A stretch of 51,791 nucleotides of DNA, taken from assembly GCA_019116485.1 (NCBI GenBank), contig DXBO01000098.1, positions 1 to 51,791 on the forward strand, read 5' to 3'. The position numbers and the translations under genes were made by a program. Positions 1 through 51,791 of this stretch are shown in pieces. Position 1 is the first letter of the stretch. The number at the start of each line of letters is the position of its first letter. The notes under the pieces are model-generated. The model saw only the letters and a list, made by a program, of their open reading frames with translations, was not told the origin of the DNA and ran no database searches. This stretch comes from Candidatus Gemmiger excrementavium. GTDB lineage: Bacteria > Bacillota > Clostridia > Oscillospirales > Ruminococcaceae.

Positions 1-278
1 ATTTTTCACAGGAAACAACAAATCTTTTTATTGGATAAAGCAACAGCTTATCAATCTTTTTGAAATCTCACTCCCAATACGCTATGATACAGCGCATACC
101 CGTCAGTCAGATTCCTTTGGAAACCGATGGCTGGGAACAATTTCCGAATCGTGGAGTTTTTCACCGCACAGCACCCCCTTGACCTGCCGCCCCGGAACGG
201 CGAGGAACAGGACGGCCCCGGCGAAATGTTCCGCTTTGTCAAAGTCATAGAATAGCCACGGCTGCATCTTCCAGACGG
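1..278. other. Region with no confident gene
   Basis: This stretch lies downstream of the STAS gene terminator and runs to the window edge. Short open frames exist on the minus strand (for example about 54 codons from an ATG at 267 down to 103), but none has a convincing ribosome site or a family I recognise. It could hold a decayed gene or the tail of a neighbour outside the window. Confidence 0.5.
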
Positions 279-304
279 AAAACGAACCGGCCCATGGGGC
301 CGGT
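279..304 (-). terminator. Terminator after the NRPS-PPTase-STAS operon
   Basis: An 8-bp GC-rich hairpin (ACCGGCCC at 286-293 pairing with GGGCCGGT at 297-304, 3-base loop) is followed on the minus strand by a short T-containing tract (TCGTTTTC). It sits 25 bp past the STAS stop codon, so it probably ends the biosynthetic operon. Confidence 0.7.
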
Positions 305-328
305 CCGTTGCATTTTATTTTGCGGTTT

Positions 329-625
329 TTATTCAATAACCAGAATGTCGGAAAAGCCGGTCATGGTGAACACTTCCATTACAGGCTCTCCTACATGGCG
401 CAGCAGCATCACGCCCTGGCGGTTCATCTTTTTCTGGGCCAGCAAAATGATGCGTAGCCCAGCCGAGGAAATATACTCCACCCCGGCAAAATCCAGCACC
501 AGCTTGGTGATGTCCGCCTCCAGGGCTTCCACTTGCTGCCCCAGTTCCGCAGCCGAAACGGCGTCCAGCCGCCCGGTCAGCGCCAGTGTCAGGGTGGCGC
601 CATCTCTTGTTTTGGTGATCGTCAT
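329..625 (-). CDS. STAS-domain anti-sigma factor antagonist
   Basis: This 98-residue protein is a single STAS domain of the SpoIIAA/RsbV type. Members bind an anti-sigma kinase and release a sigma factor or other target when unphosphorylated. The signature ISSAGLR at residues 52-58 contains Ser53/Ser54, the usual phospho-acceptor position, and follows the beta strand LVLDFAGVEY. An AAGGAG ribosome site precedes the ATG. The gene begins 19 bp after the PPTase stop codon, so it is very likely the last gene of the NRPS operon. No anti-sigma kinase, phosphatase or sigma factor is visible in the window, so its partner must be encoded elsewhere. It may regulate the biosynthetic operon, but it could also be a general-stress component that only shares the transcript. 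Confidence 0.88.
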   Translation of the reverse strand: MTITKTRDGATLTLALTGRLDAVSAAELGQQVEALEADITKLVLDFAGVEYISSAGLRIILLAQKKMNRQGVMLLRHVGEPVMEVFTMTGFSDILVIE

Positions 626-644
626 GGTAACACTCCTTTTTGTG

Positions 645-1307
645 TCAGCGTAAGGGCACAGTCTTTATGCCGGTAACCCGCGGCGTGCGGCCACACACGG
701 CACAGAGATACCCGTCTCCCGGATCGTATTCCTGAAAATGCCAGTCCCCGGGACAGACCTTCTGCTTTACCGTCACGGGCCGGACGGCGGGGTCCACCGA
801 AAAAGCGTCCAGGGGCAGCGCCATGCCCAGCCCGGTGGCTTTCATGAAACTTTCCTTGAGGGTCCACAGCCGGAAAAACATCCTCTGCTGTCCCTGCGGT
901 TCCGCTTCCGCCAGGATGCAGGCATACTCTGCGGGGGTGAAGAACCGGCGTGCAACCTCCAGTTCGATATCGGTTATCTGTTCCACATCGCAGCCTACCG
1001 GTTGGTCAGACACGGCACACAGCACCCGTTGCCCGGCGTGAGACAGGTTGAAATGCACATCGTTCCGCCCGGCCAGCATCGGTTTGCCCTGAGGGCCTCG
1101 CGTAAACGCGGGGTCCAGCACTCCGGCTTCGGCCAGGGCGTGGCGCAGCAGTGCGCCTGCCGCCAGCGAAAGCCGCTTGTCTTTGGGAAAACGGTAACCG
1201 TCCACTTTGGCCCGGCGGGCAGGTGTTGCCCGCAGATACAAGTCCCGGAACAGGGCGGCGTCGGCTAGGGGAGCGGCGTCGGCCAGGTAGAGACGGGTCT
1301 CAGCCAT
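645..1307 (-). CDS. Sfp-type 4'-phosphopantetheinyl transferase
   Basis: This 220-residue enzyme would transfer phosphopantetheine from coenzyme A to carrier-domain serines, turning apo-NRPS into holo-NRPS. The hallmarks are present: FNLSHAG at about 86-92, the Mg-binding GCDVE with Asp107 and Glu109, and WTLKESFMKATG at 148-159 with the catalytic region Lys151-Glu152. Its length fits the Sfp class rather than the short AcpS class. The ATG at 1307 overlaps the end of the NRPS gene by 8 bp, which implies translational coupling and argues against a longer upstream start that would run through NRPS coding sequence. The obvious substrates are the two carrier domains of the adjacent NRPS (Ser965 and Ser1989). 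It might also serve the stand-alone carrier protein at 37.4-37.6 kb. Confidence 0.95.
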   Translation of the reverse strand: MAETRLYLADAAPLADAALFRDLYLRATPARRAKVDGYRFPKDKRLSLAAGALLRHALAEAGVLDPAFTRGPQGKPMLAGRNDVHFNLSHAGQRVLCAVSDQPVGCDVEQITDIELEVARRFFTPAEYACILAEAEPQGQQRMFFRLWTLKESFMKATGLGMALPLDAFSVDPAVRPVTVKQKVCPGDWHFQEYDPGDGYLCAVCGRTPRVTGIKTVPLR

Positions 1308-4300
1308 CGGCTTTTTCCCCAAAGAAGCCCAGCGTAAACAGTGCCTGCACAGCCTGGCGGATGTAGTGCTCGCCGGTAAGCGGCCAGGCAAAGCCCAACC
1401 GGTAGAGCGCCTTGACGGTGAAGTGGTTATCACTGTCGATAAAGCAGCGGTTGGCCTTGCCGCCGTTCATGTAAGCAATCAGGGGCGAAATATCCATGTT
1501 GCGGGTCTCGTCGGCCAACAGGGCGTCAAAGGCGCGATGGAACTCTGCGTCCTCCACTACCTGCAGGGGGATGCCGTATTCCTGCATGACAGCTACCACG
1601 TTGGCCATATGCACATGGTGGCAGTTGTAGGCGTGGAACACTGTAAACTTGTCCGGCGTGGCGGCCAGCAGTACCACCGCCCGGGCCGTGCAGTCGATAG
1701 GGGAGAACTCGGCTTCGGCGTCCATGCTGCCCACCGGGAAGCAGCCGATGATGCCATAGGCGCGCAGCCGCTTCATGAAGCCGTTGGTGGTGTAGTTGAT
1801 CTGGAACTCGCCGTCGCTTTGCCGGCTCATCAGGTTGCCTACCCGGATGATCTTGCCCCGCAGCCCGCCGCGGATGGCCTCCAGCATGGCTTTTTCGGCA
1901 CGGAACTTGGTGTCGGCGTACTTGTTGTCCAGGGCCTGGCCCAGATAGAGCCGGTCTTCGGTCAGTTTTACCTCGGGGGGCACGCTGCCGTCCACCGATT
2001 CCCCGGCAATGCTCACGGTAGAAATCTGAATCAGTTGTTTGCCGCGCTGCCGGCACAGGGAAATGAGATTTTCTACCCCCTGTACGTTGATGCGGTCCAG
2101 CAGATCGTCGGCCACAAAATGCTTGACGCAGGCGGCGCAGTTGATGACGGTGTCGAAATCGCAGCCCGCCAGGGTGTCGCCCAGGTGGGGGTCAGTGATA
2201 TCGCCGTCCACCGGCAACAGGCGGGTGCCCACTTCGGCGTCAAAGGCGTCGTCGAAATAGTACATCAGCATCATTTTCAGGCGGGATTCCACCGACTGGC
2301 TGTGCCCTTTGCGCACCAGGCAGTAGACGGTCTCGCAGCCGGTGCGCAGAAGTTCGCGCACCACATGGATGCCCAGATACCCGGTAGCCCCGGTGACCAG
2401 CACCTTGCCCAGGGTGCCGGGGCGAATACCCTCCACAAAGGCGGCGGTGTTGTACTGCAGCACATCGTGATAGGCTTCTTCCGGCAGGGGGCTTTGCCCG
2501 GCGGGGGCAGCGGCGGGGGCGGGTTCAGCCTGCGCCTGCCGCCCGGCCAGGAAGGCCGCCAGTTTTTCCGGCGTGGTGTGGTCAAAAATGTCAGAGTACA
2601 CGGCGGGAATCTTTTCGGTCATGCAGCGCATGGCTACCTTGGAGGCAGACAGCGAGGTGCCGCCCAGGGCAAAGAAATCATCGTCGGCATAGACTTTGTC
2701 CACCCCCAGGGCCTTGGCGAAGATATCACACAGCTGGTGTTCCAGCGGGGTGACAGGTTCCCGCCCGGCGGGGCGGGCGGTCTGGGTGGCGGTGGGTTCG
2801 GGCAGAGCCCGCTTGTCGACCTTGCCGTTGGGGGTCAGGGGCAGGGCGTCCAGGTGCACGAACACCGCAGGCACCATGTAGGCGGCCAGCGTTTTGCCCA
2901 GGAAAGCCGCCAGCGCCGTGTGGTCCACCGGCTGGGCTGCCACATAGTAGCCGCACAGGTACTGGTCGTTGCCCTCGCCCCGCACAATGACCACACTGCG
3001 GGTGATGCCCTCGAACCGGTCCATGACGTTTTCGATCTCGTCCAGTTCCACACGCAGGCCCCGCAGCTTGATCTGGTTGTCGCTGCGGCCACAGTGCACG
3101 ATCTTGCCGTCCCGGTTCCAGTAGGCGATGTCGCCGCTGCGGTAGGCCTTGCGCCCCGCAAATGCGATGAATTTCTGCCGGGTCTGTTCGGGCAGGGCCA
3201 CATAGCCGCGGCCCACGCTGTCGCCCAGGATGGTCAGTTCGCCCCGGGCGTAGGGGGGCAGGGGCTGGTCGAACCAGTCCAGCACGCAGAGCTCGGTGTT
3301 GCCTGCCGGGCGGCCGATGGTCACCGTCTTGCCATCCAGTTCGTCGATGGTTACGGTGACGGTGGTCTCGGTGGGGCCGTAGCTGTTGTAAAGGCGCCCT
3401 GTAAAGCCCGCCTGGCGGATCTGGGCGTAGAGATTCTCGGGGAAGGGTTCCGCCCCGATGATGAGGGCCCGCAGCCTGGCCAGGGCCTGGCGACAGGGCG
3501 GGAACTCCAGCATGGTCTGCATGTAGGAGGGGGTGCACTTCATCATGTCCACGCCGGTGGCTTCCATCATCTGTGCCAGCAGAATGGGGTTGTGAATCTC
3601 CTCCTCGGTGGCCATGGCAACCGACTGGCCGTGGCACAGGGGCATCATTTCCTCGATGATGGAAACGTCAAAGGTGATGGCTGCCAACCCCAGGAACACC
3701 GTGGTGTTGTCCACATAGGCGTGGGCCAGCACGTTTTTGTCGTGGTATTGCAGCAGGTTCATCAGGTTGCGGTGCTCGATCATGACGCCCTTGGGGGTGC
3801 CGGTGGAGCCCGAGGTATAGATGCAGTAGGCCAGCGAGGCCGGGTCGATGGTCACGCCGGGGTTGGTGTCGTCACCGTTTTCGTACAGGTCTTCCAGCAG
3901 CAGCACCCGGCTGTCCAGGCTGTCAAAGAGTGCCCGGCGGCTTTCATACAGCGCCCGGGTGGTGATAACAAAGGGGGTTTTGGCATTCTGGAAGATGTAG
4001 GCGATGCGCTCGTCGGGGTAGTCCGGCGCGGTGGACAGGAAAGCGCCGCCCGATTTGAGGATGCCCTGGCGCACGGCGTAAACGTCCACCGTGCGGTCCA
4101 GATACAGCCCCACGATAACATCCGCCCCCACGCCGCCGTCGATCAGGCGGTGGGCGATGCGGTTGGCCCGGGCGTTGAGCTGGGCGAAGGTCAGGCTGAC
4201 CCCGCCCGCCGTGACGGCAGTCTTGTCGGGGTGCAGTGCTGCCTGGCGTTCCAGCAGGGCGGGCACCGGCAGGGGCTCCACGGTGCCGCGGGTGTCGTTC

Positions 4301-7300
4301 CAATGGGCCAGGTCTGCCGCGGCCCGGTCAGACAGCACTGATATCTTGCCCACGGTGGGCTGGGTCAGCAATTCCGACACTGCCTTGTCGCAGGCGTCCA
4401 GGAAACTGTCGATGTAATCTCCGCTGAAGCGGTCACTGCGGTACTCACAGAAATATCGGATACGGCCATCCTGCAAAAAGACGTTGAGATTCAGCGGCGC
4501 CTTGGCCTGATCCAATGCCAGGGAAATCTGGGTCACCGGCTCGCCGCACAGCGTATCGAAGGTGAAATCTTCGCCCTGGTAGGCGAACATCACGTCAGGT
4601 CTGACGCCGTAGGTACGGCTGATCTCGCCGAAGGAATACAGGTCGTTGGCCATGCTTTCCAGCATCTGGTCGCCCACGGCGGCGATGCAGGCGGCTACGG
4701 GGGTGTCTGCCGCCGCCCGGGACACATCGCATACCACCGGGTAGGTCTTGACCAGCATGGCCATGGCCCGGTGCAGCCGGGAATCACTGCGGCCATTGTA
4801 GATGGTGGTAAACACCGGCTTTTCCTTGCCGCAGAACTTGGAGAGTACCAGCCCGAACATGGCGGTAAAGAAGCCGTTCAGGCTCAGCTGGTTGGCTTCA
4901 CAGTAGTGTTTCACGTCCGCTGTTGTGGCGGCGCGGCCAAACACTTCCTTTTCGGCGCTGCGGGCCACCGGCTGTTCCCGCAGGTCCCCGGCGGGCAGGC
5001 AGTCGGGGTCACACCCCGCCAGCAGCCGGGCGTAGTGGTCTTTGGCTTTTTCGTAGTAGGCGCCGGCACGGCTGCGCTGTTCGGCCAGCACGGCCTCATA
5101 GCCGCTGTAAGTCTCGGCCTCCAGCGGCTGCCCGGCGTAGGCTTTGCCCACATCCTCAAAAAAGACCAGCAGCGAGGTTCCGTCTGCGATGATGTGGTGG
5201 AATTCCAGGAAGAGGTAGTTCTTGTCGGCCCGGAGGATGCGGATGCGGAACAGCCGGTCCCCCAGCAGGGCAAAGGGGCGAACCAGAGTATCCCGCACCG
5301 AATCCAGCGCGGCTACGTCCAGGACTTCGATGTCCTGCGCGCCAAAAGGCTCGTCGTCATTGCGGCGCTGACGAATCTCTCCGGCGTCGTCGGCAAACAG
5401 GTGGGTTTTGATATAGGGGTGTGCATTGACGGCGGCGGCCAGGGCCCGGGCCAGGCGGGAAAGGTCGATGGCAGGGCTCAGTTCCAGCAGCAGCGGAATG
5501 TTGTACACCGTGGTGCCCGGGTGGGCCACCGAGTCGATGAAGATGCCCTCCTGGTTTTTGGTCAGAGCATAGTCTGGCCGGGGGGCAAAGTCCTCGGTCT
5601 CGGCAGGGGCCTGGGTCAGGAAAGCGGCCAGTTTTTCCACCGTATCGTTTTCTTTCAGGTCCCGGGTCTGCACGGTGCGGTCAAAGGCTTTGGAGAGCAG
5701 TACGTTGAGGCGTACCGCCCCCACCGAGGTCAGCCCGGCCAGGTACAGGTTTGTATTTACGCCGAACCCGTCCGCTCCGATGACCTGGGCCACGATATCA
5801 AAAATCTTCTGCTCGGTATCGTTGCGGGGCGGGGTGCAGTCCTCAAAGGTGCGCTTGGGCACCGGCAGGGCGCGCTTGTTGACCTTCTGGTTCTGATTCA
5901 GGGGAATCTTGTCGATCTGCATGGTGACAGCGGGCACCATGTAGGGGGGCTTCTGGTCCAGGATAAACTGGTTCAACGCCTCCACCGATACCGGCTGGTC
6001 CGCCACCACATAGGCGGCCAGGAACTTGCCGCCTGCCGGGTCGTCAAAGGCGGCAACGGTGGCGTCCCGGATGCCGGGGAACCGGCGGATGACCTCCTCC
6101 ACCTCGGTCAGTTCGATGCGGAACCCGCGCACTTTGACCTGGGCGTCCCGGCGGCCCACAAACTGAATGCACCCGTTGTCCATGAACCGCACCACGTCGC
6201 CGGTGTGGTAGACCCGGTCATAGCCTTCGCGGTCACAGAAGGGGTTGGGAGTAAAAGCTTTGGCGGTCTGTTCGGGGCGGTTCAGGTAGCTGCGGCCCAC
6301 CTGCCAGCCGGAAATCCACAGTTCGCCCACCGCGCCCGGGGGCAGCAGACGGCCGTTTTTATCCACTACATAGAGTTTGATGTTGTCCAGCGCGGGACCG
6401 ATGGGCACGTCCTTGTACTTTTTGTCCACCCGCATCGTGGTGGTCAGAATGGTGGTCTCGGTAGGGCCGTAGGCGTTGTACAGCGCGTAGGGCGGCGGGT
6501 CCAGCGGCACCAGTTTTTCGCCGCCCACCGTCAGATGGCGCAGCGTGGTGGTGCCATCCATCAGGGCAAACTGGCGGCCCACCTGGGTGGTGATTAAACT
6601 GTGGGTAATGCCGTTGCGGTTATAGTAGTCCTGCAGTTCCAGCAGGTTGAGCCGGATGCCGTCATCGATGATATACACTGTGCCCCCGGCGGTCAGGGTG
6701 GGGTAGGTATCGAACATGTTGGCGTCGAACCCGTAGCTGGCATAGGCTGCCGCGCGGACGTTCTCGTCCATGTCGTAATAATGCCGGGCCCAGCTGCAGA
6801 AGGCGTTCAGGTTGCCGTGTTCCAGCATGACGCCTTTGGGCAGGCCGGTGGAACCGGAAGTGTACAGCATAATGAACAGGTCGTGGGGGGCGGGGGGCGG
6901 CAGAGGCTCGTCGCAGTCGGGCAGGGCGGGAATCTCGTCCACTTTCATGCGCGCGCCGGTGTATTCCTGCCCGATCAGCGGTTCCAGTTCGTCGGTGGTG
7001 ATCAACAGCCGGGCACCGGAATCCCGCAGCATCAGGTTCAGCCGTTCCGGCGGATAACTGGGGTCCATGGGCAGGTAGGCGCCGCCCGCTTTCAGGATGC
7101 CCAGGGCACAGATCACCATGTACTCGCACCGGGGGATCAGCACACCGGTCACGGTCTCCAGCCCGATACCCCGGCGGCGCAGATGCCGGGCCAGGATATC
7201 GGTGATGCGGTCCAGTTCCCCGTAGGTGAAACGCTTGTCCAGATACACCAGGGCCGGGTGGTCGGGCTGCCGCTGCACCTGTTCCCGGAACAGGTCAATG

Positions 7301-8619
7301 ACGGTGCGGCTGCGGTCAAAGGCCCGCTCGGTGGCGTTGAACCCGTCGATGCGGGCCGCAGCTTCTTCGTCGGCCAGTTCCACATCATCCACATAGTCCT
7401 TTACCAGCAATTCCTGGGCGGCCTTGCCGTAGGCGCGGGCCATGTACAGTGCAAAATCCCGGCTGAACATGTCGGCACGGTAGCCCACATGCAGCTGGTA
7501 GGTTCCGCCCCCCAGGTCGGACAACTCAAACAGCAGTGGGGTCTGTTCAATGTGGTTTTCGTCGTACAGGCGCTCCATCTGCATGTCGCCCACCGCCAGC
7601 AGCTGGTAGTCCAGAATATGCCCCTGGTAGGCAAAGTTGATGTCCGCCTTGACCTCGTAGTTCTCGGCGATCTCGGCAAAAGAGTACAGGTCGTGGCGGC
7701 GGCTTTCCATCAGGGTGTCGGCGCTCTTTTTCAAAAATTCGCGCACCGGTACATTGCCGGTAAAGTCTGCCACAAAGGGCAGGGTTTTTACCAGCATGGA
7801 GATCACGTTTTTGTTCTGTGCCAGCCGCCGCCCGTCGTAGACGGTGGCGATGACGCTTTCTTCTTTATAATTGTACTTGCCCACCAGAAAGCCCATCACG
7901 GCAGTGAAGTACCCGGTGGTGGATACCTGCAGCTCGCTGCGCAGCGCCTTGAAAGCGGCGGCGTCCAGCTGGAATTCGTAGTTCAGCCAGCCCTGGCGGG
8001 GCGTGTCCTCAAACACGTCGGGCACCGGCAGACAGTCGCCGTTGCGCCCCTGCAAAAGGGCATCGTAGAACCGGCGGGCTTGCTCATATTCGGGGGTGGA
8101 TTCCCGGGCAGCCTCGTCCCGGGCCACGTCCAGGCCGGTGTAGGTATCGGGTTCCAGGGGTTCGCCGTCGTAGGCCCGCTGCATATCCCGCACCAGAATC
8201 TGCAGACCGGTGCCGTCCACCAGGATGTGGTGGAATTCCTCAAACAGATACCGCTGCGTCGGCGTGATGTAGATCACGAACCGGCACAGCGCCCCGCCCA
8301 GCAGGGTAAAAGGCTGTACCAGATGCTCCCGGCGGGATGCAAATTCCTCGTCGCTCAGGTGTACCACCTCCACATGGCACAACCCGTCCACGATCTTCTG
8401 CATGACCTGCCCGTCCTCGGCCACAAACAGGGTGGTGTTCAGGGCGGGGTGGGCCGCCAGCGCTGCCTCAATGGCGGCTTTCAGGCGGTCAGTGTCCATG
8501 GCGGGACCCAGGGTGGTCAGAAACGGAATGTTGTAGTTGGTATAGGTCGGTTCCTTGGTGCACTCCAGATAAATCCCAAGCTGGGTCTTGCTCAGGACCG
8601 CTTGCCGGTGGTTGCTCAT
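1300..8619 (-). CDS. Two-module NRPS with terminal reductase (C-A-T-C-A-T-R)
   Basis: This 2439-residue cytoplasmic synthetase has a full domain order. The first condensation domain carries HHILVDG at 130-136. The first adenylation domain has LYTSGSTG near 585-592 and the A10 lysine at 912. The first carrier has Ser965 in an atypical AGLTSV context. The second condensation domain has HHIIADG at 1141-1147, the second adenylation domain YTSGSTG near 1601-1607 and Lys1933, and the second carrier LGGTSL with Ser1989. A thioester reductase from about 2070 has TGATGYLG (2076-2083), Thr2201, Tyr2234 and Lys2238. There is no thioesterase. The reductase should release a peptide aldehyde. The N-terminal, apparently active condensation domain suggests that a fatty acyl group starts the chain, as in known gut clostridial N-acyl dipeptide aldehydes. 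By-eye specificity codes are DAFLTGAILK (A1, probably a bulky hydrophobic residue) and DVIKIGSVTK (A2, unassigned). The product is inferred. Confidence 0.96.
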   Translation of the reverse strand: MSNHRQAVLSKTQLGIYLECTKEPTYTNYNIPFLTTLGPAMDTDRLKAAIEAALAAHPALNTTLFVAEDGQVMQKIVDGLCHVEVVHLSDEEFASRREHLVQPFTLLGGALCRFVIYITPTQRYLFEEFHHILVDGTGLQILVRDMQRAYDGEPLEPDTYTGLDVARDEAARESTPEYEQARRFYDALLQGRNGDCLPVPDVFEDTPRQGWLNYEFQLDAAAFKALRSELQVSTTGYFTAVMGFLVGKYNYKEESVIATVYDGRRLAQNKNVISMLVKTLPFVADFTGNVPVREFLKKSADTLMESRRHDLYSFAEIAENYEVKADINFAYQGHILDYQLLAVGDMQMERLYDENHIEQTPLLFELSDLGGGTYQLHVGYRADMFSRDFALYMARAYGKAAQELLVKDYVDDVELADEEAAARIDGFNATERAFDRSRTVIDLFREQVQRQPDHPALVYLDKRFTYGELDRITDILARHLRRRGIGLETVTGVLIPRCEYMVICALGILKAGGAYLPMDPSYPPERLNLMLRDSGARLLITTDELEPLIGQEYTGARMKVDEIPALPDCDEPLPPPAPHDLFIMLYTSGSTGLPKGVMLEHGNLNAFCSWARHYYDMDENVRAAAYASYGFDANMFDTYPTLTAGGTVYIIDDGIRLNLLELQDYYNRNGITHSLITTQVGRQFALMDGTTTLRHLTVGGEKLVPLDPPPYALYNAYGPTETTILTTTMRVDKKYKDVPIGPALDNIKLYVVDKNGRLLPPGAVGELWISGWQVGRSYLNRPEQTAKAFTPNPFCDREGYDRVYHTGDVVRFMDNGCIQFVGRRDAQVKVRGFRIELTEVEEVIRRFPGIRDATVAAFDDPAGGKFLAAYVVADQPVSVEALNQFILDQKPPYMVPAVTMQIDKIPLNQNQKVNKRALPVPKRTFEDCTPPRNDTEQKIFDIVAQVIGADGFGVNTNLYLAGLTSVGAVRLNVLLSKAFDRTVQTRDLKENDTVEKLAAFLTQAPAETEDFAPRPDYALTKNQEGIFIDSVAHPGTTVYNIPLLLELSPAIDLSRLARALAAAVNAHPYIKTHLFADDAGEIRQRRNDDEPFGAQDIEVLDVAALDSVRDTLVRPFALLGDRLFRIRILRADKNYLFLEFHHIIADGTSLLVFFEDVGKAYAGQPLEAETYSGYEAVLAEQRSRAGAYYEKAKDHYARLLAGCDPDCLPAGDLREQPVARSAEKEVFGRAATTADVKHYCEANQLSLNGFFTAMFGLVLSKFCGKEKPVFTTIYNGRSDSRLHRAMAMLVKTYPVVCDVSRAAADTPVAACIAAVGDQMLESMANDLYSFGEISRTYGVRPDVMFAYQGEDFTFDTLCGEPVTQISLALDQAKAPLNLNVFLQDGRIRYFCEYRSDRFSGDYIDSFLDACDKAVSELLTQPTVGKISVLSDRAAADLAHWNDTRGTVEPLPVPALLERQAALHPDKTAVTAGGVSLTFAQLNARANRIAHRLIDGGVGADVIVGLYLDRTVDVYAVRQGILKSGGAFLSTAPDYPDERIAYIFQNAKTPFVITTRALYESRRALFDSLDSRVLLLEDLYENGDDTNPGVTIDPASLAYCIYTSGSTGTPKGVMIEHRNLMNLLQYHDKNVLAHAYVDNTTVFLGLAAITFDVSIIEEMMPLCHGQSVAMATEEEIHNPILLAQMMEATGVDMMKCTPSYMQTMLEFPPCRQALARLRALIIGAEPFPENLYAQIRQAGFTGRLYNSYGPTETTVTVTIDELDGKTVTIGRPAGNTELCVLDWFDQPLPPYARGELTILGDSVGRGYVALPEQTRQKFIAFAGRKAYRSGDIAYWNRDGKIVHCGRSDNQIKLRGLRVELDEIENVMDRFEGITRSVVIVRGEGNDQYLCGYYVAAQPVDHTALAAFLGKTLAAYMVPAVFVHLDALPLTPNGKVDKRALPEPTATQTARPAGREPVTPLEHQLCDIFAKALGVDKVYADDDFFALGGTSLSASKVAMRCMTEKIPAVYSDIFDHTTPEKLAAFLAGRQAQAEPAPAAAPAGQSPLPEEAYHDVLQYNTAAFVEGIRPGTLGKVLVTGATGYLGIHVVRELLRTGCETVYCLVRKGHSQSVESRLKMMLMYYFDDAFDAEVGTRLLPVDGDITDPHLGDTLAGCDFDTVINCAACVKHFVADDLLDRINVQGVENLISLCRQRGKQLIQISTVSIAGESVDGSVPPEVKLTEDRLYLGQALDNKYADTKFRAEKAMLEAIRGGLRGKIIRVGNLMSRQSDGEFQINYTTNGFMKRLRAYGIIGCFPVGSMDAEAEFSPIDCTARAVVLLAATPDKFTVFHAYNCHHVHMANVVAVMQEYGIPLQVVEDAEFHRAFDALLADETRNMDISPLIAYMNGGKANRCFIDSDNHFTVKALYRLGFAWPLTGEHYIRQAVQALFTLGFFGEKADG

Positions 8620-8643
8620 TCAGTCGCCTTCCTTTCTGTTGTG

Positions 8644-8653
8644 ACAGGCCTGT
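8644..8653. repeat. Short palindrome in the NRPS 5' leader
   Basis: ACAGGCCTGT is a perfect 10-bp palindrome lying 25-34 bp upstream of the NRPS start codon and downstream of its promoter. It could be an operator half or chance in GC-rich DNA. No cognate regulator is visible. Confidence 0.3.
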
Positions 8654-8697
8654 ACACGGCCAATCGTTCTATGTGGCAATGAATAAATGTTTTGTAC

Positions 8698-8726
8698 AGT
8701 ATAACAGAAAATTATACACTTGTCAC
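8698..8726 (-). promoter_or_regulatory. Predicted NRPS operon promoter
   Basis: On the minus strand the -35 element is GTGACA (8721-8726), the spacer is 17 bp, and the -10 element is TATACT (8698-8703) preceded by an extended TG. It lies about 80 bp upstream of the NRPS ATG. The inverted repeat GTATAA-N7-TTATAC (8699-8717) overlaps the -10 box and spacer and is a candidate repressor site. Confidence 0.65.
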
Positions 8727-8799
8727 GAAAAAATGGGAACTTTCGTGTGGCTTCGTCAGAGGGGCGGGGGATATCTGCAGGGAACCACCCCCTTCCGCC

Positions 8800-8828
8800 T
8801 TGCCTTTTGCGGCTCATTTTTTTATACT
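8800..8828 (+). promoter_or_regulatory. Predicted promoter of the Fe-S aldo/keto reductase gene
   Basis: TTGCCT (8800-8805), a 17-bp spacer and TATACT (8823-8828) form a plausible sigma-A promoter that diverges from the NRPS promoter. The two promoters are about 75 bp apart, so coordinated regulation is possible. Confidence 0.6.
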
Positions 8829-8884
8829 ATTGAAAAGAAAAAAGAAGGAGCGCTTTGGCGCCCCTCCGCTACAGGAGAATGATT

Positions 8885-10054
8885 ATGCAGTATCGTCAGG
8901 ATAAGACCGGCACAAAACTGTCGATCTTGGGATATGGATGCCTGCGGTTCCCCAAGACCGGCGGGCGGATTGATGTGAACGCTGTCACCGAACAAATCGG
9001 GGAGGCGGTACGCCTGGGCGTCAATTACTTTGACACCGCCTATGTCTACGGCGGCAGCGAGGCCGCGTTGGGCGAAGCGCTGCGCCGCCTGGGGTGCCGG
9101 GACAAGGTATACCTTGCCGACAAGCTGCCCCAGTACCTGATCAAATCCCGGGCGGGCATGGAACGCTGTTTTCAGGAGCAGCTGTCCCGCCTGGGCACCG
9201 ACCATATCGATTTTTACCTGATGCACATGCTCACCGATCTGGCCGCCTGGCAAAAATTGTGCGGGCTGGGCATCCGGGAATGGATAGAGGAGAAAAAGGC
9301 GGCGGGGGCCATCGGCAGGATCGGCTTTTCCTTTCACGGCGATACCGCGGCTTTTTTGGAACTGCTGAACGCCTATGACTGGGATTTCTGCCAGATCCAG
9401 TACAACTATCTGGACGAGCATACCCAGGCCGGGCGCAAAGGGCTGGAAGCTGCCGCGGCCAGGGGAATTCCGGTCATCATCATGGAACCGCTGCGGGGCG
9501 GGCGGCTCATCACGGGCCTGTCTGACACTGCGCAAAAGCAGGTGGCCGCAAGTGGCCGCACCGCCGCCGGGTGGGGGCTGCGCTGGCTGTGGGATCAGCC
9601 GGGGGTCACGGTGGTGCTTTCCGGCATGAACAGCCTGGAAATGGTACGGGACAACGCCGCCCAGGCAGACACGGCTTGCCCCGGCTGCATGACGGCAGAG
9701 GAACACGCTTTTGTGGCGGCGCTGCGGGCCGACCTGCAGGCGTCCCTGCGGGTGGGATGTACCGGCTGCGGTTACTGCCAACCCTGCCCGGCGGGGGTGG
9801 ATATCCCCGGTGTGTTTGCCAGCTACAACCGCTTGGCCGGGGAAGGAAAAAACGCCAAAACCCAGTACCTGCTCACCACCGGGCTGCGGCGTAAAGGCAC
9901 CGGTGCCAGCCAGTGTGTGGGATGCGGCAAGTGCGAGCAGCACTGCCCCCAGCACCTGCCCATCCGCAGTCTGCTCAAAGAGGCCGCCAAAGAGCTGGAA
10001 GGCCCGCTGTACAAGGCGGCCCGGCTGGGGGTGAAAATCCTCAAACTCTGGTGA
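8885..10054 (+). CDS. Aldo/keto reductase with C-terminal 4Fe-4S ferredoxin domain
   Basis: This 389-residue protein joins an aldo/keto reductase barrel (residues 1 to about 270) to a ferredoxin-like tail. The barrel has the catalytic Asp50 in NYFDTAYVYGGSE and a candidate Lys80. The tail has two CxxCxxCxxxC clusters (Cys292/295/298/302 and Cys344/347/350/354), each expected to bind a 4Fe-4S centre. This architecture matches the COG1453 predicted oxidoreductases, which are common in anaerobes and poorly characterised. The ATG at 8885 was chosen because AGGAG lies 8 bp upstream; the ATG at 8879 is too close to it. The gene diverges from the NRPS operon. A role in reducing or detoxifying the NRPS aldehyde is conceivable, but nothing in the sequence proves it. 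Confidence 0.9.
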   Translation: MQYRQDKTGTKLSILGYGCLRFPKTGGRIDVNAVTEQIGEAVRLGVNYFDTAYVYGGSEAALGEALRRLGCRDKVYLADKLPQYLIKSRAGMERCFQEQLSRLGTDHIDFYLMHMLTDLAAWQKLCGLGIREWIEEKKAAGAIGRIGFSFHGDTAAFLELLNAYDWDFCQIQYNYLDEHTQAGRKGLEAAAARGIPVIIMEPLRGGRLITGLSDTAQKQVAASGRTAAGWGLRWLWDQPGVTVVLSGMNSLEMVRDNAAQADTACPGCMTAEEHAFVAALRADLQASLRVGCTGCGYCQPCPAGVDIPGVFASYNRLAGEGKNAKTQYLLTTGLRRKGTGASQCVGCGKCEQHCPQHLPIRSLLKEAAKELEGPLYKAARLGVKILKLW

Positions 10055-10099
10055 CGCTGCACAGGTGCCCCGGGCAGTGTCCATGGGAAAGCCGCTGTA

Positions 10100-10123
10100 G
10101 AAAAAACTGCCGAAAGCGGCAGA
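10100..10123 (-). terminator. Terminator of the deformylase-led operon
   Basis: The hairpin CTGCCG / CGGCAG (10107-10112 with 10117-10122, loop AAAG) is followed by six Ts on the minus strand. It lies about 40 bp past the last gene of the minus-strand operon. On the plus strand it is not followed by Ts, so it mainly serves the minus strand. Confidence 0.75.
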
Positions 10124-10159
10124 AAAACAGCTGCTGAACCGGGGGGTAGAGGAAACTTG

Positions 10160-10663
10160 TCATTCGGCCAGCATGGCCGCCATTCGTTCCAGTGCCGGGC
10201 CCGGTCCATCAAAGCCCACGCAGCGGCCAGGGCAGGTGTTTACGGCGTGGTCCAGCAGCGGCTGGGCCTGGGTGGTGTTGTCCAGGCAGGTATCCAGCGC
10301 CAGCACATCCTCCCACGCCCGGTTGAGGAACGCCACCTCCCGGCGGCCATGGGTGCGGGTCAGGGCGTAAGCCCCGCTCTTGTGCAGGTAGGTCTCTGTC
10401 TGCGCCGGGTCAAATCCCGCGGCGGCCAGGCTTTCCGTCAGCCCTTCCCGGAACAGGGCGGCAATATCCGCCCATTGGAAAGGCGCTACGTCAAAGCGCA
10501 CAAAGGTATAGCGGGTATAGCAGTGAACGGCCAACAGGCATTGGCGTCCCCGCAGGGGGATGCAGTGCAGGTCCCAGCAAAACCGCCGGTCCGGCTCTGT
10601 GCCGTAGGCCGGCGGCTTTCTTTTTAACAGGCGCTGCAGCGGAAAAGTCAGGCCCAGTTCCAT
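10160..10663 (-). CDS. Uncharacterised protein (DUF6933-like guess)
   Basis: I do not recognise this 167-residue soluble protein with certainty. It resembles small proteins found in Firmicutes and Bacteroidetes that begin with LGLTFPLQRLL-like segments, and it has no signal peptide or membrane span. A CWDLHCIPLRGRQCLL segment near residue 30 and a Trp/Asp-rich C-terminal half are its most distinctive parts. The ATG at 10663 overlaps the stop of the phosphoesterase gene as TGATG; an in-frame GTG one codon earlier is an alternative. This tight coupling says it is the last gene of the deformylase-led operon, but its function is unknown. Confidence 0.75.
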   Translation of the reverse strand: MELGLTFPLQRLLKRKPPAYGTEPDRRFCWDLHCIPLRGRQCLLAVHCYTRYTFVRFDVAPFQWADIAALFREGLTESLAAAGFDPAQTETYLHKSGAYALTRTHGRREVAFLNRAWEDVLALDTCLDNTTQAQPLLDHAVNTCPGRCVGFDGPGPALERMAAMLAE

Positions 10664-11121
10664 CACGGCACCTCGTGGGGAATGGTGATCTTTTCCACCG
10701 TGATTTTTCCGGCGTCCGCTTCGGCCATCATCAGGGTGATCTCCTGGTGGAAGCGCCGGGGGCCGCAGGACCCGGGGTTAAGCCAGAGTATGCCGTTCCG
10801 CTCTTCCTGCAAGTATTGGTGGGAATGACCGAATACCACCACATCCACGCCGGTCAGGTCCGGCGGCACATCCTTTTTCTTGTGTACCAGCAAAAAGCGC
10901 ACGCCGCCCAGGGTCACAGTCAGATCGTGGGGGATATCCGCAGCCCATTCCTTGTCGTTGTTGCCCCGCACCACATACAGGGGCGCGTATTGCCGCAGTT
11001 CGTCCACGATACTTTGCCGGTTGATATCACCGCCGTGCAAAATGGCGTCAGCATCCTGCAGGTATTGCGTTACCTGGGGCCGCAGCAGACCGTGGGTGTC
11101 CGAAAGAATGGCGATTTTCAT
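10663..11121 (-). CDS. YfcE/MJ0936-family metallophosphoesterase
   Basis: This 152-residue protein is a small calcineurin-like phosphodiesterase. The metal-binding motifs appear in order: DTHG at residues 8-11, HGGDIN near 30, RGNNDKE near 55, and the histidine pair GHSHQ near 99, followed by NPGS near 114. Family members such as E. coli YfcE hydrolyse phosphodiesters with Mn, but the physiological substrate is usually unknown. The start codon overlaps the stop of the flavodoxin gene by 4 bp (ATGA). The length is typical of the family and no residue of the metal site appears to be missing. Confidence 0.93.
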   Translation of the reverse strand: MKIAILSDTHGLLRPQVTQYLQDADAILHGGDINRQSIVDELRQYAPLYVVRGNNDKEWAADIPHDLTVTLGGVRFLLVHKKKDVPPDLTGVDVVVFGHSHQYLQEERNGILWLNPGSCGPRRFHQEITLMMAEADAGKITVEKITIPHEVP

Positions 11122-11585
11122 TTGTAGGCGCCTCCGGTCAAACGCCCTTGCAGCGTCCGGTAAAACCGGCGGGCGTTTTCCAGGTCCTTTTGGTTGGGGT
11201 GGCCCTTGGCAATGCCGCCCACCAGCCGGAAAGGCCCGAAGGTATCATACCCTTTGCAGCCAAATTCCCCCAGCACCCGGCAGTTCTTTTCCCGGGCAAT
11301 ATCGGCCAGTTCCCGGGTGGCGCTGCCCCGGGCGGCGCCATAGGTGCAGACGAAAAACACAGGTTTGCCCTGGGGCAGGTACTGCCGGGCAAATGCCACC
11401 ACCGATTTGTGCAGATGCAGCGCATAAACGCCCGAGGCAAAACCGATACAGTCGTACCCTTCCAGTTGCACGGCCCGGCGGGCCGTCACGTCGATGAGGT
11501 CGATATCTCCCTCCCGGGCCATGGCTTCCAGCACTTTGCGGGTGTTGCCATGGTGGCGGGAATAGTAGCAGATCGCGGTTTTCAT
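11118..11585 (-). CDS. Flavodoxin-family protein
   Basis: This 155-residue protein has the flavodoxin fold. The N-terminal phosphate-binding loop is YYSRHHGNTRKV (residues 7-18), and a second FMN-contact segment FASGVYALHLHK follows near 50. It would carry electrons or act as an FMN-dependent oxidoreductase in the cytoplasm. The gene starts inside the stop of the SDR gene (TGATG) and ends overlapping the phosphoesterase start by 4 bp, so it is co-translated with both. The redox partner is not evident, although the neighbouring SDR hints at small-molecule redox chemistry. Confidence 0.88.
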   Translation of the reverse strand: MKTAICYYSRHHGNTRKVLEAMAREGDIDLIDVTARRAVQLEGYDCIGFASGVYALHLHKSVVAFARQYLPQGKPVFFVCTYGAARGSATRELADIAREKNCRVLGEFGCKGYDTFGPFRLVGGIAKGHPNQKDLENARRFYRTLQGRLTGGAYK

Positions 11586-12298
11586 CAGATGTTGCCTCCT
11601 TGCAATGTCCAGCCGAAATCGTTGTGGTAGATCATTTGGCGGGTCATGCCGCCGTCGATACAGATGTTCTCCCCGGTGATGAACCCCGCCTTGTCGGAGC
11701 AGAGATAGAGTACCATGTGGGCAATGTCCAGCGGGTTGCCCACCCGGCCCACGGGCTGCTGGACGGCATCGGGGCCTTCATAGACGGTATACGCGGTATC
11801 GATCCAACCGGGGGAGATGGAGTTCACCCGGACTTTGCCCGCCAGGCTTACCGCCAGCGCGTGGGTCAGCGCCGCAATGCCGCCTTTGGCCGCCGTGTAG
11901 CTTTCGGTCTGGGGCTGGCTCATCCGGTCCCGGGAAGATGAAATGTTCACGATAGCGGCCCCGGGGGCAAAATGGGGGGCCAACAGTTTGGTGAGGTAGA
12001 ACGGCGCGGTGACGCCCACCCGCAGGGCGTAGTTGAACTCCTCATAGCTGCATTGGTCGATGCCCTTCATCAGCGGCAGAGCGTTGTGGACAAGATAGTC
12101 CACCCGGCCATAGTCGCCAAGGACCTTGCGGGCAAAATCCTCCAGCACAGCCTGGTCGGCCAGGTCCCCCACATAATAGTCGTTGGGCAGCAGGTCAATG
12201 ATACATACATGGGCGCCCGCTTTGCGGAATTCCTCGGCAATGGCCTGGCCGATGCCCTTGGCACCGCCGGTCACCACGGCCACTTTGTCTGTAAACAT
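11585..12298 (-). CDS. Short-chain dehydrogenase/reductase (SDR)
   Basis: This 237-residue classical SDR has the NAD(P) motif TGGAKGIG at residues 10-17, the catalytic serine in NISSSRDR, the YxxxK pair in SYTAAKGG, and the C-terminal FITGENICIDGG signature. It would oxidise or reduce a carbonyl/alcohol pair with NAD(P)H. Acidic residues after beta-2 (IIDLLP) suggest NAD preference, but that is weak evidence. It is the third gene of the deformylase-led operon and overlaps the flavodoxin gene by one base. The substrate cannot be predicted. Confidence 0.93.
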   Translation of the reverse strand: MFTDKVAVVTGGAKGIGQAIAEEFRKAGAHVCIIDLLPNDYYVGDLADQAVLEDFARKVLGDYGRVDYLVHNALPLMKGIDQCSYEEFNYALRVGVTAPFYLTKLLAPHFAPGAAIVNISSSRDRMSQPQTESYTAAKGGIAALTHALAVSLAGKVRVNSISPGWIDTAYTVYEGPDAVQQPVGRVGNPLDIAHMVLYLCSDKAGFITGENICIDGGMTRQMIYHNDFGWTLQGGNI

Positions 12299-12310
12299 GG
12301 CGTTTCCTCC

Positions 12311-12625
12311 TCAGTCTGCATCCTCGTCCAGCGCCTCTACCAGAAAACTCACCGGGCGGAAACCGTCGTTGCAGGAGAGCATGGCGGAGCGGGGATTTTT
12401 CATCCAGCCGTCGTAGAAGTTTTCCGCGCCGTGGCTCAAGGCCAGCACAAAAGGGGAGAGGGTATCCCAGGCGCTCTGGCAAAAACCTTCCGGCTTCTCC
12501 CAGCCGTTGGCCAGGAACACCTGGCCTTCCCGCAGGTCGCAGGCGTGTTCAAGGGGATTTTCGTACCGGGCGATCAGGTCCTCGTATCGGGTGATGCGCA
12601 TGACGGTGATTTTGCACTTTTTCAT
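12311..12625 (-). CDS. TIGR04076-family protein of unknown function
   Basis: This 104-residue protein resembles the TIGR04076 family, small cytoplasmic proteins of unknown function found mainly in anaerobes. The start MKKCKITVMRIT and the internal WDTLSPFVLALSHGAENF-type segment fit that family. The ATG at 12625 overlaps the deformylase stop codon by 4 bp (ATGA); a longer open frame upstream is not supported. The SDR gene follows after 12 bp. Conserved cysteines (residue 4 and two further along) might bind a metal, but this is speculation. Confidence 0.8.
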   Translation of the reverse strand: MKKCKITVMRITRYEDLIARYENPLEHACDLREGQVFLANGWEKPEGFCQSAWDTLSPFVLALSHGAENFYDGWMKNPRSAMLSCNDGFRPVSFLVEALDEDAD

Positions 12626-13032
12626 ATAATGATCCCCTCGCAATGGTCGATCTCATGCTGGATGATCTGGGCGGTCCAGCCGGTGAAGTTTTTGATCCGC
12701 TGCTGGAATTTCTCGTTCTGCCACTGCACCTTGATGGTCTTCCATCGTTTGGCGGGGCGCACGCCGGTCAGCGAAAGGCAGCCTTCCTCGGTCTCATAGG
12801 GACCGCTTTTCTTCAGGATCACCGGGTTGAACATGACCATGTATTGCCCTTCATTGTCAAAAGCGATGATGCGCTTGCTCACGCCGATCATATTGGCGGC
12901 CATGCCTACGCAGCCGTCCTTGTGGTACGCCAGCGTTTCCAGCAGGTCGGTGGCCAGGGGCAGGTCTTCCGGTGTGGCGGGGGCGGCTTTGCGGGCCAGA
13001 AAGAGTACATCTTTGCAGATTTCACGAATCAT
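12622..13032 (-). CDS. def: Peptide deformylase (short clostridial type)
   Basis: This 136-residue metalloenzyme would remove the N-formyl group from new proteins at the ribosome exit. All three deformylase motifs are visible: GCVGMAA near residue 44 (the GxGxAA motif), EEGCLS near 80 with the metal-binding cysteine, and QHEIDH near 125 with two metal histidines and the catalytic glutamate. The ATG at 13032 is preceded by AAGGAG and gives the length usual for short clostridial enzymes; a longer open frame upstream would run through the promoter. It is the first gene of a six-gene operon. Whether the genome has a second, standard deformylase cannot be seen here. Confidence 0.93.
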   Translation of the reverse strand: MIREICKDVLFLARKAAPATPEDLPLATDLLETLAYHKDGCVGMAANMIGVSKRIIAFDNEGQYMVMFNPVILKKSGPYETEEGCLSLTGVRPAKRWKTIKVQWQNEKFQQRIKNFTGWTAQIIQHEIDHCEGIII

Positions 13033-13059
13033 GGCGGGGTCTCCTTGTGGTTTTTCTTT

Positions 13060-13088
13060 ATTATACAGGGGTCGGCGGCTTGGGGCAA
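13060..13088 (-). promoter_or_regulatory. Predicted promoter of the deformylase-led operon
   Basis: On the minus strand TTGCCC (13083-13088), a 17-bp spacer and a perfect TATAAT (13060-13065) form a strong sigma-A promoter about 28 bp upstream of the def start codon. It would drive the six genes from 13.0 down to 10.2 kb. Confidence 0.75.
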
Positions 13089-13149
13089 GGCTTGCCGGCG
13101 GCTGGGACCTGCACAGCTTTTCCGCCAACTGAAAATATAGCGGAAAATC

Positions 13150-13178
13150 TTGTGGACTGCCGCCGGATACGGTACAAT
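13150..13178 (+). promoter_or_regulatory. Predicted promoter of the AmmeMemoRadiSam operon
   Basis: TTGTGG (13150-13155), a 17-bp spacer and TACAAT (13173-13178) lie 38 bp upstream of the first gene of the plus-strand operon. The -35 box is imperfect. Confidence 0.6.
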
Positions 13179-13215
13179 ACAAGCAGAGAAATTTTGCCCG
13201 GAAAGGAGAACACCC

Positions 13216-13866
13216 ATGGAACAGGAAACCCTGCGGGAACGGCTGAAAAGCAAGCCGGACCCGGAACGCCTGGCGGCGGAGGCGGGGGCGGACCCGGCGC
13301 TGCTGGCCGCTTTACTGGAAATGGCAGAATCTGAGTGCACCGCCCTGCGCTACAGCGCCACCAAGGCGGTGCGTATTCTGAGCGGGCAAAGGCCGGAACA
13401 GGTGTATCTCCATTACGCGGCGGTGGTGCCGTGGCTGCGTGCATCGAACAGTTTCGTCAAGTGGGACGGTATTCTGACGCTGGGCAATCTTGCGGCGGTG
13501 GACCGGGAAAATCGTTTCGCGCCCCTGTACGGGGAGTATTTCGGGCTGCTTCGCGACCCGCAAATGGTCACCGCCGCCAATGTGGTGCGCAGCGCCTGGA
13601 AGTTTTCGCTGGCCAGGCCGGAATGGGAACCCGACATCACCCGGCGATTGCTGGAAGTACCGGAAGTTCCCTACCTGCACCACGGCGCACCTTCTCCCGA
13701 GTGTAACCGGGTCTTGTGCGGCCATTTGCTGGACTGCTTTGACCGTTACTTTGACCGCGCCCAAGAACAAGGGGCTCTGCTGGCCTTTGCGCAAAGTCAG
13801 CTGCACAGCCCCCGCAAAGGAACGGCCAAAGCGGCAGCCCGTTTTCTGCGGCGCCATGGCGGCTGA
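13216..13866 (+). CDS. Helical-repeat (HEAT-like) protein
   Basis: This 216-residue protein is mainly alpha-helical with repeated leucine and alanine patterns, resembling HEAT or Armadillo-like scaffolds. Examples are the segments ALLAALLEMAESE and AANVVRSAWKFSLA. No catalytic motif, signal peptide or membrane span is visible. An AAGGAG site precedes the ATG at 13216; the frame is open further upstream, but that part contains the promoter. It is the first gene of the operon that ends with the AmmeMemoRadiSam genes, and the next gene starts 40 bp later. A role as a protein-interaction scaffold is only a guess from the fold. Confidence 0.8.
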   Translation: MEQETLRERLKSKPDPERLAAEAGADPALLAALLEMAESECTALRYSATKAVRILSGQRPEQVYLHYAAVVPWLRASNSFVKWDGILTLGNLAAVDRENRFAPLYGEYFGLLRDPQMVTAANVVRSAWKFSLARPEWEPDITRRLLEVPEVPYLHHGAPSPECNRVLCGHLLDCFDRYFDRAQEQGALLAFAQSQLHSPRKGTAKAAARFLRRHGG

Positions 13867-13906
13867 AAGGCCGGCGCGCAAACCATCAGAACAGAAGGGT
13901 ACATCT

Positions 13907-14557
13907 ATGCTGGAAACCATGAGCGATTTTTTCAACAGCCGTCTGGATGGGTATGAAGAACATCAACTGCATGCCATTGCGCAGGCAGAAGTGTTTTACC
14001 CCTTTACCGCACAGCACCTGCCCGCCCGGAGCGGCGCCAGGGTATTGGACCTGGGGTGTGGCACCGGTCTGGAACTGGGGTATTATTTTGCCGTCAACCC
14101 CACGGCAGTGGTGACAGGCATCGACCTGGCCGGGGATATGCTGAAAGCGCTGGAAGCCAAATTCCCGGACAAAAAGCTGACCCTGGTACACGGTTCCTAT
14201 TTTGATGTGCCTCTGGGGGAAGGCTGCTACGACGCGGTAGTCTCGGTGGAGTCGCTGCACCATTTTACCCAAGGGGAAAAAATCCCGCTGTATGCCCGGG
14301 TACGGCGGGCTCTGGCACCCGGCGGGTATTTCCTTTTGACGGATTACTTTGCTGCGTCGGACGGGCAGGAGGCCTTTTTCCGGCAGGAACTGCGGCGCCT
14401 GAAAGCGGAGCAGGGCATCCGGGATGATGCGTTTTACCACTACGACACGCCGCTTACGGTGGAACACGAGACCGAAGCCCTGCAAAAGGGCGGCTTTTCC
14501 CGTGTCGAGGTACTGGGGCAGTGGGGGGCCACCTGCCTGCTGCGGGCCGCCCCATGA
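13907..14557 (+). CDS. Class I SAM-dependent methyltransferase
   Basis: This 216-residue protein has the canonical SAM-binding motif I VLDLGCGTG at about residues 46-54, the motif II acidic residue in VVTGIDLAGDM, and the later motif SVESLHHF. It would transfer a methyl group from SAM to an unidentified acceptor in the cytoplasm. The ATG at 13907 begins 40 bp after the helical-repeat gene; AGAAGG lies close upstream. The MBL-fold hydrolase gene follows after 27 bp. A longer open frame exists upstream but overlaps the previous gene and was rejected. Confidence 0.92.
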   Translation: MLETMSDFFNSRLDGYEEHQLHAIAQAEVFYPFTAQHLPARSGARVLDLGCGTGLELGYYFAVNPTAVVTGIDLAGDMLKALEAKFPDKKLTLVHGSYFDVPLGEGCYDAVVSVESLHHFTQGEKIPLYARVRRALAPGGYFLLTDYFAASDGQEAFFRQELRRLKAEQGIRDDAFYHYDTPLTVEHETEALQKGGFSRVEVLGQWGATCLLRAAP

Positions 14558-14584
14558 TCGAACCGAAAAAAGGAGGGACGCACC

Positions 14585-15463
14585 ATGTATGAACTGATGC
14601 AACTTACAGACCGCAGCTACTACCTCCAGAGTCCGGCCAAAATCGGCCTGTATAAACTTACCGATACCGATGTCTGCCTGATCGACAGCGGCAACGACAA
14701 GGATGCCGGGCGCAAGGTACGCCAGCTGCTGGACGCCAACGGATGGCACCTGACAGCCATCTACAACACTCACTCCAACGCCGACCATATCGGCGGCAAC
14801 AAATACCTGCAGGCCCAGACCGGCTGCAAAATCTACGCCCCGGGCATCGAGTGCGCCTTTACCCGGCACCCGCTGCTGGAACCTTCGTTTCTGTACGGCG
14901 GTTATCCCTGCAAAGAGCTGCGGCACAAGTTCCTGCTGGCGCAGGAAAGCGACGCGCAGCCCCTGACCCGGGAGGTGCTGCCCCCGGGGTTTGAGATCAT
15001 AGAGCTGCCGGGACATTTTTTCTCGATGGTCGGATTCCGCACACCGGACGATGTGGTCTATCTGGCAGACTGCCTCTCCGGCAAAGACACGCTGGAAAAA
15101 CACCCGATCTGGTTCCTCTACGATGTGGCCGCGTTTCTGGACACCCTGGAAACCGTGAAAGCCATGCAGGCCCAATGGTTTGTGCCGGCCCACGCCGAAG
15201 TCACCGGGAACATTGCCCCGCTGGCGCAGTACAACATCGATAAGGTATGGCAGATCGCCGGTGATATCCTGGACCTTTGCGGGGAAGCCCGGACCTTTGA
15301 GGAGGTCCTGCAAAACCTTTTTGGTCGGTATGGCCTGACCATGGCTTTTGAACCGTATGTGCTGATGGGCAGTACGGTACGCTCCTACCTGTCCTGGCTG
15401 AAAGATACAGGCCGCCTTGCGGCACGCTTTGAACAAAACCGGCTGCTGTGGCAGCGGGTATGA
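14585..15463 (+). CDS. MBL-fold metallo-hydrolase
   Basis: This 292-residue protein belongs to the metallo-beta-lactamase fold superfamily. The zinc motif THSNADHIGG near residues 62-71 gives the H-x-H-like signature in the variant form HSNADH, a later histidine lies in ELPGHFFSMVG near 145, and an aspartate follows in VYLADCLSG. Such enzymes are hydrolases of thioesters, phosphodiesters or lactams. The first histidine position appears as His-Ser-Asn, so the HxHxDH motif is degenerate (HxxxDH), as in some families. AGGAGG precedes the ATG. It lies between the methyltransferase and the MEMO-AMMECR1 gene in one operon. Confidence 0.9.
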   Translation: MYELMQLTDRSYYLQSPAKIGLYKLTDTDVCLIDSGNDKDAGRKVRQLLDANGWHLTAIYNTHSNADHIGGNKYLQAQTGCKIYAPGIECAFTRHPLLEPSFLYGGYPCKELRHKFLLAQESDAQPLTREVLPPGFEIIELPGHFFSMVGFRTPDDVVYLADCLSGKDTLEKHPIWFLYDVAAFLDTLETVKAMQAQWFVPAHAEVTGNIAPLAQYNIDKVWQIAGDILDLCGEARTFEEVLQNLFGRYGLTMAFEPYVLMGSTVRSYLSWLKDTGRLAARFEQNRLLWQRV

Positions 15464-15504
15464 TGCTGTGATTTCCGAAGCCCCCGACGAAAGGAGTGAC
15501 CGAT

Positions 15505-16893
15505 ATGCCCCTGTTAGGCGCTGTTCTGACCCCGCACCCGCCGGTGCTGCTGCCCGAAGTGGGCCATGGCCGGGAACGAAAGATCGCCGCCACGGGCCAA
15601 GCCATGCGGCAGGCTGCCGAAGCGGTGGCCCGCTGGGCACCTGAAGTGCTGGTCGTGGCCTCGCCCCATACCGTCCTGTATGCAGATTATTTCCACATGG
15701 CGCCGGGCAGCGGCGCGGTAGGGGATATGGCCGCGTTTGGCGCGCCCCAGGTGCGTCTGGAGGTCCGGTATGACGCCCCGCTGCGGGCAGAAATCATCCG
15801 CCGTGCCGAAGCCGCGGCCTTACCAGCCGGCACCCTGGGGCAGCGTGACCCCCGCCTTGACCACGGTGTGGTGATCCCGCTGTATTATCTGCGCAAGGCG
15901 GGGGTGACCTGCCCTGTTGTGCGCCTGGGGTTGTCCGGCTTTTCAGCGCTGGACCATTACCGGCTGGGGCAGTGTGTGGCGGAAGCGGTGGGAACCCTGG
16001 GCCGCCGGGCTGTCTTTGTGGCCAGCGGTGACCTGTCCCACAAGCTGAAAACCGACGGCCCCTATGGTTATGCGCCGGAGGGCCCGGTTTTTGACGAGGC
16101 CGTGACCCGGACCATGGCCTCGGGGAATTTCCTGGAGTTTCTCACCATGGAGCCGTCCCTCTGTGAGCGGGCGGCGGAATGCGGGTTGCGTGCTTTCCAG
16201 ATCATGGCGGGCGCACTGGATGGCCTGGCGGTGGAACCTCAGCTGCTCAGCCACGAAGGGCCTTTCGGTGTGGGCTACGGGGTGGCGCTGTTCCCGGTCA
16301 CCGGGCGGGACGATACCCGCCGTTATGCCGCCGCCTGCGAAGAGGCCCGTAAGGCGCGTCTGGCCGCCCGCCGCGCGGGCGAGGACCCCTGGGTGCGGCT
16401 GGCACGTCTCTCGCTGGAAACTTGGGTCCGGCAAGGCCGCCCGCTGCAAGCCCTGCCGTCGGACCTGCCCGCCGAATTGACAGACCGGGCCGCGGGGACG
16501 TTTGTATCGCTGCATAAGGACGGGCGGCTGCGGGGGTGTATCGGCACCATCGCGCCCACAGCGGAAACGGTGGCTCAGGAGATCGTGCAGAATGCAGTCT
16601 CGGCTGGTACGCGGGACCCGCGCTTTCCGCCGGTGGGCGCCAGAGAACTGGATGACCTGGAATACAGTGTGGACGTGCTGGGAACGCCCGAACCGGTGGA
16701 CTCTACCGATCAGCTGGACCCGAAACGGTACGGCGTCATTGTCAGTTACGGGTGCAAACGGGGCCTGCTGCTGCCCGACCTGGACGGTGTGGACACGGTG
16801 GAGGAACAGCTGGATATCGCCCGCCGCAAAGGCGGCATCCGGGAAGAAGACCCCTGTGCCATAGAGCGGTTCAAGGTGGTGCGGCATCTATGA
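15505..16893 (+). CDS. AmmeMemoRadiSam MEMO-AMMECR1 fusion protein
   Basis: This 462-residue protein fuses a MEMO-like domain (about residues 1-260) to an AMMECR1 domain (about 285-462). The MEMO part resembles extradiol dioxygenase LigB folds, with HPPVLLPEVG near 12, ASPHT near 53, DHGVVIPLYYL near 115 and ASGDLSH near 173 as likely active-site histidine segments. The AMMECR1 part has the hallmark GCIGT followed by DPRFPPV. The function of this pairing in bacteria is unknown. The ATG at 15505 is preceded by AAGGAG at 8 bp; a GTG at 15496 overlaps the ribosome site and was rejected. The stop overlaps the radical SAM gene by 4 bp. Confidence 0.93.
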   Translation: MPLLGAVLTPHPPVLLPEVGHGRERKIAATGQAMRQAAEAVARWAPEVLVVASPHTVLYADYFHMAPGSGAVGDMAAFGAPQVRLEVRYDAPLRAEIIRRAEAAALPAGTLGQRDPRLDHGVVIPLYYLRKAGVTCPVVRLGLSGFSALDHYRLGQCVAEAVGTLGRRAVFVASGDLSHKLKTDGPYGYAPEGPVFDEAVTRTMASGNFLEFLTMEPSLCERAAECGLRAFQIMAGALDGLAVEPQLLSHEGPFGVGYGVALFPVTGRDDTRRYAAACEEARKARLAARRAGEDPWVRLARLSLETWVRQGRPLQALPSDLPAELTDRAAGTFVSLHKDGRLRGCIGTIAPTAETVAQEIVQNAVSAGTRDPRFPPVGARELDDLEYSVDVLGTPEPVDSTDQLDPKRYGVIVSYGCKRGLLLPDLDGVDTVEEQLDIARRKGGIREEDPCAIERFKVVRHL

Positions 16894-17714
16894 GTGTGAC
16901 CTGTACACTGTGCTTTCATCACTGCGTTTTGGCCCAGGGGCAGACCGGTGCCTGCCGGGCCCGGGGCAACCGGGGCGGTGCCATTGTGCCGCTGAACTAC
17001 GGCAGACTGACCGCTTTGTCCCTGGACCCCATGGAGAAAAAGCCGCTGCGCCGGTTTTATCCCGGCAGCCGGATTCTGTCGGTGGGCAGCTTCGGCTGTA
17101 ACCTGCACTGCCCGTTCTGCCAGAACGCAGGGATCGCAGCGGCGGGCGCAGAAAGCGAGACCCGGGATTGCCCGCCCGAGACTCTGGTGCGGGAAGCCCT
17201 GCGCCTGCGGGCGCAGGGCAACATCGGGGTGGCTTATACCTACAACGAGCCGCTGGTGGGCTATGAGTATGTGCGGGATTGTGCCTCCCTGGTCCGCCGG
17301 GCGGGGATGGTCAATGTGCTGGTGACCAACGGGACCGCCGAGGAAAAGCCCTGGCGGGCGCTGCTGCCGCTGTTGGACGCCGTCAACATCGACCTGAAAG
17401 GTTTTTCTGAAACGTGGTACAGGCACCTGGGCGGCGACCTGGAAACGGTCAAGCGCTCCATTGCGCTGGCGGCTGCCAGCTGCCATGTGGAGGTCACCAC
17501 TCTGGTGGTCCCCGGCGAAAATGACAGCGAGGAAGAAATGCGGGCTTTATCGGCCTGGCTGGCGTCGGTAGACCCGGCCATTCCGCTGCATGTTTCCCGG
17601 TTTTTCCCGCGGCACCATATGCAGGACCGACCACCTACGCCGGTATCCACCGTCTATCGCCTGGCTGAAGTGGCCCGGGCACAACTGCGGTATGTGTACA
17701 CCGGCAACTGCTGA
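16890..17714 (+). CDS. amrS: AmmeMemoRadiSam radical SAM enzyme
   Basis: This 274-residue protein has the radical SAM cluster motif CNLHCPFC with Cys70, Cys74 and Cys77 (CxxxCxxC), followed by the SAM-binding glycine-rich and ANEP-like segments such as TYNEPLVG. An extra N-terminal cysteine group (Cys5, Cys8, Cys12, Cys22) may bind another metal site, as in other AmrS proteins. The overall shape is like pyruvate-formate-lyase activating enzymes. The substrate is not known. Translation is coupled to the MEMO-AMMECR1 gene through an ATGA overlap, which supports a joint function. Confidence 0.94.
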   Translation: MSVTCTLCFHHCVLAQGQTGACRARGNRGGAIVPLNYGRLTALSLDPMEKKPLRRFYPGSRILSVGSFGCNLHCPFCQNAGIAAAGAESETRDCPPETLVREALRLRAQGNIGVAYTYNEPLVGYEYVRDCASLVRRAGMVNVLVTNGTAEEKPWRALLPLLDAVNIDLKGFSETWYRHLGGDLETVKRSIALAAASCHVEVTTLVVPGENDSEEEMRALSAWLASVDPAIPLHVSRFFPRHHMQDRPPTPVSTVYRLAEVARAQLRYVYTGNC

Positions 17715-17715
17715 A

Positions 17716-17758
17716 AACCCCATGAGGTCCCCGGCACAGCCGGAAACTTCATGGGGTT
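17716..17758. terminator. Bidirectional terminator between amrS and the GDSL hydrolase
   Basis: AACCCCATGA (17716-17725) pairs with TCATGGGGTT (17749-17758), and an inner CCGGC/GCCGG stem extends the hairpin. The plus side is followed by ACTTTTG and the minus side by a TTTT stretch. The stop codon of the GDSL gene lies in the stem. Confidence 0.75.
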
Positions 17759-18305
17759 ACTTTTGCAGGTAAGGGGCCAGCACGGCCAGCAGACCGTCGG
17801 CAAAGGCGCGGTGTCCCGCCTCAGTAAAATGCACGCCGTCGTAGGCCAGCGGAATGGCCCATGTCCCGGCGTCGGCAAAGGCAATACCAAGCTGCCCGGC
17901 CAGGGTTTTGTATTCCCCGGCCAAGGCGCGGGATGCTTCGACCAGGGCCTCATCCGGGACCCAGGCACCCCGGGTCAGCGGCGGCGGGGCTATCAGCAGA
18001 ATCTTCTTCCGCTCCAGGGCAAGGTTTTCCACAAAATGCGCCATCCGTGCAGCGGCAGCTTGCGGCGTGAGGCCCTGCAGCAGGTCGTTGGTGCCCAGCA
18101 TCAGAATCACCAGACCGGCATCTGCGGGAAACGGCACTGCCCGCAGGGGGATGCAGCGCCCGTTTTCCCCCAGGTTGCAAACCGTCCAGCCGGTTCCGGC
18201 AGCCACAAGGTCCACCCAGCGGGATTTCTGGCTGTACCGGCCACCGAAGCACCCCCGCGGATCATACCCGTAGGTGTTGGAATCCCCGAAACAGCAAACT
18301 TTCAT
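17757..18305 (-). CDS. SGNH/GDSL-family hydrolase
   Basis: This 182-residue protein is an SGNH-fold esterase. Block I is FGDSNTYG at residues 6-13 with the catalytic serine at 9. Block II glycine lies in LGENGRC, block III is LGTNDLL with Gly and Asn, and block V is DGVHFTEAGH with the catalytic Asp and His. It would hydrolyse esters or acyl groups, and the absence of a signal peptide puts it in the cytoplasm. It starts 4 bp after the DUF2200 gene, so the two form an operon. Its substrate is unknown; carbohydrate or lipid esters are typical. Confidence 0.92.
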   Translation of the reverse strand: MKVCCFGDSNTYGYDPRGCFGGRYSQKSRWVDLVAAGTGWTVCNLGENGRCIPLRAVPFPADAGLVILMLGTNDLLQGLTPQAAAARMAHFVENLALERKKILLIAPPPLTRGAWVPDEALVEASRALAGEYKTLAGQLGIAFADAGTWAIPLAYDGVHFTEAGHRAFADGLLAVLAPYLQK

Positions 18306-18309
18306 GGGG

Positions 18310-18660
18310 TCACTTCCTCAAAATCTTGTCCATGGTTTTGCCTTTGGCCAGTTCATCCACCAGTTTGTCCAGATAACGGATCTTTTGCAGCAGCGGGTCC
18401 TCGATGGTTTCCACCTTCACGCCGCAGACGCTGCCCCGGATCAGGGCACAGTTTTTGTTCAGGCAGGGGGCATTTCTGAAAAAATCGCCATAGGAAAGAT
18501 CACTTTCCAGAAACCTTTCCAAGTCTGCGGCGGTATACCCGGTCAGCCAGGTGGTAACGGCGTACACTTCCTCCCGGGTGCGGCCCTTGCGCTCCGCTTT
18601 GGCCAGCAGCAGCGGGTAAACTTTGGAAAATGGCATGGCAAAAACCTTCTCGTTGTCCAT
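18310..18660 (-). CDS. DUF2200 family protein
   Basis: This 116-residue protein matches what I know of the DUF2200 family. It starts [18 protein letters not shown], has [12 protein letters not shown] in the middle, and ends in a basic helix with DKILRK. Family members are small, cytoplasmic and of unknown function; they often sit beside stress or nucleotide-handling genes. The ATG at 18660 is preceded by an AAAGGAGG site. It is the first gene of a two-gene operon with the GDSL hydrolase, transcribed from the promoter at 18.70 kb. Confidence 0.88.
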
Positions 18661-18699
18661 GGGTCCTCCTTTTATACGGCGGCAAGCCGGATTACCGCT

Positions 18700-18728
18700 A
18701 TTATAGCAAAGAACCTGCCGGTTTGGAA
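18700..18728 (-). promoter_or_regulatory. Predicted promoter of the DUF2200-GDSL operon
   Basis: On the minus strand TTCCAA (18723-18728), a 17-bp spacer and TATAAT (18700-18705) lie about 40 bp upstream of the DUF2200 start codon. Confidence 0.65.
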
Positions 18729-18729
18729 A

Positions 18730-18758
18730 TTGTCAGGCCGGGCGGTTCGTGGTATGAT
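18730..18758 (+). promoter_or_regulatory. Predicted promoter of the macrodomain gene
   Basis: TTGTCA (18730-18735), a 17-bp spacer and TATGAT (18753-18758) lie 27 bp upstream of the macrodomain ATG. Its -35 box is immediately adjacent to the -35 box of the divergent DUF2200 promoter, so polymerase binding at the two may be mutually exclusive. Confidence 0.65.
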
Positions 18759-18785
18759 GAAAACAGCAAGCAGGGAGGTGTCTGT

Positions 18786-19766
18786 ATGCCCCTTTACATT
18801 GTCCGCAACGACATCACTACCATGGCGGTGGACGCCATCGTCAACGCCGCCAACGAAAGCCTGCTGGGCGGCGGCGGGGTGGATGGTGCCATCCACCGGG
18901 CGGCGGGGCCCCAGCTTCTGGCGGAATGCCGCACCCTGGGCGGCTGCCGGACCGGCCAGGCCAAAATCACCAAGGGATACCGCCTGCCCGCTGCCCATGT
19001 CATCCATACCGTGGGCCCGGTATGGCGGGGCGGCGGTTACGGGGAACAAGCCCTGTTGGAATCGGCCTACCGTACCTCTCTGGAGCTGGCCCGGGCCAAC
19101 CACTGCCGCACGGTGGCCTTTCCGCTGATTTCTTCCGGCGTATACGGCTACCCCAAGGATCAGGCCCTGCGGGTGGCCGTGGATACTATCGGGGCGTTTC
19201 TGCTGCAAAACGATATGACGGTCTACCTGGTGATTTTTGACCGGGCTGCCTATACCATCGGCAGCAAACGCTTTGCCGATATAGCCGCCTATATCGGCGA
19301 CCACTATGTGACCGACCCTACCGACAGCGAGGCGGCGCAGCGCCGCCATGGCCGGGCCTTTGCTGCCGCTCCTACGGAACCCCAGAACCCTGCCCTGCAA
19401 AGTCAGCGCGAAGCACGGGCGCGTCCGGGCGAGAGCTTTTCCCAGATGCTGCTGTGCAAGATCGACGAGCGGGGCATGACCGGCGCCCAATGCTATAAAA
19501 AGGCCAATGTGGACCGCAAGCTGTTCACTAAAATACGTTCCGACCCGCACTACAATCCCACCAAAGCCACCGCCGTGGCCTTTGCGGTAGCGCTGGAACT
19601 GTCTCTGGACGAAGCCGGAGAACTGGTGGAGAAAGCGGGGTTTGCCTTTTCTCACACCAGCAAGACCGACGTGATTGTGGAGTATTTCATCACACACCGC
19701 AACTACAATATTTTTGAGATCAACGAGGCTCTGTTCGCTTTTGACCAGAGTCTGCTGGGGGAATGA
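18786..19766 (+). CDS. Macrodomain protein with C-terminal helical domain
   Basis: This 326-residue protein starts with a macrodomain (about 1-170) like those that remove or bind ADP-ribose. Its ligand motifs are [19 protein letters not shown] (residues 19-37) and [11 protein letters not shown] near 116. A linker rich in Ala, Arg and Pro follows, and then a separate helical domain (about 217-326) beginning [14 protein letters not shown]. The tail looks like a helix-turn-helix-type or small regulatory domain, although I cannot name its family. GGGAGG precedes the ATG. The next gene starts immediately after the stop codon, so the two are a unit. It could be an antitoxin-like or signalling protein; DarG is one known macrodomain antitoxin, but the partner does not look like DarT. 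Confidence 0.9.
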
Positions 19767-20561
19767 TTGGTGCAGGATGCTTATGTGGGGGATATAGGGG
19801 ATTATGGCAAGTACGGCTTGCTGCGCGCGGTCGCAGCGTCAGGGCTCCGGCTGGCCGTTAACTGGTATCGGGTCATCCCGCCGTCCCCGGAACCGTCCGA
19901 CCCGGAAACGCGCCTTCAGCCCCGGAAGAAAAACGGCGCAGCACCTGCCCGCCGCGAGCCGCAAGACGGCAGGTATACCGAATATCTGAGCCGCCCGGCG
20001 CAATACAGCCATTACGACCCGGCGCTGTTTGACTGCCTGGCCGAGCTGGTACAGCGGGACCGCCGCCTGGAGGCGCTGCAAGCCAGCGGGATTCTGCAAG
20101 CAACCTTTTATGCGGAACCCCTGACCGGGACCGACCGGCGGCAGTGGCATGCAAAAGCACTGGACGCCACCAGAAATGGCGACGTGGTTTTTCTGGACCC
20201 GGACAACGGCCTGGAGACCGCCCGGATGCACCGCCGCAGAGCCGCTGCCGAAAAGCATGTGACCTGGCAGGAGGCCAAGGATTATTATGACCGGGGGCAG
20301 AGCGTGATCCTGTATCAGCACCGCCCGCAGCGGACGGCAAAGGCCCGCTGTATACAGGGCGTGCTGGACTTTCAGGCATCGTTTTTGCGGGCTGACCGTA
20401 CCCTGCTGCTGGAATATCCCCGTTATACGAACCGTTACTATTTTCTGTTTGCCCACCGGGAACATAGCGCGGAACTGGAAACCGTTTGCCATGGCGTGGC
20501 ACAAGACTGGCAAGGTCTCTGCCGTTTTTTGGAACGGCAGCCCCCCTTCCAGCCCCGGTAA
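19767..20561 (+). CDS. Uncharacterised protein coupled to the macrodomain gene
   Basis: This 264-residue soluble protein begins with a striking VGDIGDYGKYGLLR segment and contains VVFLDPDNGLE near residue 140, which resembles the D/N-P-D catalytic loop of some methyltransferase-like proteins. A YYDRGQSVILYQHR segment follows. I have seen related sequences annotated only as hypothetical. The start is TTG at 19767 or GTG at 19770, directly after the macrodomain stop, with a GGGGGA site upstream; no ATG is available. A nucleic-acid or nucleotide-modifying function is a guess. No signal peptide or membrane span is visible. Confidence 0.78.
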   Translation: MVQDAYVGDIGDYGKYGLLRAVAASGLRLAVNWYRVIPPSPEPSDPETRLQPRKKNGAAPARREPQDGRYTEYLSRPAQYSHYDPALFDCLAELVQRDRRLEALQASGILQATFYAEPLTGTDRRQWHAKALDATRNGDVVFLDPDNGLETARMHRRRAAAEKHVTWQEAKDYYDRGQSVILYQHRPQRTAKARCIQGVLDFQASFLRADRTLLLEYPRYTNRYYFLFAHREHSAELETVCHGVAQDWQGLCRFLERQPPFQPR

Positions 20562-20568
20562 AAGGTAG

Positions 20569-20617
20569 AATCCCCTGTCCCTTTGGCGGAAAATGCCGGT
20601 AGGGGCAGGGGATTTTT
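20569..20617 (+). terminator. Terminator after the macrodomain operon
   Basis: AATCCCCTGTCCCT (20569-20582) pairs with AGGGGCAGGGGATT (20601-20614), with one mismatch inside, followed by five Ts. It lies just past the stop codon at 20561. Confidence 0.75.
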
Positions 20618-20635
20618 GCCGTATTGGCCGGTGCC

Positions 20636-21343
20636 TCAGCGGGCGACAGGGGACCATTGGATGGGGGTGGTGCCGTTTGCCTGCAAAAAGGCGTTTGCCT
20701 TGCCGAAAGGCGCCGAGCCGAAGAACCCCCGGTAGGCCGACAGAGGGCTGGGATGGGCGGACTCCAGCACCAGCACCGGGCGGTGATGGGCGGCGGCACG
20801 GAAGATCGGCGCGTATTTCTGGGCGGGCTTGCCCCACAGCAGGGCGGCCAGCGGGCCATCGCCCCGGATGGCTGCATACTCCAGGGCGGCGCGGGTGAAA
20901 AGCTCCCATCCGTGCCCGGCGTGGGAAAAGGCGGCTCCCTGTTCCACCGTCAGCACGGTGTTCAGCAGCAATACCCCCTGCCGGGCCCAGGGGGTCAGAT
21001 CATTGTGCGGCGCAGCCGGGCCGAATTCTGCTTCCAGTTCCTTGAAAATGTTTTTCAGGCTGGGGGGCGTTTTGCAGCCGTCCGGCACCGAAAAGGAAAG
21101 CCCCATGGCCTGGCCCGGTTCGTGATAAGGGTCCTGCCCCAGAATGGCCACGCGCACCTGGGCGGCAGGGCAGGCCCGGAATGCCGCAAAGATGTTTTCC
21201 GGTGCGGGGTAGACGGTGCGGCTGCGGGCGGCTTCGGTCACGAAATCGTCCAGGTCCGCAAAATAGGGCAGGGCGCGCTGGGCGGCAAAAAAGGGGTCCC
21301 AGTCGCTGGGGGGCATGCGGTCAAGCTGTTCGGTCAAAAGCAT
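20636..21343 (-). CDS. ung: Uracil-DNA glycosylase, family 1
   Basis: This 235-residue base-excision repair enzyme cuts uracil from DNA. The water-activating loop GQDPYHEPGQAMGLSFSV (near residues 74-91) has the catalytic Asp, and the minor-groove loop HPSPLSAYRG near 194 completes the family 1 signature. LLLNTVLTVE carries the uracil-binding Asn. The length matches family 1 enzymes. The ATG at 21343 has weak GAGAACG upstream; a longer open frame would extend into the promoter. It shares a divergent promoter region with the lipoprotein gene. Confidence 0.96.
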   Translation of the reverse strand: MLLTEQLDRMPPSDWDPFFAAQRALPYFADLDDFVTEAARSRTVYPAPENIFAAFRACPAAQVRVAILGQDPYHEPGQAMGLSFSVPDGCKTPPSLKNIFKELEAEFGPAAPHNDLTPWARQGVLLLNTVLTVEQGAAFSHAGHGWELFTRAALEYAAIRGDGPLAALLWGKPAQKYAPIFRAAAHHRPVLVLESAHPSPLSAYRGFFGSAPFGKANAFLQANGTTPIQWSPVAR

Positions 21344-21374
21344 GGCGTTCTCTCCGTTTTGGCGGTTTTTCCTC

Positions 21375-21403
21375 AGTATATCACAGCGGAACAGGGCTTG
21401 CAA
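21375..21403 (-). promoter_or_regulatory. Predicted ung promoter (shares its -35 box)
   Basis: On the minus strand the -35 box TTGCAA (21398-21403), a 17-bp spacer and -10 box TATACT (21375-21380) form a good promoter. The -35 hexamer is a palindrome and is the same six bases used by the divergent lipoprotein promoter. Confidence 0.7.
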
Positions 21404-21426
21404 TGCGCAGCCAAACGCGGTATAAT
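21398..21426 (+). promoter_or_regulatory. Predicted lipoprotein promoter (shares its -35 box)
   Basis: TTGCAA (21398-21403), a 17-bp spacer and a perfect TATAAT (21421-21426) lie upstream of the lipoprotein gene. The -35 box is used in both directions, so RNA polymerase can presumably occupy only one promoter at a time. Confidence 0.75.
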
Positions 21427-21483
21427 ACCATTTATGTTGCGGTATTGTGCCGCAGGAAAGTTTATTAAAGGGGAGCCTTCTCT

Positions 21484-22623
21484 ATGCATTCCATCAAAAC
21501 CAAATTGTTCGCCCTGGGCATGGCGGTGTCCATGCTGCTGGGGCTGGCTGGCTGTGCCTTGTCCACTCCCGCTGACGTCGGCACCATCGGGGATGTGAAA
21601 ATCCCGGCGGGTGTGTACCTGCTGGCCCAGTACAACGCCTACACCACCGCCTCCGGCCTGGCGGACCTGGCCACCGGCGAGACCGCCAATGATGTCAAGG
21701 CGGTTCTCAAAGCTGAGTGCACCGGCACCATCGGGGACGAGGAAGTCACCGCTACCGGCGCTGAGTATGTGGAAAAACTGACGCTGCGTGCCATTGAATA
21801 CTACGCCGCGGTGGAAACCAAGTTTGCCGAACTGGGCGCCACGCTGGAGGATGCCGCCACGGCGGAAGCCGCCGACAGTGCCCAAAGCCTGTGGGATTCC
21901 AACAGCGAGCTGTATGCGGCCAACGGCATCGGCAAAGCCAGCATTGAGGCTTATCTGCTCAACGCCCAGAAAGCCAGCAAAATCCAGGACCTGCTCTACG
22001 GCGAAAACGGCATGACCCCGGTCACGGAACAGGACTACGCCGACTACATCACCAACCAGTGCTACTACATCGAAAGCGTGCAGATTCCCCTGGTGGACTA
22101 CACGACCTACTCTATGGCCGACGATGAACAGAAGGCTCAGATTCAGGTGCTGGCCGACCAGTGCATGCAGGACCTGAACGTCCAGGCCACCGGCGAGACC
22201 GCCACCAGCGCCATCTATACCGCAGCCTCCACCTATGTGCCCCAGGCCCTGGCAATCATGGGCGGCACCATGGAAGACGCGACCCAGGCTATGTACTATG
22301 CGGGGTCCCAGCTGTACACGCCGGACGACCTTGCCGCCTATGGCAGCGATGAGTACAACAACCTGACCGATTCGCTGGATGCGGTTCCCATGGGCATCTG
22401 GACCACCATCGACCTGGGCACCACCTTGCTGGTAGCCCGCCGCATTGACCCGCTGGTCAGCTACACGGCAGGGGACCTGGCCACCATGTATGACCTGCTC
22501 ACTTCCATGAAGAGTACGGAACTGCAGGATCAGTTCTACGCCGAGGGCGCTGCCTTGGAGCACGCGCTGGATGCCGGCGCTATGAAGACCTACAGCGCCT
22601 CCAATATCAAAAAGAACGTCTGA
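21484..22623 (+). CDS. Secreted lipoprotein, possible SurA/PrsA-like foldase relative
   Basis: This 379-residue protein has a lipoprotein signal peptide with a basic start (MHSIKTK), a hydrophobic core and a lipobox LAGC, so Cys22 would be lipidated at the membrane. The mature part is Ala- and Thr-rich and helical. It contains segments like YAANGIGKASIEAYLLNAQK, which recall the N-terminal chaperone region of SurA or PrsA, but no parvulin PPIase motif is visible. It may help fold exported proteins; alternatively it is an unrelated helical lipoprotein. A strong promoter precedes it and a terminator follows, so it is monocistronic. Confidence 0.82.
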   Translation: MHSIKTKLFALGMAVSMLLGLAGCALSTPADVGTIGDVKIPAGVYLLAQYNAYTTASGLADLATGETANDVKAVLKAECTGTIGDEEVTATGAEYVEKLTLRAIEYYAAVETKFAELGATLEDAATAEAADSAQSLWDSNSELYAANGIGKASIEAYLLNAQKASKIQDLLYGENGMTPVTEQDYADYITNQCYYIESVQIPLVDYTTYSMADDEQKAQIQVLADQCMQDLNVQATGETATSAIYTAASTYVPQALAIMGGTMEDATQAMYYAGSQLYTPDDLAAYGSDEYNNLTDSLDAVPMGIWTTIDLGTTLLVARRIDPLVSYTAGDLATMYDLLTSMKSTELQDQFYAEGAALEHALDAGAMKTYSASNIKKNV

Positions 22624-22634
22624 GAATGAACTTG

Positions 22635-22667
22635 GCCGGGAGCATACACCATGCTCCCGGCTTTTTC
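22635..22667 (+). terminator. Terminator after the lipoprotein gene
   Basis: GCCGGGAGCAT (22635-22645) pairs perfectly with ATGCTCCCGGC (22651-22661), loop ACACC, followed by TTTTTCT. Confidence 0.9.
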
Positions 22668-22691
22668 TGTAGGGGAAAGGAGTATCTGCGT

Positions 22692-23555
22692 ATGACAAAA
22701 AACAAGGGCCTCAATATACTGCTGGAGATCGTGGGCTGCTTTATCTCGGCGGCGGGCGTCTACAGCTTTGCGGTGGCAGCCGAAGTCCCCGTTACGGGCA
22801 TTGCCGGTATCAGTGCTATCCTGTACCGCCTGTTTGACGTTCCCATGGGTCTGAGCAACGTTCTTATCAACATCCCCATCATCCTGTTCAGCTATAAACT
22901 GCTGGGCCGTTCTTTCTTTGTCCGCAGTCTGCGGTGCATGATCCTGTTTGCCGTTTTTACCGATTATCTTTTGCCCGTGCTGCCTGTGTACACCGGCAAC
23001 CGCATGCTGGCCACCCTGTGCGGCGGCGTGGTGGTGGGCATCGGCGACGCGCTGATCTATATGCAGAACTCCAGCACCGGTGGCCTGGATTTCATCACCA
23101 TGGCCATTAAAGCAAAACGTCCCCATCTGCCCTTCGGCAACATCACCTTCGGCGCGGCGCTGGCGGTGATTCTGTTCAACGGCGCGGTGTTCCGGGACGT
23201 GGACTCCATCATCTACGGTCTGCTGTTCAACTTTATCTCGGCGGCGGTCATCAACAAGATGATGTTCGGCTTCTCCTCCTCTATGCTGGCGCTCATCATT
23301 ACCGACGACGGCAAAGCTGCCTGTGACGAGATTGACCGGGTGGCTGAGCGCGGCTCCACCATCCTGCAGGGACGCGGCGGGTATGAGGGCAGCCCCAAAG
23401 ACGTGGTGTTGTGCGCTTGTTCCAACAAGCAGCTGTATGAGATCGAGCATGCCATGCAGACACTGGACCCCGGCTGCTTCATCATCATGCTGCAGTCCAA
23501 TGAAGTCCACGGCGAGGGGTTCCGCCAATTGAAACTGGGTAAAAGCGAATCCTGA
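22692..23555 (+). CDS. YitT-family membrane protein
   Basis: This 287-residue inner-membrane protein has about five hydrophobic spans in its first 200 residues, starting with LLEIVGCFISAAGVYSF. A cytoplasmic C-terminal DUF2179-like domain follows (about 210-287). The GISAILYRL and STGGLDFITMAI segments are typical of the YitT/DUF161 family, whose transport role is not established. The ATG at 22692 follows a GAAAGGAG site. The short gap after the lipoprotein terminator contains no clear promoter, so expression may depend on readthrough. Confidence 0.93.
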   Translation: MTKNKGLNILLEIVGCFISAAGVYSFAVAAEVPVTGIAGISAILYRLFDVPMGLSNVLINIPIILFSYKLLGRSFFVRSLRCMILFAVFTDYLLPVLPVYTGNRMLATLCGGVVVGIGDALIYMQNSSTGGLDFITMAIKAKRPHLPFGNITFGAALAVILFNGAVFRDVDSIIYGLLFNFISAAVINKMMFGFSSSMLALIITDDGKAACDEIDRVAERGSTILQGRGGYEGSPKDVVLCACSNKQLYEIEHAMQTLDPGCFIIMLQSNEVHGEGFRQLKLGKSES

Positions 23556-23558
23556 AAA

Positions 23559-23598
23559 CCAAATCCGGCAGGTCCCAAACGGAACCTGCCGGATTTGG
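23559..23598. terminator. Bidirectional terminator between YitT and the ABC remnant
   Basis: AAATCCGGCAGGT (23561-23573) pairs with ACCTGCCGGATTT (23584-23596). Short T or A stretches lie on both sides, so it can serve the convergent genes. Confidence 0.85.
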
Positions 23599-23601
23599 CT
23601 T

Positions 23602-24588
23602 TTATTTCAGGATGCCGCGGGCCATATCCCGGAAAATACCCGGCGTTTCCTCCAGCTGGCGGAAAGTGCCCCGCTGTACGATGCGTCCCTGGTCCATGAC
23701 CAGAATCTCATCGCAATTTTGCAGGGTGGTCAGCCGGTGAGCGATAGAGATCACCGTGGTGCCGCATTCCGCTTTCATGGCTTCGATCTCCTGCTGGATA
23801 TGCTTTTCCGAGGTGTTGTCCAGTGCCGAGGTGGCCTCGTCCAGGATCAGGATGCGGGGGTTGCGCAGGAACACCCGTGCCAGGGCGATACGCTGCCGCT
23901 GCCCGCCTGAAAGATTGGTGCCGCCTTCAGCCAGCATGAAATCATAGCTGCCGGGCAGCTTTTCAATGTCGGCGGCGATGTCGGCTTTGGTCTCCATCAG
24001 CTCCACCCGGATGCCTTTCTGGGTGCTGATCTGCCGGAACACGATGAAAGTACCCACCGGAATGACCAGGATCACCAGGCAGGCCACCCCAAAAGGCAGC
24101 TGCCAGAAAATGGTCACGATGGCAGCCAGGCCGGTGGTCACGGCAGGGGCAAAGTCCATGAACAGCAGTTTGATGAGCTTGACGGTGCCCTCCAGGCTGC
24201 GGTTGAGGCGCCCGTGGATGTTGCCGGTCATGTGCCCGCGAAAGTAGGCGAGCGGGGCCAACAGCAGCGAAAGGGTGGCCTGCTGGCGGGCGTTCTTTTC
24301 GGCCTGGGTGGCGGCATCCTCCACAATGAGGCGGCGGATGACCTTGATGACCTCGTTGACCACATTGACCAGCAGGATCACCAGCAAAATGGGCAGCACT
24401 GAGGAAAAGGTGGGCCCTTGGGCGGCCAGCACATGGTCTGTCAGATAGCCGATGGTCAGCGGCGTGACCTGGCTGAGTACAGCGGAGACGCCCAGGATCA
24501 GCAGGACAATAAAGAATTCCAGCTTCTGCTTTTGCGGCAGCAGGGCAAAAATCCTGCGCCAGACGCGGCGTGGTGTTTGTGTGTTCAT
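23602..24588 (-). pseudogene. ABC exporter with a large in-frame internal deletion
   Basis: The 328-residue reading frame begins like an MdlB/MsbA-type exporter and ends like its nucleotide-binding domain. The middle is missing. Residues 1-198 hold about four membrane spans (for example FFIVLLILGVSAVL and FAPAVTTGLAAIVTIFW), and from about residue 208 the sequence continues with EKLPG, then LSGGQ (226-230), Walker B ILILDEATSALD (246-257) and the H-loop IAHRLTT. Normal exporters are about 580 residues. Spans 5-6 and the Walker A P-loop are absent, so ATP binding and transport are not expected. The DNA at the junction contains two copies of ATGTCGGC (23966-23973 and 23978-23985), consistent with recombination between short repeats. 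The ATG at 24588 has GAAGAAGG upstream. A misassembly is possible. Confidence 0.8.
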
Positions 24589-24657
24589 AGGGGCGAACCT
24601 TCTTCCGTTGGGGTCTGGTGCAACCACCGGGATGCTCCCGCAGGGGGGAGCGCTGCA

Positions 24658-24691
24658 AAAAAAAGCGGCACAGGGGGCGATCCCTGTGCCG
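24658..24691 (-). terminator. Terminator of cysE
   Basis: CGGCACAGGG (24666-24675) pairs with CCCTGTGCCG (24682-24691). Seven As on the plus strand (24658-24664) give a T-run on the minus strand just past the hairpin, directly after the cysE gene. Confidence 0.9.
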
Positions 24692-24697
24692 TCTGGG

Positions 24698-25342
24698 TTA
24701 TCGGTCGGGCGGGAACTCGCCCTGCATCTTGGCCTCCATGCGGCTCAAGCGGGCTTCCAACTCGGAGATACGCTGACTGGTGATGTCGGGCAGGGCCTGC
24801 TGGTCCAGGTCATCGGCAGGGCAGCACTTGATGTTGCCCACCCGCACGATCTCAGCCGGTACGCCCACGGCGGTGGCGTTGGCGGGCAGGTTTTTCAGCA
24901 CCACGCTGCCGGCGCCCACCCGTACGTTGTCGCCAATGTACACCGGCCCCAGCACCTTGGCCCCCGCGCCCACCAGCACGTTGTCGCCCAGGGTGGGGTG
25001 GCGCTTGCCGGTGTCCTTACCAGTGCCGCCCAGCGTCACCCCGTGGTAGATGGTGCAATTGTCGCCAATCTCGGTGGTCTCGCCAAACACGATGCCCATC
25101 CCGTGGTCGATAAACAGCTTGCGGCCGATCTTGGCGCCGGGGTGGATTTCGATGCCGGTCAGATGGCGGGACAGCTGGCTGATGAACCGTGCCAGAAAAA
25201 ACCATTTATGGCGGTACAGAAAATGTGCGATGCGGTGGGTGACCAGCACGTGAAAACCGGGGTACAGAATAATGACCTCGGCTACGTTGCGGGCCGCCGG
25301 GTCCTTATCCCGTATGTTTTTTGCGTCTTCCCAAAGCCCCAT
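24698..25342 (-). CDS. cysE: Serine O-acetyltransferase
   Basis: This 214-residue enzyme acetylates serine with acetyl-CoA, the first step of cysteine synthesis. The C-terminal half is a left-handed beta-helix of hexapeptide repeats. The family signature region DHGMGIVFGETTEIGDN (near residues 78-94) carries the catalytic His-Asp-like residues, and GGTGKDTGKRHPT near 104 binds CoA. The C-terminal tail is longer and more charged than usual, ending in ARLSRMEAKMQGEF, possibly a coiled coil. AGAGGA precedes the ATG. No cysK lies next to it; the gene is monocistronic between its own promoter and terminator. Confidence 0.94.
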   Translation of the reverse strand: MGLWEDAKNIRDKDPAARNVAEVIILYPGFHVLVTHRIAHFLYRHKWFFLARFISQLSRHLTGIEIHPGAKIGRKLFIDHGMGIVFGETTEIGDNCTIYHGVTLGGTGKDTGKRHPTLGDNVLVGAGAKVLGPVYIGDNVRVGAGSVVLKNLPANATAVGVPAEIVRVGNIKCCPADDLDQQALPDITSQRISELEARLSRMEAKMQGEFPPDR

Positions 25343-25375
25343 GTTGACGTCCTCTTTTCTCTATGCAATACTATT

Positions 25376-25404
25376 ATCATATCACAATACATTCTATCTG
25401 TAAA
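25376..25404 (-). promoter_or_regulatory. Predicted cysE promoter
   Basis: On the minus strand TTTACA (25399-25404), a 17-bp spacer and TATGAT (25376-25381) lie about 35 bp upstream of the cysE start codon. Confidence 0.7.
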
Positions 25405-25504
25405 CGGCGCGGGAAAAGAAGCAATCGGAGACTTTTTGTCAAATTGTCCAAAAGTTGAGGCAAAAATCCATAAAATCCCTCACGCCGCAGGCGGGGGTCC
25501 CGCA

Positions 25505-25533
25505 TTGACACCCGGGCGGCGGCATGGTACAAT
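25505..25533 (+). promoter_or_regulatory. Strong promoter of the pyr operon
   Basis: A perfect -35 TTGACA (25505-25510), a 17-bp spacer and TACAAT (25528-25533) form the best consensus match among the main promoters here. It would start a transcript near 25540, which covers the leader peptide, attenuator and pyrC. The gap between the attenuator and the promoter makes this the point of control for the cluster. Confidence 0.8.
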
Positions 25534-25567
25534 AGGTAAAATCTGTGTAAGGGAGAGGTGCGCCGCC

Positions 25568-25645
25568 ATGCAGGGCTGTCTGGTCAGCTTGAAAATGTAC
25601 GGTGAGGTGTTCTTTCCCGGCACCGCACAGGGGTTGCTTTTTTGA
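25568..25645 (+). CDS. Predicted pyr leader peptide, 25 residues
   Basis: A GGGAGAGG ribosome site, 8 bp spacing and an ATG at 25568 open a 25-codon frame, sequence MQGCLVSLKMYGEVFFPGTA then QGLLF. Its TGA stop (25643-25645) touches the 5' base of the terminator hairpin, and the last codons are U-rich (TTG CTT TTT TGA). This is the geometry of the E. coli pyrBI leader peptide, where a ribosome close behind polymerase prevents the hairpin when UTP is low. The peptide probably has no function of its own. This is inferred from position only; there is no homology evidence. Confidence 0.6.
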   Translation: MQGCLVSLKMYGEVFFPGTAQGLLF

Positions 25646-25675
25646 CTTTTCCCGTTTTGGGAAAAGTTTTTTTTT
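25645..25675 (+). terminator. Leader attenuator upstream of pyrC
   Basis: ACTTTTCCC (25645-25653) pairs perfectly with GGGAAAAGT (25659-25667), loop GTTTT, followed by a 9-T run (25667-25675). It lies between the leader peptide and pyrC and precedes the pyrC ribosome site by about 40 bp, so it should stop transcription in the 5' leader unless overridden. Confidence 0.85.
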
Positions 25676-25727
25676 GCCCGGATGCCGGAACGGTCACCGG
25701 GCGGCCAAGAAAAAAGGAGGTTTTGCC

Positions 25728-26918
25728 ATGCTGATCCGCAATGCAAAGGATTTTGATGGAAAGCCGGTGGAACTCTGGCTGCGCGACGGCAAAATTGCCG
25801 CCGTGGGCCTGGGTCTGCTGGTGCCGGAAGGGGAGGAGGTACTGGACGCCAAGGGCCGCACCGTGCTGCCTTCCTTTATAGATACCCACTGCCACTGGCG
25901 TACCCCCGGCTTTGAATATAAGGAGGACATCGCCACCGGCTCTGCCGCGGCGGCTGCCGGCGGGTATACCTATGTGAACCTGATGCCCAACACCAAGCCG
26001 GTCTGCTCTTCTGCCGAGATTGCCCACGCGGTGCAGGACGAGGCAAAACGCATCGGCCTGTGTGATGCCAACCAGACGGTATCCATCACGAAAGATTTCG
26101 ACGGCAAGACCATCGACCACCTGGCCGCCCTGCCCGACGACGTGAAATTTATCACCGAGGACGGCCACGGCGTCATGAACAACGCGGTCATGGCCCGGGT
26201 TTTTGCCCTTGCCACCGAGAAGGGCCTTACTGTTATGTCCCATGCGGAGGACAGCGATATCAGCCCTTGGGACTACCGCCTGGCTGAAAATATCGAGACG
26301 GTGCGCAACTGCCACCTGGCCGAATACTACGGTACCCGGCTGCACATGTGCCACGTCTCCACCAAAGAGGCCGTGGACGCCATCCGCATCAGCCGGATGC
26401 GCGGGGCACGGGTCAGCTGCGAAGTAACGCCGCACCACCTGTGGTTTGACGACAGCCGCCTGCAGTACAGGGTGAATCCGCCCATCCGCAAGGCCGACGA
26501 CGTGACCGCCCTGATCGAAGCCGTCAAGGACGGCACCATCACCTGCATCGGCACCGACCATGCGCCTCACACCGCCGAGGAAAAAGAAAAGGGTGCTGCC
26601 GGCATGGTGGGGCTGGAGACCGCTTTCGGCGTCTGCTACACCAAGCTCTGCCGGGAACAGCGTCTGCCGCTGGAGCTGCTCAGCTTCCTGATGAGTTCCG
26701 GCCCTGCCGCGGTGCTGGGCCTGGCAGACCACAAGGGGCTGCTGGCCCCCGGCTACGACGCCGACGTGGTGCTGGTGGACCTGGACCACATGTACCAGGT
26801 GGAGGCCGCCGAACTGCACAGCAAGAGCAAAAACTGCCCCTATGACGGGGCCTACCTGTACGGCAAGGTCGTCACCACCATCAAAGGTGGCGTCGTGACC
26901 TTTCAGATCGAGGAATGA
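25728..26918 (+). CDS. pyrC: Dihydroorotase
   Basis: This 396-residue enzyme closes carbamoyl-aspartate to dihydroorotate, the third step of pyrimidine synthesis. Zn ligands are visible in IDTHCHWRTPG (residues 47-57, the DxHxHxRxPG motif), MSHAEDS near 179 and MCHVST near 210, and the catalytic Asp lies in GTDHAPHT near 280. The size and motifs indicate a class I bacterial enzyme. AAGGAGG lies 7 bp before the ATG at 25728; the longer open frame includes the leader. It is the first gene after the attenuator; pyrF follows with almost no gap. No aspartate transcarbamylase gene (pyrB) is visible here. Confidence 0.96.
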   Translation: MLIRNAKDFDGKPVELWLRDGKIAAVGLGLLVPEGEEVLDAKGRTVLPSFIDTHCHWRTPGFEYKEDIATGSAAAAAGGYTYVNLMPNTKPVCSSAEIAHAVQDEAKRIGLCDANQTVSITKDFDGKTIDHLAALPDDVKFITEDGHGVMNNAVMARVFALATEKGLTVMSHAEDSDISPWDYRLAENIETVRNCHLAEYYGTRLHMCHVSTKEAVDAIRISRMRGARVSCEVTPHHLWFDDSRLQYRVNPPIRKADDVTALIEAVKDGTITCIGTDHAPHTAEEKEKGAAGMVGLETAFGVCYTKLCREQRLPLELLSFLMSSGPAAVLGLADHKGLLAPGYDADVVLVDLDHMYQVEAAELHSKSKNCPYDGAYLYGKVVTTIKGGVVTFQIEE

Positions 26919-26938
26919 CAAACAACGGGGGAATGAAT

Positions 26939-27802
26939 ATGCTGACCAACATGGACAAACTGTACGAAAGCGTAGCTGCCAACGGCCCGGTCTGCGTCGG
27001 CCTGGACACCGAGATCAGCTACCTGCCCACTACCGACACCGCCAAGACGGCGGGGGAGAACGTGGTGGAATTCAACCGCGCCCTGATCGCCGCCACCAAG
27101 GGTGTGGCGGGCTGCTACAAGGTGCAGATCGCCTACTATGAATCCCTGGGCATGGACGGTATGCGCGCCTACGCCGAGACCCTGAAAATGGCCCGGGCCA
27201 CCGGTCTGCCGGTCATTGCCGACATCAAGCGGGGGGACATCGCCAAAACCGCCGAGATGTACGCCAAGGCCCACTTCACCGGCGACTTCGAAGCCGACAT
27301 CGTTACGCTGGCCCCCTACATGGGCCTGGATTCCATCAGCCCCTATCTGCCTTACTGCAAGGACCAGGGCAAGGGCGTCTTTGTGCTGTGCCGCACCTCC
27401 AACCCCGGCGCCAAGGACTTTGAGTACCAGACCCTGGCCGACGGCCGCCATGTCTACGACCTGGTGGGCGACAGCCTGACCGAACTGGGCAAGGAGTACA
27501 TGGGGGAACACGGCTACTCCAGCATCGGCCTGGTCATTGGCGGTACCCATACCGAGGAAGCCACCGCTATCCGCGCCGCCTACAAGAACACCTTCTTCCT
27601 GATCCCGGGCTATGGTGCCCAGGGTGGCAAGGCGGCGGACATCGCCCAGTATCTCAGCCAGGGCAACGGCGGCGTGGTCAACTCCAGCCGCGGCATCCTG
27701 CTGGCCTACAAGAAGCAGCCCGGCGTTGCTTTCGATGAGGCGGCCTACAATGAATGTGTGCGTATGCGGGAGGATATTCAGGGTGAATGCAATAAGCTGT
27801 AA
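26939..27802 (+). CDS. pyrF: Orotidine 5'-phosphate decarboxylase (type 2)
   Basis: This 287-residue enzyme makes UMP from OMP, the last step of the pathway. The catalytic motif is DIKRGDIAKTA (residues 93-103) with Lys and Asp, and VGLDT near 17 opens the barrel. The length fits the longer type 2 family (TIGR02127) rather than the short E. coli type. GGGGGA lies about 7 bp before the chosen ATG at 26939; ATGs at 26915 (overlapping pyrC) and 26933 are less well placed. It ends near the pyrK start, whose coding region overlaps it by about 20 bp. Confidence 0.94.
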   Translation: MLTNMDKLYESVAANGPVCVGLDTEISYLPTTDTAKTAGENVVEFNRALIAATKGVAGCYKVQIAYYESLGMDGMRAYAETLKMARATGLPVIADIKRGDIAKTAEMYAKAHFTGDFEADIVTLAPYMGLDSISPYLPYCKDQGKGVFVLCRTSNPGAKDFEYQTLADGRHVYDLVGDSLTELGKEYMGEHGYSSIGLVIGGTHTEEATAIRAAYKNTFFLIPGYGAQGGKAADIAQYLSQGNGGVVNSSRGILLAYKKQPGVAFDEAAYNECVRMREDIQGECNKL

Positions 27803-28553
27803 GCTCCAGGTCCTGGCCCAGGACATCCTGGCCCCGGACATCCGCCGCCTGGTGGTACAGTGGCAGGACCCCAGCCACGAACCCCACGCCGGCCAGTTCT
27901 ATATGCTGCGGGCCTGGGCGCCCGACGCCACGCCGGTGCTGTCCCGCCCCATCAGTGTCCATGACTTTGACAACCAGACCGGTGCGCTGACCTTTCTCTA
28001 CCAGGTCAAAGGGGAGGGCACCCAGAAGCTGGCGGCCCTGCGCCCCGGCAACAGCCTTACCGTCACCGGCCCTTGCGGCAACGGGTTCGATGTGGCGGCC
28101 CTGACCCGGCAGTACCAGAAGATCGCCGTGGTGGGCGGCGGCATCGGTACCGCGCCGCTGCTGCTGCTCTGCAAGCAGCTGTGCCGTCTGGGCCTGCGCC
28201 CCGATCTCTATGTGGGCTTCCGGGATGAACCCTACGGTATGGAGGCCTTCGTGCCCTGGTGCCACACCGTCCACCTGGCCACCGATTCCGGCGCCCACGG
28301 TCACCATGGCCTGGTCACCGATTTGCTGGACACCGCCAACTATGATGTGGTGCTGACCTGCGGGCCCATGGTCATGATGCGCGGTGTAGCCAAACTGTGC
28401 GCCGCGGCGGGCAAGCCCTGCCTGGCCAGTCTGGAAAAGAAGATGGCCTGCGGTCTGGGCGCCTGCCTGGGCTGCACATGCCATACCAAGGTGGGGCCCC
28501 GTACCGTCTGCAAGGACGGCCCCGTATTTGATGCCCAGGAGGTGTTTGACTGA
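27783..28553 (+). CDS. pyrK: Dihydroorotate dehydrogenase electron-transfer subunit
   Basis: This 256-residue FAD and 2Fe-2S protein passes electrons from the PyrD FMN to NAD+. FAD binding is shown by RPISVHDF near 55 and NAD binding by VVGGGIGTAPLLLL near 117. The 2Fe-2S ligands lie in the C-terminal MACGLGACLGCTCHTK and VCKDGP segments. A GTG start at 27783 follows GGGAGG by 9 bp and gives the usual N-terminus. An ATG at 27750 in frame is an alternative. Either start overlaps the pyrF end, and pyrD starts in the TGATG overlap at its end, so the three are translationally coupled. Confidence 0.93.
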   Translation: MNAISCKLQVLAQDILAPDIRRLVVQWQDPSHEPHAGQFYMLRAWAPDATPVLSRPISVHDFDNQTGALTFLYQVKGEGTQKLAALRPGNSLTVTGPCGNGFDVAALTRQYQKIAVVGGGIGTAPLLLLCKQLCRLGLRPDLYVGFRDEPYGMEAFVPWCHTVHLATDSGAHGHHGLVTDLLDTANYDVVLTCGPMVMMRGVAKLCAAAGKPCLASLEKKMACGLGACLGCTCHTKVGPRTVCKDGPVFDAQEVFD

Positions 28554-29461
28554 TGGCGGACCTGCATGTGGACTTTCTCGGTAAGCGGCTGGCGGGCCCG
28601 GTCATCGCGGCCTCCGGTACTTTCGGCTTCGGCCCGGAATATGCCGACATTGAGGACTTGCGAGTCCTGGGCGGCATCTCCGGCAAGGGTCTGACTCTCA
28701 ACGGCCAGCCCGGCAACGAGGGGGAGCGCCTCTATGAGACCCCCTCCGGCCTGATGAACTCCATCGGCCTGCAGAACCCCGGTGTACAGCATTTTATCGA
28801 TAACGAACTGCCTGCCATGCGCCGCTGCGGCACCACCGTCTGGGCCAACCTGGGCGGGCACACCATTGAGGAAAATGTGCAGGGCGTGCAGATGCTCTGC
28901 GAAGCCGGCGTGGACTTTCTCGAACTGAACATCAGCTGCCCCAACGTCAAGCAGGGCGGTCTTGCTTTCGGCATCCGCGCCCAGGACGCCAGCGAGGTGG
29001 TCAGCGCCGTGCGCAAGGTCTGCACGGTGCCGCTGGTGGTCAAGCTGAGCCCCCAGGCCGAAAGCATCCCCGAGATGTGCAAGGCCGTGGAGGCCGCCGG
29101 GGCCGACGGCATCAGCCTGTGCAATACCTTCCAGGCCTGTGCCATTGACCTGGAAAAGCGCCGCCCGGTGTTCAACAACACCTTTGCGGGTCTCTCCGGC
29201 CCGGCGGTGCGGCCCATCGCCCTGCGCATGGTTTGGCAGGCGGTGGGGGCTGTCAGCATCCCCGTGGTGGGGCTGGGCGGTATCCTGACGGGCCGCGACG
29301 CCCTGGAGTTTATCATGGCCGGTGCTGCTGCCGTGCAGGTGGGTACGGCCAACTTCCTGGACCCGAAAGCCTGTGTGCGCATTACCGCCGAGATTGACCG
29401 CTGGATGGATGCCCACGGCGTGAAAACGCTGGAAGAAATCCGCGGCTGTGCTCGGGCCTGA
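28553..29461 (+). CDS. pyrD: Dihydroorotate dehydrogenase, catalytic subunit (class 1B)
   Basis: This 302-residue FMN enzyme oxidises dihydroorotate to orotate. Class 1B membership follows from the adjacent pyrK and from the motifs ASGTFGFGPEYAD (residues 17-29), NISCPNVKQGG near 125, and GLGGILTGRDALEFIMAGA near 240 that binds the FMN phosphate. The heterotetramer with PyrK uses NAD+ as acceptor, which suits an anaerobe. The ATG overlaps the pyrK stop by one base. It is the last gene before the internal pyrE promoter. Confidence 0.96.
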   Translation: MADLHVDFLGKRLAGPVIAASGTFGFGPEYADIEDLRVLGGISGKGLTLNGQPGNEGERLYETPSGLMNSIGLQNPGVQHFIDNELPAMRRCGTTVWANLGGHTIEENVQGVQMLCEAGVDFLELNISCPNVKQGGLAFGIRAQDASEVVSAVRKVCTVPLVVKLSPQAESIPEMCKAVEAAGADGISLCNTFQACAIDLEKRRPVFNNTFAGLSGPAVRPIALRMVWQAVGAVSIPVVGLGGILTGRDALEFIMAGAAAVQVGTANFLDPKACVRITAEIDRWMDAHGVKTLEEIRGCARA

Positions 29462-29483
29462 TGTGAATTTTTATGCATATAAC

Positions 29484-29512
29484 TTGCAATAATATACAGA
29501 TTGTGCTAGTAT
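29484..29512 (+). promoter_or_regulatory. Predicted internal promoter upstream of pyrE
   Basis: TTGCAA (29484-29489), a 17-bp spacer and TAGTAT (29507-29512) with an extended TG (29504-29505) lie in an 80-bp AT-rich gap, unusually AT-rich for this DNA. It would give pyrE-carA-carB their own transcription, outside the leader attenuator at 25.6 kb. Confidence 0.65.
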
Positions 29513-29542
29513 AAAATGAATGATATACAGGAGGAAAGTATC

Positions 29543-30139
29543 ATGGCGAGAGAAGCAATCGAAGTTTTGAAGGAATGCGAAGCCTTTCTGGAAGGGCACT
29601 TCCTGCTGTCGTCCGGCCGCCACTCCGGCGCCTACTGCCAGATGGCGTTCCTGCAGCAGTACCCCGACAAATGCGCCGAGGTCATGGCCCCGGTGGCGGA
29701 AAAACTGAAAGAACTGAACGTGGATGTGGTGGTAGGTCCCGCCATGGGCGGCATCGTCTATGCCTATGAATTGGGCCGCCAGCTGGGCAAGCGCGCCATC
29801 TTCACCGAGCGTGTGGACAATGTGATGACCCTCAAGCGGTTCAAGATCGAGCCGGGCCAGCGCTGCATCATTGCCGAGGATGTGGTTACCACCGGTGTGT
29901 CCAGCCTGGAGACCAAGCGCGTGATCGAGGAAGCGGGCGGCGTTTGCCTGGGCATCGCCTGCGTGGTGGACCGCACCCGCGCCGATGCTCCGTCCCCGAT
30001 CCCCATCGTGGCCAGCGCCCTCAAGCTGGACCTGCCCAACTACGCCCCGGAAGAGTGCCCCCTCTGCAAAGAGGGCAAGCTGCCGCTGGTGCACCTGGGC
30101 AGCCGCAAGATGAAAGAAGCGGCCAAACAGACTCTTTAA
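29543..30139 (+). CDS. pyrE: Orotate phosphoribosyltransferase
   Basis: This 198-residue enzyme joins orotate and PRPP to form OMP. The PRPP-binding signature is IIAEDVVTTGVSS near residues 109-121, where Asp-Val/Thr-Thr-Gly is conserved, and the substrate loop LLSSGRHSGAY lies near 20. Family length is about 200. AGGAGG sits 7 bp before the ATG at 29543, and a 9-codon upstream extension is not supported. The gene lies 80 bp after pyrD and 22 bp before carA. Confidence 0.95.
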   Translation: MAREAIEVLKECEAFLEGHFLLSSGRHSGAYCQMAFLQQYPDKCAEVMAPVAEKLKELNVDVVVGPAMGGIVYAYELGRQLGKRAIFTERVDNVMTLKRFKIEPGQRCIIAEDVVTTGVSSLETKRVIEEAGGVCLGIACVVDRTRADAPSPIPIVASALKLDLPNYAPEECPLCKEGKLPLVHLGSRKMKEAAKQTL

Positions 30140-30161
30140 AAAGTACAGGGAGTTTTCAAGT

Positions 30162-31292
30162 ATGCAGGCATATCTGATATTGGCAAACGGCCGTGTGTTC
30201 CGGGGCCAGAGCATTGGCTGCCCCGGCACCACCATCGGCGAAGTGGTGTTTGCCACCGGTATGGTCGGGTTTGAAGAGACCCTCACCGACCCCAGCTACT
30301 ACGGCCAGATCATCACCCAGACCTATCCGCTCATCGGCAACTACGGCATGAACAGCGAGGATGTGGAAAGCGGCAAAATCTGGGCCAAGGGCTATATCGT
30401 GCGGGAAGCGTGCAAAAAGCCCTCCAACTTCCGCAGCGAGGAGACCCTGGATTCCTTCCTGAAGAAACACGGTATCATCGGCATCGAAGGCATTGACACC
30501 CGCAGCCTGACCCGCACCCTGCGGGAGAGCGGCGTTATGAACGGTGCCATCACCACCGAATTTGACCCCGCCGCGGAACCCGAGAAGGTGGCGGAACTGC
30601 TGCCCCGGATCGCAGCCTACGCCGTGACCGAGGCGGTCAAGACCGTTACCTGTGCCGAGGCGAAAACCTACGAGCCCACCGCCCAGGGCGCCTGGGGCGA
30701 AACGCCGCTGCATGTGGCGCTGCTGGACCTGGGCTGCAAAAACAACATCGTGCGCTGCCTGCAAAAGCGGGGCTGCCGCGTGACGGTGCTGCCCGGCACC
30801 ACCACCGCGGCCCAGCTGGCAGCGCTGAACCCTGATGGCCTGATGCTCTCCAACGGCCCCGGCGACCCGGCGGAAAATGTGGAGATCATTGCCAACATCC
30901 GCGAAATGCTGGACTCCGGCATCCCGGCCTTCGGCATCTGCCTGGGCCACCAGCTCACCGCCCTGGCGGCCGGCGCCAGGACCTGCAAGCTGAAGTACGG
31001 TCACCGCGGCGCCAACCAGCCCGTCAGCTACATCAGCGGCAAGCGCACCTTCATCACCAGCCAGAACCACGGCTACGCCGTGGAAGGGGAGACCCTGCCC
31101 GCTGAGGTGGGCCAGGTCAGCTACCGCAACGCCAACGACGGCACCTGCGAGGGTGTGGATTACTTCCGCTGGAACTGCTTTACCGTGCAGTTCCACCCCG
31201 AGGCCAACGGCGGCCCCAAGGATACCGAGTTCCTGTTTGATCAGTTTGTCAGCCGCATGCTGGCGGCGAAAGGAGTAACCAACGATGCCTAA
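30162..31292 (+). CDS. carA: Carbamoyl-phosphate synthase, small subunit
   Basis: This 376-residue glutaminase subunit supplies ammonia to CarB. The N-terminal CPSase domain (about 1-150) is followed by a class I glutamine amidotransferase domain. The triad includes the nucleophile Cys in GICLGHQ near residue 262, with histidine and glutamate in FHPEANGG near 346. Other hallmarks are LSNGPGDPAE near 228 and the FITSQNHG segment. AGGGAG precedes the ATG. The carB start codon overlaps the carA end by 8 bp, which implies coupled synthesis of the two subunits. Confidence 0.97.
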   Translation: MQAYLILANGRVFRGQSIGCPGTTIGEVVFATGMVGFEETLTDPSYYGQIITQTYPLIGNYGMNSEDVESGKIWAKGYIVREACKKPSNFRSEETLDSFLKKHGIIGIEGIDTRSLTRTLRESGVMNGAITTEFDPAAEPEKVAELLPRIAAYAVTEAVKTVTCAEAKTYEPTAQGAWGETPLHVALLDLGCKNNIVRCLQKRGCRVTVLPGTTTAAQLAALNPDGLMLSNGPGDPAENVEIIANIREMLDSGIPAFGICLGHQLTALAAGARTCKLKYGHRGANQPVSYISGKRTFITSQNHGYAVEGETLPAEVGQVSYRNANDGTCEGVDYFRWNCFTVQFHPEANGGPKDTEFLFDQFVSRMLAAKGVTNDA

Positions 31293-34200
31293 AGACCCCA
31301 GTATCAAAAAGGTGCTGGTCATCGGTTCCGGCCCCATTATCATTGGTCAGGCGGCAGAGTTTGACTATTCCGGCACCCAGGCCTGCCGCGCCCTCAAGTC
31401 CGAGGGGGTGGAGACGGTGCTGGTCAACTCCAACCCCGCTACCATCATGACCGACCCCGATATCGCCGACCATGTGTATATCGAGCCCCTCACCGCCGAG
31501 GTGGTGGAGCGCATCATCGAAAAGGAAAAGCCCGATGCCATCCTGCCCAATCTGGGCGGCCAGATGGGCCTGAACCTGTCCATGGAACTGGCCCGCAACG
31601 GTTTTTTGGACCGCAGCGGCGTCCGTCTGCTGGCCTGCAAGCCCGAGACTATTGACCGTGCCGAGGACCGGCAGCTCTTCAAGGATACCATGGAGAAGCT
31701 GAACCAGCCCATCATCCCCTCCAAGGTGGTGGAGGACCTGGACGATGCCCTGGATTTTGCCGAGGTCATCGGCTATCCCGTCATCGTCCGCCCCGCCTTT
31801 ACCATGGGCGGTACCGGCGGCGGTATCTGCGAGGACCGGGAAAAGCTGCATGAGATCGCCACCAACGGCCTGCGCCTGTCTCCCATCCATCAGATTCTGG
31901 TGGAGAAGTGCATCTCCGGCTGGAAAGAGATCGAATACGAGGTCATGCGCGACTCCAAGGGCAACGTGATCACCGTCTGTAACATGGAGAACCTGGACCC
32001 CGTGGGCATCCACACCGGCGACTCCATCGTGGTGGCCCCCAGCCAGACCCTTTCCGATAAAGAATACCAGATGCTGCGCACCGCAGCCCTGGATATCATC
32101 ACCGAGCTGGGCATCGAGGGCGGCTGCAACTGCCAGTTTGCCCTCAAGCCCGACAGTTTCGAGTACGCGGTCATCGAGGTCAACCCCCGTGTGTCCCGTT
32201 CTTCGGCTCTGGCCTCCAAGGCTACCGGCTACCCCATCGCCAAGGTGGCTACCAAGATCGCCCTGGGCTACACCCTGGACGAGATCACCAACGACGTTAC
32301 CGGTGAGACCTGCGCCTGCTTCGAGCCCGCGCTGGACTATGTGGTCGTCAAATATCCCAAGTGGCCCTTCGATAAGTTCGTCTATGCCGACAAGTCCCTG
32401 GGCACCCAGATGATGGCCACCGGCGAAGTCATGGCCATCGGCAACAATTTTGAGCACGCCATGATGAAGGCGGTCTCCTCCATCGAGCTGGGCATGGACA
32501 CCCTGACCTTGCCCGATTTCGAGAAACTCTCCACCCAGGAAGTCATCGAACACCTCCATGTGCAGGACTCCGAGCGGGCTTTCTGCGTGTATGAGGCCCT
32601 CAAGCGCGGCGTTCCCCACCAGACCATTTATGATATTACCAAGATCGACTGGTGGTTCCTGGACAAAATGCAGCACCTGGCCGACATTGAGTTGGGTCTG
32701 CAGAAAGGGGAACTGACCCGGGAAAAATACCTGGAAGCCAAGAAGTTCGGTTTCCTGGACAAGACCATCAAGCGTCTGTCCGGCGTGGAGACCCTGCCCG
32801 AAGCACCCCGTGCCGCCTTCAAAATGGTGGATACCTGTGCGGCGGAGTTTGCGGCCAAGACCCCCTATTTCTACTCCAGCTACGATGAGGATAACGAAGC
32901 CGAGCAGTTTATTGCCGAGCGCAGCGACCCCAAAAAGAAAAAGGTGCTGGTTTTTGGTTCCGGCCCCATCCGCATCGGCCAGGGCATCGAGTTTGACTAC
33001 TGCTCGGTGCACGCCGTCTGGACGCTGAAAAAGCACGGCTGCGAAGCCATTCTGGTGAACAATAACCCCGAGACGGTCTCCACCGACTTTGACACCGGTG
33101 ACCGCCTTTACTTCGACCCCCTCAACCCCGAAAGCGTGGACCAGATCATTGCCACCGAAAAACCGGACGGCTGCCTGGTGCAGTTCGGCGGCCAGACTGC
33201 CATCAAGCTGGCCAACCATATGGACGAAATCGGCCTGCCCATCCTGGGCACCCCGGCGGACGCCATCGACGAGGCCGAGGACCGGGAACGCTTCGACCAG
33301 CTGCTGGAGCGCTGCGGCATTCCCCGTCCCGAGGGCCGCACCGTCTACACCCTGGACGAAGCCCTGAAAGCCGCCCAGGAAGTGGGCTATCCCGTGCTCA
33401 TGCGTCCCTCTTACGTGCTGGGCGGTCAGAACATGATCGTGGCCTACAACTCCGCCGACGTGGTGGAGTATATGGGCGTTATCACAGCCCATGTGGATAT
33501 GAGCCACCCGGTGCTGATGGACAAGTACATCTACGGCACCGAGTGTGAGGTGGACGCTATCTGCGACGGCACCGATTATCTGGTGCCCGGCATCATGCAG
33601 CAGGTGGAGCGCACCGGCGTGCATTCCGGCGACTCCATCTGTGTCTACCCGCCTTACAATTTCAGCCAGAAGGTCATCGACACGCTGGTGGACTACACCG
33701 GCCGTTTTGCCCGGGAACTGAAAGTGGTGGGTCTGGTCAACGTCCAGTACGCCGTACAGGACGGCAAGGTCTATGTCATCGAGGTCAACCCCCGTTCCAG
33801 CCGTACCGTGCCCTATATCAGCAAGGTCACCGGCGTGCCCATGGTGGACCTGGCCGTGCGCTGCACCCTGGGCGAAAAACTCAAGGATATGGGCTACGGC
33901 ACCGGCCTGTGGCGCGGCGGCAAGAGCCCCTACTACGCGGTCAAGGTGCCCGTCTACAGTTTCCTGAAGCTGCACGGCGTGGACACCATGCTGGGCCCCG
34001 AGATGAAGTCCACCGGCGAGGTACTGGGCATTGCGCCCACTTTCCACGAGGCCATGATGAAGGGCCTGGTAGCTGCCGGTTACCAGTTCAAGGTGCCGGG
34101 ACCCGGTTCCTGTGTCATTGTCACTGTCAAGGACAGCGATAAACCCGAGGCCGCCGAACTGGCCTGGAAACTGCATGACTACGGCTACAAGATTTACGGC

Positions 34201-34521
34201 ACACCGGAAACTGCACGCTTCCTCAACAGCCAGATGGTGCCCTGCAGTGTGGTGCGCCAGATGAGCGGTGCCCGGCCCAACGTCATTGACCTGCTGGAAA
34301 GCGGCCTGATAGATTATATCATCTCCACCAGCCCCCATGGCCGCGATCCTAAGCGGGATTCCGTCAAGTTCCGCCGCAAGGCCACCGAGCTGTCCATTCC
34401 CTGCATCACAGCCATGGACACCGCCCGCGTGCTGGTGGATGCCCTGCGGGGCGACCACGATATCAGCCAGATGGAACTGGTGGATGTGGCCCGGCTGCAC
34501 CGGGATGCCAAACAGGGCTGA
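31285..34521 (+). CDS. carB: Carbamoyl-phosphate synthase, large subunit
   Basis: This 1078-residue enzyme makes carbamoyl phosphate from bicarbonate, ammonia and two ATP. Two homologous ATP-grasp halves are visible, beginning [21 protein letters not shown] (near 10, first half) and [19 protein letters not shown] (near 554, second half). The C-terminal MGS-like domain (about 935-1078) includes the segment [15 protein letters not shown] and is the usual site of UMP and IMP control. The size is typical of bacterial CarB. The preceding carA overlap and following terminator show it is the last gene of the pyr cluster. Confidence 0.97.
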   Translation: [1078 protein letters not shown]

Positions 34522-34541
34522 CCCCTTCTATTCAAGGCAAG

Positions 34542-34569
34542 AGCCTGCACGGAAAGTGCAGGCTTTTTG
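34542..34569 (+). terminator. Terminator after carB
   Basis: AGCCTGCAC (34542-34550) pairs with GTGCAGGCT (34556-34564), loop GGAAA, followed by TTTTTGC. It ends the pyr transcript. Confidence 0.9.
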
Positions 34570-34668
34570 CATGTTTACACATTTTTCACCTAATGACGGA
34601 ATTTGCCCGACTATGCCCGGAACTTTTTAGACTTTTTGCTGATTTCCGTCTTAAATAGGGAAAAACCC

Positions 34669-34697
34669 TTGATTCTGCGCGGAATTTTTTCTATAAT
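34669..34697 (+). promoter_or_regulatory. Predicted HU promoter
   Basis: TTGATT (34669-34674), a 17-bp spacer and a perfect TATAAT (34692-34697) lie 55 bp upstream of the HU gene. Confidence 0.75.
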
Positions 34698-34752
34698 ATG
34701 GGGCGTACTAATAACAGGCTCTGCCTGAGCAATAGGGAGTTTAAAAGGAATT

Positions 34753-35028
34753 ATGACGAGATCTCAGTTGATTACCAAGGTTGCAAGCGACACCGGCATG
34801 ACCAGCGGCGAAGTGGAAAAGGTCATGGACAGCATTTTCGGCACCATTGGTGATGTGCTTAAAGGCGGCGACAAGGTCACCATCGCGGGCTTTGGCCGGT
34901 TTGAAATGCGGGAACGCCAGACCAAAAACTTTACCAACCCCAAGACCAAGGTCACCAGCAAACTGGAACCCACCGCGATCCCCGGGTTCAAGGCCAGTGG
35001 CCGCCTCAAGGAAAAAGTCGCTCAGTAA
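34753..35028 (+). CDS. hup: HU-family DNA-binding protein
   Basis: This 91-residue histone-like protein binds and bends DNA as a dimer. The N-terminal helices (MTRSQLITKVASDTGMTSGE) and the GFGRFEMRERQTKNFTNPKT segment fit HU, where the beta arms end at the N-P motif (residues 62-63). The tail GFKASGRLKEKV is standard. Relative to consensus HU (RxxRNPxTG), the arm base reads TKNFTNPKTK, so some arm residues deviate. AAAAGGAA precedes the ATG. The gene has its own strong promoter and terminator. Confidence 0.96.
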   Translation: MTRSQLITKVASDTGMTSGEVEKVMDSIFGTIGDVLKGGDKVTIAGFGRFEMRERQTKNFTNPKTKVTSKLEPTAIPGFKASGRLKEKVAQ

Positions 35029-35048
35029 ATCCTGTAACCCCATATTCC

Positions 35049-35072
35049 GGGCCGCTTCGGCGGCCCTTTTTT
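35049..35072 (+). terminator. Terminator after HU
   Basis: GGGCCGC (35049-35055) pairs with GCGGCCC (35060-35066) around a TTCG tetraloop, followed by TTTTTTG. The UUCG tetraloop makes this a very stable hairpin. Confidence 0.9.
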
Positions 35073-35081
35073 GTTGCCGAA

Positions 35082-35120
35082 AAAACAGCCGCCCCGGCTG
35101 CGTTATACGCAGCCGGGGCG
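35082..35120 (-). terminator. Terminator of the ACP-MaoC-SDR-GNAT locus
   Basis: CGCCCCGGCTGCG (35090-35102) pairs perfectly with CGCAGCCGGGGCG (35108-35120). On the minus strand it is followed by GCTGTTTTTT, so it ends transcription of the GNAT gene right after its stop codon. Confidence 0.88.
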
Positions 35121-35124
35121 GGGT

Positions 35125-36120
35125 TCATGTCAGGTTGGGGCGGTCCTGGTCGCCGTCCGCCTTGAACAACACAAAGTTTTCCGGTTTGTTGGTAAAGTAA
35201 TAGTATTCGGTGTTTTCCCGCAGGGGCGGTGTCAGGTAGTTGGGGATAATGCACCCGTCGCCTTCCACCCGCTCGGTAAAGCCTGCGGCCTGCCAGACAG
35301 CGGCAGGAATCCCTGCATTGTAGCAGTCGATGTACTCAGCACCGGCACGGCGCACGATAGCGTCGATGGCGCCGCCCAGCCGGGGCAGGACGGTGTCCTC
35401 GCCGATGAAATCCACCAGCCGGACCACCGCCGCGCAGCCGGTATCCTGGGCGGTGACGGTGCGAGTGACCAGATAGGCCAGCAGTTTTCCGTTTTCCCGG
35501 GCGGCCCACACATCGTAGTGGAAATGGGGGTAGTGGAAATACCGCCGCCGCAGATACCAGGTATCCTTGCGGGGCGTATGGGGCGTGGGCGGCATGCCCA
35601 GAGGGATCAGGTCCGCTGCATCGGCTACCTTTTCCAGGCCCAGGTCCCGCTGGACCGGGGGCAGGGTATAGCGCAGGGGCTTGGCCAGCTGGTAATCCTG
35701 GCATCGACCCAATCGGTAATAGTGGGGAATGCGCCCGGCATGCCACCCCAGGAACTGGTAGAAGGTGCAGGTGTTGGGGCGGATGTTGTTGCAGGCCACC
35801 ACGTCGGCGTGCAGCAGGTCCGGCAGGGCATTCATCAGTTCCAGCCCCACGCCGTTGTGCCCTTTGGCGGCCACCCATACGCTGACCCACACATCGGGGC
35901 GACGGGCGGTGTTGGCCAGTATGTACCCGGCGGCGCTGATATAGCGCCCGTCCTGCTCCGCCACGGCAAACTGGGGCACACCGCCCAGTCCGGCGTAGTA
36001 ATGCCGGTACAGTTCCGATCGGTTCAAAAGGGGCAGCCGCATGTCAAAATGCTCGTTGATAAAGTCGATGATGGCCCGGTCCTCACCCAAGCGGGCCAGC
36101 CGGAAGGTGATGTCAGACAA
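35125..36120 (-). CDS. GNAT-fold acyltransferase-like protein
   Basis: This 331-residue protein appears to hold two GNAT-like halves (about 1-165 and 170-330), each starting with a beta-strand and helix pattern such as ITFRLARLGEDRAIIDFINEHF. Related proteins occur in surface polysaccharide clusters and carry acetyl or longer acyl groups to sugars. A clear acetyl-CoA pyrophosphate loop (RxxGxG/A) is not obvious, so the donor may be an acyl-ACP rather than acetyl-CoA. The start overlaps the SDR stop by 8 bp. It is the last gene of the ACP locus. The function is an inference from context. Confidence 0.82.
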   Translation of the reverse strand: MSDITFRLARLGEDRAIIDFINEHFDMRLPLLNRSELYRHYYAGLGGVPQFAVAEQDGRYISAAGYILANTARRPDVWVSVWVAAKGHNGVGLELMNALPDLLHADVVACNNIRPNTCTFYQFLGWHAGRIPHYYRLGRCQDYQLAKPLRYTLPPVQRDLGLEKVADAADLIPLGMPPTPHTPRKDTWYLRRRYFHYPHFHYDVWAARENGKLLAYLVTRTVTAQDTGCAAVVRLVDFIGEDTVLPRLGGAIDAIVRRAGAEYIDCYNAGIPAAVWQAAGFTERVEGDGCIIPNYLTPPLRENTEYYYFTNKPENFVLFKADGDQDRPNLT

Positions 36121-36853
36121 TGGCGGACCCTCCCGTGACCGGCAGCGTTACGCCGGTGATGAACCCCGCTTCGTCGGACAGCAGGAAAGCCATGGCGGGC
36201 ACCACGTCCTCGGGGGTTGCATTACGGCCCATGGGGTTGTCGGCGGCGGCTGCCTGCACGATCAGGTCGGGGGTATCTTTCAGGAAGTTGGTCTCCATCA
36301 TGCTGGGAGCCACGCAGTTCACTGTCACGCCGAACTTGGCGTACTCCACAGCCAGACTTTTCATCAGCCCGCCGATGGCACTTTTGGCCGTCACATAAGC
36401 GGCGGTATTTTTTGGCGGGCAGCCGATGGTGTAGCTGGTCTGGATAAACAGCACACGGCCAAACTTGGCCCGTGCCATGGCGGGCACTACGGCACGGCAG
36501 ATGCGGATGGCGCTGTGCACCTGAATCTCCAGGTCCCTGTCAAAGCGGGTTTGGTCGAAGGATTTGAATTTGGTGTTGATTACCGGCAGGGCCGGCAGGT
36601 GGATAAAGTGGGTGGGCGGCGGGCAGCTGGTTTCCACCAGCTGCATAAAAGTATCTACTTTGGCCCGGTCAGACAGATCCACGTCAAAGGGCCGAATCTG
36701 CCCCGGGAACCGCTGAAACAGGGGAGCCAGCTTGTCCAGGTCACCGCAGCCCTGGGCCAACACCAGGGCGCCGGGGTTCTGGCCCAGCAGCCGCTCGATC
36801 AGCGCCCGGCCCACATCGCTGGTGGCACCGGTGATAAGGTATGTGTACGCCAT
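36113..36853 (-). CDS. Short-chain reductase of FabG type
   Basis: This 246-residue SDR has the NAD(P) motif TGATSDVG at residues 8-15, the catalytic serine in FIQTSYTIG, and YVTAK with the Tyr and Lys of the active site near 154-158. The ending FITGVTLPVTGG is typical of 3-oxoacyl-ACP reductases and related SDRs. A related role in reducing a beta-keto intermediate on the neighbouring carrier protein is plausible. The ATG at 36853 is 16 bp after the MaoC gene, with GGGAGG upstream; the extra 9 residues of a longer frame are not supported. Its relation to the dehydratase suggests a two-step reduce-then-dehydrate pathway. Confidence 0.92.
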   Translation of the reverse strand: MAYTYLITGATSDVGRALIERLLGQNPGALVLAQGCGDLDKLAPLFQRFPGQIRPFDVDLSDRAKVDTFMQLVETSCPPPTHFIHLPALPVINTKFKSFDQTRFDRDLEIQVHSAIRICRAVVPAMARAKFGRVLFIQTSYTIGCPPKNTAAYVTAKSAIGGLMKSLAVEYAKFGVTVNCVAPSMMETNFLKDTPDLIVQAAAADNPMGRNATPEDVVPAMAFLLSDEAGFITGVTLPVTGGSAIV

Positions 36854-36869
36854 GGTGTAAAATCCTCCC

Positions 36870-37286
36870 TTATTTGGCAAGTCCTGCCTTGATGACGCCC
36901 CGGGTGACCCGCTGACCGTTCTGGTTGGTGATAACGGCTTTGATTTCGGCTTCGCTGCCTACCTCGCTGACGCTGACCACGGTGCCCCGCACCGTCAGCG
37001 TATCACCGATAAAGATGGGTTTGGCAAATTTACACTCCACACCGTGGAGCAGGCAGTGCTCGCCTGGCAGGTAAACCCCTGCCAGGGTGGAGAAAAAGCT
37101 GGCACCCAACATGCCGTACACCACCCGGCCGGGGTAGCCGCGGCCCTTGGCGTAGTCGGCGTCCCTATGGATGGGGGAAACGTCCCCGGTGATAGCGCAG
37201 AAAGCGTCCATCATCTCGGCGGTCACGGTCACGGTGAATTCCTCGCTGCGGCCGGGGGTCATTTCGGCCAGGGTGTAGTGGTTCAT
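36870..37286 (-). CDS. MaoC-like hot-dog dehydratase
   Basis: This 138-residue protein has the MaoC/R-specific enoyl hydratase signature. GDVSPIHRDADYAK near residues 34-47 contains the catalytic Asp and His pair, and VVYGMLGASFFSTL follows as the conserved helix. It would dehydrate 3-hydroxyacyl thioesters or hydrate enoyl ones. AAGGAG precedes the ATG at 37286; a GTG one codon earlier is possible. The ACP gene lies upstream beyond a hairpin, and the SDR gene follows. The length fits a single-domain MaoC. Confidence 0.92.
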   Translation of the reverse strand: MNHYTLAEMTPGRSEEFTVTVTAEMMDAFCAITGDVSPIHRDADYAKGRGYPGRVVYGMLGASFFSTLAGVYLPGEHCLLHGVECKFAKPIFIGDTLTVRGTVVSVSEVGSEAEIKAVITNQNGQRVTRGVIKAGLAK

Positions 37287-37314
37287 CACAGGCTCCTTTT
37301 TACAGATACAGGGG

Positions 37315-37342
37315 AAAAAGGCGGCACCAGGGCCGCCTTTTT
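37315..37342 (-). terminator. Partial terminator between ACP and the MaoC gene
   Basis: AAAAAGGCGGC (37315-37325) pairs perfectly with GCCGCCTTTTT (37332-37342), loop ACCAGG. The A and T tails give a T-run in both directions. Because it lies inside the otherwise co-oriented locus, it should reduce expression of the three downstream genes relative to the ACP. Confidence 0.8.
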
Positions 37343-37370
37343 GTTCCGGTTTTCGGTTTGCGGGTCTGGG

Positions 37371-37610
37371 TCAGACCATCCGGGCCACCAGGTCCAGCAG
37401 GTCGCCCACGTCTTTCAGGCCGCGCACATCGGCCAGCTTGAACTTGATGTTGAACTTTTTCTCGATGGCGGTCAGCAGGTTGATCTGTTCCAGGCTGTCC
37501 CAGTCCTCGATGTCGTCGGCGCAGGTCTCGCGGGTGATGACCAGGGTGTCGTCGTCAAAATTATCGCGGAAGATGTCCTGTACCGCGCTCAAGATTTCCT
37601 GTTCGGTCAT
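37371..37610 (-). CDS. Stand-alone acyl carrier protein
   Basis: This 79-residue acidic protein is a four-helix carrier domain. Ser38 in DWDSLEQINLLTAIEKKF is the phosphopantetheine attachment site. The LEQIN context resembles carriers of secondary or surface-lipid pathways more than housekeeping AcpP (DSLDTVEL), but that is a judgement by eye. A promoter lies just upstream and AGGAG precedes the ATG. The adjacent MaoC, SDR and GNAT genes are presumably its clients. No ketosynthase or acyl-AMP ligase is nearby, so the acyl group must be loaded by an enzyme elsewhere. Confidence 0.93.
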   Translation of the reverse strand: MTEQEILSAVQDIFRDNFDDDTLVITRETCADDIEDWDSLEQINLLTAIEKKFNIKFKLADVRGLKDVGDLLDLVARMV

Positions 37611-37642
37611 AGTGGATACTCCTTTATCTGGTAATTATCCTT

Positions 37643-37671
37643 ACTATAGCATAAAATCCGCCGCCGCGCAA
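37643..37671 (-). promoter_or_regulatory. Predicted ACP locus promoter
   Basis: On the minus strand TTGCGC (37666-37671), a 17-bp spacer and TATAGT (37643-37648) lie just upstream of the ACP gene. Confidence 0.7.
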
Positions 37672-37719
37672 CAAAAGTTGTAAAAGATGCGCCCTTTTCC
37701 ACCCGTTTGCGCCGCCTTT

Positions 37720-38031
37720 TTACAGGCCGTAGTCCTCCAGCCGTTTTTGCAGTTCGGTCTCGCTGTATACCGGTACGCCCTGCTGCAGGGCCAGCACATC
37801 GCTTTCCGGCAGCAGATGGGTGTAAAGTTCGTCGTACTGGGCCAGCGGCCCGGCGCCGTCCCCGGCGTACAGCGCTACATGACCGGCGTTGTCTTTCAGC
37901 AGGTAGCGCGGGGCCTGCCGGGTTGTTTGCCCCCGCAGCAGCCAGACCAGCCCCGCTGCCAGGCACAGCACGGCTGCCGCCCCCAGCAGCGAAAGATACA
38001 GCGCCGCGCCGTGCAGTTTCTTTTTCTCCAT
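37720..38031 (-). CDS. Single-span membrane protein with a BofC-like C-terminal domain
   Basis: This 103-residue protein has a basic start (MEKKKLHG), one hydrophobic span (LYLSLLGAAAVLCLAAGLVWLL) and a short extracytoplasmic domain of about 70 residues. The tail, with LLPESDVLALQQGVPVYSETELQKRLEDYG, resembles the C-terminal domain of BofC/YpmB-like sporulation or envelope proteins. GGGAGGAATGG lies upstream of the ATG. Its role is unknown; an envelope or spore-membrane function is only suggested by similarity. It lies between the ACP locus and the divergent penicillin-binding protein. Confidence 0.75.
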   Translation of the reverse strand: MEKKKLHGAALYLSLLGAAAVLCLAAGLVWLLRGQTTRQAPRYLLKDNAGHVALYAGDGAGPLAQYDELYTHLLPESDVLALQQGVPVYSETELQKRLEDYGL

Positions 38032-38128
38032 ATCCCATTCCTCCCTTGCTGTTAGTATGGTACGATGCAGCGCCAAAAAAACAAAAACTTGTGAATTTTG
38101 TGTTGTGGGCTGTACTTTTGCAGGGGTT

Positions 38129-38140
38129 TTGTGGTATAAT
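38129..38140 (+). promoter_or_regulatory. Predicted promoter of the penicillin-binding protein gene
   Basis: A TATAAT -10 box (38135-38140) is preceded by an extended TGG, but no good -35 box is found at 17 bp. It lies about 80 bp upstream of the deduced start and could be an extended -10 promoter. Confidence 0.5.
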
Positions 38141-38218
38141 CCATTCTATAGCATTCTGCGGTTTTGTGTGCCGGGTTCCCGGCACGCTTTCGTATACCTA
38201 TCAAAGGAGGCGGTTCCC

Positions 38219-40774
38219 ATAGAACCCAAACAGCAGCGCCATATTTCCACCGACGGCGTAAAGTCCGGCAGCGGAATGGCAGGCCAGACCAACGGCGCGG
38301 CGCCCGGCAATGGCAACAAGAAAAAGAAGCCCAAACGCCGCCGCAGTGTTATCGGCACCATCTTCCGGTTCATCGGCTGTGTGCTGTGCGTGTGTATCAT
38401 GCTGGGCAGCGTGGCAAGCGTGCTGCTCTCCATGTACATTGTGCAGGTCACGGCAGACGACGGCGAGATTCTGGACCTGGATAACCAGAAGAACAAACAG
38501 ACCACCATCATCTACGACAAATACGGCAATGAATACGCCAAACTCACCCAGGGTGAGGACCGTATCTGGCGGGAACTGTCCGCCATGCCGGAAAACCTGC
38601 AGAATGCCGTTATCGCCATCGAGGACAAGGACTTCTATAATGAGCCTGGCATCAACCTCAAGCGTACCATCGGCGCGGCCCTGAACGAACTCACCGACCA
38701 CGCCATCTACGGCTTCCAGCAGGGCGCCTCCACGCTGGAGCAGCAGCTCATCAAGAACCTGACCGGCGACGATGAGGTGGACAAGATGCGCAAGGTGCGC
38801 GAGATTTTCCGCGCCCTGGGCCTTGCCAACCGCTACAGCAAAGAGACCATTCTGGAAGCCTACCTCAACACCATTCCGCTGACCGGCATTGTCTGCGGCA
38901 TGGAAGCGGGTGCCCAGGAATATTTCGGCAAACATGTGGAGGACCTGACCCTTTCGGAGTGTGCGGTGCTGGCATCCATCACCAAAAACCCCACCAGTTA
39001 CAACCCCTTCACCAACCCCGAAAAACTGATGACCCGGCGCAACCATGTCCTGTATGAGATGTGGACCCAGGGGTATATCACCGAGGACGAGTACAACGCT
39101 GCCTGTGCTGAAACCATCACGGTGGTGGAGAGCAGCAGCACAACCGAGAATGCCACCCGTACCTCCCAGAACTCCTATTTCACCGACGCCATCTACTACG
39201 AACTGCTCAACGACCTGCAGGAAAAACTGAATATGACGGCGGAAGAGGCCAAGTCCATGATCTTCAACGGCGGCCTGCGCGTCTACAGCACCGTGGACCC
39301 TGAGGTCCAGACCGCCATCGAAAACGCCATGTATGACGCCGAGGGCAACATCCCGGCCTTGTGGCATGAGGAAGCGGTCTGCCTGCGGGATTACCCCGCC
39401 GACAGCAGCTCCTGGGAGGATGTGACTTTTGACGAGGCCACCGGTCTGCCCCTGACCAAGGATGGCCTGGCCGTCTACGGCGTAGACGACATCCCCGTCT
39501 ACACCGATGAGGCGCAGACTACCCTCAAGATGGGCACCTCCACCGACGACAACTACCCCAACGACGACACCGAATATCTCTGCGTTTATGAGACGGTGCG
39601 CACCCAGGCCGCTATCGCCACCCTGGATTATGATGGCAATATTCTGGGCATCGGCGGCGGTGTGGGCGAGAAAAAGTACGACCTGGGCACCAACCGGGCC
39701 ACCGTTCCCCGCCAGACCGGTTCTACCATGAAGCCCATCGGTGCCTACTGCCTGGCGCTGGACTACAAACTCATCAACTATTCCTCCCAGGTGCTGGATG
39801 CGCCTTTCTATTCGGCAGAGGACAAACGTATCCTGAAGGAACAGTACTCTTATATGGACCCCTATTCCGAGGCTGCCCAGTCCCGGTCCGATATCTGGCG
39901 CGCCTGGCCCACCAACTACGGCGGCGCAGGCGGCAACGGCGATCCCATGCTGATCTACGATGCGCTGCGCCAGTCCTACAATACCGTTGCGGTGTGGGTG
40001 GGCAACATGGTCGGCGTGGATTACCTGTACAACTTTGTGCATGACACGCTGGAATGCAGCTATATCGACTCTGAGACCGATATGGACCTGGGCCCCCTGG
40101 TGCTGGGTTCCCAGAGCCACGGTATGACGGTGGTGCAGCTGGCCGGTGCCTACAGCATCTTCTACGACGGCACCTTCACTTCGCCCCACTATTACACCGA
40201 GATCACCGACTATCTGGGCAACGAAGTGCTGGATAACACCAAGTATATCAACACCATTCAGGCCATCGATTCCACCACTGCCTATATCATGAACCGTATG
40301 ATGACCAACGTCCTCAAGAGCGGCGGTACTGCCAGCGGTATGGCACCTGCCGGTGATATTGAGGCGGCGGCCAAGACCGGTACCACCAGCAACTACAAGG
40401 ACTACACCTTTGCCGGTATGACGCCTTACTATGTCACGGCGCTGTGGTGGGGCTGTGACAAGCCTACCGACATGAATGCACTGGGCAGAGCAGGGCAAAA
40501 CGGTGCCCCGATCCAGAAAGTCTGGAAGAGCCTGATGGAAGAACTTCAGGCCGACAAGGAAGCTGCGGAATTCCCCATGCCGGACGGCGTGGTGGTCAAG
40601 CAGTTTGACACCGGTTCCGGCGCTATCGTGTCGGGCGGCGGTGCCACCGGCTACTATACCGAGGATAACCTTCCCGACAGCAGTTACAGCATAGCCGAAG
40701 ACCCCTACGCGGCTCTGGCTCAGGCTGCTGCCGAAGGCGCCCAGACCACTGACCCGGCTGCGACCACGGAATAA
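38219..40774 (+). CDS. Bifunctional class A penicillin-binding protein, apparent AUA start
   Basis: This roughly 851-residue peptidoglycan synthase has a short basic cytoplasmic tail, one membrane anchor (about residues 45-70), a GT51 glycosyltransferase and a transpeptidase. The GT51 part shows Glu135 in AIEDKDFYNEPG, QGASTLEQQL and the YLNT segment. The transpeptidase has S502-TMK, S586-YN and K719-TG. An excellent AAAGGAGG site ends 8 bp before an ATA codon at 38219, and no ATG, GTG or TTG is properly placed. The first ATG, at 38276, has no ribosome site. So translation either starts at AUA or a sequence error changed ATG. The H of the EDxxFYxHxG motif is replaced by Pro-Gly context here, and the tail is Ala/Thr-rich. 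Confidence 0.9.
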   Translation: MEPKQQRHISTDGVKSGSGMAGQTNGAAPGNGNKKKKPKRRRSVIGTIFRFIGCVLCVCIMLGSVASVLLSMYIVQVTADDGEILDLDNQKNKQTTIIYDKYGNEYAKLTQGEDRIWRELSAMPENLQNAVIAIEDKDFYNEPGINLKRTIGAALNELTDHAIYGFQQGASTLEQQLIKNLTGDDEVDKMRKVREIFRALGLANRYSKETILEAYLNTIPLTGIVCGMEAGAQEYFGKHVEDLTLSECAVLASITKNPTSYNPFTNPEKLMTRRNHVLYEMWTQGYITEDEYNAACAETITVVESSSTTENATRTSQNSYFTDAIYYELLNDLQEKLNMTAEEAKSMIFNGGLRVYSTVDPEVQTAIENAMYDAEGNIPALWHEEAVCLRDYPADSSSWEDVTFDEATGLPLTKDGLAVYGVDDIPVYTDEAQTTLKMGTSTDDNYPNDDTEYLCVYETVRTQAAIATLDYDGNILGIGGGVGEKKYDLGTNRATVPRQTGSTMKPIGAYCLALDYKLINYSSQVLDAPFYSAEDKRILKEQYSYMDPYSEAAQSRSDIWRAWPTNYGGAGGNGDPMLIYDALRQSYNTVAVWVGNMVGVDYLYNFVHDTLECSYIDSETDMDLGPLVLGSQSHGMTVVQLAGAYSIFYDGTFTSPHYYTEITDYLGNEVLDNTKYINTIQAIDSTTAYIMNRMMTNVLKSGGTASGMAPAGDIEAAAKTGTTSNYKDYTFAGMTPYYVTALWWGCDKPTDMNALGRAGQNGAPIQKVWKSLMEELQADKEAAEFPMPDGVVVKQFDTGSGAIVSGGGATGYYTEDNLPDSSYSIAEDPYAALAQAAAEGAQTTDPAATTE

Positions 40775-40792
40775 CACGGAATCATTTTTGAC

Positions 40793-40834
40793 AGATACCC
40801 CTGCGGTGTATGCCGCAGGGGTATCTTGTTTTTC
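40793..40834 (+). terminator. Terminator after the penicillin-binding protein gene
   Basis: AGATACCCCTGCGG (40793-40806) pairs with CCGCAGGGGTATCT (40813-40826), loop TGTATG, followed by TGTTTTTC. Confidence 0.9.
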
Positions 40835-40930
40835 TACCGCGTACAGATAAACACCGCACAAAGACAATTCCGATTTTTGGGTCCCGGCTGTGCAAAACGC
40901 CAAAAAGCAGGCAAAAATCCCCTCAGACGC

Positions 40931-40959
40931 TTGCAAGGGCGGGGCGGTAGTGGTATGAT
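40931..40959 (+). promoter_or_regulatory. Predicted promoter of the hom-thrB-lysC operon
   Basis: TTGCAA (40931-40936), a 17-bp spacer and TATGAT (40954-40959) lie 43 bp upstream of the ACT-domain gene and would drive the four-gene operon. Confidence 0.7.
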
Positions 40960-41001
40960 GTTGCTTGTCGAAACTACAACTGTACGCAAGGAGGGGACAC
41001 T

Positions 41002-41430
41002 ATGCCGGATCGCCGTTTTCTTCTGGTAGATGCGGACGTCCTGCCGGAAGTGTTCGTCAAGGTGCTGCACGCCAAGGAACTGCTGGCATCCGGTGCGGTG
41101 AACAACATTTCCACCGCGGCCCGGCAGGCGGGCATTTCCCGCAGCGCATTCTATAAATACAAGGACACCGTTTTTGACGCTGAGGCCGGGCGGGAATCCA
41201 TCACCGTGGTGGCCACGCTGCTGGATAAGACCGGCGCCCTGCAGGCGCTGCTCTCCGGTATTTCGGCAGCAGGGGCGTCTATCGTTACCATCACCCAGTC
41301 CCGGCCGGAAAACGGCGCGGCGCAGGTAGAGGTCACTGTCCGCACCGGCACCATGCAGATGCCGGTGGAGGAGATGCTTACACGGCTTTCGCACCAGCCC
41401 TGCGTGGTGGAGATTCACCGGGGCGTGTAA
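41002..41430 (+). CDS. ACT-domain protein (PheB/UPF0735 type) with an N-terminal HTH-like helix
   Basis: This 142-residue protein joins an N-terminal region that includes STAARQAGISRSAFYKYKD (near 35-53), which looks like a helix-turn-helix, to a C-terminal ACT domain (about 65-142) with VVATLLDKTGALQALL. ACT domains bind amino acids, so this may sense threonine or another aspartate-family product. AAGGAGG precedes the ATG. It leads the operon with hom, thrB and lysC, and a role in feedback control at the protein or DNA level is likely. Related proteins are annotated as UPF0735 with no proven function. Confidence 0.85.
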   Translation: MPDRRFLLVDADVLPEVFVKVLHAKELLASGAVNNISTAARQAGISRSAFYKYKDTVFDAEAGRESITVVATLLDKTGALQALLSGISAAGASIVTITQSRPENGAAQVEVTVRTGTMQMPVEEMLTRLSHQPCVVEIHRGV

Positions 41431-41500
41431 CGGGCCGGGCGCACAGGCGCCGCGGTCTCCAGGGCGGGGGGCCGCCCAAATCAGTTAGGGGGAACCATTC

Positions 41501-42730
41501 ATGGCAAAGATTGCAATCATGGGCTTCGGCACCGTCGGCAGCGGTGTGCTGGAAGTCTGCCGCCGCAACGCGGCCTCCATTGCCCGGCGTGCCGGGGAAC
41601 CGGTGGAAGTCAAATACATCCTGGACGTGCGGGATTTCTCGTCCTCGCCGGATGCCGCACTGTTCACTACCTCGCTGGACACCATTCTGGATGATCCCGA
41701 GATCAAGGTGGTGGTGGAGACCATCGGCGGCACCAAATTCGCCTACCCGTATGTGCGCCGCTGCCTGGAAAGTGGCCGCAGTGTCTGCACCTCCAACAAG
41801 GAAATGGTGGCCACCTACGGCGCCGAGCTGCTGGAACTGGCCCGCAGCCACGGGGCGGCTTTCCTGTTTGAGGCCAGCGTGGGCGGCGGCACCCCCATCA
41901 TTACCCCCATGCACCAGTGCCTGGCGGCCAACCACATCAGCCGGGTGCAGGGCATCGTCAACGGCACCACCAACTTCATGCTCACCAAAATGAAACGGGA
42001 GAACATGAGTTTTGAGGAAGCCCTCAAGATCGCCCAGCAACTGGGCTATGCCGAGACCAAGGACCCCGGCGACGACGTGGACGGGCGGGATGCCTGCCGC
42101 AAGATCGCTATTCTGGCCAGCCTGGCCTGCGGGCACCATGTCTATCCCGACAACATTCCCACCCGGGGCATCCGGGACATCACGGTGGCCGATGTGAAAG
42201 CTGCTGAAAAGCTGGACTGTGCCATCAAACTCATCGCCTGGTATGATGAAGGCGAAAACGGCAGGATGGCCGTGGGTGTGGAGCCCATGCTGGTGCCGGA
42301 GACCAATCAGCTGGCCGGTGTGGACGACGTGTTCAACGCTGTACTCATGCAGGGCGACATGCTGGGCGACGTGGTGTTCTACGGCAAGGGCGCGGGCAAG
42401 CTGCCCACCGCCAGTGCCGTGGTGGCGGATGTCATCGACGCCCTCAAGGAAGGGGCCCAGGTCCACGACAGCCTGTTCTGGAAACCCGCCCCCAAGCCGG
42501 AAGGCCAGCTGACCGACCCCGGCGTGCACGCCTGGTATATCCGGGTGAGCGGTGTGGCAGCGGCACTGCTGCCCAGTGTGGCGGGCCCCGGCCAGGTAGT
42601 GTTCGAACAGGGCGGAGAGGCGGCCTACCGCATCGACGGGGCCACCACCGCCCAGGTGGAGGAGATCGCGGCCAAGGTCGCCGTGCTGGGCGGCCAGGTA
42701 CGCCTGGTCCTCAAGCAGCTTGACGCATAA
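41501..42730 (+). CDS. hom: Homoserine dehydrogenase
   Basis: This 409-residue enzyme reduces aspartate semialdehyde to homoserine. The NAD(P) motif is GFGTVGSG (8-15), the substrate region includes GGTPIITPM and NGTTNF near residue 152, and DPGDDVDGRDACRK near 188 carries the catalytic Asp and Lys. The C-terminal part (about 340-409) looks like an ACT domain, suggesting threonine feedback. GGGGGAA precedes the ATG. thrB begins 31 bp downstream of its stop, so this is an operon gene for threonine and methionine supply. Confidence 0.95.
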   Translation: MAKIAIMGFGTVGSGVLEVCRRNAASIARRAGEPVEVKYILDVRDFSSSPDAALFTTSLDTILDDPEIKVVVETIGGTKFAYPYVRRCLESGRSVCTSNKEMVATYGAELLELARSHGAAFLFEASVGGGTPIITPMHQCLAANHISRVQGIVNGTTNFMLTKMKRENMSFEEALKIAQQLGYAETKDPGDDVDGRDACRKIAILASLACGHHVYPDNIPTRGIRDITVADVKAAEKLDCAIKLIAWYDEGENGRMAVGVEPMLVPETNQLAGVDDVFNAVLMQGDMLGDVVFYGKGAGKLPTASAVVADVIDALKEGAQVHDSLFWKPAPKPEGQLTDPGVHAWYIRVSGVAAALLPSVAGPGQVVFEQGGEAAYRIDGATTAQVEEIAAKVAVLGGQVRLVLKQLDA

Positions 42731-42761
42731 AAAGCATGCACGAAAGAGGGGAGCCTCTCAT

Positions 42762-43652
42762 ATGATACAAGTAACCGTTCCGGCCACCAGTGCCAATGTG
42801 GGTGCGGGGTTTGACTCGCTGGGTCTGGCGGTGTCCATGCACAACGTCTTTACCTTTGAGGAATGCGACCATATCCACATCACCTCGGTGGACGGCACCC
42901 ACGTCCCGGCCGGGTCCAACAACCTGGTCTACCGCTCGGCCCGGGTGGTCTACGACCAGCTGGGAATCCCGCTGAAAGGTCTGCGCATCACCCAGCGCAA
43001 CGACATCCCCATGGCCCGGGGCCTGGGTTCCAGTTCCGCCTGTATCGTGGCGGGTATCCTGGGGGCCAATGCCCTGTTGGGCGATAAGCTGACCAAGCGC
43101 CAGATGCTGACCCTGGCCACCGCCATTGAGGGACACCCCGACAACGTGGCACCCGCCATGCTGGGGGGCTTTGTCACCAGTGTCATTGATGAAGGGCAGG
43201 TCTACAGCGTCAAGAAAGACATTGACCCGGAGCTGGCCTTTGCGGCCTTTGTGCCGGATTTCCGCCTGCTCACTGCCAAGGCCCGGGCGGCGCTGCCGCA
43301 GATGGTCAGCCACAAGGATGCGGTCTACAACCTGTCCCGGGCGGCTCTGGCCACGGCAGCTTTCTGCGATGGTGACTACGCCCTGCTGGGGGTGGCCACC
43401 AAAGATTCGCTGCATCAGCAGTACCGTCTGCCGCTGATCCAGGGCGGCGACGAAGTCTTTGACCTGGCTATGGACCTGGGCGCCATGGCGGCCTACATCT
43501 CGGGCGCCGGGCCTACCATTATGGCGGTAGTCCACAAGGACGACGCCGCTTTCTTTGACCGGGCTGCGGCGGCGCTGCAGCAGAGCGAGCTGCTCCGTCA
43601 TTTTACTGTCTACCGGCTGCTGGCCGACAACGCCGGCGCGGTGGTACAGTAA
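42762..43652 (+). CDS. thrB: Homoserine kinase
   Basis: This 296-residue GHMP kinase phosphorylates homoserine for threonine synthesis. The ATP-binding motif is PMARGLGSSSACIV (near residues 83-96), and the N-terminal VPATSANVGAGFDSLG is the family signature. The C-terminal YISGAGPTIMAV completes motif 3. GAAAGAGGGGAG precedes the ATG at 42762. The lysC gene follows 36 bp later. Threonine synthase (thrC) is not in the window. Confidence 0.95.
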   Translation: MIQVTVPATSANVGAGFDSLGLAVSMHNVFTFEECDHIHITSVDGTHVPAGSNNLVYRSARVVYDQLGIPLKGLRITQRNDIPMARGLGSSSACIVAGILGANALLGDKLTKRQMLTLATAIEGHPDNVAPAMLGGFVTSVIDEGQVYSVKKDIDPELAFAAFVPDFRLLTAKARAALPQMVSHKDAVYNLSRAALATAAFCDGDYALLGVATKDSLHQQYRLPLIQGGDEVFDLAMDLGAMAAYISGAGPTIMAVVHKDDAAFFDRAAAALQQSELLRHFTVYRLLADNAGAVVQ

Positions 43653-43688
43653 CGTGCGTGTGCATAGATAGGGAGGAATTGGATTTTT

Positions 43689-44897
43689 ATGGCTTTGATC
43701 GTGCAAAAATTCGGCGGCACCTCCGTCAAGGACCGCGGCCGCATCTTCAACGTGGCGCGCATCGTCATGAATACGCGCAACGCTGGCAACGACGTGGTGG
43801 TGGTGGTCTCCGCCCAGGGCGATACCACCGACGACCTTATCGCCAAGGCTGCCGAGATCACCTCGGACCCGTCCCACCGCGAGATGGATATGCTGCTGGC
43901 TACCGGTGAACAGATTTCCATTGCCCTGCTGACCATGGCGCTGCAGGAACTGGGTGTTTCGGCCATCAGCCTGACCGGCTGGCAGGCGGGCTTCAGCACG
44001 GACCGCTCCTACTCCAAAGCGCGCATCAAGCGCCTGGATACCGAGCGGGTGGAGAGCGAACTGGCCCGTAACCGCGTGGTAGTGGTGGCAGGTTTCCAGG
44101 GGCTCAACCGGTCCGACGACATCACCACCCTGGGCCGCGGCGGCAGCGATACCTCGGCTGTGGCGTTGGCGGCGGCACTGCACGCAGACCGCTGCCAGAT
44201 CTACACCGACGTAGAGGGCGTCTACACCGCCGACCCGCGCAAGATTCCCAAGGCCACCAAGCTCAAGGAGATCACGTTTGACGAAATGCTGGAACTGGCC
44301 TCGCTGGGTGCCCAGGTACTCAACAACCGCAGCGTCGAACTTGCCAAAAAATACAATGTGGAGCTGGAAGTCATCTCCAGCATCAACCCGGTGCCCGGCA
44401 CCATCGTGAAGGAGGAAGCCAACGTGGAAGGTATGCTCATCAAAGGTGTGGCGAAGGACAACGACGTCGCCGTAATTTCCATCAAGAATGTCCCGGACGT
44501 GCCCGGCATGTCCTTTAAGGTGTTCAGCCTGCTGGCACAGAAGAACATCAACGTGGATATCATCCTGCAGAGTTCCGGCAACGAAGCCGGCACCAAGGAC
44601 CTGAGCTTCACGGTGCCCCTGGGCGACGCCGAGGGCGCTGCTTCGGCCCTTAAGGCCGCGGCCTCCCGTTTCGGCGGCGGCGAGATCAGCGTCGACAAGC
44701 ACAGCGCCAAAGTCTCCATTGTGGGGGCCGGCATGCAGAGCCATTCCGGTGTGGCTTCCACCATGTTCGAAGCACTGTTCAACCAGAACATCAACATCAA
44801 GATGATCTCCACCAGCGAGATCAAGATCAGCGTCATCATCGACGAGCAGGAGGCCGACAAGGCCGTCGCCGCCATCCACGACGCCTTCATCAACTAA
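43689..44897 (+). CDS. lysC: Aspartate kinase
   Basis: This 402-residue enzyme makes aspartyl phosphate, the first step to lysine, threonine and methionine. The catalytic lysine lies in VQKFGGTSV (residues 5-13), and GRGGSDTSAVALAAAL near 150 is the substrate and nucleotide region. Two ACT domains follow from about 265 (VISIKNVPDVPGM and VSIVGAGMQSH), which usually carry feedback by lysine or threonine. Its length fits a monofunctional, class II type enzyme. AGGGAGG precedes the ATG, and a long hairpin follows. Confidence 0.95.
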   Translation: MALIVQKFGGTSVKDRGRIFNVARIVMNTRNAGNDVVVVVSAQGDTTDDLIAKAAEITSDPSHREMDMLLATGEQISIALLTMALQELGVSAISLTGWQAGFSTDRSYSKARIKRLDTERVESELARNRVVVVAGFQGLNRSDDITTLGRGGSDTSAVALAAALHADRCQIYTDVEGVYTADPRKIPKATKLKEITFDEMLELASLGAQVLNNRSVELAKKYNVELEVISSINPVPGTIVKEEANVEGMLIKGVAKDNDVAVISIKNVPDVPGMSFKVFSLLAQKNINVDIILQSSGNEAGTKDLSFTVPLGDAEGAASALKAAASRFGGGEISVDKHSAKVSIVGAGMQSHSGVASTMFEALFNQNINIKMISTSEIKISVIIDEQEADKAVAAIHDAFIN

Positions 44898-44928
44898 TTT
44901 CGTTTTCCGTTATAGAGGGGAAAGGGTC

Positions 44929-44966
44929 AGCCCCCGTGCGCAGTGCGGCGCACGGGGGCTTTGTTT
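44929..44966. terminator. Hairpin between lysC and the MATE gene
   Basis: AGCCCCCGTGCGC (44929-44941) pairs perfectly with GCGCACGGGGGCT (44948-44960), loop AGTGCG. The T-run is short (TTGTTTG), but a 13-bp stem is strong. It can serve the convergent lysC and MATE genes. Confidence 0.75.
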
Positions 44967-44992
44967 GTGTCGGTCTGAGGATGTCAAGAAAA

Positions 44993-46417
44993 TCAGACCT
45001 GGATGGGGGCGCCCAGGGCGCCTTTGCGTTTCAGCCAGCCGTAGGCAGCCAGACAGATCACCACCGACAGCAAAGACCCGGTGGCGGTGGCCAGGCCCAT
45101 GGGATACAGTGTGTCGGCAAACAGCACCGACATCAGGTAGACGCCGGGCACCCGCACCAGCGCAATGGCGATGATGTTGTGTAAAAAGGAGATTTCTGAC
45201 CGGCCATAGGCACAGAAATATCCGCTGAAGCTGAAATGGATGCCCGCGAAAATGCAGTCCCAGATGTAGCCCCGCAGGTACTGGCCGCCCGCAGCAATGA
45301 CCGCTGTGTCGGCGGTGAACAGCCCTACCACCGGCGCGGCGATGAACTGCATAAGAATACCTGCCGCCAGGCCGAACCCTGCGGCAATGCGGATGGCGTA
45401 CCGCAGCGTCAGCGCCGCGCGGTCATGCTTGCCGGCGCCGATGTTCTGGGCGCCCAGGGCCGATACGGTGGACAGCATGGAAGAGGGGACCAGGAACAAA
45501 AAGCTGATGATCTTTTCCACGATGCCCACTGCCGCGGAATCGGTCAGCCCCCGCCGGTTGGCGATGACCGTAATGACGATAAAAGCGATCTGGATCAGTC
45601 CGTCCTGAAACGCCACCGGCAGCCCGATTTTAAGCACCTGCCGCAGCACCGCCCGCTGGGGCCGAAAATCAGCGCGGTGTACCGCAAAACCGGTACGGCG
45701 GCGCAGAATCACCGCCAGCGAGACCGCCACGCTGATGGCCTGGGACAGTGTGGTGCCCAGTGCGGCACCGGCAGGCCCCATACTCAGAGCGCCGATAAAA
45801 AGATAATCCAGCCCGATGTTGGCCACGCAGGCCACCGCGATGAAGTACATAGGACTTTTGGAATCCCCCAGCCCCCGGAAGATGGAGGCGATGATGTTAT
45901 AGGCTGTGATGCAGGGAATGCCCAAAAAGCAGACGGTCAGGTAAGCCACAGTACCCTCCACAGCTTCTGCCGGGGTGGACATTATCGCTACGATGGGCCG
46001 CACCGCCGCCAGCAGCGCCGCCGTCATCGCTGCCGAAAGGACCATGAACAGCGTGACTGTATTGCCGATGGTGCGCCCTACCAGGGACCGGTCCCCGGCG
46101 CCCATAGCCCGCCCGATGGTCACGGTGGAACCCATAGCCAGACCCACGATCATGACGGTGAGCATGTGCATGACCTGGCTGCCGATGGATACCGCCGTGG
46201 TGCTGGCCACGGCACCAAACTGGCCGATGATGAACAGATCGGCCATGCCATACAGTGTCTGCAAAAAGTAAGAAAACAGGTAGGGCAGCGAGAAGCACAG
46301 AATATTGCGCAGTACGCTGCCAGTGGTCAAATTTCGTTCCATAGCGTGTTGTGTACCGGTCCGCAGGGATTCCGCCGCCGCGGCAGGAGCGGGCCGTTCC
46401 TTCTGATAGTTTATCAT
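44993..46417 (-). CDS. MATE-family multidrug/cation exporter
   Basis: This 474-residue membrane protein has about twelve hydrophobic spans arranged in two homologous halves, with the MATE signatures LFIIGQFGAVASTTAVSIGS near residue 52 and AIMSTP in the first half. It would exchange drugs or other organic cations for Na+ or H+. The start is taken at 46417; an internal ATG at 46342 (449 residues) is the usual length and an equally possible start, and neither has a strong ribosome site. A 16-bp palindrome overlaps its promoter. It is monocistronic and convergent to lysC. Confidence 0.92.
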   Translation of the reverse strand: MINYQKERPAPAAAAESLRTGTQHAMERNLTTGSVLRNILCFSLPYLFSYFLQTLYGMADLFIIGQFGAVASTTAVSIGSQVMHMLTVMIVGLAMGSTVTIGRAMGAGDRSLVGRTIGNTVTLFMVLSAAMTAALLAAVRPIVAIMSTPAEAVEGTVAYLTVCFLGIPCITAYNIIASIFRGLGDSKSPMYFIAVACVANIGLDYLFIGALSMGPAGAALGTTLSQAISVAVSLAVILRRRTGFAVHRADFRPQRAVLRQVLKIGLPVAFQDGLIQIAFIVITVIANRRGLTDSAAVGIVEKIISFLFLVPSSMLSTVSALGAQNIGAGKHDRAALTLRYAIRIAAGFGLAAGILMQFIAAPVVGLFTADTAVIAAGGQYLRGYIWDCIFAGIHFSFSGYFCAYGRSEISFLHNIIAIALVRVPGVYLMSVLFADTLYPMGLATATGSLLSVVICLAAYGWLKRKGALGAPIQV

Positions 46418-46457
46418 ACACCCGCCGCGCGGTCCTTTGTCAATCGTTTTCTGCAAA

Positions 46458-46486
46458 TATATACAAAGATTTCGTATAAATACGAA
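46458..46486 (-). promoter_or_regulatory. MATE promoter with palindromic operator candidate
   Basis: The inverted repeat TTCGTATAAATACGAA (46471-46486, two 7-bp arms around AA) overlaps the -35 region of a minus-strand promoter, TTCGTA (46481-46486), 17 bp, TATATA (46458-46463). The position suits a repressor of the exporter gene. The regulator itself is not in the window. Confidence 0.55.
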
Positions 46487-46525
46487 TAGGGAAAGAGCTG
46501 CCAGGCAAGATTTTTGTCCGGTTGG

Positions 46526-46554
46526 TTTACTTTTGCGGGGCAAAGCGGTATAAT
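46526..46554 (+). promoter_or_regulatory. Predicted promoter of the yfmF-yfmH-lgt-folD operon
   Basis: TTTACT (46526-46531), a 17-bp spacer and TATAAT (46549-46554) lie 31 bp upstream of the yfmF start codon. Confidence 0.7.
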
Positions 46555-46585
46555 ACACCTATCTATTGTTGAAAGGACTACGGAT

Positions 46586-47884
46586 TTGGAACGGAAACAA
46601 CTTGCGCCCGGCGTATACATCACCACGCTGGACGCCGAAAAATTCAATCGCTGCCGCATCACCCTGCATCTGCGCTTTCCCGCCCGGCGGGAATCTGCCA
46701 CCGACGCCGCTGTGCTGGCCCTGGTGCTGGAACGCGGTTATGCGGCTTGCCCCGATATGACCGCTCTGTCCCGCCGGTTGGCCCAGCTGTACGGCGCCGA
46801 CCTGGGGGTGGACCTGTCCAGTGCGGGCAGCGACCGGGTACTCTCCGCCGATATCTGCGGCATCAAGGATCGGTATGCCCTGGCGGGAGAGAACCTGACC
46901 GATGCATACGCCGACATCGTGTTCGGCACGATTTTTGACCCCTACCTGGTGGATGGTGTCTTTGATGCCGAGGCTGTGCGCATTGAGACAGAGACCCAGG
47001 CACGCCGCCTGGAAGCGGAGTTCAACTCCAAGCGGCTGTACTGTGTGCGCCAGGCCCGCCGTAAATTCTTCGGGGATTCCCCGGCCGGCATCGAACTGGG
47101 GGGATACCCCGGTGAACTGGTCCACGTCACCCCGGCCAGTCTCAAGGCGGAATATGATCGCATCCTGTCCACGGCGTCCATCGACGTAATGGTACAGGGC
47201 GCTGACGAGGCCCGGGTGGCCGAACTGCTGCTGGCCAAGCTGGCCCAGGTGCGGCGGGACCCGCAGCCCTTTGCGGCACCTATGGGGATGCCCGCCGGGC
47301 CGCTGCGCAAATTTACCGAGGAGATTCCCGCCCTGACCCAGGCCAAGCTGTGCATGCTGTTTACAGCGGGGGAAAACGCCAACCCGCCCAGCGTCAGCAT
47401 CCTGCGGGTAGCCATGAGCGTATTGGGCGGTTCCGCCACCAGCCGGTTGTTCCGCAATGTGCGGGAAAAACAGTCTCTGTGCTACTACTGCGGTTCGGCA
47501 GCCCAGCGGGCCACCGGTGTCATGATGATCGACTCCGGCGTGGAACCGGGCCGGGAAGCGGAGGCGGAAGCCGCCATTCTGGCCGAGTGGGAAGCCCTGA
47601 AAAACGGCCCCATCACCCAAGAGGAAGTGGACGACTGCCGCCGGGGGCTGCTCTCCGGCATGGATGCGCTGGGCGACAGCCTGGCTGCCCTGGAAAACTG
47701 GTACTATGGTCAGATCACCCGGGGCGAACCGCTTTATCCGCCGGAATACGGCAAGGTGCTGACCAGTGCCGTCAGCCTGGACGAAGTGCGCCAGGCCCTG
47801 CAGGGGTACAGCTATTCGGTGTGCTATGCCGTGACCGCCAAGCCCGGCACCCAGGGGAAAGGAGGTGCCGTTGATGTGCAGTAA
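46586..47884 (+). CDS. yfmF: M16 peptidase-like protein without zinc motif (YfmF-type)
   Basis: This 432-residue protein has the M16 fold, but the HxxEH zinc motif is not visible, so it is probably the inactive partner of the following protein, as in other paired M16 proteases. Segments like SRLFRNVREKQSLCYYCGS near residue 285 match the usual substrate-binding RxxY region. Similar proteins are annotated as EF-P 5-aminopentanol modification-associated YfmF. The start is TTG at 46586, 8 bp after AAAGGA; no ATG is available. The next gene overlaps its end by 11 bp and is translated from a strong AAAGGAGG inside it. Confidence 0.88.
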   Translation: MERKQLAPGVYITTLDAEKFNRCRITLHLRFPARRESATDAAVLALVLERGYAACPDMTALSRRLAQLYGADLGVDLSSAGSDRVLSADICGIKDRYALAGENLTDAYADIVFGTIFDPYLVDGVFDAEAVRIETETQARRLEAEFNSKRLYCVRQARRKFFGDSPAGIELGGYPGELVHVTPASLKAEYDRILSTASIDVMVQGADEARVAELLLAKLAQVRRDPQPFAAPMGMPAGPLRKFTEEIPALTQAKLCMLFTAGENANPPSVSILRVAMSVLGGSATSRLFRNVREKQSLCYYCGSAAQRATGVMMIDSGVEPGREAEAEAAILAEWEALKNGPITQEEVDDCRRGLLSGMDALGDSLAALENWYYGQITRGEPLYPPEYGKVLTSAVSLDEVRQALQGYSYSVCYAVTAKPGTQGKGGAVDVQ

Positions 47885-49175
47885 GGAATCTTTTGCCGCC
47901 GTACAGGCCCGCGCTGCCGCGGCGGTGGGCTGCCAGCGCACGGTGCTGCCCAGCGGTCTGACGGTACTGTGCCGCACTATGCCCGGCTACAGCAGCGTGC
48001 ACGCCATCTATGCGGCGGCTTTCGGGTCCATCCACCGGGAATTTGTACTGGACGGAAAGCCGGTCTCGCTGCCTGCGGGTACGGCCCATTTCCTGGAACA
48101 CAAGATGTGTGAGACCCCCCAGGGGGATTCTTTCAGTTTTTATGCCAAGACCGGTGCATCGGCCAACGCTTTTACCAGTTATGACCGCACTTGCTACCTG
48201 TTTTCGGCTACCCAGAAGATCGACGAAAACCTGGATATCCTGCTGGGCATGGTGGGCAAACCCTGGTTCACCAAGGCTACCATTGCCAAAGAGCAGGGCA
48301 TCATCGGGCAGGAGATCAAGATGTATGACGACAGCCCCGACTGGCGGCTGCTCAACGCATTATTCCGCTGTCTGTATGGCGGTCATCCCCTGCGGGACGA
48401 CATCGCCGGTACGGTGGACAGCATCGCCCAGTTGACACCCCAGCTGCTGTACAGCTGCACCAAGGCATTTTATGCCCCTTCCAACATGGTGCTGTCGGTG
48501 GCGGGTAAAATCACGCTGGATCAGGCGGTGGAAGCCTGCAAGCGCAACGGTCTTTACCGTGCCCGCCCCGGGCACCAGGTGGAATGGGATATCCCGGCGG
48601 AGGAAGGGCCGGTCCTGCACCACGAAGCCGGCTTTACCATGCCGGTGAACAAGCCCTGCTTCGGTGTGGCCTACCGGGAGCCGCCTCTGGAACCCGGCGA
48701 CCTGAAGCGGGAACTGCTGCTGGATATGCTGGGGGACCTGGTAGCCGGTGGACTGACCACGCTGTACCGCAAACTGTACGACGAGGCGCTGGTCAACCCG
48801 GAATTTTCCGGCGACTTCATCGCCGTGCGGGGCGCCTGTGCCGTGGCGTTTACCGGCGAAAGCGATACCCCCCGGGAAGTGGCGGCACTGCTCCAGGCAG
48901 AGATCGAGCGTCTGCGTACCGAAGGCATCGACCCCGAGTTGTTCACGCTGGTCAAAAACCAGATGTACGGGGAATTGCTGGGGGATGTGGAGACGGTGGA
49001 CGACGCCGCCGAGGAGGCTGCCGCTGCCTGCCTGAAAGGCCGCACCCTGGCCGATGAGATCGCCGCGCTGGCAGCCCTGACTGTAGAGGACGCCAATGCC
49101 CTGCTGCAGACGGCCCTGCGGGAAGAAAACCGCGCTTATGTACAGATTGACCCGCAGGACCCCTGCGGAGAATGA
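47874..49175 (+). CDS. yfmH: M16-family zinc peptidase (YfmH-type)
   Basis: This 433-residue protein has the zinc motif AHFLEHKMCE near residues 76-85 (HxxEH), with a third zinc ligand in GQEIKMYDD near 146. It would be the active half of the YfmF/YfmH pair, which cuts peptides or processes modified elongation factor P. AAAGGAGG ends 8 bp before the ATG at 47874. Two other start codons upstream are too close to the site. The lgt gene starts 12 bp after the stop. Confidence 0.93.
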   Translation: MCSKESFAAVQARAAAAVGCQRTVLPSGLTVLCRTMPGYSSVHAIYAAAFGSIHREFVLDGKPVSLPAGTAHFLEHKMCETPQGDSFSFYAKTGASANAFTSYDRTCYLFSATQKIDENLDILLGMVGKPWFTKATIAKEQGIIGQEIKMYDDSPDWRLLNALFRCLYGGHPLRDDIAGTVDSIAQLTPQLLYSCTKAFYAPSNMVLSVAGKITLDQAVEACKRNGLYRARPGHQVEWDIPAEEGPVLHHEAGFTMPVNKPCFGVAYREPPLEPGDLKRELLLDMLGDLVAGGLTTLYRKLYDEALVNPEFSGDFIAVRGACAVAFTGESDTPREVAALLQAEIERLRTEGIDPELFTLVKNQMYGELLGDVETVDDAAEEAAAACLKGRTLADEIAALAALTVEDANALLQTALREENRAYVQIDPQDPCGE

Positions 49176-49187
49176 GGAAGTTCCGTT

Positions 49188-50351
49188 ATGGTGTATCATG
49201 TTCAGTTCCCGGGTTTGGGCTGGGAGTTTACCATCGACCGCGTGGCGCTGTCGGTGGGTGGGTTCAACATTTATTGGTATGGCGTCATCATCGCCGTGGG
49301 CATGCTGCTGGCGCTGCTCTATGCTTTCCGCCATGCGGTGGATTTTGGGATTGATGCAGACCGCCTGGTGGATGTGGTGGCCATCGGCACTGTCATGGCT
49401 ATCGTCTGCGCCAGGATTTACTACGTTGCCATGGCACCCTTCCAGTACCAGAGTTTCTGGGAGATGGTGGATATCCGCCTGGGAGGCATTGCCATCTACG
49501 GTGCGGTCATCGGCGCTTTCGTGTTCGGTGGCCTGGCTGCCAAATGGCGCAAGGTGCCGCTGCTGCCGCTGTTTGATTTGGTGGCCCTGGGATTTCTCAT
49601 CGGCCAGGGCGTGGGCCGCTGGGGCAACTTTGTCAACCAGGAGGCCTTCGGCACCAACACCACACTGCCCTGGGGTATGTACAGCGAGGGCACCGAGGCG
49701 TATCTGCGCTCGGTGCAGGTCACGCTGCCCGCCGGTGTCACCATCGACCCCACACTGCCGGTGCACCCCACCTTTTTCTATGAAAGTCTGTGGTGCCTGA
49801 TCGGCTTTGTGGTGCTGGCACTGTATGTCAAGCGCCGCCGGTTCCATGGCCAGATCTTTTTGCTCTACGTCATCTGGTACGGTCTGGGCCGCAGCTGGAT
49901 CGAGGGCCTGCGCACCGACTCGCTGCTGATTACCGGCACCGACCTGCGCGCCAGCCAGGTGGTGGCCTTTGCCACGGCCTTTGCGGCGTTTTTGCTGTTG
50001 GTGGCCGGACTGCGCCGGACCCGTGGGCAGGTATTGCGGGTGCCGTTGGCCGTGCGGGATATCCGCAAACAGGCCCGGGCAGGGGACCGCTTCAGCGTGG
50101 ACACGCTGCCCGCCAACGCCCCCCATGCCGAGTTTGTGGCTGCTACCGAGGCCATGAACCGCCGCCTGGACAGCCTGGACCTGGATGCGCCGGAGATCGA
50201 GGAACTGGAAGACCCCGAGCCGGCCATGACGCAGGAACCGCAGGAAGCGGAAGAACCGGAAGAACCGGAGCAGGAGACTGTGACGGCAGCGGAAGAACCC
50301 GCAGCGGAGGAAGCCGCCGAAGCAGAGGACGGGTCAAAAACCGAAGCCTGA
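49188..50351 (+). CDS. lgt: Prolipoprotein diacylglyceryl transferase with acidic tail
   Basis: This 387-residue membrane enzyme adds diacylglycerol to lipobox cysteines, for example that of the lipoprotein at 21.5 kb. About seven membrane spans occur in residues 1-270. The Lgt signature GRWGNFVNQEAFG near 145 has the catalytic Arg and Asn. A low-complexity Glu/Pro/Ala tail (about 320-387) follows, longer than the usual 260-300 residue enzyme. GAGGAAG precedes the ATG. The folD gene follows after 33 bp. Confidence 0.95.
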   Translation: MVYHVQFPGLGWEFTIDRVALSVGGFNIYWYGVIIAVGMLLALLYAFRHAVDFGIDADRLVDVVAIGTVMAIVCARIYYVAMAPFQYQSFWEMVDIRLGGIAIYGAVIGAFVFGGLAAKWRKVPLLPLFDLVALGFLIGQGVGRWGNFVNQEAFGTNTTLPWGMYSEGTEAYLRSVQVTLPAGVTIDPTLPVHPTFFYESLWCLIGFVVLALYVKRRRFHGQIFLLYVIWYGLGRSWIEGLRTDSLLITGTDLRASQVVAFATAFAAFLLLVAGLRRTRGQVLRVPLAVRDIRKQARAGDRFSVDTLPANAPHAEFVAATEAMNRRLDSLDLDAPEIEELEDPEPAMTQEPQEAEEPEEPEQETVTAAEEPAAEEAAEAEDGSKTEA

Positions 50352-50384
50352 CCGTTTTGGATAGAAACAAGAGGGGAGAACGCC

Positions 50385-51239
50385 ATGGGAGCGAATATCA
50401 TCGACGGCAAGGCATTGGCTGAAACCGTCAAGCAGGAGGCCGCCCAACAGGTGACGGCCCTGAAAGAACAGGGCATCACCCCCTGTCTTGCCGTGGTACT
50501 GGTGGGGGAGGACCCTGCCAGCCAGGTGTATGTGCGGGGCAAGATCAATGACTGCGCCCAGTGCGGTATCGAGAGCCGCAGCATCCGTCTGCCGGAAACT
50601 ACTACCCAGGCAGAACTGCTGGCCCAGGTGAAACTGCTGGCAGAGGACCCCGCTGTTCACGGAATTCTGGTACAGCTGCCGCTGCCTGCGGGGATTGACG
50701 AGAAGGCTGTCATCGACGCCATCCCGCCGGAAAAGGACGTGGATGGTTTTTCGCCGGTGAATGTGGGCCGCATGCAGATCGGGGAACCCTGCTATCTGCC
50801 CTGCACCCCGGCGGGTTGCATCCGTATGATCGAATCCACCGGCGTATCCATCGCGGGCAAACAGGCGGTGGTGGTGGGCCGGTCCAACATTGTGGGCAAA
50901 CCGGCAGCCATGTTGCTGCTGGCGAAGGATGCCACCGTGACCGTCTGCCATTCCAAGACCCGGAACCTGAAGGAACTGTGTGCCGCTGCGGACATTCTGG
51001 TGGCAGCGGTAGGCCGGGCTGGTTTTGTCACCGGTGATATGGTCAAACCGGGGGCGGTGGTCATTGATGTGGGCATCAACCGCGGGGCGGACGGCAAATT
51101 GCACGGGGACGTGGACTTTGCCGCCGCTGCCGAAAGGGCTGCCTGGATCACCCCGGTGCCCGGCGGCGTGGGGCCCATGACCCGGGCAATGTTGATGCTC
51201 AATACCGTGGAAGCGGCGCGCCGGGCCGCAGTGCGGTAA
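50385..51239 (+). CDS. folD: Bifunctional methylenetetrahydrofolate dehydrogenase/cyclohydrolase
   Basis: This 284-residue enzyme interconverts methylene- and formyl-tetrahydrofolate. Hallmarks are [14 protein letters not shown] with the catalytic Lys near residue 54, VQLPLP near 99, PCTPAGC near 140 and [12 protein letters not shown] near 162. The ending [12 protein letters not shown] is standard. GAGGGGAG precedes the ATG. It is the last gene of the operon before the L21 promoter. Confidence 0.96.
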
Positions 51240-51274
51240 AAAGCGCTGCAGCGGCTTTGTTTTACAAAAAGTGG

Positions 51275-51303
51275 TTGACAGGCCGCTGAATCTATGCTAT
51301 AGT
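51275..51303 (+). promoter_or_regulatory. Predicted L21/L27 operon promoter
   Basis: A perfect TTGACA (51275-51280), a 17-bp spacer and TATAGT (51298-51303) would start transcription about 85 bp upstream of rplU. Confidence 0.8.
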
Positions 51304-51309
51304 TTTATA

Positions 51310-51390
51310 GCCGCTTGGTATAGGCCCGAAAAGTGTGCGCTTTTGGCGCAACGCCCTACTGTCCAGCGAGACTTTTTGAAAGAGGTTATC
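51310..51390 (+). promoter_or_regulatory. Possible L21 leader RNA
   Basis: The 5' leader of rplU contains a TGCGC-TTTTG-GCGCA hairpin (51336-51350) and other short complementary stretches. Firmicutes often have an autoregulatory L21 leader here. I could not match the conserved core by eye, so this is only suggestive. Confidence 0.35.
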
Positions 51391-51393
51391 CAG

Positions 51394-51705
51394 ATGTACG
51401 CAGTTATCAAGACTGGTGGCAAGCAGTACAGCGTCAAGGTCGGCGACGTGGTTTTCGTCGAGAAGCTGAACGCTGAGGCTGACAGCGAAGTCACCTTCGA
51501 TCAGGTCCTGGCCGTTGGCGAGGAGGGCGCCGTCAAGGTGGGCGCTCCCGTTGTTGAGGGCGCTTCCGTCGTCGCTAAGGTCGTCAAGAACGGCAAGGGC
51601 AAGAAGCTCAACATCCTCACCTATCGTCCCAAGAAGGGCAGCATGGTCCGCAAAGGCCACCGTCAGCCCTACACCAAGGTGGAAATCACCGCGATCAACG
51701 GCTAA
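51394..51705 (+). CDS. rplU: 50S ribosomal protein L21
   Basis: This 103-residue ribosomal protein binds 23S rRNA. It starts [18 protein letters not shown], and the tail has [17 protein letters not shown], both diagnostic. AGAGG precedes the ATG at 51394; the longer frame includes the leader. The L27 gene follows after 15 bp with no Prp (YsxB) protease gene between, unlike most Firmicutes. Confidence 0.97.
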
Positions 51706-51720
51706 GGAGGTAAATCACAA

Positions 51721-51791
51721 TGGCACATAAAAAAGGCGTAGGTTCTACCAAGAACGGCCGTGATTCCGAGTCCAAGCGCCTCGGCGTCAAG
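51721..51791 (+). CDS. rpmA: 50S ribosomal protein L27, cut by the window end
   Basis: The first 23 codons are present, beginning [20 protein letters not shown]. The Firmicutes N-terminal extension that ends in NLQFFA and is removed by Prp is absent, and the protein starts directly with the mature-like AHKKG. AAGGAGG lies upstream of the ATG. Confidence 0.96.

What the first reader, a model, noticed from the sequence alone, without database searches (positions are those of the whole stretch)
300..8730. NRPS predicted to make an N-acylated dipeptide aldehyde
The 2439-residue synthetase has C-A-T-C-A-T-R order with intact HHxxxDG motifs in both condensation domains and an intact Thr/Tyr/Lys reductase triad, but no thioesterase. 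An active N-terminal condensation domain with no partner upstream suggests that an acyl-CoA or acyl-ACP starts the chain. Reductive release then gives an aldehyde that cannot cyclise through its N-terminus. Known gut clostridial NRPSs of this kind make protease-inhibiting aldehydes. The compound from this cluster is not known to me.
Basis: partly seen in the sequence, partly recalled or inferred. Interest (0 to 1): 0.8.

Follow-up and report, generated by a model that had tools for sequence, protein, structure and literature searches.

The report
Gut-type acyl-dipeptide aldehyde synthetase
A bacterium related to animal gut species carries a large enzyme that probably joins a fatty or other acid to two amino acids and releases the product as a reactive aldehyde, a new member of a known family in which tested products block protein-cutting enzymes.

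Summary
On the minus strand, 1300-8619 encodes a 2439-aa NRPS, C-A-T-C-A-T-R, with both HHxxxDG motifs, both carrier serines and the reductase Thr/Tyr/Lys intact, and no thioesterase. A PPTase gene overlaps its end and a STAS gene follows. These are the only two condensation domains found in the assembly.
Relatives are common in gut and rumen Clostridia. Of 57 with a complete start, 18 have an intact first C domain (all with HHxxxDG), 13 a first C domain without its catalytic half, 23 a preceding A-T (Asp235 absent in 21, so probably loading a non-amino acid), and 3 are plain A-T-C-A-T-R. The window is of the first kind, so an N-acylated dipeptide aldehyde is the best reading (about 0.75).
Tree tests reject C1 both as an ordinary LCL domain and as a fengycin-type starter. 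It lies in a family-specific lineage that also holds peptide-bond C domains, so phylogeny does not prove acyl donation. The donor is unknown.
This is a new member of a known kind (N-octanoyl-Met-Phe-H, ruminopeptin). A2 has a lysine in its pocket, so an acidic or amide last residue is possible.

The parts
1300..8619 (-). NRPS gene, 2439 aa, C-A-T-C-A-T-R
7330..8619 (-). C1 condensation domain (residues about 1-430) with HHILVDG at residue 130
   Evidence: tree and AU tests
5866..7302 (-). A1 adenylation domain, pocket letters DAFLTGAIL plus Lys912 (Asp235 equivalent at residue 632)
5617..5811 (-). T1 carrier domain, Ser965
4309..5574 (-). C2 condensation domain with HHIIADG at residue 1141
2800..4254 (-). 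A2 adenylation domain, pocket letters DVIKIGSVT plus Lys1933 (Lys at the 278 position is residue 1694)
2560..2730 (-). T2 carrier domain, approximate limits, Ser1989
1303..2499 (-). Terminal reductase R domain: GATGYLG at 2077, Thr2201/Tyr2234/Lys2238
645..1307 (-). Sfp/HetI-type phosphopantetheinyl transferase; its first 8 bases overlap the end of the NRPS gene
   Evidence: family matches on 645-1319
329..625 (-). STAS domain protein (anti-sigma factor antagonist type)
255..318 (-). Stable hairpin after the STAS gene with a short T run, possible operon terminator
   Evidence: z -2.77; 4 of 200 shuffles fold as well; not listed by the pattern scan
8698..8726 (-). Promoter-like hexamers GTGACA-17-TATACT upstream of the NRPS start
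   Evidence: 6 sites in 9 kb, 2.0 expected; weak

Best explanation
An operon of NRPS, its activating PPTase and a STAS regulator makes an N-acylated dipeptide aldehyde. The PPTase arms both carrier domains (inferred). C1 takes an acyl group from acyl-CoA or acyl-ACP, with no upstream NRPS module, and joins it to the amino acid loaded by A1, probably a hydrophobic one (inferred). C2 joins this to the residue loaded by A2. The R domain releases the chain by a two-electron reduction as an aldehyde. Because the amino end is blocked by the acyl group, the aldehyde cannot close to a dihydropyrazinone and stays an electrophile able to bind the active-site Ser, Thr or Cys of proteases. Shown by sequence: domain order, intact motifs, gene layout, no other C domain found in the assembly, kinship with a large clostridial NRPS family. 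Inferred: acyl donor, residue identities, aldehyde rather than alcohol, protease inhibition.
For: Architecture and motifs. Only two C domains found in the assembly. Of 57 relatives with a complete 5' end and an R domain (from 80 loci; near-copies counted separately), 31 begin with a C domain: all 18 with at least 380 aa before A1 have HHxxxDG and all 13 with fewer lack it, so a first C domain is either whole with its motif or has lost that half. In 21 of 23 relatives that start with an extra A-T, the first A lacks the Asp235 that binds the amino group, suggesting in-cis loading of a non-amino acid before C1 (role of D235: PMC11253843 passages). Published products: N-octanoyl-Met-Phe-H from BGC0001686, and ruminopeptin as an N-acylated Leu-Glu aldehyde (PMC8518294 passages); ruminopeptin from R. 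bromii (PMC12327764 passages); 47 gut NRPS clusters, a subset shown to be peptide aldehydes inhibiting cathepsins (PMC12282076 passages). C1 is rejected as an ordinary LCL domain. In wider trees a few other N-terminal C domains of R-ending NRPSs (L130, L141; also L071) do join the fengycin-type starter.
Against: C1 itself does not join the one known starter domain used (fengycin-type PpsA C1, AU p 0.006); its lineage also holds peptide-bond C domains, and its next neighbours are such domains at 91/90. The chosen N-terminal and acyl-accepting C domains of the family are not one clade (AU p 0.0345). HHxxxDG is kept in peptide-bond C domains too (81 of 81 in R-ending proteins, against 27 of 28 N-terminal and 24 of 26 after an Asp235-less A), so the motif does not tell the donor. 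The Asp235 reading is imperfect: McyG lacks it although it activates Phe, and in my control the first A-like domain of bacillomycin BamA, recalled as a fatty acyl ligase, printed a D. No acyl ligase was identified in the operon. The MATE-HATPase gene common in the family was not found here. No chemistry was done.
Confidence: 0.75

Rival explanations
1. C1 is idle or optional. The chain starts with the amino acid on T1, and the free-amine dipeptide aldehyde closes to a dihydropyrazinone and oxidises to a pyrazinone, as in the aureusimine type.
For: Plain A-T-C-A-T-R members (3 of 57) and members with half a C1 (13 of 57) exist among the relatives. The best NCBIfam hit is the aureusimine NRPS model, though far under its cut-off (1020.8 against 2500 bits).
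Against: C1 is full length, and HHxxxDG is kept in all four members of its supported clade (WIN, L075, L032, L046), whereas the 13 relatives with a shortened first C domain all lack the motif.
Confidence: 0.12
2. The released product is an alcohol: the R domain performs a four-electron reduction, or a cellular aldo/keto reductase such as the divergently transcribed gene at 8873-10054 reduces the aldehyde.
For: An aldo/keto reductase gene sits next to the NRPS. R domains can do two- or four-electron release (PMC12403116 passage).
Against: The aldo/keto reductase is present at 79-89% identity in 10 of 34 other same-genus genomes, in which no close NRPS was found, so it is probably unrelated. The published relatives are described as aldehydes.
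Confidence: 0.08
3. C1 receives an aminoacyl group from a free-standing A-T protein in trans, giving a tripeptide aldehyde.
For: Two relatives (L146, L151) start with an A-T that keeps Asp235, so amino acid loading before C1 probably occurs among the relatives.
Against: No partner gene lies in the operon and no further C domain was found in the assembly. The only other hit of the NRPS in the assembly is a 31% A-domain match on another contig.
Confidence: 0.05

Closest known systems
Gut clostridial peptide aldehyde NRPS family, incl. BGC0001686 (N-octanoyl-Met-Phe-H)
   Same: C-A-T-C-A-T-R (architecture of its N-acyl members recalled, not seen in a call), reductive release, clostridial
   Different: No direct sequence comparison was possible: no characterised member was identified among the loci fetched and Guo 2017 is not held
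Ruminopeptin (rup) pathway of Ruminococcus bromii
   Same: Predicted N-acylated dipeptide aldehyde from a gut bacterium; possibly also an acidic last residue
   Different: Different organism; rup sequence not compared; product residues unknown here
L075, Oscillospiraceae bacterium SIG622 locus (uncharacterised; closest relative found)
   Same: Colinear NRPS, R 72%, C1 58%, C2 60% identity, identical A2 letters and A1 letters that differ at one place, PPTase next to it
   Different: A transporter-like partial gene upstream (MatE match under Pfam's cut-off, no HATPase match) and a different gene after the PPTase; locus GC 44% against 62% for the window NRPS
Aureusimine AusA (A-T-C-A-T-R)
   Same: A-T-C-A-T-R part and reductive release
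   Different: Window enzyme has an additional intact N-terminal C domain; NCBIfam score far under the cut-off

Membership tests
Gut clostridial peptide aldehyde NRPS family | Two amino acid A-T modules and terminal reductase, no thioesterase | tested here: met
   Asp235 equivalents present in A1 and A2
Gut clostridial peptide aldehyde NRPS family | Intact reductase catalytic residues | tested here: met
Gut clostridial peptide aldehyde NRPS family | Close kin in gut and rumen Clostridia | tested here: met
   (best 80 kept): many titles name Lachnospiraceae, Ruminococcus, Oscillospiraceae and other Clostridia, often from gut or rumen. Also isolates not of the gut (Acetobacterium, Syntrophomonas, Pectinatus), Selenomonadaceae, and titles naming archaea, spirochaetes, Bacteroidales and Bacilli. 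The window's own habitat is inferred only.
Gut clostridial peptide aldehyde NRPS family | Sequence similarity to a chemically characterised member | not testable with these tools
   Guo 2017 not held; no characterised member of the family was identified among the loci fetched
Gut clostridial peptide aldehyde NRPS family | Aldehyde product | not testable with these tools
   needs chemistry
Classical starter (Cs) condensation domain | Groups with a known starter domain (fengycin-type PpsA C1, identified by synteny) | tested here: not met
   AU p 0.006; one reference starter plus one N-terminal relative only; groups named after earlier trees were seen
Ordinary LCL condensation domain | Groups with Bacillus, Mesobacillus and Paenibacillus LCL-type reference domains | tested here: not met
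   AU p 2.5e-5; the LCL label of the references is inferred
Family-specific N-terminal C domains | One clade with other N-terminal C domains of the family | tested here: inconclusive
   not rejected with six of them, AU p 0.47, but not recovered in the 45-row tree
Aureusimine AusA | NCBIfam NF047350 cut-off | tested here: not met
   1020.8 of 2500 bits

The most novel reading that the evidence does not exclude
The enzyme makes an N-acyl dipeptide aldehyde ending in an acidic or amide residue (Asp, Glu or Asn type), because A2 carries a lysine at pocket position 278, as in the two bacillomycin D A domains read here as DLTKIGEVG (their Asn specificity is recalled). Such an aspartal or glutamal would aim at Glu/Asp-specific proteases (bacterial GluC type or host caspase and granzyme B type) rather than cathepsins. 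Its C1 would represent an acyl-accepting C lineage that arose within a clostridial C-domain family, independently of fengycin-type starter domains.
Probability: 0.25. Interest if true: 0.55.

Novelty: new member of a known kind. Interest (0 to 1): 0.38.

Why it matters
It adds an uncharacterised, testable candidate producer to a family with protease-inhibiting products. The comparison of start types among its relatives suggests a simple rule for predicting from sequence which members should make stable N-acyl aldehydes and which should make pyrazinones.

Tried and rejected
Rejected: C1 as an ordinary LCL domain or as a fengycin-type starter domain. A dedicated acyl ligase: the partial gene after the PPTase in L075 has no Pfam match and no relative in this assembly. 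A MATE-HATPase gene in this assembly: 10 MATE matches at 19-25% identity, none reaching the fused part; the best one, read, has its extra length in front of the transporter part and no visible kinase part (by eye). An empty site in same-genus genomes: of nine loci scripted, six gave the reductase motif and their upstream ORFs are not all alike, so none could be defined. Recent transfer by base composition: NRPS GC 62.5% against 60.9% for window 8873 to the end, while three relatives' loci were 44-51%.

Results against the reading: C1 domains of L053, L103 and L133 fall outside the family clade, near reference domains. In one search, 24 of 199 C domains had no label and were left out, as were near-copies (175 of 199 kept) and most proteins not ending in R. 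One search left out 22 further loci (near-copies and long branches) and all but 13 references. The 45-row set was picked by hand and leaves out L053, L103, L133, L141 and L153 among others. The groups tested were named after earlier trees were seen, so the p-values are optimistic. The pocket letters printed for L077-L080 look misplaced; absence of the FD motif was seen by eye only in L047, whose contig length equals that of L078. The control with bacillomycin printed eight A-like domains: seven fit recalled residues, the eighth (BamA's first, recalled as a fatty acyl ligase) printed a leading D, so a D does not exclude acid loading. The 57 loci include near-copies (for example L116, L117, L120).

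Left out: a starter domain from a genotoxin cluster was thought of as a yardstick and not fetched; a fengycin-type domain was used. Structure prediction was not run because it would not settle the donor.
Full report
Observation. The ORF at 1300-8619 on the minus strand encodes 2439 residues. Pfam shows C-A-T-C-A-T-R without thioesterase. Catalytic motifs of both C domains, both carriers and the reductase are intact, and the reductase Thr, Tyr and Lys are invariant in ten aligned domains, the window's included. The end of the NRPS gene overlaps the start of a PPTase gene (645-1307) by 8 bases, followed by a STAS gene (329-625) and a stable hairpin. The pattern scan did not list that hairpin as a terminator; it lists a promoter-like site upstream of the NRPS.

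Genome context. The window is a whole contig of 51,791 bases in an assembly of 2.5 Mb and 94% completeness. A Pfam search for condensation domains finds only the two in this protein. In 34 other same-genus genomes the best match to the NRPS had E 5.9e-114 at 31% identity, and no listed piece exceeded 36%, so no close copy was found and the gene looks accessory. In 394 genomes of the order, 13 including the window's own had a match at E 1e-150 or better; in 391 of the class, 27 including its own. The best full-length relatives in those searches are 47% identical. One of them, L032, from the GTDB family of the window's genome, sits on a contig of the same length, 77,283 bases, as L152, titled Oscillospiraceae bacterium RGIG8728 from water deer colon, so the window's organism is probably a related gut bacterium. 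This is inference.

Family. The closest, L075, has 72% identity in R. Domain orders were assigned with profiles built here. Of the 80 loci, 57 have a complete 5' end and end in R; 18 run off the contig at the 5' end, 4 have no multi-domain ORF and 1 does not end in R. The 57, near-copies included, divide into: intact first C domain 18 (HHxxxDG in 18 of 18; one of them, L133, has three modules, and L130 has two C domains in a row); first C domain lacking its N-terminal half 13 (HHxxxDG in 0 of 13; sequences of eight; of four tested with Pfam, three match only the last part of the Condensation model and L106 has no match); A-T first with three A domains 23, of which 21 lack Asp235 in the first A and 2 keep it (L146, L151); and A-T-C-A-T-R 3. 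[quoted passage not shown] So 39 of 57 relatives look built to acylate the first residue and 16 look built not to. The window enzyme is of the first kind.

Is C1 a starter domain? Reference C domains came from named Bacillus, Mesobacillus and Paenibacillus plasmid records, including one fengycin-type PpsA C1 identified by neighbouring genes and by a Glu-type A domain close by. The careful 45-row tree puts the 35 chosen family C domains in one branch (100/99) apart from LCL, DCL and PpsA-type references. The labels LCL and DCL for references are inferred from position and clustering. The window C1 forms a branch with L075, L032 and L046 (100/100), all N-terminal. AU tests reject joining this branch to LCL references (p 2.5e-5) or to PpsA-type starters (p 0.006), do not reject joining it to six other N-terminal family C domains (p 0.47), and mildly reject one clade of all chosen N-terminal and acyl-accepting domains (p 0.0345). 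The next branch outward joins it to 12 peptide-bond C domains at 91/90. In wider trees the C1 domains of L053, L103 and L133 fall outside the family clade near references, and those of L130 and L141 join the PpsA starter. In R-ending proteins HHxxxDG is kept in 27 of 28 N-terminal, 24 of 26 acyl-accepting and 81 of 81 peptide-bond C domains, and in 17 of 17 unlabelled ones, so the motif alone does not tell donors apart.

Substrates. Pocket letters are DAFLTGAIL for A1 and DVIKIGSVT for A2 (positions mapped by hand onto the GrsA positions listed). As a control, the same procedure on the bacillomycin D synthetase record printed eight A-like domains: seven fit the recalled residues Asn-Tyr-Asn-Pro-Glu-Ser-Thr by a recalled code table, and the eighth, BamA's first, recalled as a fatty acyl ligase, printed a leading D, which warns that a D does not exclude acid loading. 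A1 is probably hydrophobic. A2 has Lys at 278, as in the two Asn-type letters DLTKIGEVG of that control, so an acidic or amide residue is possible but uncertain. Among the A domains printed only L075 has the same A2 letters; L124, L126 and L149 have DVIKIGSVS in their last A domain.

Neighbourhood. In 75 of the 80 loci (those whose first ORF ends in R), a same-strand MATE transporter whose match reaches into a fused C-terminal part lies within 3 kb in 47, a STAS gene within 6 kb in 39, both in 26, and a PPTase within 6 kb in 25; contig ends lower these counts. Pfam finds HATPase_c_2 in the C-terminal part of 4 of 4 such transporters tested, one of them only just over the cut-off. The window has PPTase and STAS but no such fusion; the assembly has only distant MATE matches and HATPase_c_2 matches in other proteins, which I did not look into. 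Two literature searches (12 of 204 papers listed, 10 of 10) gave no listing that joined these features with peptide aldehyde NRPSs; the library lacks most subscription papers.

Known work. PMC8518294 (passages) describes N-octanoyl-Met-Phe-H from BGC0001686 expressed in E. coli, with in vitro activity on cathepsins and proteasomes, and ruminopeptin as an N-acylated Leu-Glu aldehyde. PMC12327764 (passages) describes ruminopeptin from R. bromii. PMC12282076 (passages) mentions 47 gut NRPS clusters, a subset shown to be peptide aldehydes. Guo 2017 itself was not held. The compound of this cluster is not identified by anything seen here.

Verdict. New member of a known kind; N-acyl dipeptide aldehyde at about 0.75; residues and acyl group open.

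Noticed in passing
L100, L105, L113, L116, L125, L132, L137 and others, N-termini: 13 of 57 relatives begin with a condensation domain that has lost its N-terminal half including HHxxxDG but kept the rest ahead of A1; a possible relic or platform.
   Followed up: partly
L082:11194-12954, L105:11165-12937, L126:361-2139, L152:11165-12904 and others: MATE transporter fused to a HATPase_c_2 (anti-sigma kinase type) domain beside the NRPS, often with a STAS gene; suggests a partner-switching control linked to export.
   Followed up: partly
window 329-625 (-): STAS gene behind the NRPS and PPTase without the MATE-HATPase partner seen in relatives.
   Followed up: partly
L093, L094, L097, L098, L110: Loci titled as archaeal MAGs carry NRPSs of this family; in L097 and L110 the motif of the first C domain reads SHIMxDG. 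Contamination or transfer not separated.
   Followed up: no
window 8873-10054 (+): Aldo/keto reductase with a 4Fe-4S tail, divergent from the NRPS; matches at E 1e-60 or better in 28 of 35 genomes of the genus, its own included.
   Followed up: partly
L075:8766-9548: Partial ORF after the PPTase looks by eye like a CapK/phenylacetate-CoA ligase type protein, a possible acyl supplier; no Pfam match.
   Followed up: partly
L002 (G000:C127:91412-92968), L008-L011, L017, L023, L031: In same-genus genomes, matches running from the A1 to the T1 region of the NRPS cross one TGA each; perhaps an A-domain gene and a neighbouring gene in the same frame.
   Followed up: no
window 26915-34521 (+): Pyrimidine genes: OMP decarboxylase, dihydroorotate dehydrogenase and its iron-sulfur subunit, carbamoyl-phosphate synthase small and large chains.
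   Followed up: no
window 46514-49175 (+): Two adjacent M16-type peptidase genes.
   Followed up: no
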